Part shown: piece by piece, positions 1 through 33,333 of the stretch
Layout: every line of letters starts with the position of its first letter
Position numbering within the stretch: position 1 is the stretch's first letter
Source of the DNA: an uncultured Paracoccaceae bacterium
GTDB taxonomy: Bacteria > Pseudomonadota > Alphaproteobacteria > Rhodobacterales > Rhodobacteraceae
Length of the DNA stretch: 33,333 nt
NCBI GenBank assembly: GCA_947489705.1
Contig: CANLEQ010000034.1
Coordinates: forward strand, 1 to 33,333
Direction of reading: 5' to 3'
Translations under genes and position numbers: made by a program
Notes under the pieces: generated by a model
Seen by the model: only the letters and a program-made list of their open reading frames with translations
Databases searched by the model: none
What the model was told of the DNA's origin: nothing

Positions 1-14
1 GCCTTGCCGCGCGG

Positions 15-695
15 TCAACCCTGACGGATCACAGTGTTACGCTGTCCGCGCGGCATAATCCAAAACGCGGCATTATGCACAGCCTCGTGTCCGAAGGTTT
101 CATAGTAGCCTTGCGCCGTGTGAAAGGTGGCGATCGGCGGCATGTGGATCACGTCGCGAGCCGGGTGGTAGTAGGCTTGCGGCTCGTCTGTCGTCTCGAC
201 GGTCGCGCCCAGCTTGGCAAAGTATGCCTCGATTTCCGCTATCGGCTGAGTGCCGAGGTCGGCCGCCGCCTCGCGCTGGCGATAGTAGCTTTCCGGAAGG
301 CCCTCGATCTGGTCAGCGCAAAAGACGCGGTAGGTTTTCAGATAGCGACGCTTCACTTCCTCGCCGTCCTCGTTCTCCTTCTCGATGGTCCCATACTTCA
401 CGACCATGGTGGATTTTTCGCCCTTTCGGACACGCCCGCCCAGCTTCTGCGATTGAGGAAAAGTCATCCAGTAGGGCGAGGCGTAGCCCTTTTCGGCGGC
501 GGACAGCCACAGCATCAAGACGTTGATGCCGCGATACCCTTCGCCCGTGTGCCGGAGCGGGAACGGAGCGCCGCCGCCTTGGCCCGTCCACGGGCAACGC
601 CACGGCGGGGTGCCGGCCTCGATCGCGGCGATGATCTTGTTCGTAATCTCGGTTTCGGGATCGTACTTCGGGGCAGTGTTTTTGCGGGTTGCCAT
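15..695 (-). pseudogene. ardC: ArdC-like antirestriction protein, 3'-truncated
   Basis: Reading from the ATG at 695 gives 226 aa. The N-terminal part (about residues 10-130, with PPWRCPW, YRGINVLML and YWMTFPQ) matches the ArdC N-terminal ssDNA-binding domain. The C-terminal part reaches the zinc-metallopeptidase motif HEAVH near residue 203. ArdC proteins protect incoming plasmid DNA from restriction and normally run about 80-100 residues past this motif. Here the reading changes at once to an unrelated 20-residue tail and stops, so the gene appears cut by an insertion or recombination whose end lies at the left of the window. The start is chosen because GGAGGG sits about 10 bases upstream and the ArdC homology begins there; a longer in-frame reading runs back through the repeated leader and is not coding. 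Known: ArdC role. Seen: motif and abrupt loss of homology. Inferred: loss of peptidase function; the ssDNA-binding domain could still fold. Confidence 0.8.
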
Positions 696-696
696 A

Positions 697-1063
697 TCTA
701 GCCCTCCTTCGTGGTGGTGCCCTTTCCGGTCTTGGTGCCGAAAATTGGGGCGGGGTTTGGAGCGAGGACCGCGAAGCGGCCCTCTCTCCAAAGCCTGCCT
801 CCCGGCGAGGGCAGGAGGGGGACCCACGCAAGGTTGTCCGTAGGGGCGAAGGGGAGGGGGATCACCCGACCTGCACGGAGCCGAAGGCGGAGGAAGGACG
901 GGGAAACCCCTTCGCCCCGTCAAGCGGACGGCCTTGCGTGGGGGAACCAGCGGTTCCCTAGACGGACGCGCCCTGGCGCGGCCCAAGGATGCAGGGGGCG
1001 TTCGGAGCGTAGCGACGAATCCCCCCTGCCGGTGAGACCCCCGCGCGATCGCGCGGGGGTCTC
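697..1063 (-). repeat. 367-bp leader repeat, copy 1 (upstream of ardC)
   Basis: This stretch is identical, base for base as far as I can read, to 5432-5798 (constant offset 4735, no indels). It covers the Shine-Dalgarno of ardC and runs upstream to a perfect palindrome at 1034-1063. It is packed with hairpins: 756-762+764-767+769-772 pairs with 776-779+781-784+786-792, and 823-833, 836-840 and 843-854 pair with 932-942, 925-929 and 907-918. Smaller hairpins lie at 942-958 and around 970-985. It holds no credible gene. It may be a structured 5' leader RNA or a DNA element that acts when single-stranded. Confidence 0.95.
1034..1063. promoter_or_regulatory. Perfect 30-bp palindrome bounding leader repeat copy 1
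   Basis: GAGACCCCCGCGCGA is followed directly by its reverse complement, so all 30 bases are symmetric with no spacer. It forms the upstream edge of the leader repeat, and the two repeat copies stop matching exactly at its outer end. Possible roles are an operator, a terminator stem for transcripts entering from upstream (there is no T-tract), or a recombination boundary. The role is unknown. Confidence 0.75.
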
Positions 1064-1140
1064 ATCCCTCGGGTTTAATGGTCCGTGAAGGGTGCGGGGC
1101 TATGCTCTTTGGGACTCAACTTGACGGAGGGTCCCTGTCC

Positions 1141-1647
1141 ATGCCTGGCACCGCCCCAGACAAGCCGGATCAACGCAACAACCTCTGGCCGTCGATCCGC
1201 ACGCTCGAAGACGCCCGTAAAGAAACTTCTATGGCCTCGGCGGGCATCCTGATCGGGATTGTTGGCACCTTCGGCGTGGCGATCGGTCATCATCGTTCGA
1301 TCTGGCATGTTCTCTCGGCGGCGATCTCGCCTGAAGGTATGGACCCTGAACGGCTGGTTCCGACTCTTCTCGCCGGTCAAAGTGCGGCCTTCGTCATTTT
1401 TGCGGTGCAGCTCTGGCGGGGACCGGCCGTTTGGCCCGCGATCGTTGCCGTCTCGATCCTGGCCGCTGAGTTCATCACGCGGGTGGCCTTCGGAGCCGGT
1501 GCCCACATGATGTTTCTCTACATGGCGGCAACCGCCTATGCCGTGACCGGTCTCCGCGCGAGCTGGTTTATCCGGCGCCACGAAGGGACGCGGCGGACGT
1601 CCCAACACTACGGAGAAGCGAGCCACGCACACCGGGGCTCTTCATAA
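1141..1647 (+). CDS. Hypothetical four-TM inner-membrane protein
   Basis: 168 aa. The ATG at 1141 has GGAGG 11 bases upstream; an upstream in-frame start at 1078 has no such site. Four hydrophobic stretches are visible, beginning roughly at ASAGILIGIVGTFGVAIG, LLAGQSAAFVIFAV, VWPAIVAVSILAAEF and AHMMFLYMAATAYAVTG. The charged C-terminus is rich in Arg and His. I do not recognise a family. It is divergent from ardC, and its 5' region abuts the palindrome of the leader repeat, so the two could share a control region. It runs into the hairpin at 1646-1672. Confidence 0.6.
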   Translation: MPGTAPDKPDQRNNLWPSIRTLEDARKETSMASAGILIGIVGTFGVAIGHHRSIWHVLSAAISPEGMDPERLVPTLLAGQSAAFVIFAVQLWRGPAVWPAIVAVSILAAEFITRVAFGAGAHMMFLYMAATAYAVTGLRASWFIRRHEGTRRTSQHYGEASHAHRGSS

Positions 1648-1672
1648 AAAGCCCCCCGCCGAAGCGGGGGCC
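1646..1672 (-). terminator. Intrinsic terminator of the minus-strand parB-like operon
   Basis: Read on the minus strand, a GC-rich stem (GCCCCCGC pairing with GCGGGGGG, loop TTCG) is followed by five T. It lies about 165 bases downstream of the last minus-strand gene (stop at 1838). The same hairpin lies at the 3' end of the plus-strand membrane gene but has no T-tract in that direction. Confidence 0.7.
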
Positions 1673-1837
1673 AGTCATCCTTTCCACCACGAAAAGGAAA
1701 AGTCAGGGGTCACTCCGCCCCGAAAACCTCGTTCACGGAGTCCCTATTCAATTGTTGTGCGAAAGTCGTTCGGGATCACCTATGACATATCGGCTACCGT
1801 CATCCAGCACGAAGCCAACTGCTTTGGAGCCGTCTAC

Positions 1838-2356
1838 CTACTTTCGACGCGACACAACGCCATCAGCGGTGATCGCGTCGAGCTGGTATTGTGTGCGCCG
1901 CGTCAATTGCGACCCGTCCCCCGACACCATGATCTCGGCTTCGCAGCCGACGCGAAGGAAGCCTCCATCCGCCTCGATCATCGCGGTGCCTTCCATGCCT
2001 TCGGTCTGGCGCTGAACCGACCCGTCCGCGCCAACGACGATCCATGTCTCCCCGACCTTCACGCGCACCTGGTAGTGATCTGCGATGATCCCGGTCCAGC
2101 CAATCGCCTCGCTCTCGTCGCGGCGCAGAACGAGCTTGTCGGGGTGCATCTTGATCTGCACGTCCTGACCGTCACCGTCGCCTTTCACAACAACGAACGC
2201 CTCCTTGTCCTCGGGGTCATCGGGCAAGCGGGCCGTGGCATCGTTCGGTCGCCACAAGACAGGCTCGTCGCGTCGCTTCTTCTGCTTGTTCTTATGGAAC
2301 GCGATGAAAAGCTGCGCGGACTTCCACGCGACTTTCATTTTGGCAGGGACGGTCAT
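1838..2356 (-). CDS. Hypothetical protein, last gene of the ParB-like operon
   Basis: 172 aa starting MTVPAKMKVAW. The ATG overlaps the stop of the upstream 60-aa gene as ATGA, which suggests translational coupling; the longer in-frame reading upstream is discarded for that reason. A basic segment near residue 25 (KNKQKKRRDE) is followed by a beta-rich region with alternating charged and hydrophobic residues. No signal peptide or membrane segment is visible. I do not recognise a family. Its position in a run of minus-strand genes with the ParB-like protein suggests a shared role in early plasmid establishment, which is inference only. Confidence 0.6.
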   Translation of the reverse strand: MTVPAKMKVAWKSAQLFIAFHKNKQKKRRDEPVLWRPNDATARLPDDPEDKEAFVVVKGDGDGQDVQIKMHPDKLVLRRDESEAIGWTGIIADHYQVRVKVGETWIVVGADGSVQRQTEGMEGTAMIEADGGFLRVGCEAEIMVSGDGSQLTRRTQYQLDAITADGVVSRRK

Positions 2357-2535
2357 CGCAGGCTGCTTTCGGTGCCCTGCCGCGCGGCCGCCATCATGTC
2401 GGCTATCGTGATTTCCTTCCCGCGCATGATGATGCTGCCCGCGGAGCGGATCGTCACGGTTCCGTCCTCCTGGCGCGCGATCAGCTCGCCCCGAACTATC
2501 CCGATGGAATCGCGATGAATGGCTGCTGTCTTCAT
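2353..2535 (-). CDS. Hypothetical 60-aa protein
   Basis: It begins MKTAAIHRDSIGIVRGEL and looks like a small beta-sheet fold followed by a helix (EITIADMMAAARQ). It overlaps the following gene by ATGA at 2353-2356, which is the main support for both being real. The ribosome site is weak (GAGGA, about 7 bases upstream). No recognised domain. Confidence 0.5.
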   Translation of the reverse strand: MKTAAIHRDSIGIVRGELIARQEDGTVTIRSAGSIIMRGKEITIADMMAAARQGTESSLR

Positions 2536-2670
2536 GGGGCGTCCTCGCGGATGTGCTGGGTTCGGAGGCCGGATCGGCGGCGTTGGTGAGACAGGTGGAT
2601 TCTAGCATTTCGGGACTCTCTGCACCATGAATTGAGTAAGGTATGGGCTTTTCGCGCGCCCGTTGTGGTA

Positions 2671-2690
2671 GCCGGCGCCGGAGCGCCGGC
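2671..2690 (-). terminator. Strong GC hairpin between minus-strand small genes
   Basis: GCCGGCGC and GCGCCGGC form an 8-bp perfect stem with a four-base loop. It lies just downstream of the 56-aa gene (stop at 2702) on the minus strand. There is no clear T-tract, so it may be an attenuator or RNA-stabilising stem rather than a full terminator. Confidence 0.4.
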
Positions 2691-2701
2691 CTTCGAAGGC
2701 G

Positions 2702-2872
2702 TCAACCTCGGCGGCGGTAGATGCAGAAGCCCGTCGGGATTCGCGTGCCGCTCTCGGCGAAGGAAGCGACAGGCAAGTCACGCCAGCTTCCCGGCAAATC
2801 GCCGTGGTCGTAGTGCGCGCTCGCGGGCAATATGCGCAGGGCGCGGAAGGCGCGCCCTGCGGGTTGGGTCAT
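2702..2872 (-). CDS. Hypothetical 56-aa protein coupled to the ParB-like gene
   Basis: It starts MTQPAGRAFRAL. Its ATG overlaps the TGA of the ParB-like gene as ATGA (2869-2872), and its third codon positions are G/C-rich as in neighbouring genes. It contains an aromatic/glycine-rich centre and ends CIYRRRG. No recognised family. It is kept because of the tight overlap and coding-like composition; without homologues it could be a chance overlap. Confidence 0.45.
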   Translation of the reverse strand: MTQPAGRAFRALRILPASAHYDHGDLPGSWRDLPVASFAESGTRIPTGFCIYRRRG

Positions 2873-4719
2873 GCGAAGTGATCGGGCACCCATGCGTCAA
2901 TCTTGGTAATCTGCTCCGGGGTAGCGTCGAACGCACCGGGATTGGCAAATAGGCTTTCCAGCGTCTCAGCCTTCTCGCCTTTCTTCTTCTTCGCGAAAGA
3001 CGTGGCTCTCGGGCTTTGGGGTCCACACTCAAGAAGATCGTTCCAGAGGGCGTCCAGCCAGTCGCCCTTCATTCTCTTGAAGAGGTTTTCAGCGGTTGGC
3101 GTCCAGACGGAGCGCAAGCTGGTTTCGGCTTCTTTGTCGATCAGCTTGCCAAGTCCCTCGTCGGACACTGCCAAGAGCCGCGTCAGGTGCCGGATCAGTT
3201 CGGCGTCCCGATGCTCGCGGCCCTTCTTGCGGAACGCGCGGAAACCTTTCGCAAGATCGCTGCCCCACGGGTCCTTTGGGCTGGCGGCTTTCTTTGTTAG
3301 CCGCTCGTCCAGCGTGAAGCCGGTTTCTGTCTCGGGCATGTTCCGGGGGGGCTCGGCCCGCAACTCAAAGGCCCGACGGTAGCCCATCCCGCCCGACAAC
3401 TGCCACGCCAAAAGATCAAGGATCAGATCGGCGTGATCGACGGTGGCGTTCTGGCGCGCGCCAAGAGCGGCGGCGTTCAGGTCGTCTTGCAGCTTCGCGG
3501 AATAGGGCTGCTTAGGCGCGTCGTCCTGCTCCATCCGGTAGGGCTTCGGCAACACACCGGCTTCGATGGCGGCGGCACGACCCTCGCGGCGGACCAGTCC
3601 GCGCATCGGCTGCAGAGCGCCTTGGTTGTCCACGTAGGCGATGACGCCGGAATGAACCTTTTGGTCCTCGGTATAGGCTCCGTCCAACTTGGCGGTCAGG
3701 GTCTCGAACTCGGCTTCGGTGGCCTCGTCCAGCGCGTCGCCCTCGGCCCACTCGGCCAGCTCGTCATAGCGCCCGGCCTCGTCCTCGGTCAGATCACCCT
3801 CGACCTTGTAGAGCCGATCCAGCTTGTCCATGCGCTCCCAACCAACATAGGCGTCCTCGACAACCTCAACCCACTTCCAGCCCTCGGCCTCGATGGACGC
3901 TCCCGCCTTCGTCAGCGCATCGCGGAAAAGGTCATTGAGAAGCGCCGGATCGGCAAGAAACACATCTTCGCTGAACAGGTCGCGGGTGATCTTGCCGCCC
4001 GCCTGCTCGTAGGCGGTCAACCCGACGAACGACGCGCGGCGGTCGGTCGCGCGAATGGATTGCGGCTGAAGCTCCTGCTTAATCCGATGCTCGGAGATAG
4101 GACGGCCCCGGATGCCTTCGAGAACTTGCAAGCTCAACGCCTCGTCCTCGCTGACAGTGAAGGCGGCGGCGGCACCGATCGAGATTTCACCGGCCCGCAA
4201 GGCGTCGATCACCGGCGCGGGCAGGTTCGCCAGCGCGAGGCGGCGGCGCACATGCGCCTCGGTCTGGCCGAAGGCGCTGGCGATGGTCGGAACAGGGGCA
4301 CCCGTCGCGGCCATCTTGCCATAGGCACGGATTTCATCGGCGGGGTGAAGGTCCTGGCGCGCGGCGTTCTCGGCGCTGGCCCATGCGCGGGCCGTGGACT
4401 CGTCGGGCGCGATGCGGACGTGCGGCGCGACAATCTCGGGCCGCTCCCCGGCAAGATGGGGGTGGCTGTCAGCCAGCTTTTGCAAGGCGCGAAGGCGACG
4501 GCCCCCGGCGACGATCCCGACGCGACCCTCTGCATCACGGAATCCTGCGGGGTTCTGAATGAGGCCCAGAAGTCGGATGCTCTCGGCCAGAAGCGCGATC
4601 CCCTCGGGGTCGGCATCCTGTCGAGGGTTCAGATCGGATAGATAGAGGTCGGCCAGCGGCACGGCCTCGGTGGCGGGTGTGGCGGTTTCGGGGGCACGGA
4701 TGGCGGTTACGTTGGACAT
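2869..4719 (-). CDS. Large ParB/Srx-domain protein (leading-region type)
   Basis: 616 aa. Residues 20-80 form the ParB/Srx N-terminal domain, with LNPRQ near 30 and the box GGRRLRAL at 72-79. Residues 118-200 resemble the ParB helix-turn-helix region (ENAARQDLHPADEIRAY, then ASAFGQTEAHVRRRLALANLP). The remaining roughly 400 residues are acidic and mixed and are absent from ordinary partition ParBs of about 300 aa. No parA is adjacent. Known: large ParB-domain proteins of similar size (for example ORF653/YubM of F) sit in plasmid leading regions. I infer that this is such a protein rather than the partition ParB. The start is the ATG at 4719 with AAGGAA upstream. It is followed by small overlapping genes on the same strand. 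Confidence 0.85.
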   Translation of the reverse strand: MSNVTAIRAPETATPATEAVPLADLYLSDLNPRQDADPEGIALLAESIRLLGLIQNPAGFRDAEGRVGIVAGGRRLRALQKLADSHPHLAGERPEIVAPHVRIAPDESTARAWASAENAARQDLHPADEIRAYGKMAATGAPVPTIASAFGQTEAHVRRRLALANLPAPVIDALRAGEISIGAAAAFTVSEDEALSLQVLEGIRGRPISEHRIKQELQPQSIRATDRRASFVGLTAYEQAGGKITRDLFSEDVFLADPALLNDLFRDALTKAGASIEAEGWKWVEVVEDAYVGWERMDKLDRLYKVEGDLTEDEAGRYDELAEWAEGDALDEATEAEFETLTAKLDGAYTEDQKVHSGVIAYVDNQGALQPMRGLVRREGRAAAIEAGVLPKPYRMEQDDAPKQPYSAKLQDDLNAAALGARQNATVDHADLILDLLAWQLSGGMGYRRAFELRAEPPRNMPETETGFTLDERLTKKAASPKDPWGSDLAKGFRAFRKKGREHRDAELIRHLTRLLAVSDEGLGKLIDKEAETSLRSVWTPTAENLFKRMKGDWLDALWNDLLECGPQSPRATSFAKKKKGEKAETLESLFANPGAFDATPEQITKIDAWVPDHFA

Positions 4720-4805
4720 GAGATTTCCTTCGATTTTCGTGGTGTGGGTCGATTTGTTCGTGTTATTGGTGCCCCGGCCCTCGTTTAGGGGCCGAAGCGG
4801 GGGCC

Positions 4806-4925
4806 TTAGATGGCTCCGTGTTGCGTCAGGAAGCGGCGGGCGATCTTAGCGGAGAGGCCGCCCTTCCTGATTAGCGCCCACGCCTCAGCACGGCGCGCTG
4901 TCCAGTCGATTTCCAGTGTTCTCAC
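4806..4925 (-). CDS. Small basic helical protein with unusual start codon
   Basis: The frame ending at the TAA at 4806 encodes MRTLEIDWTARRAEAWALIRKG-type sequence (39 aa from the GTG at 4925, or 36 aa from the CTG at 4916), an amphipathic basic helix ending RRFLTQHGAI. A near-perfect Shine-Dalgarno, AAGGAGGTGA, lies here. It abuts the GTG, which is too close, but stands 8 bases from the CTG, which is the ideal distance. The frame closes upstream at a TGA with no ATG. An overlapping frame begins at an ATG near 4982 and encodes about 31 aa. The strong ribosome site between ParB-like and DUF3768 genes argues for a real gene; the start is unsettled. Confidence 0.45.
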   Translation of the reverse strand: MRTLEIDWTARRAEAWALIRKGGLSAKIARRFLTQHGAI

Positions 4926-5031
4926 CTCCTTCCCGATGCTCTGGGGTTTCGTGGCTGGCGGGGTCTTGCGCCCCGTTCATCTGCTCGACGGTCCAGCCTC
5001 GGGGCGAGCGGTTGCCTGCCCGCGACCGATC

Positions 5032-5430
5032 TCAATAATCCTCGGGGAACATCACGGTCAGGACGCGGCGGGTCTGCTCGACGTTGGCCGGGTCGTCCGA
5101 GCCGTATTCAAAGGCGGCGTCGTAGTAGTCGATCTTGAACCAGACGGCGCGGCCTTGAACCTCGACCTTGCCCATTGCCCGCTCGCCGTGGGGGTCAATG
5201 TCCTCGGGGAAGTCCTCGGGTGTCAGGGAGACGATCTTTCGCGCGGCCTCCATCACGAAGTCCGGCCCCATAGCGTTCACCGCCGCCGTCATCAGCCAGC
5301 GGCCCTCGGGCGCATCGGGGCCGCCTCGCCCGACCATCCGAAGGCGGAACGCATTGTTCTGGCCGGCAATTACCAAGGTCCGCAGGTGCGCCGCCGCTTC
5401 CTCTGTCGTCATTTCCATCAAGTTCGGCAT
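5032..5430 (-). CDS. DUF3768 family protein
   Basis: 132 aa from the ATG at 5430, which has GGAGGG 9-10 bases upstream inside the repeated leader. The C-terminal half carries the DUF3768 signature as I know it: WLMTAAVNAMGP near residue 55, IDPHGERAMG, WFKIDYYD and RVLTVMFPEDY at the end. The family is common on alphaproteobacterial plasmids and its function is not known to me. The gene sits upstream of the ParB-like operon and has the same 367-bp leader as ardC, so the two are probably expressed under the same control. Longer readings to 6003 run through the non-coding leader and are rejected. Confidence 0.85.
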   Translation of the reverse strand: MPNLMEMTTEEAAAHLRTLVIAGQNNAFRLRMVGRGGPDAPEGRWLMTAAVNAMGPDFVMEAARKIVSLTPEDFPEDIDPHGERAMGKVEVQGRAVWFKIDYYDAAFEYGSDDPANVEQTRRVLTVMFPEDY

Positions 5431-5431
5431 G

Positions 5432-5798
5432 TCTAGCCCTCCTTCGTGGTGGTGCCCTTTCCGGTCTTGGTGCCGAAAATTGGGGCGGGGTTTGGAGCGA
5501 GGACCGCGAAGCGGCCCTCTCTCCAAAGCCTGCCTCCCGGCGAGGGCAGGAGGGGGACCCACGCAAGGTTGTCCGTAGGGGCGAAGGGGAGGGGGATCAC
5601 CCGACCTGCACGGAGCCGAAGGCGGAGGAAGGACGGGGAAACCCCTTCGCCCCGTCAAGCGGACGGCCTTGCGTGGGGGAACCAGCGGTTCCCTAGACGG
5701 ACGCGCCCTGGCGCGGCCCAAGGATGCAGGGGGCGTTCGGAGCGTAGCGACGAATCCCCCCTGCCGGTGAGACCCCCGCGCGATCGCGCGGGGGTCTC
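5432..5798 (-). repeat. 367-bp leader repeat, copy 2 (upstream of DUF3768 gene)
   Basis: Identical to 697-1063, in the same orientation and placed identically relative to the start codon (one base differs between the ATG and the repeat edge). The two downstream genes are unrelated in sequence, so similarity stops exactly at the start codon. This means the unit that was copied is a leader/control element rather than a gene. Hairpin positions are those of copy 1 plus 4735; for example, the long stem pairs 5558-5589 with 5642-5677. Confidence 0.95.
5769..5798. promoter_or_regulatory. Perfect 30-bp palindrome bounding leader repeat copy 2
   Basis: Second copy of the 15+15 palindrome at the upstream edge of the leader repeat. 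Sequence beyond it differs entirely from the equivalent position beside copy 1. Confidence 0.75.
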
Positions 5799-6307
5799 GG
5801 TCTAAGGAAGACGGGAGCGGTCCTGCTCGGTCGATGAGGGTTGCGCGGGGGGCAGTCGGTTTACTATCTACCGCGTCCGCCCTCCCCCAAAGGGGGCGGT
5901 TGAGGTCGGGGGTCCCGAACAGGCAGCAGGCGGTTCCCCCGACCTCGTTTAGGAGTCCAGTTCGGCGGCACCGGCCTGCGCTGGAAAGACCCGGCCGTCG
6001 CACAAGCGACCGTCACCCGAATGGGCCGAGACTTTTCCCCTCTATCGACCATGCGGCCGCGGCGGACCCTGGCTCGCCGAGACAGGGTGCGCTGCACCTG
6101 GGCCGCAGGGAGAGGGAGGGGGGAAGGCTCGGGTCGAAGGCCGGTGAAGCCGGCCGAAGACTAGGGCGCGGTCCTGGGCGGGCGCGTCCTCGAGCTACAG
6201 CACGAGGGCGCGGACGATCAGGATGGGCCATGCCTCTTACTCGATTCCCGCCACACCAACCCCGTGATAGAGGAAGCGGCGCCAAAGAACGCTGAAAGGG
6301 ACTGACG
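5799..6307. other. Gene-poor stretch with inverted repeats
   Basis: No convincing gene is present: the reading frames here are Arg/Pro/Gly-rich with no recognisable motif. Visible structure is a hairpin near 5885-5899 (CCCCC, AAA, GGGGG) and an inverted repeat with perfect 11-base arms at 5902-5912 and 5936-5946. It may contain the promoter of the DUF3768/ParB-like block. Confidence 0.5.
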
Positions 6308-6694
6308 TTGCTGGATAAAAACCTTCGCGCCCGAATGAGTTTTTGGATCAAAGAAACGCGCCTCGGAGGCGGGCTCGATGACGCGTCCGATTGTCTGAAG
6401 GCCCAGCATAGCGCAGCGATGGTTTTCCGGTCAGCAAACCAAAGTGGGAAGTGGCCTGGCATCGGATCGCGAATTTTGTCGGCTTACATGGTCGCAGCCG
6501 CAAACACAGCGACGGGCGACGCCGAAGTGCTGGACGCAGACGCTGACCATATCAAACGGGTTTTCGGGTGTCTGGCGAAGAAGCTACCGGACGGCATCGC
6601 GCGGAAGGATCTGGAAAACGCCTCCACCATGAACGTGCGGCTACTCCGCTTGATCCTGACGTCCGTCTCGGCCATCGAGACGGATGACGATTGA
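6308..6694 (+). CDS. Hypothetical 128-aa protein
   Basis: Frame from a TTG at 6308 (AGGGA about 8 bases upstream), with an alternative ATG at 6335. Third positions are G/C-rich, as expected of a gene here. The product looks soluble and helical, with a run DADHIKRVFGCLAKKLPDGI in the middle and a C-terminal segment LLRLILTSVSAIETDDD. There is no signal peptide or membrane segment and I do not recognise the family. A hairpin without a T-tract follows at about 6718-6737. Confidence 0.55.
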   Translation: MLDKNLRARMSFWIKETRLGGGLDDASDCLKAQHSAAMVFRSANQSGKWPGIGSRILSAYMVAAANTATGDAEVLDADADHIKRVFGCLAKKLPDGIARKDLENASTMNVRLLRLILTSVSAIETDDD

Positions 6695-7211
6695 GACCGG
6701 GCAATCTCCGGCCGATGCCCCGCCCGAAGGCGGGGCGGACGCTCACGTGGGCGTTTCACGACAACGTCGCGTTGAGTATGCCCGGCTTAAACCGACTATC
6801 GCGCAAGGTGCAGCGGAAGCTCGCTTTGTCCGCGCTCCGGCCTTCCTAGCACGACGCGGCGGAAGTCCGGATCGAGCCCATTGTACAAACTGAGGACACG
6901 GGCGTACTGAGATCTGCCGAGAGTTCCGAATGAAGGTTCGGCCTGTCAAAGTCAGTTCATCGAACGCCGGTTTCCACTGCGACGGACTATCGGTAGGATG
7001 GTCGCTACCCAGGCCTTCCTGCCGAGCCGCTGCGTTCGCATGACTCGCTGTACCAATTTACGCCGCAACAACCGGAAGGCACTTTGTGCAGTGCTTCTGG
7101 TACCTTCGCAGATGCGCGAGCTCAGGACCAGGACCCTAGCAGTCTTCCCCGACGTATCTGCATCCTCGAGTTAGTGTGAAATTCCGGAGCAATATCATTG
7201 AAGAGGACAGC
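6695..7211. other. Intergenic region at the left edge of the defence island
   Basis: Apart from the GC hairpin at about 6718-6737 I see no gene, RNA or repeat. It marks the passage from the gene-poor stretch to the restriction-modification island and could hold the island boundary. Confidence 0.4.
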
Positions 7212-8177
7212 GTGAGTAAGGCTATCGGGCGTTCCGTCCGTCTCTTTCTCGTCGATGGCACGCCTACGGGTGTGACAACCGCAGAGATCATGAACTGGAC
7301 CGGGCATGTCCTGACCGGGTCACGGACGGGACTGCCGGCTTTCTTGAAGCGACCCGAACTCGACAGGACCGGGATCTACTTCCTGTTTGGTGCAGACCCA
7401 GAAGACCCGGAAGCACGGCGTCTTTATATAGGCGAAAGCGACAATGTCGGTAAACGGTTGGTGCAGCACAGCAAGGACGGCTCGAAGGATTTCTGGGAAC
7501 GCACCTGTGTCGTAACCAGCAAAGATCAGAACATCACCAAGGCCCATGCAAGATATCTGGAGGCGCGGCTGATCGGCATCGCCAATTCCGTGGGTAACGC
7601 CGTTCTAACGAACGGTACGACTCCACTGGCTCTTCCGCTGCCCGAAGCGGATGCTTCCGACATGGAGTATTTCATAGATCAGCTGCGTCTGGTTCTTCCC
7701 GTGCTCGGCTTCGACTTCCTTCGTAAATCTCCAAAAGCTTTTGAACCCACGGCCAAGATCGGGGCCGATGAAGTGGAGCCACAGGAAGTTCCCAGGTTCG
7801 ATATGCACAGCCAGAAGCACAAGGTTGAGGCCAGGGCTCGTGAAGTTGACGGCGAGTTTGTCGTGCTTCTGGGATCTATGGCAGTCCCGAACTGGACCAG
7901 CACGCCAGATCATAGTTACGCGAAACGCCACGCGCACCTTGTCGAGAAAGGTAAGCTCGTGCCCGATGGAAACGGTTTCCTTCGCTTCACCGAAGATGTC
8001 CCGTTCTCGAGCCCAAGCGCGGCGTCGGCCGTCATTCTTGGGCGGCCTGACAATGGTCGACTGTCTTGGCGGCTGAGCGGCAAGGGGGTGAACTACGGAG
8101 ATTGGCAGGCGCAGAAAGTGGCCGAGACGGCGGCGCTCGTGCTCCATGACGACGCTGAGTACAGGTCGGGGGGCTGA
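7212..8177 (+). CDS. GIY-YIG nuclease-fold protein with C-terminal DUF4357
   Basis: 321 aa from the GTG at 7212, which has GAGGA 7 bases upstream; a GTG at 7176 is less well placed. GIY at residues 54-56 and YIG at 72-74, followed by the conserved Arg in VGKRL, identify a GIY-YIG nuclease domain. The segment TKAHARYLEARLI likely supplies the catalytic Glu. The C-terminus (SPSAASAVILGRPDNGRLSW, then GKGVNYGDWQ) matches the DUF4357 domain that often accompanies this fold. Such proteins are common beside restriction-modification genes; the exact substrate is unknown. It is separated from the R-M operon by about 220 bases, so it is probably transcribed separately. Confidence 0.8.
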   Translation: MSKAIGRSVRLFLVDGTPTGVTTAEIMNWTGHVLTGSRTGLPAFLKRPELDRTGIYFLFGADPEDPEARRLYIGESDNVGKRLVQHSKDGSKDFWERTCVVTSKDQNITKAHARYLEARLIGIANSVGNAVLTNGTTPLALPLPEADASDMEYFIDQLRLVLPVLGFDFLRKSPKAFEPTAKIGADEVEPQEVPRFDMHSQKHKVEARAREVDGEFVVLLGSMAVPNWTSTPDHSYAKRHAHLVEKGKLVPDGNGFLRFTEDVPFSSPSAASAVILGRPDNGRLSWRLSGKGVNYGDWQAQKVAETAALVLHDDAEYRSGG

Positions 8178-8336
8178 CGTCTCAGCAGGATCGTACTCCT
8201 TCCAAGCATGTTGCATCATAACATACGGACGACTTGCGTCGCGGTGCGAACTGCCCTTCTCCAGGCCGCCTCTTCCTGATACCCCCTCCGTCTTGGGGAA
8301 AGGTTCCTCGAACACACAAAGTATAGTAGCCAAGAT

Positions 8337-8361
8337 CATCAAAATGATGCAGTTTGATGCA
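8337..8361. promoter_or_regulatory. Putative operator of the RHH-controlled R-M operon
   Basis: TGATGCA occurs at 8345-8351 and again at 8355-8361, a 10-bp period (one helical turn), and its inverse CATCA stands at 8337-8341. Short repeats on one face of the helix are typical binding sites of ribbon-helix-helix dimers, and an RHH gene starts 40 bases downstream. A -10-like TATAGT precedes it at about 8321-8326. Confidence 0.5.
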
Positions 8362-8400
8362 ATTAGCGGGAGGCGGAACGTGACGACTGAGGAGGACGGC

Positions 8401-8586
8401 ATGGCGAAGCGGCGTGTTACCGCCATGCTGGAAGAGGACGACATCTCCGCGCTCATGGCGATTGCGCGCTCCCGGAGAGTTTCTCTCGCGTGGGTGATCC
8501 GCGATGCGGTGCGTCTCTACCTGGACAATGGGCAGATGCCGGACAGCAATCTAGGGAAATCCTCTGACGCGCGACCGGGGCGATGA
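8401..8586 (+). CDS. Ribbon-helix-helix (CopG-type) regulator
   Basis: 61 aa from the ATG at 8401 (GGAGG 5-6 bases upstream); an in-frame GTG at 8380 also has a good ribosome site and would add 7 residues. RRVTAMLEEDDISALMAIARSR and VSLAWVIRDAVRLYL form the strand-helix-helix of the RHH/CopG family. The stop overlaps the methyltransferase start as ATGA. It therefore leads the restriction-modification operon and is probably its repressor, acting on the repeats at 8337-8361, in the manner of an R-M controller protein. An antitoxin role is the alternative, but no toxin gene follows. Confidence 0.75.
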   Translation: MAKRRVTAMLEEDDISALMAIARSRRVSLAWVIRDAVRLYLDNGQMPDSNLGKSSDARPGR

Positions 8587-10601
8587 TGGCAGTTGCATCC
8601 TCTCTCTCGGGACCCCATGGAGTTCCACGGCGTGGCTACGTTCTCTCTACCGCGGTCGAGAAGATCGCCGGAAGCGCCCGAGCGGTGGTCAGAGATCTGC
8701 AAGCCGCTTTTGAGAATGCCCCCAGCATTGCCGCGACCTACGTTCCGCTGAACGATGGCGAGATACCGGCCCGTGCAGCATGGCACGCCTTCTCAGCTTG
8801 GCTCCTCTGCCTTCTTTCCGACCCGCAGCGCACTTCTCTGTCTGAAGCGCAGCAATGGTATCTTGGGCGGGCGCTGACAGGAGCTGAGGAAGAGTTCTGG
8901 CAACGCGCAGATGTCGTGGCGACATCGGAGCTTGAGGAGATCGCCGGCAGGGAAGGCATTAGAGAACTGCTGCCCTATGTCCTCGAAAGCCACGGCCCCG
9001 GCTCCCGCCTCAGTGTCCTCCGTGATCCGTCTACCCAAATCGCGAGAACGACGAAGAAGGCGTCTGGCGTGTTTTACACCCCGCCGGACGTGGCAGAGTT
9101 CATGGCGCGGGGGGCACTGCGTGGCCGCGGTTTTCATCTGAAGGTTCTCGATCCGGCTGTCGGAACAGGCGTCTTTCTGAGGGCGGTTCTGGCCGAGCTG
9201 CGCAGCGCCGACAGCTCGGGTAACGCTTTCCGGCTCGCTCAGGACACACTCTTCGGATGCGACATCAACGCCCAAGCGCTCGATGGCGCCGCAACGGTTA
9301 TTCTTGCGGACGTGCTGCCTGACGCTCTCGCGATATTGTCCTCGCCGTATGAAGCTTGGCAGGCGCTACGCTCCAACCTCCGGCAATGTGACACTCTTTT
9401 GGTCGATCCGACGGCCGGCACAACTTCGGAAATGTCCCGTACTCAGCTAGCGACACTCTTTCCGTCTGCGCAGGAGGGATTTGACCTGATCATAGGCAAC
9501 CCGCCATATGCGGACCTAGGACTGCGGCGGGACATGGCCGACCTGGAAGCCCGTTTCCACTCGATCGCCGCCTTCCCGCGGAGCACAGCCGAGCTGTACA
9601 CGGTATTCGTGGAGCAGATGGTGCGGCTCACTGCCAGGACGGGCGCGGGTGCTCTGGTCCTGCCGCTCTCTCTGGCTTGCAATTCAGGTTCCCAATTTGA
9701 TGCCTGCCGACAGTTCATCGGGCAGCAGCCCGGTGAATGGAGATTTGCCTTCTTTGACCGACAGCCTCACGCGCTCTTCGGCGAGGACGTAAAGACTCGG
9801 AACTCCATCGTGTTCTGGGAGCGCCGGGACCGCGCCACTACAATCAGCACGGGGCCGCTCCGAAAGTGGCGGGGCAACGACCGGCAGGCGATGTTCGCCG
9901 GTATCGACTATACGCCAATCGCCGGAAATATAGCTCCCGGGATCCCGAAGCTGCACGGCCGTACTCAGGCCGCGGCGTGGGAAAGTTTGAGGGACCGGCA
10001 GGGAGCTCTGACGGACTTTACGTCAGAGATTACGCGGACCACGCTGAATGCCCTACCGGTCGCCGGTGCCAACGAGGTTTTTGTTGCGCCGACAGCCTAT
10101 AATTTTCTAGGCGTTGCGAGGCCGTGTCCTCTGGCAATGGACGAAGGAGAGATGCTGTCCACCAACCCGATGTTCCGGCTGGCCTGCGCCTCAAAAGAAG
10201 TGGCCGCCGCAGCATACGCGCTACTATCGAGCAATTTTGCGTTCTGGTGGTGGCACGTGACGGGCGATGGCTTTCACGTCAGTCAGCGCACGCTGCGCAC
10301 AATCCCGGCTGGAACTCTCGCCGATGCCGGTCCGGCCAGGTCTGCACTGACAGAGCTGGGTGAGGCGATGTGGGAGGCATCTGCCCGCTCACCGGTCCGC
10401 AGCCTCAACCGCGGACGGGTCTCATACACCTTCTCTGCCGCGGCAGCGCCGGGAATCCAGCAGCAGATTGACCGCCTTCTCGTCCGCACGCTCGACCTAC
10501 CAGAGACGTTCGCCGCCGAGCTGGCCAACTTTGCCGAAGCTATAACACAGGCGCGCCTGTTGTCGCCCTATAAGCAAATGACCGAGGAAGAACTGGCATG
10601 A
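8583..10601 (+). CDS. N6-adenine DNA methyltransferase (Eco57I-like/type II)
   Basis: 672 aa. Motif X is in SGVFYTPPDVAEFM (161-174), the SAM-binding motif I is DPAVGTG (190-196), motif II is GCDIN (225-229) and the catalytic motif IV is NPPY (306-309). The order is that of gamma-class N6-adenine enzymes. The C-terminal half (from about residue 440) probably holds the target recognition domain. The N-terminal 150 residues show no nuclease motif that I can recognise, so the protein looks like a methylase only, not a fused type IIG enzyme. The start overlaps the RHH stop, and the stop overlaps the next methyltransferase start (ATGA). It protects host sites from the PLD endonuclease two genes on. 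Confidence 0.88.
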   Translation: MMAVASSLSGPHGVPRRGYVLSTAVEKIAGSARAVVRDLQAAFENAPSIAATYVPLNDGEIPARAAWHAFSAWLLCLLSDPQRTSLSEAQQWYLGRALTGAEEEFWQRADVVATSELEEIAGREGIRELLPYVLESHGPGSRLSVLRDPSTQIARTTKKASGVFYTPPDVAEFMARGALRGRGFHLKVLDPAVGTGVFLRAVLAELRSADSSGNAFRLAQDTLFGCDINAQALDGAATVILADVLPDALAILSSPYEAWQALRSNLRQCDTLLVDPTAGTTSEMSRTQLATLFPSAQEGFDLIIGNPPYADLGLRRDMADLEARFHSIAAFPRSTAELYTVFVEQMVRLTARTGAGALVLPLSLACNSGSQFDACRQFIGQQPGEWRFAFFDRQPHALFGEDVKTRNSIVFWERRDRATTISTGPLRKWRGNDRQAMFAGIDYTPIAGNIAPGIPKLHGRTQAAAWESLRDRQGALTDFTSEITRTTLNALPVAGANEVFVAPTAYNFLGVARPCPLAMDEGEMLSTNPMFRLACASKEVAAAAYALLSSNFAFWWWHVTGDGFHVSQRTLRTIPAGTLADAGPARSALTELGEAMWEASARSPVRSLNRGRVSYTFSAAAAPGIQQQIDRLLVRTLDLPETFAAELANFAEAITQARLLSPYKQMTEEELA

Positions 10602-11524
10602 AGCAAATAAAGATCCCGGACGAGGTAAAGGAAAAGAGCAAACTGACCAAAGAAGAATGGAAGGAGTACACAAAGACGGTATGGTCCATAGCCAACAAGG
10701 CGCGCCCGGATCATCCCGCTGTATTCCCGGAGGAGATTCCGCACCGCCTCACGAAGCTGTTCAGCTTTTACGGCGAGACTGTTCTCGATCCCTTCGCGGG
10801 TACCGGCAGTACCGCGCGTGCAGCCATTCCCTTGGGCCGGCGCACCGTCTGCGTCGAGCAGAACCCCGAGTATGCGTCAGTCATCCAGTCGGAGTGCGCG
10901 AAACTGAGAAACGGGCATGGAGATGATTTTACACCTCTCGAGGTCGTGCGCGGCGACAGCCGCAACCTGAGCTTTCTGGACAATGACAGCGTAGGTCTAG
11001 TGGTGACCAGTCCGCCTTACTGGGACAAGGCCGACTACGGGACCGGGGAGGACAATCTCGGAAACATCCGCAGTTATGCTGGATTTTTGGAAAGTATCCG
11101 GCCGGTGTTCGAGGAGTGCTACCGTGTGCTGGAGCCCGGACGGAAGATCTGCGTCGTCACTGCCAATGTTAACCAGCATACCGACCATGGCCTGCTGACT
11201 TTCCCGCTTGCCACTGATTTCGGGGTAATGCTCCGCAATATCGGGTTCGTCATGGTGAACGAGATCATCTGGTCGAAAGACCGAACTGGCGGTAAGTGGG
11301 GCTCCTCCGGAGTGCAGCGTCCGATCTTTGGGAGCTATCCCTACCCGCCGAACTTCCTCTTCAAGAATATCCACGAGTATATCCTGATCTTTGCCAAACC
11401 TGCGCTGACCAAACGCAAGGGGCCGAAAGTAAAAGATTATGGTGAGCTGATGAAAGGGGTGGAGCACGGTTCACCGATCTCTCAGTCGGACGACGAACAC
11501 CGATTGCCAATGATCGAATACTAA
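10598..11524 (+). CDS. SPPYW-type DNA methyltransferase (N4-cytosine or N6-adenine)
   Basis: 308 aa. Motif I is DPFAGTG at 64-70 and motif IV is SPPYW at 138-142. A motif X-like segment, HPAVFPEEIPHRL, lies at 39-51. SPPY is usual for N4-cytosine or beta-type enzymes, but those normally carry motif IV first; here the order is X, I, IV. A late segment, NFLFKNIHEYILIFAK, resembles motif VIII surroundings of this family. It overlaps the upstream methyltransferase by ATGA, so the two are co-translated. Two methylases beside one endonuclease suggest an asymmetric recognition site with one enzyme per strand (inference). Confidence 0.87.
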   Translation: MKQIKIPDEVKEKSKLTKEEWKEYTKTVWSIANKARPDHPAVFPEEIPHRLTKLFSFYGETVLDPFAGTGSTARAAIPLGRRTVCVEQNPEYASVIQSECAKLRNGHGDDFTPLEVVRGDSRNLSFLDNDSVGLVVTSPPYWDKADYGTGEDNLGNIRSYAGFLESIRPVFEECYRVLEPGRKICVVTANVNQHTDHGLLTFPLATDFGVMLRNIGFVMVNEIIWSKDRTGGKWGSSGVQRPIFGSYPYPPNFLFKNIHEYILIFAKPALTKRKGPKVKDYGELMKGVEHGSPISQSDDEHRLPMIEY

Positions 11525-11533
11525 GAATTCATC

Positions 11534-12646
11534 ATGTTCTACAACCAGCCACTATCACTCCGCTTCGGAACCGAGCTCTTGAGGCACATCGACCATATGG
11601 CCGGTATAGAGCCATACTGGGATACCCTAGATATTGCCGTCGCATGGGTCCGCGCGTCCGGCATTTCCTATCTTGAGGAGAGCTTGCGCGGCTTTCTCCA
11701 CCATGGCGGCAGGCTCTGCTTTGTCGTCGGGATCGACCTGCACAACACGACGCGCGAAGGGCTTCAGGCTCTGGTTGATCTAGAGGACCATGGTGACTGC
11801 GAGACCTACGTTTATCACAACGAAGCCGGAAGCATCTTCCATCCGAAACTCTACCTCTTCCGCAACGAAGAAGAGGCGCGGCTGATTGTCGGATCGAACA
11901 ATCTGACGGCAGCCGGGCTTTACTCCAATATCGAGGCGGGTCTGCAGGTCGATACGTCCCTCGGGGATGCTGTCATTGAAGAGGCGGCAGATGCTCTTTC
12001 ATCCTGGAGGGATGCGACCGCCGGCATGGCTGTGAAGCTCGATCCTGAGTTCCTCAGCAGCCTTGTTGCAGAAGGTTACGTAGTCGAAGAAGCAGCCACT
12101 CGCGCTACCGAACGAGGTCGCCGTGCTGCCCGCGGGGCGCGTCCCGGTCGGAGACTATTTGGTTCACGGGCCTTCACGGCTCCTGCCCGCGCACCACGTC
12201 CTGGAAGCCCTGCTGCTCCGGAGCCGTCGACTGTACATCCCGCTGCGAGCCCGGCAGCTCCAGCACCTGAAGGAACAGCAATTTTGATGCGGCTCCGGAT
12301 GGCCCGCGGAACGCAGACACAGATTCCCTTCCGCGTCGCCAAGAACTTTTTCTCCGAAGTTACCGAGGTTCGCAGCGCCCACACCGGCGCCCGGCATGGC
12401 CTTCAACTTGCTACAGCGCACGGGCGCCAGAATACTACGAAACTGGAGATTCCCGAGCTGCGGGACTTCAGGGACGCATTCGCCAGGTTCGAAAAAACAC
12501 CCAACGGTGTGGTTTACGAGGTCTATGACGCCGGCACACCCAAAGGCGACCAGATCCGAGGAAGCCTAAATGATGGGTTCGACGACGGCTCGACGCAGAC
12601 CAGCATACGCGACGTCGCAAAGGCGACATGGTGGCGCTATATCTGA
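11534..12646 (+). CDS. PLD-family restriction endonuclease
   Basis: 370 aa. The phospholipase D-type half-site HPKLYLF (His103, Lys105) and GSNNLT (120-125) lie in an N-terminal domain of about 170 residues, as in BfiI/NgoFVII-like endonucleases that dimerise to form one metal-independent active site. Residues 190-247 are a low-complexity Arg then Pro/Ala linker. Residues 248-370 form a separate C-terminal domain with TQTQIPF, DDGST and KATWWR, probably for DNA recognition. That same domain occurs in the product at 12767-13876. It lies 10 bases after the second methyltransferase. The ribosome site before the ATG is weak, which may keep nuclease levels low relative to methylase (inference). 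Confidence 0.85.
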   Translation: MFYNQPLSLRFGTELLRHIDHMAGIEPYWDTLDIAVAWVRASGISYLEESLRGFLHHGGRLCFVVGIDLHNTTREGLQALVDLEDHGDCETYVYHNEAGSIFHPKLYLFRNEEEARLIVGSNNLTAAGLYSNIEAGLQVDTSLGDAVIEEAADALSSWRDATAGMAVKLDPEFLSSLVAEGYVVEEAATRATERGRRAARGARPGRRLFGSRAFTAPARAPRPGSPAAPEPSTVHPAASPAAPAPEGTAILMRLRMARGTQTQIPFRVAKNFFSEVTEVRSAHTGARHGLQLATAHGRQNTTKLEIPELRDFRDAFARFEKTPNGVVYEVYDAGTPKGDQIRGSLNDGFDDGSTQTSIRDVAKATWWRYI

Positions 12647-12766
12647 CGCGGCAGTCGCGGAACGTCCCATGGGTTCACCGACTCTTTGCTAATCGGTCAT
12701 ATCGAAACGTAGTGAAAGACAACGTCACGACCACGTAGCGCAGCCCGAATCTTGTCACAGGCGAAC

Positions 12767-13876
12767 CTACTTCGTGCGCCACCAGGTGGCCTTGCCTTGG
12801 GTGCGGCGCGTAGAGCCGTCCTGCAGGCCTTCTTCGAGTGAGTCGGCAATAATCTTACCCTCAGGCGACGAGGCATCATGTACACTGTAAGTCACAGCAT
12901 TAGCACCGCGCTCAAATCGGACGACGGGATCGTTAATTTCGGCCATCTCTGGTAGCTGAAGCTTCATAGTGTTGCGACGCCCCCCATCTGACGTTGATAA
13001 AGTTAGCGACCTGCGCTTACCGCTCGACGCGTTGTGAACAACGAGATTATTACCAAAATATTCATCTACGGCGCCAAACGGAATTTGGGTTTGGGTTTTG
13101 CCTCGACCTTTCCTAACACGCATCAAAAGAACTGTGGGCAATTCAGCCTGGACGGGGGAAGTGTCACCTTCCGGAGGTAAAATCTCTACCTCCAACCCAA
13201 ACGCTGAGCTCGCTGCGGTGAAATCAGGCAAGTCTTTCATGGATACTGGTGTCGACCGCCAAATCCGATCCGGCAACCGCAGCTCGATTGTCGCCGAGCG
13301 GCGTAGCAACGCGACGCCGTGGAGCGCGTATTCAAAATATTCTTCTGATTCAGAATCCAGTTTCCGACGGAGGCCGCGCAGCACTAAGCCTTTCAGATAG
13401 GTCTCCACCTGCCAGCGCGCCGCAATCGCATCACCCCAATTCGCAGCTAGCCAGCCGTACGCCGTCGCAGCGATACTGCCAACATCTGGGGCACGCGCTC
13501 CGTCCGCGACAGCTAGGAGAGATAGCGGAGCGGATTGCTCTAGTTCTTCTCTTACGTCGGCAATGCTCTCCCAGATCTGAGACCGGGTGCCTACGTGCAC
13601 TGCATCGGCCCAGATAAACACGTCGAGCCAATTCGTGCCGGGGCTAACTCCAGAAGGCCCGTTCTCTAAATCGATTGGAACACTGGCCTCTTCGTTGTAG
13701 AGTTGGAATCCGGCGATCACTGCGTCGGGGTCGGCAACACAGGAAGGAACGGCAATGTGCACAGCGTTAGCGGTTTCCGATCTTTTATAAAGCGGCAGAG
13801 CGAAGCCATGTTCGGTTAGCTTTTCGTAGCAGACCAGAGAGAGAGAATCGTAATATTCTTCGTCGTCCGAATTCAT
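12767..13876 (-). CDS. Unknown protein sharing the restriction enzyme's C-terminal domain
   Basis: 369 aa. Residues 248-369 align along their whole length with residues 248-370 of the PLD endonuclease on the other strand. They share TQTQIPF exactly, N-T-x-KL-x-(I/L)PE, RFE, a (Y)D-A-x-(T/S)P-x-G segment, DGST and a terminal KATWWR. The first 240 residues are unrelated to the PLD domain and I recognise no catalytic motif there; they are acidic at the start and contain helical segments around 100-200. The ATG overlaps the stop of the upstream gene (ATGA). Base composition is more AT-rich than the surroundings. It may bind the same DNA sites as the nuclease through the shared domain, as part of a second effector or a regulator. 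Function unknown. Confidence 0.75.
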   Translation of the reverse strand: MNSDDEEYYDSLSLVCYEKLTEHGFALPLYKRSETANAVHIAVPSCVADPDAVIAGFQLYNEEASVPIDLENGPSGVSPGTNWLDVFIWADAVHVGTRSQIWESIADVREELEQSAPLSLLAVADGARAPDVGSIAATAYGWLAANWGDAIAARWQVETYLKGLVLRGLRRKLDSESEEYFEYALHGVALLRRSATIELRLPDRIWRSTPVSMKDLPDFTAASSAFGLEVEILPPEGDTSPVQAELPTVLLMRVRKGRGKTQTQIPFGAVDEYFGNNLVVHNASSGKRRSLTLSTSDGGRRNTMKLQLPEMAEINDPVVRFERGANAVTYSVHDASSPEGKIIADSLEEGLQDGSTRRTQGKATWWRTK

Positions 13877-14712
13877 GGCCGTGACGCCTCCCGGATGTGC
13901 TGTTGAACTACATCCGCTATCTGATTAGCATATGAATCTGGCGTGCTGTTTGGGAGCCACTCGTAAGTGGCAATCGGTATGTTGAGCTCCTTTATTCGGT
14001 TTTGAAATTCAGTATTAGTGCCTTTAGGGTCTTCTAAAAACTGCTGAGGGAAAATCACTAACTTCCCGTGGCCCTGACGGAGGTCGATTGGCTTGGAGAA
14101 AGCTAGCTCAATTGCGGAGGCGCGACCGTCTGGCTTGTCGTTTCCAAAAGAAGCGAGAGCAGCAATATCAAGCCAACTTTGAGCAACTGAACGCCAAGCC
14201 GGCAGGCTTCCTTCTAGTCCATTTTTTAGCTTTGCATCGAAGTAGGCCTCTGTCGTCCCGAACCCCCACTCAATATGTCGGAGAGCCGCCTCGAGAGTCG
14301 GGTCTAACTCGTAGTCCTCGAGAAAGATCGATGGATCCAGTGCTTCATTGTATATGCCAGCCATGTAGGCGCCGGTGTCGAATGGATACACATGGTACGG
14401 CGCTGGAAGGTCGTCCGGCGAAATCACGATAGCGAACGGAAAAAAGTTAATCCTTTGGTTCTTTTCGGCGCCTCGCTTGAAGCGATAGGCCGGCCGCGCG
14501 AGAAACGTATATACGAGCTCTTTGTCGAAGACGCGGCATTCCATCTTTTCAAGAATTCCGCTGTCTAAGATCCGTCGTCCCCAACCTACAGATGTTACGT
14601 GGACGAGGTCAGGTGGTTCTATCGAGACGCGAGGACAGGCCTCCACGGCGAGCTCTCTTAGTTCCGGGTTAGGCTTAGTGCCACGCGGTCTTCTTCTCGG
14701 GACGATATTCAT
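13873..14712 (-). CDS. Unknown protein, possible ADP-ribosyltransferase-like fold
   Basis: 279 aa, first gene of a two-gene operon. The N-terminal stretch PPDLVHVTSVGWGRRILDSGIL (about residues 33-54) followed by ELVYTFLARPAYRFK resembles the opening strand-helix of ADP-ribosyltransferase-like domains (x-H-x-T-S and a helix, then x-I-L-x-x-G), but I cannot identify the complete catalytic triad. The C-terminal half ends with a probable helical tail (YANQIADVVQQHIREAS). Codon use and base content are AT-richer than neighbours, indicating recent acquisition. There is no ribosome site before the ATG; a -10-like TATACT on the minus strand sits about 15-20 bases upstream, so the mRNA may be nearly leaderless. 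The ART assignment is tentative. Confidence 0.65.
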   Translation of the reverse strand: MNIVPRRRPRGTKPNPELRELAVEACPRVSIEPPDLVHVTSVGWGRRILDSGILEKMECRVFDKELVYTFLARPAYRFKRGAEKNQRINFFPFAIVISPDDLPAPYHVYPFDTGAYMAGIYNEALDPSIFLEDYELDPTLEAALRHIEWGFGTTEAYFDAKLKNGLEGSLPAWRSVAQSWLDIAALASFGNDKPDGRASAIELAFSKPIDLRQGHGKLVIFPQQFLEDPKGTNTEFQNRIKELNIPIATYEWLPNSTPDSYANQIADVVQQHIREASRP

Positions 14713-14726
14713 GTATAAGTCGATTC

Positions 14727-14732
14727 AGTATA
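14727..14732 (-). promoter_or_regulatory. Candidate -10 box of the minus-strand two-gene operon
   Basis: Minus-strand TATACT within an AT-rich stretch. A start site 6-7 bases downstream would leave a leader of fewer than 10 bases before the ATG at 14712. No good -35 is visible at 16-18 bases. Confidence 0.3.
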
Positions 14733-14774
14733 AAATTCTGGAACTATGGCGATTATTTGATCGTGCCAGCAACC

Positions 14775-14920
14775 AACCTACACGTCCCGCCAGTACCGCG
14801 GAAGAGGCGGCCGCTACGAGCCAGGAACTCGCGTCCCAGTCGCTGCAGCTTGACGACGTCATAACCTGTTTCGTGATCGGCGACACCGGCAAACGTCCCG
14901 TCGCCCCGGCGAAGCCGTGA
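14775..14920 (+). pseudogene. C-terminal remnant of a methyl-accepting chemotaxis protein
   Basis: In this frame the sequence reads STAEEAAATSQELASQSLQLDDVI, close to the end of the chemoreceptor signalling domain (EEAAAASQELAAQAEQLxxxV), and then runs to a TGA at 14918-14920 after a short tail. The rest of the receptor, normally over 500 residues, is missing, and upstream sequence is the AT-rich island. It is therefore a broken end left where the island joined, on a fragment that was once part of a larger chromosomal or plasmid receptor gene. Confidence 0.55.
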
Positions 14921-14937
14921 TCGTGGTAACGGGTGCC

Positions 14938-15129
14938 ATGCCCAATGAGAAGGTCACGCAGGAGATCGAGGCCTTCGACCTCCCGGACGAGGATGCCGCT
15001 CTTGCGGCGCTTCTTCGCGGCGTCAATATCATCGTAGGCGGCTTGGCAACGCGCCTTCCTGCAGTGTTCCTGTGGGTCAGAATGGAGGCGCATGTTTCGT
15101 TGCCTTTTGCTGGCACTCGGGCGGAGTGA
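14938..15129 (+). CDS. Hypothetical small protein (uncertain)
   Basis: Frame from an ATG at 14938 (or a GTG at 14917 overlapping the chemoreceptor remnant stop). It encodes an acidic then hydrophobic product of 63-70 aa with mostly G/C third positions in its first half. It contains DEDAALAALLRG and NIIVGGLATRLPAVFLW. No family is recognised and no good ribosome site is visible. It could be another gene remnant in the scar between the defence island and the TrbM-like genes. Confidence 0.25.
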   Translation: MPNEKVTQEIEAFDLPDEDAALAALLRGVNIIVGGLATRLPAVFLWVRMEAHVSLPFAGTRAE

Positions 15130-15134
15130 AGGGC

Positions 15135-15455
15135 TCAGTTGTCCGGTTGAACCGGCGCCACGTCATAATGCAACGCGGCGTCGTCTCCGAAGTAACGGAC
15201 CCAGCGTTGCACAACCTCTTGCGCGGACTGCATTGCCGCGACGCGCTCAGCCTCAAGGCAGTTGATGAAGACTTCGATCTTCCGAACGTAGTCTTCATAC
15301 TGCTCGTTCACGATCTGACGCAGCTCGGGATTCAGGTCAGTCGGTTCGTATGGATAGGGCTCTTCGGGCGGGATGCAGGCAACTTGGGCGCTAGCCTTGG
15401 CCGTCGCCAAGGCTAGCATGACTGCTACCGCTGAGAGGCGGGCCAATCCAATCAA
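15135..15455 (-). CDS. Hypothetical secreted protein downstream of the TrbM-like gene
   Basis: 106 aa with a clear signal peptide (LARLSAVAVMLALATAKASAQ), then a Pro/Tyr-rich segment with Cys and a helical acidic region containing a second Cys. The start is a TTG that overlaps the stop of the TrbM-like gene by two bases, so translation is probably coupled. It is likely periplasmic. Position and coupling suggest a role alongside the TrbM-like protein in mating-pair formation, which is inference. Confidence 0.55.
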   Translation of the reverse strand: MIGLARLSAVAVMLALATAKASAQVACIPPEEPYPYEPTDLNPELRQIVNEQYEDYVRKIEVFINCLEAERVAAMQSAQEVVQRWVRYFGDDAALHYDVAPVQPDN

Positions 15456-16024
15456 TTGCTGTAACGAACTCTAGTGAGGAAATCGCGGACGTAGCCTGTG
15501 TTAAAGCGCATCCGGCCGGTCTCGTAAGGGGGGGTCTCGGCGCTCACGTTCATCGTCATGTCGAGCGAGAAGTCGGTGCGTTCGGGACGCGTCTTGCCGG
15601 TGTAGTATGTGCGGCGGCTGTCTCCGATACGAACCGTATTGCTGCTCTCGTAGCAGAAGACGCTCACCGTTCTGCGCCTTCCGTCATCATCATCGCTGTG
15701 GCTGACAGAATGATAGAGGCTAGAGCCTTCCGGGCACTTCCAGCCTGACGGCGATGTGGCACTGTGGAAGTCATAGTCGATCTCGTAGTCATCATACCCG
15801 CTGCCGCCACCTGTTCCGCAGAAGCCGATGGGAGTTTTCCCGTCGCGTAGGCGGTCGATCATGTGATCGAAAGCGTCGCCGCACCCGGAAGGAAACGCTG
15901 CGGGAAGGCAGATCAGGAGCTTACAATCCATGTCGTAGTCTTGGGCCTGGGCGGCGTCGGGAGTAGCGGCGACCAGAGCGGAGACAGTGAGGGAAAGAGC
16001 GGCGAGAAAAAGGGGTGGGCGCAT
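15452..16024 (-). CDS. TrbM/KikA-like periplasmic protein
   Basis: 190 aa with a signal peptide (LFLAALSLTVSALVAATPDAAQAQ). The mature start, DYDMDCKLLICLPAAFPSGCGDAFDHM, carries the Cys pattern of the TrbM/KikA family (C-x4-CL then a C about 8-10 residues on) and ends this block with GFC. These small proteins accompany conjugation systems of IncP and related plasmids. The remainder is polar, Asp/Ser-rich and specific to this protein. GGAGG lies 7 bases before the ATG. It is not adjacent to the virB operon, but is on the same plasmid. Confidence in the family is moderate because only the N-terminal motif matches. Confidence 0.6.
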   Translation of the reverse strand: MRPPLFLAALSLTVSALVAATPDAAQAQDYDMDCKLLICLPAAFPSGCGDAFDHMIDRLRDGKTPIGFCGTGGGSGYDDYEIDYDFHSATSPSGWKCPEGSSLYHSVSHSDDDDGRRRTVSVFCYESSNTVRIGDSRRTYYTGKTRPERTDFSLDMTMNVSAETPPYETGRMRFNTGYVRDFLTRVRYSN

Positions 16025-16070
16025 CGGGAGCCTCCATGTTCGAACAGTTAATTATACAGAATCCGCCAAC

Positions 16071-16667
16071 TCATCCCATAGTTGAATTGTTCTTTGCGCG
16101 ATCGCGCACCTTTGCGACCGTCGCTCGGCTGATGCCGTGGGTCCTTGCGATCGAGGCAACGGAGGCGCCGGCGTCCAGCGCCTCGATGATCTCTGCTTCG
16201 CTCTTTGGAGTTACGGCAGGCGGGCGGCCGATCCGCTTGCCCTGCGATCGCGCTCGCGCGATCCCCGCTTGGGTGCGCTCGATGAGAAGATCCCTCTCGA
16301 ACTGCGCGACCGCGTTCAGGATCGACATGGTGAACGATCCCGTCGAGCTGGTCAGATCGGTGCCTTGCAGTGCGAGACAATGGACCCGGACGGGTATCGC
16401 CGCCAGCGCCTTGATTGTCTCGGCTACGTCGATTGCGTCTCGGCCGAGGCGGTCGAGCTTCGTGACAACCAGCGCGTCGCCGGGCTCTATCCGGTCAAGG
16501 AGGCGGGCGAACTGTGGGCGCTCGCGAGCCGCAACGCTCCCGGAAATTGTCTCGGTGATGATGCGGTGGGGCGCGATGCTGAACCCGGCCGCCTCGATCT
16601 CCCTAAGCTGGTTCTCTACGGACTGACCGGTAGTCGAGACACGGGCGTAGGCGAAGGAGCGGGTCAT
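16071..16667 (-). CDS. Serine recombinase (resolvase/invertase family)
   Basis: 198 aa from the ATG at 16667. The N-terminus YARVSTTGQS contains the nucleophilic Ser11, followed by TETISGSVAARERPQF and LVVTKLDRLGRD, the conserved catalytic-domain motifs. GRPPAV begins the C-terminal helix-turn-helix (ASIARTHGISRATVAKV). Length is normal for Tn3-type resolvases and Hin-type invertases. Directly upstream are inverted-repeat sites at 16705-16792 that look like its res site. It probably resolves plasmid multimers; no transposase gene is seen nearby, which argues against a Tn3 transposon remnant but does not exclude one. Confidence 0.9.
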   Translation of the reverse strand: MTRSFAYARVSTTGQSVENQLREIEAAGFSIAPHRIITETISGSVAARERPQFARLLDRIEPGDALVVTKLDRLGRDAIDVAETIKALAAIPVRVHCLALQGTDLTSSTGSFTMSILNAVAQFERDLLIERTQAGIARARSQGKRIGRPPAVTPKSEAEIIEALDAGASVASIARTHGISRATVAKVRDRAKNNSTMG

Positions 16668-16704
16668 GGCCGGACTCTGCAATCAAAGGGTGGCAGAAAG
16701 AAGC

Positions 16705-16792
16705 ACCTGTCAACAAAGCTGAAGGCTGATTTAGTGACAGGCTGACAGGACGGGTTGCCAACCTGTCGCAAACCGTTCGGTTTCTGACAGGT
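16705..16792. other. Probable res site (resolvase binding sites)
   Basis: Inverted copies of ACCTGTC/GACAGGT are clustered just upstream of the resolvase gene. The best subsite is 16761-16792, a 32-bp dyad in which 13 of 16 positions match (outer arms ACCTGTC, inner AAACCG). A second pair with longer spacing has arms at 16705-16711 and 16736-16741, and a further half-site is at about 16743-16748. Multiple dyads of different spacing upstream of a resolvase gene are the usual layout of a res site. Confidence 0.7.
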
Positions 16793-17304
16793 CAATTTCT
16801 CAGGCTCCGTCGATAGGCCGATGGGTGGGTGAAGTCCTCAAACTGCCAGACGCCGCGCCCCGCAGCTCGTGCTTCGTCGCGCTCGGCTTCGTAGGGCGAC
16901 TGTCCGTCATAGGCGAACGCATAGCCGTTCTGGACCAGCGCGCGATTGATTTCCCTTTGGCCGGTGTAGCAGACCGCGAGCGGACGGTCGTAGAAGTCGC
17001 GCTCGGTGCTCTCGCATCGCACGCTCCTGGGTCCGATCATGGATCGGAAATTGTCGCGCGCCCAAATCCCGCAGTCGATCTCGTGATTAGCGAAGCGCGC
17101 AGGCTGGCCCAATTCACAGGCGTCGATGCCGACAAGCCGTATATTCTCGCCGTCGATGTTCACGTTGTCTCCGTCGCGGATCGCGGGAAGGCCCTCGTAA
17201 ATAGTCACGGTCACAGCGTCGTTGGAAGCCTGGTCAGACAGGTTTTCGCACGTGGCGAGACCTCCGAAGGCCAGAAGTGCCAAAGCGGTGACGGATTTCA
17301 GCAT
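16792..17304 (-). CDS. Secreted thermonuclease-like (SNase fold) protein
   Basis: 170 aa. The N-terminus MLKSVTALALLAFGGLATC is a signal peptide, possibly a lipoprotein signal with Cys20. The nuclease-like domain has DGDNVNIDGENIRLVGIDACE and, further on, RDFYDRPLAVCY and INRALVQNGYAFAY, matching SNase homologues (usual pattern RLxGIDAPE with an Arg in the later strand). The usual Pro in DAPE is Cys here. The ATG overlaps the end of repC by 7 bases, so the two are translationally coupled. The role of a secreted nuclease downstream of a replication initiator is unclear. Earlier in-frame starts lie inside repC and are rejected. Confidence 0.8.
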   Translation of the reverse strand: MLKSVTALALLAFGGLATCENLSDQASNDAVTVTIYEGLPAIRDGDNVNIDGENIRLVGIDACELGQPARFANHEIDCGIWARDNFRSMIGPRSVRCESTERDFYDRPLAVCYTGQREINRALVQNGYAFAYDGQSPYEAERDEARAAGRGVWQFEDFTHPSAYRRSLRN

Positions 17305-18383
17305 GGGATCTTGTCCTCGTGCAGAAGGCCGAAAAGTGTTCGATGAAGGTTGGCGGTTCCGGTTTCTGCTCTCTCTGCCATTCTTCGGACCCATCCGCCG
17401 ACGGACTGGATTGTTCCGCCGCGTTCAGAGCTCTTGGCATCTGCCATCATCACGATGACCGCGGCTCCCTGCGCACCCACGGCGTTCTGTGCAAGCGACC
17501 ATGCGGACGGACTGACCCCGAGGGCTTTTGCTCGCTCGCAGGCGACGCCGGCGAGGATGTGCCACGACGGGCGGCCATATTGCTCCATCTCGATCCGCCA
17601 GTCATCGGGTGCGGCCATCATGGCTTGTCGGAGGCTTACATGCTCAAGCCCGCATGTCGGCCTCTGGCGCCACGTTTCCTCATGGCTCTGTTTCTCAGCA
17701 GGCATCGCCGGATTACAGGAATCTGATTGTTCTTGATGTGTAGTGTATGCCCGGTCGAAATCTTCCGGCTGACCGGCAAGTATTTTCCGGTCGGACGTGA
17801 TTGCGGCCAGCATTTCGTCGACCTTATCAACAATGGCTTCCAAGGCGCCCAAGCTCAGGTTCGCGATGTCTGCCGGAAGGTTGCTCCAGAGTTTTTCGAG
17901 GTGAGCCGGCATCTCTTCCGTGCGGAACGCTCGGTTCAGGGCTCCCCGTTTCTCGGAAATTTGGAAGCGGAGCCGGGTGCGCCGGGTGTAAACGTCCTGC
18001 TTTTGTGCCGCCCTCTCAGCCCATTCCTGGGCGCGGTCGAGTAGCGGCGATAGGTCGATCCCGGCAATATGGACAATTTCACCTGCTCGGTTGCGCTGGA
18101 CGTGCCGCCGACCGTTGGCAAGGCACCTGTTGATGACGAGACCTTGCTTCACCAGTTTGTCGATCTGGTAGCGGATGGTCCGGTCTTCGATGCCGAGCCT
18201 GTCTTTGAGGAGCTGCACCGACGCAGGGCTGACAGGACTTGGCGCGCCGTTGGGAATGTGACCGATCAGCAGGTCGATCAGGCTCTTCGATCCTGATCTC
18301 AACTTCAGGACGTACGCGGCGTCCTTCAGGGCTTGGTAAAGGATTTTCCGTTGGTCTACTCGGACCGGTTGTTCTTGCTTCAC
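17298..18383 (-). CDS. repC: RepC-family plasmid replication initiator
   Basis: 361 aa from a GTG at 18383 with GAGGA 6 bases upstream. The N-terminal third carries a winged-helix-type segment (LLKDRLGIEDRTIRYQIDKLVKQGLVINR) as in RepC. The C-terminal region with HILAGVACERAKALGVSPSAWSLAQNAVGAQGAAVIVMMADAK, then GGTIQSVGGWVRRMAERA, matches the RepC C-terminal helicase-independent domain seen in alphaproteobacterial replicons. No repA or repB precedes it, so this is a solo repC rather than a repABC operon. In this family the origin often lies within repC. A probable counter-transcript terminator lies upstream. Confidence 0.82.
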   Translation of the reverse strand: MKQEQPVRVDQRKILYQALKDAAYVLKLRSGSKSLIDLLIGHIPNGAPSPVSPASVQLLKDRLGIEDRTIRYQIDKLVKQGLVINRCLANGRRHVQRNRAGEIVHIAGIDLSPLLDRAQEWAERAAQKQDVYTRRTRLRFQISEKRGALNRAFRTEEMPAHLEKLWSNLPADIANLSLGALEAIVDKVDEMLAAITSDRKILAGQPEDFDRAYTTHQEQSDSCNPAMPAEKQSHEETWRQRPTCGLEHVSLRQAMMAAPDDWRIEMEQYGRPSWHILAGVACERAKALGVSPSAWSLAQNAVGAQGAAVIVMMADAKSSERGGTIQSVGGWVRRMAERAETGTANLHRTLFGLLHEDKIPC

Positions 18384-18902
18384 TACTCGTCCTCATGGTG
18401 AGGCAAGGTTGCGACACACGATCTCCCTGTTCGCACAGGTGCGTTTTTGCTTGCTCGTCGTTTCAAGAGGGACTAGAACCGGACCTAGACATTGTTGGCC
18501 ATTCAGGGATTGCCGTCCCTTGGTTCTAACCCCCCGTGCAGGTCGCCGCCTCGCGGGGGTTTCTATTTGTGGCCTCTGGCATCTCTTCCTGCGCCAGTGT
18601 CGGCCTACTCGACTCAGCCTCCCTCTACATCTCGCGGTTTCGTGAAAAACGTAACGCAACTTCTGCGTTTGTGCCAGTAGTCCTTTGCGCTGCCGCAAGG
18701 CCGACCATAGTATCGCTATGGCGGGCATGTAGCAGGCCAGGGACGCTATATCCAATCACAAGGCTTATGCACAGATCAAGACGCGGTATAATTCTACAGG
18801 GCGGCGTCCTGACCACAGGCGTGGTAGAACTTAGACCTCTGACCTCCCACGCTGTAGATGCGCTCCGATCGTTAACTAAATCACGTCTTACTACGAAGGC
18901 GT
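18384..18902. other. repC leader and control region
   Basis: No gene. It contains the antisense-type terminator at 18528-18567 and a stretch to 18902 in which only short chance ORFs occur. By analogy with repABC plasmids this is where a short antisense RNA would be made against the repC leader. Confidence 0.5.
18528..18567 (+). terminator. Plus-strand intrinsic terminator, candidate end of a repC antisense RNA
   Basis: AACCCCCCG and CGGGGGTTT form a stem closed by a GC-rich loop and followed by TCTATTT. It lies about 150 bases upstream of the repC start, pointing away from repC. In repABC plasmids a counter-transcribed RNA with exactly this placement and orientation controls repC. A promoter between 18400 and 18480 would be required; I see no strong one. 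Confidence 0.6.
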
Positions 18903-19055
18903 ATGAAACGAGACGAAACAGACGACCCCAGAGCCTTGATTAGGCATGAAAAATATTTTGTCCCACCAGAGGTGGAGACGAAGACTTCAGGTGTTCAGGC
19001 GCGTTTGAGGCCGGCGGCGGTCGGCTCGTGGACAGACGGGTTGCGCCAGGTCGGT
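18871..19055 (+). pseudogene. Degenerate inverted copy of the RcgA-like gene 5' end
   Basis: From GTTAACTAAATCACGTC at 18871 through a reading frame MKRDETDDPRALIRHEKYFVPPE (ATG at 18903), this matches the upstream region and N-terminus of the minus-strand gene at 20110-21720 (there KRDETKVRSALIKNKKYFVPP). After that, small deletions break the frame and similarity fades near 19055. The two copies face each other across the two-gene module. The frame continues to 19130 without further similarity. Confidence 0.75.
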
Positions 19056-19112
19056 CGAGCTAGCGGCAGAGCAGGGACAGCGGCGGTGCCGCTGCGACGT
19101 CATGTGTGTCGG

Positions 19113-20120
19113 TCAACGGTCGTGGTTTAAGAACCGTGAGAGGCTGACGCCGGCTCGGACGATGTAGGGTGGCCGCGATAGCGAGTAATGCCCGCAGTTC
19201 AATTTCAAGGCCTCGGGCGTGGCCTCGGCTTTTGCCAGCCTTGCAATCAGCCTCTCGGACAATTCGGGCAATACCACCGTGTCTCTCTTTCCCAGCACTA
19301 GCTGTAGATCAAGATCGGGGCGGGCCAGCTTGTCTGTGAAGCTCTCAAGGCTAAGGGGACTCCATGCCCTTCGAAGGTCGGCAAGCTCGATGTCATCTTG
19401 GAGGCTGGCACGAATATGTTGCGTGGCCCGTCCAGTCCACACCATGTCTGCGAGGCTTCCCGCCGTCAGGAACAGCGCAGCTCTCTCAATCGCTGGATCG
19501 TGAGCAGCGATCAAACCCGCGGCCCAGGAACCGAGGCTGATCCCAAGGACAGAGACCGTCTCATAGCCCGAGTCCTTGAGAATCCTAATCAACTGCCGTC
19601 CGTCCAGAACGGCTTGTCTCATGGACTGGATCGTGCGCCCAAGGTTTGCGCTGAGCATGTAGTCCGCGTGAGATGAAGTAGGACGGGCACGTTCCAGATG
19701 GTAGGGCATGGCGACCTCGACGACCGTTATTCCATGCCATGCCAAGAAGCGTGCTAATTGGGAGTTTCGCGACGTCGAGTTCCAATGGTGAAAGACGATG
19801 AGGGCCTGGTCGGACGACCCGCCGTGCGTCACTTTTGCTCGAACCGTGTCGTTATTTTCTATGTTGGTTGGATGGCTCGATGTGAAGGTGATCCATCCGT
19901 CTTCCCAGTGCGCTGCGGGAGACTTCTTACTTACTGCGTAGAAGGACGCTGAATCAGTAACGGCTTGGTCCGCGAGAGCGCAGAACTCGGCGGTGCTGAC
20001 TGCTCCCGTCACGCCCGGAAACGCGAGGTCGGCGTCGAGGGTTAAACTGGTGACCTCCTTCCCAACATCGCCACGGCTCGCTCGGCGCTCATCCCACCGA
20101 TCTAACCAGCTATGATACAT
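19113..20120 (-). CDS. Alpha/beta hydrolase (RcgR-like, putative lactone hydrolase)
   Basis: 335 aa from the ATG at 20120, which has GGAGGG 8 bases upstream and overlaps the preceding gene by 11 bases. The nucleophile elbow is GISLG (Ser195), the probable acid is in LVLGKRDTVV and the His is in NCGHYSL near the C-terminus, giving a complete triad. HHWNSTSRN at about 111 may form the oxyanion loop. From memory, an alpha/beta hydrolase paired with this type of membrane protein on Rhodobacteraceae plasmids is annotated RcgR, a putative quorum-lactone hydrolase; I cannot check that here. The substrate is unknown. The pair forms one operon. Confidence 0.75.
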   Translation of the reverse strand: MYHSWLDRWDERRASRGDVGKEVTSLTLDADLAFPGVTGAVSTAEFCALADQAVTDSASFYAVSKKSPAAHWEDGWITFTSSHPTNIENNDTVRAKVTHGGSSDQALIVFHHWNSTSRNSQLARFLAWHGITVVEVAMPYHLERARPTSSHADYMLSANLGRTIQSMRQAVLDGRQLIRILKDSGYETVSVLGISLGSWAAGLIAAHDPAIERAALFLTAGSLADMVWTGRATQHIRASLQDDIELADLRRAWSPLSLESFTDKLARPDLDLQLVLGKRDTVVLPELSERLIARLAKAEATPEALKLNCGHYSLSRPPYIVRAGVSLSRFLNHDR

Positions 20121-21720
20121 CCCTACTGCCCTCCGTCGCGGCGCGCCGAGGACCAAGCCCAGGGTTGAACAGGCAAAAGATGCCAACCAGAACTGCAAAG
20201 CCGAGCAGGAACGAGAAGCCAGTGAACATACCGATCAGCAAGTATGCGGTGACAAGCAATGCCACAGTCGTCGTCATCGCCGCCATCGGAACGTAGAATG
20301 GGCGGTTCAGACTTACGCGTATGGTCCCGTAAACAAAGACAACGCACACTAATAAGGTGATCAGAAGGCTCGTGTAGTGCGTAGGCATGCTGTAGTCGCC
20401 CCAGTCAATCGGTTCACCGAAGTCAGACAAGACAGAGCGCATATCTGTGAATAGCCAAGACCAGATGTCTGGCGCAGAGGTCACGACGTACAAGCTCTCA
20501 AGTTTCATGCACACTGCGATGAGCAGCCCCGAAATCGTGCAGCGGAAGATCCCGCGCATGATCCTCAAGCCTGTTTCTTGCACTTTGCGGGATGTTTCTG
20601 CGCCCCGCTGGTGCCCCATCGCTTCTTCGATCTCGCCAAAATCATCGGCCAAGGTGGAGAGTATGATGAGACCGGTGACAAAGACATAGAAGCACAGACT
20701 CATGTAGAGATAGGCGAAACCGGTGAAGGCGATTTGCTGCGGCACGGCGATCTCGTCGGGCCGTATAGTCGCCAGTGATCCCCAGTCTATCGCGTAGTCC
20801 CCCTGGCCGCTCAACACCGGGAGCAGCCTCACGCTGATCCACTGGAAGACGCCAGCGAACCCGATGCAGATCAAAAAAACCGCCCAGTAGGTGTAGGACG
20901 ATGCCTCCACCTTCTGCATCCAAGTCTTGGGTTCTTTGACGCGGCGCTCGACAGCCAGGAGGTTGGCGCGCCCATCGTCCTTCCAGAACACCAGAAGATT
21001 AACCACGAAGGACAGGTAGAGGGGCATGAAGACGATGAAGAGAAAGGTCCAGTTGGGCGCCCAAAGGAAGCCCACCTGCTTAACGATCCCATCCTCCCGA
21101 GCGTAGGTGACGCTATGGATGCCGAGGAAGTAGGATATGAACTGGAGCGCGACGGCCCCCGCGAAGACGGACGCGGGCAGGTTCAAGTGCGACCCCCGAC
21201 TGAAGAGCCCTTCGGACATCCGGGCGAGGCTGAAGCCTTTCGTCGGCTCTTCGACCTCTCGATGCTCGTCCTTCTCTGATGGCGGCAGTGCGGGGTCTTC
21301 GGCGATCGCCGGAGGATCCTCGTCCGGCGGTGGCCGGACATTTGCTTTCCCACGTTCGCGCTTCTCGCGCCGCTTGGCCGTCAAGCGAGCCTGCGACGCA
21401 CTCAACTCGGCTTGCCACGCGCTCGTGGCCTCCGGGTCATCACATCCTAAGATTCTGGCGAGCCACCGGATGTTGTCGGCGCTGATACCCTTTTCGTTAT
21501 CCTGAAACCAGAGCTGGACGGTCCGTAGCTCGATCCCGGCCCGGTTCGCGGCGATCTGTGAGATCGCCTCCGCAAGAAGATCAGGCGTCCACGAACCTTG
21601 CGGAAATCCGTCCTTGTCCACGGGCCGACCGGCGCCGGCAGCCGCAACACGCCTGAACAAGTCCTTGAAGTCTTCGTCGCCGCCATCTGGCGGGACAAAA
21701 TATTTCTTGTTCTTAATCAA
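20110..21720 (-). CDS. Polytopic membrane protein with N-terminal HTH (RcgA-like putative transporter)
   Basis: 536 aa. Residues about 50-105 resemble a helix-turn-helix (ISQIAANRAGIELRTVQLWFQDNEKGISADNIRWLARILG). A charged linker follows (KRREKRERGK, then Pro/Glu-rich) and then at least seven hydrophobic segments, for example WTFLFIVFMPLYLSFVVNLLVFW, AYLYMSLCFYVFVTGLIIL and TTTVALLVTAYLLIGMFTGFSFLLGFAVLVGIF. From memory this architecture is called RcgA family putative transporter. The listed start is a TTG; comparison with the inverted copy at 18903, where the equivalent codon is ATG, suggests the original start was 11 codons upstream, where this gene has CTG (21751-21753). It overlaps the hydrolase gene. 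Confidence 0.7.
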   Translation of the reverse strand: MIKNKKYFVPPDGGDEDFKDLFRRVAAAGAGRPVDKDGFPQGSWTPDLLAEAISQIAANRAGIELRTVQLWFQDNEKGISADNIRWLARILGCDDPEATSAWQAELSASQARLTAKRREKRERGKANVRPPPDEDPPAIAEDPALPPSEKDEHREVEEPTKGFSLARMSEGLFSRGSHLNLPASVFAGAVALQFISYFLGIHSVTYAREDGIVKQVGFLWAPNWTFLFIVFMPLYLSFVVNLLVFWKDDGRANLLAVERRVKEPKTWMQKVEASSYTYWAVFLICIGFAGVFQWISVRLLPVLSGQGDYAIDWGSLATIRPDEIAVPQQIAFTGFAYLYMSLCFYVFVTGLIILSTLADDFGEIEEAMGHQRGAETSRKVQETGLRIMRGIFRCTISGLLIAVCMKLESLYVVTSAPDIWSWLFTDMRSVLSDFGEPIDWGDYSMPTHYTSLLITLLVCVVFVYGTIRVSLNRPFYVPMAAMTTTVALLVTAYLLIGMFTGFSFLLGFAVLVGIFCLFNPGLGPRRAATEGSRDVS

Positions 21721-21785
21721 GGCGCTGCGGACCTTCGTTTCGTCTCGTTTCAGAGTCGTTCGTAGTAGGACGTGATTTAGTTAAC
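21595..21785 (-). repeat. Inverted-repeat partner of 18871-19055
   Basis: The promoter/upstream region and first about 60 codons of the RcgA-like gene, repeated in inverted, degenerate form 2.5 kb away. The best-conserved parts are GTTAACTAAATCACGTC-TACTACGAA and the KYFVPP coding stretch. Confidence 0.75.
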
Positions 21786-22131
21786 AGCAACTGCGCATCC
21801 ACTGCGGCGACGAGACGCTGGCATGAGATGTCAGTGGACCCTTCTCCCTATCAGTCGCCCATCCAGCGGCCCCCAACGCTGCGGTACCGCCGGCTCACAG
21901 CCGACTAAGAGCCCACAGCAGGTAGGGAGTCTCTCTGAGGATGCAGGCGGCTTATGTTCGTGCACATGCCCTATAATGTGCTACCGGGCCTCCAGCGGCA
22001 CAACCCGCCGGCAACAATATACAGGGCCGCTATCCCACAGGTTGACTTGTATCCTGCGGTATGGAAAATCCGAACTTGATTGAGGCAACTGGCGGCTGTG
22101 TTTAATCGTCCCCAAAGTGGAAACGAAAACC
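21786..22131. other. Intergenic region upstream of the virB operon
   Basis: No gene is supported. It contains the dyad with an embedded TATAAT described at 21962-21981, the only promoter-like signal I see before the transfer operon. Confidence 0.45.
21962..21981 (+). promoter_or_regulatory. Dyad with embedded -10 box, candidate promoter/operator for the virB operon
   Basis: Perfect 6-base arms GCACAT and ATGTGC flank 8 bases, and TATAAT (21972-21977) lies partly inside the right arm. A repressor binding the dyad would block the -10. No good -35 is visible at 16-18 bases. The first genes of the transfer operon begin about 150 bases downstream on the same strand. Confidence 0.4.
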
Positions 22132-22467
22132 ATGAGGGATTGGGGCAAGATGGCCGGCCAAGAAGACGAGAAGAGACTCTATGGGGCGCACGTTCGAGGA
22201 TACGTGGAGTCAGACGGCGGAAAGGTCATCTACAAGGCCGTGGACGCTGGTGCTGGCCGTATCGAGTGGGAGGTTTTCCTGCTGCGCTACGATGGCGTCG
22301 AGAAGCCTGTCTACATTTCGTCGACAGACAAACCGAAGCGCATCCGAAGCGCCGACGCGCTTTTCAACTACCACAAGAACCTCTACCCCCACGGGCCGGT
22401 TCTGGAGGTCCCTTACTTCCGACCGGAAAGTGCTTCAGACAGCGATCCCGTGGAAGACGAGGACTGA
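22132..22467 (+). CDS. Hypothetical protein at the head of the virB operon
   Basis: 111 aa from the ATG at 22132; in-frame alternatives are a GTG at 22117 and an ATG at 22150, which has GAGGG and GGGG upstream. The product is small, soluble and beta-rich, with an acidic tail ending DSDPVEDED. No family is recognised. It lies 20 bases upstream of the next gene and is probably co-transcribed with virB genes. Confidence 0.55.
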
Positions 22468-22487
22468 ACACGAGACAGGAACGCAGC

Positions 22488-22892
22488 ATGGCCCGCTCGA
22501 AGGTCATTTCGCTCGCGGACTTCAAGCGCGAGCAGCGCGAAAGCTCGGCGTCGAGCCGCAAGGAGCAACGCACAGCCACTCGACGTGCGTTCTTTGCGAC
22601 CGAGACGGGGAACGCGATCACGGTTCTGTCCGTGACGACACTTGTGGTCGGGACCTGGGCTTTCTTTCACGACGAGCTGCGAGCCGTAACGTGGCTTGGT
22701 TGGCTCGCCGTTTGGGCGGTCATTGTGCTCTGCGTCGCGGGAGTCATGTCCAACTTCTGGTCAGCCTCGAAAAGGGCGACGGTCCTTTCCCTCGGGGTTC
22801 TAGCCGGGGGCTGCTACGTTCTTCCGGCCATACTGCCGTTCGGAATTGCGTTCGGAATCGCGTTCGTGGTGATGCTCGTGCTTTCGCCCTAG
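22488..22892 (+). CDS. Hypothetical inner-membrane protein upstream of virB1
   Basis: 134 aa from the ATG at 22488 (AGGA 7 bases upstream). A basic cytoplasmic N-terminus (about 45 residues, many Arg/Lys/Glu) precedes about four hydrophobic segments: [56 protein letters not shown] and [14 protein letters not shown]. The end carries a 12-base tandem repeat (CGTTCGGAATTG, CGTTCGGAATCG). It stops where the VirB1 frame begins, in a different phase. I do not recognise the family. Confidence 0.6.
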
Positions 22893-22897
22893 CGGGG

Positions 22898-23506
22898 CTG
22901 GTAGCAGTTCTAGCCTTCCCTGCCGGTGCCACGGTCTACGAGTGGGGGGCGAACGGCGAACTCAAGATCAACGGTCAGCTCCAATCAGACCGTCAGGAAG
23001 AGGCGACGCCTGACAGCGAACCCGCTCGCCAGAGCGTTGTCGCCAGCTCAAAAAGCTCCGGCTCCTATCGCGACCTTGCCCACCAAATTGCACTGCGCCA
23101 TGCGGGCGGTCCTGGGCCGCGCGCCGCCGGCCTCGATGCCATGACGTTCTCCCGGCTCTTCACGGAGCTTGTGCGCGCGGAAAGCTCATTCAATCCACGG
23201 GCGCTGTCGCCGAAAGGCGCGCAAGGACTAGGCCAGCTCATGCCAGACACGGCGCGCGCGCTAGGCGTGGCGGATGCTTGGGACCCAGTTCAGAACCTTG
23301 ATGGAGCCGCGCGGTATCTCTGCGCGCAGCTCGAGAAATTTGGCGACGCGCGCCTCGCGCTCGCGGCCTACAACGCGGGGCCGCATAGGGTCGTCCAGTA
23401 TGGTGGCGTGCCGCCTTACCGCGAGACGCAGAACTACGTCGCCAAAATCGCTGCCGCAGTGGGTCTTGCTCCCACGGCAGAACGCGCGCCCACGGCAAGC
23501 CCGTGA
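22898..23506 (+). CDS. virB1: VirB1-like lytic transglycosylase, start unclear
   Basis: The frame gives a hydrophobic export segment ([15 protein letters not shown]) followed by an SLT-type transglycosylase domain: [15 protein letters not shown] with the catalytic Glu, then [13 protein letters not shown] and [10 protein letters not shown]. Such enzymes open the peptidoglycan for the transfer channel. No ATG, GTG or TTG occurs in this frame near the signal segment; the only candidate nearby is a CTG at 22898, which would cut off the positively charged start of the signal peptide. The frame of the preceding gene is -1 relative to this one and has ATG CTC GTG just before the boundary. A frameshift near 22881, a -1 ribosomal shift or an unusual start are all possible. 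The coordinate given is provisional. Confidence 0.75.
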
Positions 23507-23546
23507 CGCAAACCACCATCGAAAGCAGCCAAGGGAACCCCTCTGT

Positions 23547-23834
23547 ATGACACTACTTAACGTCTCCGCTCGGCGGATCGTGCTGTGCACGCTTGCCATG
23601 ATCGCCGCTTCCTCGCCTGCGTTCGCGCAGGACCTTTCGCCGATCAACAACTTCTTCTCGACGCTCGGCACGGCCCTGACAGGGCCAACCGGCCGCGCCA
23701 TTGGCCTCGTTGCCCTCGCCGGCGTCGGCCTGATGTTTCTGACCGGTCGGATGAATTGGGGCTTCGCCCTCTCCGTCGTGCTCGGGCTCGTGATCCTCTA
23801 CGGCGCCGGCACAATCCTCGGCGGCATCGCCTGA
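23547..23834 (+). CDS. virB2: VirB2/TrbC-type pilin
   Basis: 95 aa with a long signal peptide (ARRIVLCTLAMIAASSPAFAQ) and two hydrophobic helices (AIGLVALAGVGLMFLTGRMNWGF and LSVVLGLVILYGAGTILGG) joined by a short polar loop, the standard layout of the VirB2 pilin. Its stop overlaps the virB3 start (TGATG). Confidence 0.85.
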   Translation: MTLLNVSARRIVLCTLAMIAASSPAFAQDLSPINNFFSTLGTALTGPTGRAIGLVALAGVGLMFLTGRMNWGFALSVVLGLVILYGAGTILGGIA

Positions 23835-24109
23835 TGCGCAATCCGTGCTTCCTGGCACTGACGAGGCCCGTCTCTGTGGCGGGCCTCCCAATGACTTACG
23901 TGGTCGCCCTGTTCGCCATCGTCATCGGCGGCTTCATCGCGACGCTCTCGTTTGTCTGGTTCCTGGGCAGCGCGATCATCGGCTACGCCGCCCTCCGTGT
24001 CCTCGCGAACTACGACGCTCGACTGATGGATGTGATCTTCACCGCGCTCTCGAAAGCTCCGCCGTCGCAGAGCTGGTTCAAAGGCAAAGGCATCATCTAC
24101 CGTGCTTAA
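23834..24109 (+). CDS. virB3: VirB3 inner-membrane channel protein
   Basis: 91 aa. It begins PCFLALTRPVSVAGLPM, the VirB3 N-terminal pattern, followed by two membrane segments (YVVALFAIVIGGFIATLSFVWFLGSAIIGYAAL) and a short polar tail. Its start overlaps virB2 and its end overlaps the virB4 GTG start by 8 bases. Confidence 0.85.
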   Translation: MRNPCFLALTRPVSVAGLPMTYVVALFAIVIGGFIATLSFVWFLGSAIIGYAALRVLANYDARLMDVIFTALSKAPPSQSWFKGKGIIYRA

Positions 24110-26435
24110 GAAGAAACAATCGCTGGCTCGTAAGGCTACCGATCCGCAGGGAGTCTCGCGCGAACACTTCCTCGCGGACTACCTGCCTTATCTCTCGGTC
24201 ATCCGTGACGGAGTGATCTTGCTACGTGATGGCGACGTGATGGCCTCCTTCATTGTGGAGGGGGTCAACGCTGATACCGCCGACGATACGCTGATTGACG
24301 ACGTGGCTCACGCAATGAGCGCAAACGTCGCTCAGGCGGAAGGTGATGCAGCGTTCTACGTCCACCGATTTTCTCACGAAACCGATCCGGGGATGCTGCC
24401 TGTCCATGGTGAAGGGTTTGCCGCTGCCATTGACCGGCAATGGCAGGCCGGCCTCGACCGGATGGGTCTTCGACAGCGGACGACCATGGTAACGATCGTG
24501 GTGCGTCCTCAAGTGCTCTCGACGCTCTGGGCAAAGATCAGCGGCGGCTCAAAGAAGAGCGCGCGTGAGCTGATGGAACGCCGGATCGCGAAGCTCGAAG
24601 AAATGATCGCTACGATCATGCAGGCCCTATCGGCCACGCAACCGGAGCGGCTGACCGCCAGCGACGGACGGTGGCTCGGCTATCTCAAGATGATGACGAC
24701 GGGAAAGTTCAACCGCGTTCAGCCGGGTGTCGATTTTCGACCTGTCCGAGATCTCATCACGGAGTCTCGGGTAGATTTCAGGGGCGATACGTTCCTTGTC
24801 GCGGGCTTGGACAGCGAGGACATGCGCTGGGGCACCATGTTCTGCCTTAAGGGCTATCCGACCGAGACGGTGACGGGGTTCCTTGGAAGTCTCGACATCC
24901 CAGCGAATACAGTCGTCAGCCACTCTTTCACCCCCATTGATATGGTGCCGGCACTGTCGCGAGTGCAGCGAACGGCCCGCCAGATGAGCGCGGCGGACGA
25001 TGCCGCTATCTCGGCTCGCGAGGACCTGGTGGCCGCGGCCGATGATCTAGCTTCCGGTCGGATCAGCTTCGGGCACCACCAGCTTTCGATCATGGTGACG
25101 ACGCAGACGCATGAAGAACTCGATGCAGTCGCAAGCCGCATCCGGACCGTATTACAACGTGTTCAAGGGGTGCCGGTGCGCGAAGATATGGGAGCGCGCA
25201 GCGCCTACTTCGCCCAGCACCCCGGCAACTTCGCCCACCGGGCAAGGGCCTCCATGATCTCATCGGCCTGCTTCGCAGATTTCGCCGCGCTCCACGGCGC
25301 GAACAAGGGACTGGTGCCGGGCACGGAACCGTGGGGGGCACCAATCACGACGCTTCCGACGCTGACAGGCGAGCCCTACCGTTTCAACTTCCACCTTGGC
25401 GGCTCGCCCGGTGAGCGCACGGTGGGCCATACCCTTGTTATCGGTAAGACCGGCTCGGGTAAGTCGCTGGGCACGGCCTTCCTGCTGGCGCAGGCGCAAC
25501 GGGTCAAACCGCGGATCATCGTTTTTGACAAGGATCGAGGGCTGGAAGCTCCGATACGTGCGTTTGGCGGTAGCTACTCGCCGGTCCGGCTCGGGGAGAA
25601 CACAGGCTTCAACCCCTTCCGCGCGGAATCCGACACGCGCGGAACAGCATGGCTTACCGATTGGCTGGGTGCGCTCCTGGTCGGGGATGGCGGTGCTAGG
25701 CTTTCGCCCATGCAAGCCGAAGCTTTGGCGAGCGCGGCGCAGGGAAATGCAGAGGCTGATCCCAACCTGCAAACGCTCAGCCACTTCCGCACGCAACTCC
25801 TGTCGGTGGACGACGACGGAGACCTGCACACGCGCATGGCCCCATGGGATGAGGGCGGCCAATACGACTGGTTGTTTAATGGGACGGACGCCGATCCTCT
25901 GGCCTTCGGCAACGATGTAACGGCCTTTGATCTTACCGAAGTCCTCGACATTCCTCCCATCCGAACGGCGTGGCTCTCCTATGTCTTCCGCCGGATTGAG
26001 CGGACCATCGAGGATGAGCGGCCCACGCTCGTCGTGCTCGATGAGGCATGGAAGATGCTTGATGACGAGTATTTCCAGTCCCGCCTCAAGGACTGGATGC
26101 TGACGATGCGGAAGAAGAATGTCGCCGTCGTCATGATGACGCAGCGGGTCAGCCATATCCGCGAGAGCCGCGCCGGAGGCTCAATCCTAGAGAGCACGGC
26201 GACGCAGGTTCTATTCCCCTCGTCCAGCACGACGGCGGGCGAACTCGATGTCCTCGGCCTGACCGACGCAGAAGCCGCGTTCCTTGGCTCGTCTGGCGCT
26301 GGCAACCGTTTCGTTCTGATCCGCAACGGCGATGACAGTGCCGTGGTCGATTTCGACTTGTCACCCCTCGGCCCGCTTCTCGACGTTCTCGGGGCCGGAT
26401 CGCGCGTCGATGAAACATGGAAGGATGCCGTCTGA
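24102..26435 (+). CDS. virB4: VirB4 conjugation ATPase
   Basis: 777 aa from a GTG that overlaps the virB3 stop. Walker A is GKTGSGKS at residues 448-455 and Walker B is LVVLDEAW with Asp647. Between and after them are VMMTQRVSHIRES, a VirB4-type helicase-like motif, and an N-terminal domain of about 400 residues. VirB4 energises pilus assembly and substrate transfer at the inner membrane. The next gene begins in its stop codon (TGATG). Confidence 0.95.
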   Translation: MLKKKQSLARKATDPQGVSREHFLADYLPYLSVIRDGVILLRDGDVMASFIVEGVNADTADDTLIDDVAHAMSANVAQAEGDAAFYVHRFSHETDPGMLPVHGEGFAAAIDRQWQAGLDRMGLRQRTTMVTIVVRPQVLSTLWAKISGGSKKSARELMERRIAKLEEMIATIMQALSATQPERLTASDGRWLGYLKMMTTGKFNRVQPGVDFRPVRDLITESRVDFRGDTFLVAGLDSEDMRWGTMFCLKGYPTETVTGFLGSLDIPANTVVSHSFTPIDMVPALSRVQRTARQMSAADDAAISAREDLVAAADDLASGRISFGHHQLSIMVTTQTHEELDAVASRIRTVLQRVQGVPVREDMGARSAYFAQHPGNFAHRARASMISSACFADFAALHGANKGLVPGTEPWGAPITTLPTLTGEPYRFNFHLGGSPGERTVGHTLVIGKTGSGKSLGTAFLLAQAQRVKPRIIVFDKDRGLEAPIRAFGGSYSPVRLGENTGFNPFRAESDTRGTAWLTDWLGALLVGDGGARLSPMQAEALASAAQGNAEADPNLQTLSHFRTQLLSVDDDGDLHTRMAPWDEGGQYDWLFNGTDADPLAFGNDVTAFDLTEVLDIPPIRTAWLSYVFRRIERTIEDERPTLVVLDEAWKMLDDEYFQSRLKDWMLTMRKKNVAVVMMTQRVSHIRESRAGGSILESTATQVLFPSSSTTAGELDVLGLTDAEAAFLGSSGAGNRFVLIRNGDDSAVVDFDLSPLGPLLDVLGAGSRVDETWKDAV

Positions 26436-26560
26436 TGAAGCTCTTTGCCCTACTCGCCCTGACCGCCCTGCTCGGCGGCTGTGCGACCTACACCGAACGC
26501 ACGTCGCCCTGCGCCTGCAATTGGGAACCGATCAACACCGACCTGGAGGCAATCGTATGA
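26435..26560 (+). CDS. virB7: VirB7-like small outer-membrane lipoprotein
   Basis: 41 aa, below usual gene-size cut-offs. MKLFALLALTALLGGC is a lipoprotein signal with the lipobox LGGC (Cys16). The mature part is only about 26 residues with two more Cys (CAC at 26-28). The start overlaps the virB4 stop and the stop overlaps the next start by ATGA, so it is embedded in the operon. VirB7 lipoproteins anchor VirB9 in the outer membrane; size, lipobox and location all fit, although VirB7 sequences are too variable for a firm call. Confidence 0.7.
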   Translation: MKLFALLALTALLGGCATYTERTSPCACNWEPINTDLEAIV

Positions 26561-27270
26561 AGCACGCCCTTCGCAGCACGGCTCTCGCAGTATTCCTTGC
26601 CGTCACCGGGACGACCGGGGCGCAGGCCCAAGGTGTGCCAGTATTCGACGCAACCGCCGTTGCCCGCGCGCTCCAACAGATCGAACAGATGCGCCGGGAC
26701 TATGAGGCGCAGATCGACCAACTGACGAGTCTGCAAAGCCAGCTCGAAAGCATGACCGGGGCAAAAGGGATCAGCGACATTCTGAACTCTGCAACGGACC
26801 AAACTGAACGCTTCTCGGCCGACAGCCTCTCCGGGATCCTCAACAACGCCATGACCGGCAGCGCGATCGGCGGCAATTCGGATGCACTAACGGCTCGGAT
26901 CGGAGAACTGAAGGACACCTTCGGCCTGCCGGACGTGGCCGACTTCCTCAGCTCCGATCTACCGCAGGAACGGGCACTTGCGACTCAGGCCGGCTCCGGC
27001 ATGGCTGCCATGGCGACGGCGGAAGACACCTACGCCCGTGCTGGCGCCGCGACCGAACGGGTGAACCAGTTGATCGACGGGATCGACGACAACGCCGACC
27101 TCAAAGCCAGCGTCGATTACAACACGCGGATGCTGGGCGAAGTCGCCGTTCTGATGAACGAGAGCCTACGTCTGCAAGCCGCCATGGCGAACGCCATGGG
27201 ATCGGACGCACTTACCTCGGCTCGCGATCTCGCTGGCCAACGTAGCTTCCTCCAAGCCTCGGGAGACTGA
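26557..27270 (+). CDS. virB5: VirB5-like minor pilus protein
   Basis: 237 aa with a signal peptide ending AQAQ. The mature part is helical, with a coiled-coil-like stretch (ARALQQIEQMRRDYEAQIDQLTSLQSQLESM) typical of VirB5/TrbJ pilus-tip proteins. The overlap with virB7 (ATGA) and the gap of 2 bases to the next gene place it in the operon. Confidence 0.82.
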   Translation: MKHALRSTALAVFLAVTGTTGAQAQGVPVFDATAVARALQQIEQMRRDYEAQIDQLTSLQSQLESMTGAKGISDILNSATDQTERFSADSLSGILNNAMTGSAIGGNSDALTARIGELKDTFGLPDVADFLSSDLPQERALATQAGSGMAAMATAEDTYARAGAATERVNQLIDGIDDNADLKASVDYNTRMLGEVAVLMNESLRLQAAMANAMGSDALTSARDLAGQRSFLQASGD

Positions 27271-27272
27271 CG

Positions 27273-27683
27273 ATGATCGGACGCGCAATGCTGGCCGCTG
27301 CAATGGCCGTGACGCTTCTACCTGCGCCGATTGCCATGGCGCAGGAACGATCCTTTGCCTGCGCCTATGGCAACAGCGACATGAACATCATCAATGAGCG
27401 AGCTTCTAATTTCGGGATGATCCAGATGCTCGCTGTTTACCGGGATCGCTACGATGCAGCCTATGCCCGTAAGCAGTGCGAGGCGTTTGCGAACGGCGAA
27501 CCCTACGCGATCACCTGCCTTGATGGGCAACGTGATTGGGATGCGATCGAAGCGTCGATACCGGACGATTACTACGGCATGTCCACGAAAAACCTGACGT
27601 CGTTCTTGATGGAAGAGCGAAAGCGCGGAACCGGCGTCGAGGAAGCGTACGACTACTGCCGCGAAGTCGGCGCAGTCAAGTAA
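27273..27683 (+). CDS. Small secreted protein between virB5 and virB6
   Basis: 136 aa, with a signal peptide (MLAAAMAVTLLPAPIAMAQ) and four Cys in the mature part (CAYG, KQCEAF, ITCLDG, YDYCREV) that could form two disulfides. It begins 2 bases after virB5 with GGGAG overlapping the virB5 end. The slot between virB5 and virB6 often holds entry-exclusion (Eex) or accessory proteins in other virB operons, which are usually small lipoproteins; this one has no lipobox. It may be an exclusion or pilus accessory protein. No family is recognised from sequence. Confidence 0.65.
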   Translation: MIGRAMLAAAMAVTLLPAPIAMAQERSFACAYGNSDMNIINERASNFGMIQMLAVYRDRYDAAYARKQCEAFANGEPYAITCLDGQRDWDAIEASIPDDYYGMSTKNLTSFLMEERKRGTGVEEAYDYCREVGAVK

Positions 27684-27708
27684 CCGGGCCACTCTGGGGT
27701 AGACCACA

Positions 27709-28962
27709 ATGGCGACTTTTGTATCCGACACGCTCAGCAGTATCGACAGTGCAATTGGCACCTATACGGAAAGCGTCTTTGTGGACCTGGCGGGGCCGAT
27801 AACGACGACATGCCAGATCATGGGACTGGTAGGTCTAGCGTTCATGGCGCTCAACACGCTGACCCAATGGGTCCCGATGCGGGTTGGAAGCTACCTCGTC
27901 TGGGGTGTCCGATTTGTCATCATTACTGCCGTGGCGACAAGCTGGGCGCAGTTCCAGCCGATCTACACCATTGTAACCCAAGTTCCGGCTGACGTGGGTG
28001 GAAACCTTCTAGCGGCAGCAGGAGCCGGATCGGCCGCGGCTGACCTGTATGACGGCGTAGATATTCTCGTTACCTCTCTCTTTGATTTTTCGGACCGCAT
28101 ATATGACGAAAGCGCCCGATTTGGGATCAGTCTGACTGCAACCCTCGTCTGGGTTGCCGGGGCACTTCTGGCATGTGTTACCATACTCGTGGCGGGCCTC
28201 GGAAAAGTTGGACTTGCGATGGCAGTGTCCTTGGCGCCGATCTTCATTCCGACGCTTCTGTTTAGGGCCACCGGCAATCTCTTTGAGAGTTGGGTGCGCT
28301 TCACTATCGGTTTTGCCTTGATCCCTCTCGTTTTGGCCGGGGTCATTGGAGCGGTGCTCGGAACCGGGACAGCGTTGGCCGCCAGCGCGGCCGGAGCCGA
28401 TGCCCTTTCGGAAGCGGCTCAATTTATCATCGTTGCCGCCTCCGGCATTTTCCTCATGGCGCAGGTGCCGACGTTGGTGAACGGCCTCTCGGGGTCGATC
28501 GTGGCAACAGCCAACGGCTTCCGTGAGGCGCGGCAGGCAATGGATATTGGTGGGAAGGTTGCGAAGGGCACCCTCAACGCAGGTGGAGCGGGTTATCGGT
28601 TCGCTGAACCGCGCGCGACGCAAGCGGTTTCGGCGGTGCGCGCAGCCGGCGCTAGCGAAGAGCAGCGCGGCGGCGCCACGCGGGTCGCCGCAATGCTGCA
28701 AGATGCGAAGGCAACTTCAGATGCTCGGAAGCGCGCTGTCCAGAACATCGGCAGGAAGAACGCTGAATATGGCCGGCGCACCAGTTGGTCAGATCGGCGC
28801 GAGGCCGGAAATGCGGCCGTGATCGAGCAGGCAAGAGAACACATGCGCCAAAGGGGCGGCACCTCTGCGCCGAAAGAGAGCGTAGTGCGCCGGAACCCGC
28901 ACCAACAGAAAGCGGATGGCGAAGCCATGATCGGCCCCTGGGGCACCGTGGCAAAGAAGTAA
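27709..28962 (+). CDS. virB6: VirB6 polytopic channel protein
   Basis: 417 aa. Five or more hydrophobic segments lie in residues about 30-270: TCQIMGLVGLAFMALNTL, VWGVRFVIITAVATSW, LTATLVWVAGALLACVTILVAGLG, FTIGFALIPLVLAGVIGAVLG and FIIVAASGIFLMAQVPTLV. A long basic cytoplasmic tail follows. The layout is that of VirB6/TrbL inner-membrane proteins of the transfer channel. GGGG precedes the ATG. A 70-base gap follows before virB8. Confidence 0.88.
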   Translation: MATFVSDTLSSIDSAIGTYTESVFVDLAGPITTTCQIMGLVGLAFMALNTLTQWVPMRVGSYLVWGVRFVIITAVATSWAQFQPIYTIVTQVPADVGGNLLAAAGAGSAAADLYDGVDILVTSLFDFSDRIYDESARFGISLTATLVWVAGALLACVTILVAGLGKVGLAMAVSLAPIFIPTLLFRATGNLFESWVRFTIGFALIPLVLAGVIGAVLGTGTALAASAAGADALSEAAQFIIVAASGIFLMAQVPTLVNGLSGSIVATANGFREARQAMDIGGKVAKGTLNAGGAGYRFAEPRATQAVSAVRAAGASEEQRGGATRVAAMLQDAKATSDARKRAVQNIGRKNAEYGRRTSWSDRREAGNAAVIEQAREHMRQRGGTSAPKESVVRRNPHQQKADGEAMIGPWGTVAKK

Positions 28963-29033
28963 GCCGCTCAACCACCACCGGAACGAACGAGCGCGGCCTT
29001 CGCGGGACCGCATTAGGATAGGAGTCTGCCAAG

Positions 29034-29720
29034 ATGGCCGGAAAGAAGAAAGAACCCGCCTCCACACAAGTCGCCTTTGAGGACGAGGTGTTCTTCTCGC
29101 TGCGCCGCCAGCGCAATATCGGCTGGACCGTCGCAGCCCTCAGTCTCGGGGTCGCGTTGGCCTCGGTTGGTGCCATGGCGGCGATGCTGCCGCTCAAGGA
29201 AATCCGCCCCTACGTGGTCATGGTGGACCGGACCACGGGCGAGTCCGAACAGGTGGTCTCGACCCGTCCGACGAGCCTGACCGACCAAGAAGCGGTGCTC
29301 GAAGCGGAGCTGGTGCGCTACGTCACCAATCGCGAAACCTACGACCCGTCGGACAACAGCGAACGCATCCCACTCGTCAACGCCATGTCGGTCGGGCAGG
29401 CGCAGGAGTCCCTTCGAACCGTCTGGAACTCAGGTTCGGAAAGCTACCCCCCGACACGGTATGGCCGGGACACCCGGATCAGCGTTCGTATTCGCTCGAT
29501 CTCAGTCCTAGGCGACGACACCGCGCAAGTGCGGTTTGTTCGCCGGCTTGAGAAGTCAGGCCAGAACACGGTTGAGCGGGACTTCGTGGCGACGGTTGGC
29601 TTCGATTTTCAGCCGCGCACGGAACGCAATCTCCAGCAAGTTTGGTCGAACCCGCTCGGCTTCACCGTGACCAGTTACCGCGTCGATGCGGAAACCCTCA
29701 GCCCTCGGGAGACGAACTGA
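29034..29720 (+). CDS. virB8: VirB8 scaffold protein
   Basis: 228 aa with a cytoplasmic N-terminus of about 28 residues, one membrane segment (IGWTVAALSLGVALASVGAMAAMLPL) and a periplasmic NTF2-like domain with RETYDPSDNSERIPLVNAMS. VirB8 nucleates the assembly of VirB9 and VirB10. AGGAG lies 10 bases before the ATG. Its stop overlaps the virB9 start (TGATG). Confidence 0.9.
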   Translation: MAGKKKEPASTQVAFEDEVFFSLRRQRNIGWTVAALSLGVALASVGAMAAMLPLKEIRPYVVMVDRTTGESEQVVSTRPTSLTDQEAVLEAELVRYVTNRETYDPSDNSERIPLVNAMSVGQAQESLRTVWNSGSESYPPTRYGRDTRISVRIRSISVLGDDTAQVRFVRRLEKSGQNTVERDFVATVGFDFQPRTERNLQQVWSNPLGFTVTSYRVDAETLSPRETN

Positions 29721-30472
29721 TGCGCCTTGCCCTCGCCGCCCTTGCCTGTGCCATGATCGGCTCTGCCGCCTCGGCTGAAACTGTAGCACGGGCCTATCCA
29801 GACGATGCCCGGATACGTCAATTCACTTACGACGAGCATCAGGTCTACCGGCTCCCGACGTATCTCCGCTACATCACGGCGATCGAGTTTCCGGCCGGCG
29901 AGTCCATCGACAGCGTCCAGCTCGGGGACAGCGCCTCGTGGGAGATTACGCGGCTGGATCGGGGCAACGTCCTGACGATTAAGCCCGTGATCGAAGGCGC
30001 CTATACCAACATGAATGTCTACACCAACGCTCGGGCCTACTCTTTCGAGCTACGATCAAGCGAGACCGGCGCTGGCTCGTCCAACCCGTCCTACCGCGTC
30101 AACTTCCGCTATCCCGGTGAGGAAGCGGCCGCGCGCCAAGCGCAGCTCAAGCGCGAGGCGCTGGTCAAGGACTTCAACTATTACGTTGCTGGGGAAGCGA
30201 CGAGCTTCCGGCCCTACCGCGTCTATGACGACGGCCAGCGCACCTATTTCCTGTTCGACGGCAACGCGCCTCGCCCGGCCATCTTTGCCGCGGACGCGCA
30301 AGGGCGCGAGGCGATCGTCAACACCCGGCAAGAGGGCAATATGATCGTGGTCGAGCGCACGTCGCCCTACTGGACCCTGCGCCTCGGGGATGAAGAGCTG
30401 TGCGTCGCCCATGGCGACGTAATCCAGAGCGTTCCTGGCGGTCGCAACGCCGCGCGCGTGGAGGGTTTCTGA
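29720..30472 (+). CDS. virB9: VirB9 outer-membrane core protein
   Basis: 250 aa from the ATG overlapping the virB8 stop. Signal peptide (LALAALACAMIGSAASAE), an N-terminal domain with PDDARIRQFTYDEHQVYRLPT and a C-terminal beta-rich domain with SYRVNFRYP, then FRPYRVYDDGQRTYFLF, the VirB9/CagX signature region. It forms the outer core ring with VirB7 and VirB10. Its stop overlaps virB10 (TGATG). Confidence 0.92.
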   Translation: MRLALAALACAMIGSAASAETVARAYPDDARIRQFTYDEHQVYRLPTYLRYITAIEFPAGESIDSVQLGDSASWEITRLDRGNVLTIKPVIEGAYTNMNVYTNARAYSFELRSSETGAGSSNPSYRVNFRYPGEEAAARQAQLKREALVKDFNYYVAGEATSFRPYRVYDDGQRTYFLFDGNAPRPAIFAADAQGREAIVNTRQEGNMIVVERTSPYWTLRLGDEELCVAHGDVIQSVPGGRNAARVEGF

Positions 30473-31791
30473 TGAGCACGGGAGCGGACGCGGGCGCAGA
30501 CGCCCGCACAAACTATCTCAATAGCGGCGGCAGCAACGGTGCCCGCACGCTCGTCGGTTTGCTCATCGGCGTTGTGCTTGTAGTCGCCGCGGCCTTTTTG
30601 TTCGCTCCGGGGGCCATTCAGGACATGCTCACCAGCGGATCGTCTGAGGTCGAGGACATGCAGACGACTTCGACCGACCCCGGACTTGATACCGACTTCC
30701 CTGATCTACCGGACATTGAGACGGAGCCGACGGAAGCTGCCGCCACGATGGAAGCCGAAGAGACACCTGACACCTCAGCCGCCGAACAAAGGATTGCCGC
30801 TTTGGAAGCGCAGCTCGAAGCCCTCCGCGCCGCGCGCAATGACGAAGATCTCGACGCGCTGCTCGAACGGCAGGCGGAGCGGTTGCAGGAGCAATTCGAG
30901 CGCGAGCGTCGGTTGCTCCAGGAGCAACTGGATGCGGAGCGGAATCGCGAGCCGATCGAGGTGCGCCAAGCCGGGATCATTCCCAGTATGGACATGGGCG
31001 AGACGGAAGAAGAGCGCCTTGCGCGGGAACGGCTCGAAGAGGAGCGAGCCCGCCGTGCGGCGATCCGCGAGGAGCAGATCAATTCGCCATCTGTGGTGGT
31101 CGACGGCGCCGCCAACGTCTCGGGCGCTGGTGGCAATGCCGGGATCGATGGCTCTGGTAGCAGTCGTAAACTCAGCGATAGAGAACAGTTCATGGCCGAT
31201 GCATCGACGCAAGGCCACGAGACCGCGCAGGCGGGACGCATACCGCGGCCCAGCCAGACGATCGTTCAGGGAACGACCGTTCAAGCCGTGCTCGAGACGG
31301 CGGTAAGCTCGGAGCTGCCCGGCGTGATCCGGGCCGTGGTGGCGCGGGACGTGTATTCCTATGACGGGGCCAATGTTCTTCTGCCAAAGGGAACGCGCCT
31401 GATCGGGGAATACAATTCCGACGTGTCAGTGGTGCAAGAGCGCGTGCAAATGGCGTGGAGCCGGGCAATCACGCCCTCAGGCGTCAGCGTCGAGCTAGGC
31501 GGCTTCGGCGCCGACCGCCTCGGCCGTTCCGGCCAAACAGGCTTTGTCGATAGCCGCTTCCGCGAGCGCTTCGGCTCGGCCGCCCTGATCTCTCTAATCG
31601 GCGCGGGTCCACAGGTCTTAATCTCCGAGAACGCCAGCGAGAACGAACAGGACGTTGCCGTAGACGTCGGCGACGATCTCGAAAGTGCCTCTCAGGGCGC
31701 GATGGCCGATTACCTCGCAGCTGGCCCCGTCATCTACGTGGACCAAGGAACGGAGCTGACCGTGTTCGTGAACCGGGATCTGGTATTCTGA
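30472..31791 (+). CDS. virB10: VirB10 core-complex protein
   Basis: 439 aa. A membrane segment at about residues 26-46 (TLVGLLIGVVLVVAAAFLFA), an acidic stretch, a Glu/Arg-rich coiled coil (about 110-200, QEQFERERRLLQEQLDAERN) and the C-terminal TrbI/VirB10 domain (QGTTVQAVLETAVSSELPGVIRA, then LPKGTRLIGEYNSDV, GFVDSRFRERFGSA and QGTELTVFVNRDLVF). It spans both membranes. Overlaps virB11 by one base. Confidence 0.94.
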   Translation: MSTGADAGADARTNYLNSGGSNGARTLVGLLIGVVLVVAAAFLFAPGAIQDMLTSGSSEVEDMQTTSTDPGLDTDFPDLPDIETEPTEAAATMEAEETPDTSAAEQRIAALEAQLEALRAARNDEDLDALLERQAERLQEQFERERRLLQEQLDAERNREPIEVRQAGIIPSMDMGETEEERLARERLEEERARRAAIREEQINSPSVVVDGAANVSGAGGNAGIDGSGSSRKLSDREQFMADASTQGHETAQAGRIPRPSQTIVQGTTVQAVLETAVSSELPGVIRAVVARDVYSYDGANVLLPKGTRLIGEYNSDVSVVQERVQMAWSRAITPSGVSVELGGFGADRLGRSGQTGFVDSRFRERFGSAALISLIGAGPQVLISENASENEQDVAVDVGDDLESASQGAMADYLAAGPVIYVDQGTELTVFVNRDLVF

Positions 31792-32786
31792 TGAATGAAG
31801 CCCCCCGCTCACACGCCGAACAGGGTCTCGGCCCCCTCCGTCAGCTTCTAACCTCTGACGACGTGAATGAAGTCGTCATCAATCCCGATGGCGGTGTCTG
31901 GGTCGAGTATGCCGGGACGGAGCACATGCAGCGATGCGACGAGGAAATCCCGGCCGCACGCTTGCAAATGCTCGGCACCCACCTGGCCGGGGAGACCAAG
32001 AACCAGCTCGGCCCCAAACACCCGATCGTCTCTGGCCGCATCTTCGTATTCGGGCAGTCCATGCGGGTGCAGATTATCGTCCCGCCCGCGATTGGAGACG
32101 GCATATCCGTCTCGATCCGCAAGTATGTCAGCCGGGTCCTCGATGTGGGGGAGGTCGGATTCCTTGAAGGGCAATCGGTCGATGTGGACGAGGAGCGACG
32201 TAAGCGACTTGAAGAGCTGCGCGGTCTCGCCCTCGGTGGCGACTTGGGGACCCTGCTTCGGCGTGCCGTGGACGAGCGGCTGAACATGCTCGTTTCAGGC
32301 GGCACGTCGTCAGGTAAGACGACGCTCGCCCGCGCGATCCTGGGCATGAGCAATCGGGCGGAACGCATGGTCACGATCGAGGATGCGCCGGAGCTGCATC
32401 TTCCGCACCCGAACAATGTCGCCCTGATTGCGGATCGCCGCGATGGCTCCGAACGCTCCCCTGCCCGGTTGCTTGAGAGCACACTGCGGATGCGACCGGA
32501 TCGGTTGATCCTGGGGGAAATCCGCGGCGTCGAAGCCTTCAACTTCCTTGAAGCGATCAACACCGGCCATCCGGGGTCGATCAGTACGATTCACGCGGAC
32601 AGCCCGAAGCTCGCGCTCGAACGCATGGCGATGATGGTGCTGCGGGCCGGTCTGAATCAGACGCGAGCCGATGTGGTGGAGTATGCGTCGAGGACGATCG
32701 ACTTGATCGTGCAGGTCGGCCGGCGCGGTGGTAAGCGTGGCGTCGTGCAGGTCTACATGCCCGCGCTTGAAGCAGAAACGGAATAA
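31791..32786 (+). CDS. virB11: VirB11 secretion ATPase
   Basis: 331 aa. Walker A is GGTSSGKT at 170-177, followed by an Asp box (MVTIEDAPELHLPH), Walker B (RPDRLILGEIRG) and a His box (TGHPGSISTIHADSP). These are the motifs of the hexameric VirB11 traffic ATPase. The start overlaps the virB10 stop (TGATG). It is the last recognisable virB gene; virD4 is not present in the window. Confidence 0.95.
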   Translation: MNEAPRSHAEQGLGPLRQLLTSDDVNEVVINPDGGVWVEYAGTEHMQRCDEEIPAARLQMLGTHLAGETKNQLGPKHPIVSGRIFVFGQSMRVQIIVPPAIGDGISVSIRKYVSRVLDVGEVGFLEGQSVDVDEERRKRLEELRGLALGGDLGTLLRRAVDERLNMLVSGGTSSGKTTLARAILGMSNRAERMVTIEDAPELHLPHPNNVALIADRRDGSERSPARLLESTLRMRPDRLILGEIRGVEAFNFLEAINTGHPGSISTIHADSPKLALERMAMMVLRAGLNQTRADVVEYASRTIDLIVQVGRRGGKRGVVQVYMPALEAETE

Positions 32787-32800
32787 GTAAGGTCTAGCCT

Positions 32801-33040
32801 ATGTCAGAAGACGGTAAGCCAGTGGCGGGACGACAAAGATTTCTCGATGCGATCCGCGAAGGTAGTTCCGATACCGCTTTTGCCTTGTTGTGTGCCTTGG
32901 TGCTGTCGCTGATCCTGGGAGTGACGGCCGTTCTTCTTGCCGGACGAAATCTGGAGGGCTCGGACATTGTAGGCATACTTGGAGTAGTTGGAGGCTCGGC
33001 AAGTTCCGTAGCCGCGATTATTTCAGCAAAGAGCCGATGA
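32801..33040 (+). CDS. Small membrane protein after virB11
   Basis: 79 aa with two hydrophobic segments (AFALLCALVLSLILGVTAVLLAG and IVGILGVVGGSASSVAAIISA) separated by a short polar loop. It starts 14 bases after virB11 with a weak site (AAGG, 9 bases upstream) and is probably co-transcribed. No recognised family. Confidence 0.6.
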   Translation: MSEDGKPVAGRQRFLDAIREGSSDTAFALLCALVLSLILGVTAVLLAGRNLEGSDIVGILGVVGGSASSVAAIISAKSR

Positions 33041-33045
33041 CCTTT

Positions 33046-33295
33046 CTAGTCTTGCACGGCTGCATCCTTTCGATCCCCCTCCGCCACGATGGACAACACG
33101 TCGTCGGGTAACGGGCGCTGCAAGACGCGGGCCTCCTCAAAGGGCGCCGTTAGCCACGTCTCCCATTCCTCGGGTTCTGTTAGGATCACAGGCATGGCCT
33201 TCGGGTGGATCGCGCCTACGGTCGCGTTCGCCTCGGTGGTCAGAAAGCCGTAAAGGTCGTAACCGCCCGGTTGGGACCGCCTTCTTGAGCTGATC
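33046..33295 (-). pseudogene. C-terminal remnant of an SRAP (YedK/HMCES-like) protein
   Basis: In the minus-strand frame ending at the TAG at 33046-33048 the product reads LYGFLTTEANATVGAIHPKAMP, VILTEPEEWETWLTAP and RPLPDDVLSIVAEG, the conserved C-terminal part of SOS-response-associated peptidase (SRAP) domains, including the active-site region around the conserved His (IHPKAMP). An in-frame TAA lies just upstream near 33300, and the N-terminal catalytic Cys2 half is missing there. A 12-bp palindrome (GATCTGCAGATC) sits at the break. It is therefore a truncated, probably dead gene. Confidence 0.75.
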
Positions 33296-33333
33296 TGCAG
33301 ATCTTAACCTCCGTCGTTATTGGCGTCGTTAGC

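Follow-up and report, generated by a model that had tools for sequence, protein, structure and literature searches.

A 367-bp block that occurs twice in the window (the whole stretch of DNA analysed, an entire contig of 33,333 bases) probably controls genes in the leading region of a conjugative plasmid of the MOBP class, and would be transcribed as a folded, single-stranded plus strand when the plasmid enters a recipient. Single-stranded DNA promoters that activate anti-defence genes during entry are described as established for F-type enterobacterial plasmids, with experimental precedent from the F plasmid itself (PMC9849209, PMC11541004). The element described here is built in a similar way but cannot be aligned with Frpo by sequence, and it lies in the leading regions of plasmids from Alphaproteobacteria, mostly together with MOBP-type relaxases. 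Observed directly are the repeats, the structure and its compensation, a strand bias in favour of the transferred one, placement just ahead of start codons, the classes of genes that follow, and a usual orientation towards the relaxase.

The initial annotation had reported two identical copies of the block in the same orientation, and comparison of the two intervals (Table 1) confirmed a direct repeat, identical over all 367 bp and with a spacing of 4735. Both copies stop one base short of minus-strand ATG codons, at 693–695 for ardC and at 5428–5430 for the DUF3768 gene, and that single intervening base differs (A at 696 versus G at 5431, plus strand). Each copy contains within itself the ribosome-binding site of the gene that it precedes. 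The strand that is transferred and folds is putatively the plus strand; the direction of transcription would be that of the minus strand. Between the two led genes lies a gene for a large ParB-domain protein, whose 616-aa product aligns with a 652-aa ParB-family protein from the leading region of an IncK2/Z plasmid (29% over 631 aligned columns, E 1e-29). Searches of the genome for a third copy of the 367-bp block returned matches to the terminal palindrome only, and that palindrome, as an exact pattern, had no match in viral contigs.

Table 1. Features of the window discussed in the text.
Feature	Position	Strand	Description
Repeated mobile-element end	1..77 (about)		interrupts ardC and cuts its 3' end
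ardC	15..695	-	Pfam ArdcN 4e-39; first part of zincin domain; 3' end truncated
Element copy 1	697..1063	-	367 bp, leader of ardC
Conserved core, copy 1	853..904	-	T.TCCCC - inner hairpin - CGGGTGATCCCCCTCC, atop long outer stem
Perfect hairpin	1034..1064		14-bp stem at far end of copy 1; same in copy 2 at 5768-5798
Large ParB-domain protein	2869..4719	-	616 aa; HTH_ParB 3e-6, ParB_N 5.5e-6
DUF3768 gene	5032..5430	-	Pfam match 7e-24
Element copy 2	5432..5798	-	leader of DUF3768 gene, sequence as copy 1
Conserved core, copy 2	5588..5639	-	counterpart of copy 1 core
VirB-type T4SS genes	22181..32786	+	Pfam SLT, TrbC, VirB3, CagE_TrbE_VirB, T4SS, TrbL, VirB8, CagX, TrbI, T2SSE

The element is strongly structured. 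When folded as DNA, the plus strand of 693–1064 reaches -123.6 kcal/mol (z -9.3), and the minus strand of the same interval folded as RNA has a z of -7.8; none of 100 shuffles folded as well in either case. Over all 105 unique stems of related elements, taken with no selection, outer-stem pairing amounts to 78%; shuffling lowers it to 35%, and no shuffle exceeds 41%. A single position can show up to four Watson-Crick types. The outer stems are thus maintained by compensation. A short hairpin, GGGAACCGCCGGTTCCC, is also well conserved in the family, together with close variants of it.

Imperfect pairs in these stems point to the strand on which the structure is selected. Counted in a fixed register over 95 unique stems, coding-strand A-C pairs, which correspond to G.T on the transferred strand, outnumber G-U pairs by 24 to 4 (16:4 by cluster). 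Outer-stem 1x1 mismatches show the same A-C:G-U excess whether the coding strand is folded (62:6; 40:6 by cluster, p 3e-7) or the other strand (52:12; 36:10 by cluster, p 1.6e-4); the 5' hairpins, at 5:2 and 1:4, show little bias or the opposite one. The transferred strand also gives the more stable fold in 124 of 129 elements and in all 23 long copies. The 16:4 cluster count and the comparison of 129 folds refer to 129 unique sequences, and these two, like the other bias counts, draw on 135 of 145 core matches, the 10 with fewer than five of eight Watson-Crick pairs, several of them apparent chance matches, having been dropped. Eight Frpo-type segments, namely leaders upstream of ssb or their repeats in five enterobacterial plasmids, showed the same bias (12:1 and 11:2) and a more stable transferred strand in 8 of 8; these segments were chosen by position and repetition with no deposited Frpo sequence behind them, one is incomplete, and two resemble the first over 80 bp only. 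For 22 cobalamin riboswitches there was no bias (8:7 and 9:11), and the complement was the more stable strand in 8. Some part of the bias could come from deaminated cytosines on the transferred strand instead of selection. We conclude that the functional form of the element is the transferred strand folded as DNA; to judge by its evolution, it acts while the plasmid is an incoming single strand. Activity of the leaders as single strands on entry is supported only indirectly, because structural selection falls on the transferred strand, as it does in Frpo-type leaders. Asking whether G.T is tolerated on one strand or G-U on the other is a general, sequence-only query for whether a structure is one of single-stranded DNA or of RNA.

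Related elements, up to six on one plasmid, are present in Alphaproteobacteria of several orders and in Thiothrix. In evenly drawn genomes the strict core pattern was found in 4 of 190 from the class and 3 of 200 from the phylum, the element's own genome counted, while a reversed control pattern was found in none of either draw. One of the sets of stretches drawn on comprises at least 120, with 80 of them listed, and another set was capped at 5000 records. A start codon with a ribosome-binding site follows within 300 nt downstream of the core in 115 of 124 copies, at a median distance of 104 nt; on the opposite side the same search scored 35, in a control that could not score cores less than 450 nt from the locus start. 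Among the downstream proteins scanned (86 of 107 with complete ORFs, with records L010–L020 omitted and the window's own two included), the families found were ArdcN (24), DUF932 (14), DUF3768 (10), ArdA (6), N6_N4_Mtase (5) and ParB_N (4). There is also a variant, type-B core, found with an ad hoc fuzzy pattern and with too few informative mismatches for the strand-bias test. It adjoins the ParA gene in three plasmids, and its direction there is away from the relaxase, an orientation for which the template would be the non-transferred strand.

The proposal that this is a leading region, with the plus strand as the one transferred, has gained support from several sides. In plasmids of Thioclava (p4), P. 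pseudonitzschiae and P. aestuarii, the order of genes is relaxase, ParA, ardC and then the elements. Copies with a relaxase within 40 kb on the same contig were directed towards the nearest one in 36 of 41 cases (p 8e-7); by contig, 29 had all copies directed towards the relaxase, 2 had all directed away and 2 were mixed. This count drew on 40 of the first 55 loci, the 15 omitted being partly chance-like matches or distant taxa, and used all 78 core positions together with the relaxase positions that could share a contig with them. Every copy lay on one strand in 13 of 15 multi-copy contigs. The positions of the copies are not independent of oriT and anti-defence genes, the exceptions being the 5 of 41 directed away; a core on a MOBF plasmid (L020 34120 +) also points away from its relaxase. 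Of the 7 regions searched, 3 have the MOBP-like nic motif TATCCTGCC on the strand predicted to be transferred and none has it on the opposite one; in the remaining 4 it was not found. In 33 stretches near relaxases, 15 loose nic motifs fell on the predicted strand, compared with 21 on its complement; outside ORFs, in 31 stretches, the ratio was 3:1 (ORFs of at least 200 codons) or 1:0 (at least 120 codons). These stretches give no clear nic polarity, and the polarity claim therefore rests on the result from the seven regions. Taken with the downstream gene families, the arrangement is that of a leading region: the side of oriT away from the relaxase and T4SS, with anti-defence and establishment genes for which the transferred strand is the template.

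The strand bias does not distinguish a promoter from other single-stranded functions. It also fits a folded transferred strand that loads primase or polymerase for synthesis of the complement, or that repels SSB or nucleases, with its place ahead of genes secondary. Toprim-domain genes are present in the same region of Sphingomonad and Geminicoccaceae records, and Frpo itself reportedly also makes primer RNA, to go by the title of Masai and Arai 1997. Such a role is nonetheless unlikely, as priming needs neither a start codon and ribosome-binding site so closely spaced from the core, as seen in 115 of 124 copies, nor several copies each ahead of a different gene.

Less likely again is that the structure serves as a 5' leader on the minus-strand mRNA, whether riboswitch-like, protein-bound, or as a stability or antitermination element. 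Like structured RNA leaders and riboswitches, the element is a long structured region just ahead of a start codon and common to unrelated genes; it contains the ribosome-binding site, its RNA fold is strong (z -7.8), and some copies are directed away from oriT. Selection at the level of mRNA would tolerate G-U and avoid A-C, whereas the element family has template-strand G.T in excess over mRNA G-U (24:4 and 40:6), contrary to that prediction, and the riboswitch control is unbiased. Unlike the leaders and riboswitches of Rfam, moreover, the element had no match at gathering score in Rfam 15; when E-values were relaxed, whatever appeared scored far below that level. Very improbable, finally, is an ordinary double-stranded regulatory repeat, a cruciform or protein site through which the leading genes would be regulated jointly, in the donor as in the recipient. 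The perfect palindrome at 1034–1064 and the conserved hairpin mentioned above could serve as protein sites, but a duplex site predicts unbiased imperfect pairs where the observed bias is strong, and the stem sequences vary freely while pairing is retained.

A single-stranded promoter is what the sequence makes most likely. Frpo1 and Frpo2 of F and ssi of ColIb-P9 are likewise described as leading-region repeats of 300–400 bp, in several same-orientation copies a few kb apart, and as forming a long, stable hairpin on the transferred strand ahead of leading genes. They share the wobble bias and the stability advantage, and their neighbours resemble those of the element (DUF3560, methyltransferase, SSB, large ParB and antirestriction genes), the ParB-family proteins being homologous. 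The element differs in its undetectable sequence similarity, its lack of sigma-70 boxes, its core, which is rich in G+C and has an internal loop that is conserved, and its mostly alphaproteobacterial hosts; activity has been demonstrated for Frpo, while the element is known here from its sequence. Homology with Frpo was considered and rejected, since an nhmmer profile had no match at E 10 in five E. coli-type leading regions, and blastn against Frpo-type leading regions gave short chance-level matches only (best E 0.04 among the matches listed). In Frpo, by contrast, the -10 and -35 boxes are reported to re-form (PMC9849209). The initial annotation saw no sigma70-like boxes in the stems, and that stands: a consensus scan of window positions 1–7000 located a single one, at 5012 and outside the element, with 0.9 expected and no boxes re-formed in the stem, though alphaproteobacterial promoters may deviate from the consensus used; inspection of the 3' arms of the stems by eye, free of statistics, revealed no -35/-10 pair at a constant spacing. 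Samuel et al. 2024 are described as picking Frpo-like candidates by similarity to Frpo/ssi or by a -35/-10 consensus (PMC11541004). Those candidates are, like the element, structured and upstream of leading-region anti-defence-island genes, with the genes on the transferred strand, whereas the element family has neither the similarity nor the consensus; the accessible portions of that article contain no mention of it.

Transcription from the element, its timing and its switch-off would, as we infer them, proceed along the following lines. Transfer would start at an oriT placed to the left of ardC on the window's plasmid, such that the window's plus strand would arrive in the recipient 5' end first. 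Before the complement is synthesized, each element would fold into a long hairpin bearing the conserved internal-loop core, together with smaller hairpins, and the folded DNA would offer RNA polymerase a local double-stranded start site. Transcription would then head towards oriT, pass the ribosome-binding site and enter whichever gene follows, ardC or that of DUF3768, and anti-restriction and establishment proteins could be produced within the first minutes. Duplex synthesis would erase the hairpins and so turn the leaders off. The element thus probably switches anti-defence genes on at the moment of plasmid entry.

A broader reading can be offered more tentatively, namely that single-stranded DNA promoters evolved a second time, independently, and that the family is this second class, carried by plasmids across several orders of Alphaproteobacteria and to Thiothrix. 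It may be recognised through the internal-loop core of the folded transferred strand instead of sigma-70 boxes, and may act as a leader cassette that can be exchanged, brings a ribosome-binding site along and is placed ahead of the anti-defence gene needed first. Should the element act in the way outlined above, entry-time expression from single-stranded DNA either has two or more origins or is ancient, and the conserved core would provide a handle for leading regions, for oriT polarity and for unknown anti-defence genes (DUF932, DUF3768) across many plasmids.

Another contig of the same genome, C67, carries the 3' part of an ardC gene along with VirC1/ParA-like, MobC/VirD1, relaxase and VirD4-type genes. 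To judge from the gene order of Thioclava p4, it is the best candidate for the window's left neighbour. That it is the sole possible one was rejected, because the mobile element at the window's edge also occurs at other ardC-like halves: it abuts C-terminal halves in C76 and, by sequence only, in C60, and interrupts another N-terminal half in C11, where three tyrosine recombinases adjoin it.

The window is a complete contig of 33,333 bp, and belongs to a plasmid with RepC and VirB-type T4SS genes (see the table). The initial annotation had described identical 367-bp repeats in front of its ardC and DUF3768 genes, and this proved correct. Both copies end one base ahead of a minus-strand ATG and carry the ribosome-binding site (GAAGGAGGG) within them, and the element folds with a z of -9.3 for the plus strand as DNA and -7.8 for the minus strand as RNA. 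An Rfam search of the element returned no family at the gathering score, and its own genome holds no third 367-bp copy.

Features of the window
Feature	Position	Strand	Remarks
Mobile element (part)	1-77		three adjacent tyrosine recombinases in the element
ardC	15-695	minus	downstream of copy 1
Element copy 1	697-1063		367 bp, identical to copy 2, direct repeat
ParB-domain protein			616 aa, between the two copies
DUF3768 gene	5032-5430	minus	downstream of copy 2
Element copy 2	5432-5798		367 bp, identical to copy 1, direct repeat
Likely restriction-modification cluster	8146-12646		ribbon-helix-helix protein, Eco57I/N6 methylase, N6_N4 methylase, PLD-type nuclease (NgoFVII-like, below cut-off)
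RepC gene	17298-18383
Inverted repeat	18871-18970 / 21686-21785		100 nt, 83% complementary, brackets the two ORFs below
ORFs	19113-20198, 20110-21720	minus	no Pfam match at E 0.001
VirB-type T4SS genes	22-33 kb

The obvious comparison is with Frpo1 and Frpo2, the single-stranded DNA promoters of the plasmid F leading region. The F study puts these at 92% identity and about 5 kb apart (PMC9849209); the window copies are identical at a spacing of 4.7 kb. Both types of leading region encode homologous large ParB-family proteins (29% over 631 aligned columns, E 1e-29). Window-type elements show no sequence similarity to Frpo-type DNA elements, and no sigma-70 boxes were found for the window element. 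On these two counts it is not a member of Frpo; it most likely works like one. Samuel et al. detected Frpo-like promoters via sequence similarity and a -35/-10 consensus (PMC11541004), criteria that would miss window-type elements. Among the open-access papers listed, as far as their abstracts and passages go, there was no description of such an element in Alphaproteobacteria.

Under the proposed mechanism, the plus strand would enter the recipient from oriT with its 5′ end leading, every element would fold on the entering strand into a double-stranded start site for RNA polymerase, and transcription from the folded element would run towards oriT and into ardC or DUF3768. Earlier work reports that the ArdC of R388 is required in the recipient (PMC7213743) and, for F, that transconjugants receiving a plasmid with Frpo1 or Frpo2 deleted showed no early expression and that the leading genes are shut off upon duplex conversion (PMC9849209).

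Relatives of the element are widespread. A blastn search matched 186 places in 86 plasmid records of Rhodobacterales, sphingomonads and others, partial and palindrome-only matches included. A profile built from the window and the examined stretches of ten plasmid records found 23 long copies at 120 bits or more (six in Thioclava p4), each ending, by eye, in a start codon preceded by an RBS-like stretch. The long copies are modular, entire stems being swapped for unrelated ones with pairing preserved. A shorter core, laid out as outer stem, T.TCCCC, inner hairpin, CGGGYGATCCCCCTCC and outer stem, is common to these copies and to elements of sphingomonads, Geminicoccaceae and Cereibacter. At least 120 GTDB genome stretches carry its pattern, some of them probably by chance; the 80 listed are chiefly from Alphaproteobacteria, with Thiothrix too, and one viral contig also carries it. 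The reversed pattern had 0 matches in 40 genomes holding 78 forward ones, and the strict pattern is rare in evenly drawn genomes (4/190 and 3/200, own genome counted). In the gammaproteobacterial Thiothrix, the core is present on plasmid pTfr153 (L094) and on a MAG contig (G027:C62, L053). The latter has three copies on the same strand, and both of those within 40 kb orient away from the contig's only relaxase match, itself below the Pfam cut-off.

Imperfect pairs can reveal which strand is under selection, because a G-U pair in the mRNA is an A.C mismatch in the template, and vice versa. In 105 unique, unselected sequences, outer-stem positions 3-10 were 78% paired, versus 35% (maximum 41%) with shuffled 3′ arms, and up to four Watson-Crick types occurred at a single position. 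In a fixed register of 95 unique stems, coding-strand A-C (template G.T) outnumbered G-U by 24 to 4 (p 1.8e-4), or by 16:4 with one count per cluster (p 0.012). Counts of single mismatches in Watson-Crick-only folds gave 62:6 for the outer stem with the coding strand folded (by cluster 40:6, p 3e-7) and 52:12 with the other strand folded (by cluster 36:10, p 1.6e-4). The corresponding pairs, from smaller counts, were 33:6 and 26:3 for the inner core, 18:1 and 6:2 for the 3′ hairpins, and 5:2 and 1:4 for the 5′ hairpins, the last running counter to the trend. With DNA folding parameters, the transferred strand was the stabler in 124 of 129 elements and in all 23 long copies.

Two controls were compared. 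The positive control was a set of eight mutually related Frpo-type segments, taken from five enterobacterial plasmids and recognised by repetition and by a position ahead of ssb; its ratios were 12:1 and 11:2, and the transferred strand was stabler in 8/8. For 22 cobalamin riboswitches, the RNA control, the ratios were 8:7 and 9:11, and the complement was stabler in 8/22. In mismatch bias and strand stability, therefore, the element resembles Frpo and differs from an RNA leader. Some of the bias could come from strand-specific deamination of the transferred strand, which would likewise imply a single-stranded phase.

Orientation provides another line of evidence. The long copies and short cores detected in seven plasmid records are oriented to the relaxase, while the single core of Cereibacter pORIO3, a MOBF plasmid, is oriented away; two of the ten examined plasmid stretches contain no relaxase. 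Relaxases from three Pfam families were mapped in 40 genomes, representing 40 of the first 55 loci; there, 31 of 78 copies had no relaxase on their contig and 6 lay more than 40 kb from it. Among the 41 left, 36 faced the nearest relaxase and 5 faced away from it (p 8e-7); for two of the latter, the relaxase match falls below the Pfam cut-off. Counted by contig, 29 were towards, 2 away and 2 mixed, and 13 of 15 multi-copy contigs had every copy on the same strand. Away-pointing copies and cores may be read on other occasions or stand beside another oriT, or the element may be active in duplex or RNA form too. Three plasmids (L011, 16676 +; L013, 14032 -; L016, 21847 +) have a variant core, "type B", which reads GGCCGTGTCCTC - hairpin - GGGCCGCACCA and whose stem contains A+T (GAAGCAAAATCGACAG or similar); it lies upstream of genes, adjoins a ParA gene and is oriented away from the relaxase. 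In plasmid record L015, the ParB, ArdC and DUF3768 genes are preceded by a third leader family whose stem is similar.

Where the flank was long enough (124 copies), a start codon with RBS followed within 300 nt in 115, at a median of 104 nt from the core (quartiles 97-152); on the opposite side this held for 35. The 86 downstream proteins scanned included ArdcN (24), DUF932 (14), DUF3768 (10), ArdA (6), N6_N4_Mtase (5) and ParB_N (4). On named plasmids, the elements sit in a block with some of the ArdC, SSB, large ParB, DUF3768, DUF3560 and DUF4942 genes. Given the frequency of DUF932 after the core, DUF932 and DUF3768 are candidates for anti-defence or establishment functions. Genome loci with DUF932 proteins after the core include L023, L025 and L026.

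The strongest candidate for the contig to the left of the window is C67, from the same genome, because its gene order (3′ part of an ardC, VirC1/ParA-like, VirD1/MobC, relaxase and VirD4-type coupling genes) is that found left of ardC in Thioclava p4. Between its ParA-like gene and MobC is a TATCCTGCC motif, which also occurs upstream of the MobC gene in an Acuticoccus and a Sphingopyxis plasmid, and which resembles the known MOBP nic. By eye, an inverted repeat precedes it in C67 and the Acuticoccus plasmid. In all three regions the motif is on the strand that would bring the leading region in, with none on the opposite strand; four other plasmids had none on either strand, and a broader nic-motif search near relaxases gave no informative polarity. 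The initial annotation had proposed the plus strand of the window as the transferred one, and the motif's strand in these three regions makes this most likely, the plus strand then being the template of ardC and DUF3768.

C67 stays a candidate neighbour, since one and the same type of mobile element is inserted in several of this genome's ardC-like genes. This RIT-like mobile element, with three adjacent tyrosine recombinases, is found at the left end of the window, at C11 2437-5731 (L183) and at the ends of C67, C76 and C60, all contigs of this genome. Its insertion point in ardC-type genes varies little and falls within the zincin domain, in the window just past HEAVH. The window and C11 have the N-terminal halves; C67, C76 and, by sequence, C60 have C-terminal ones.
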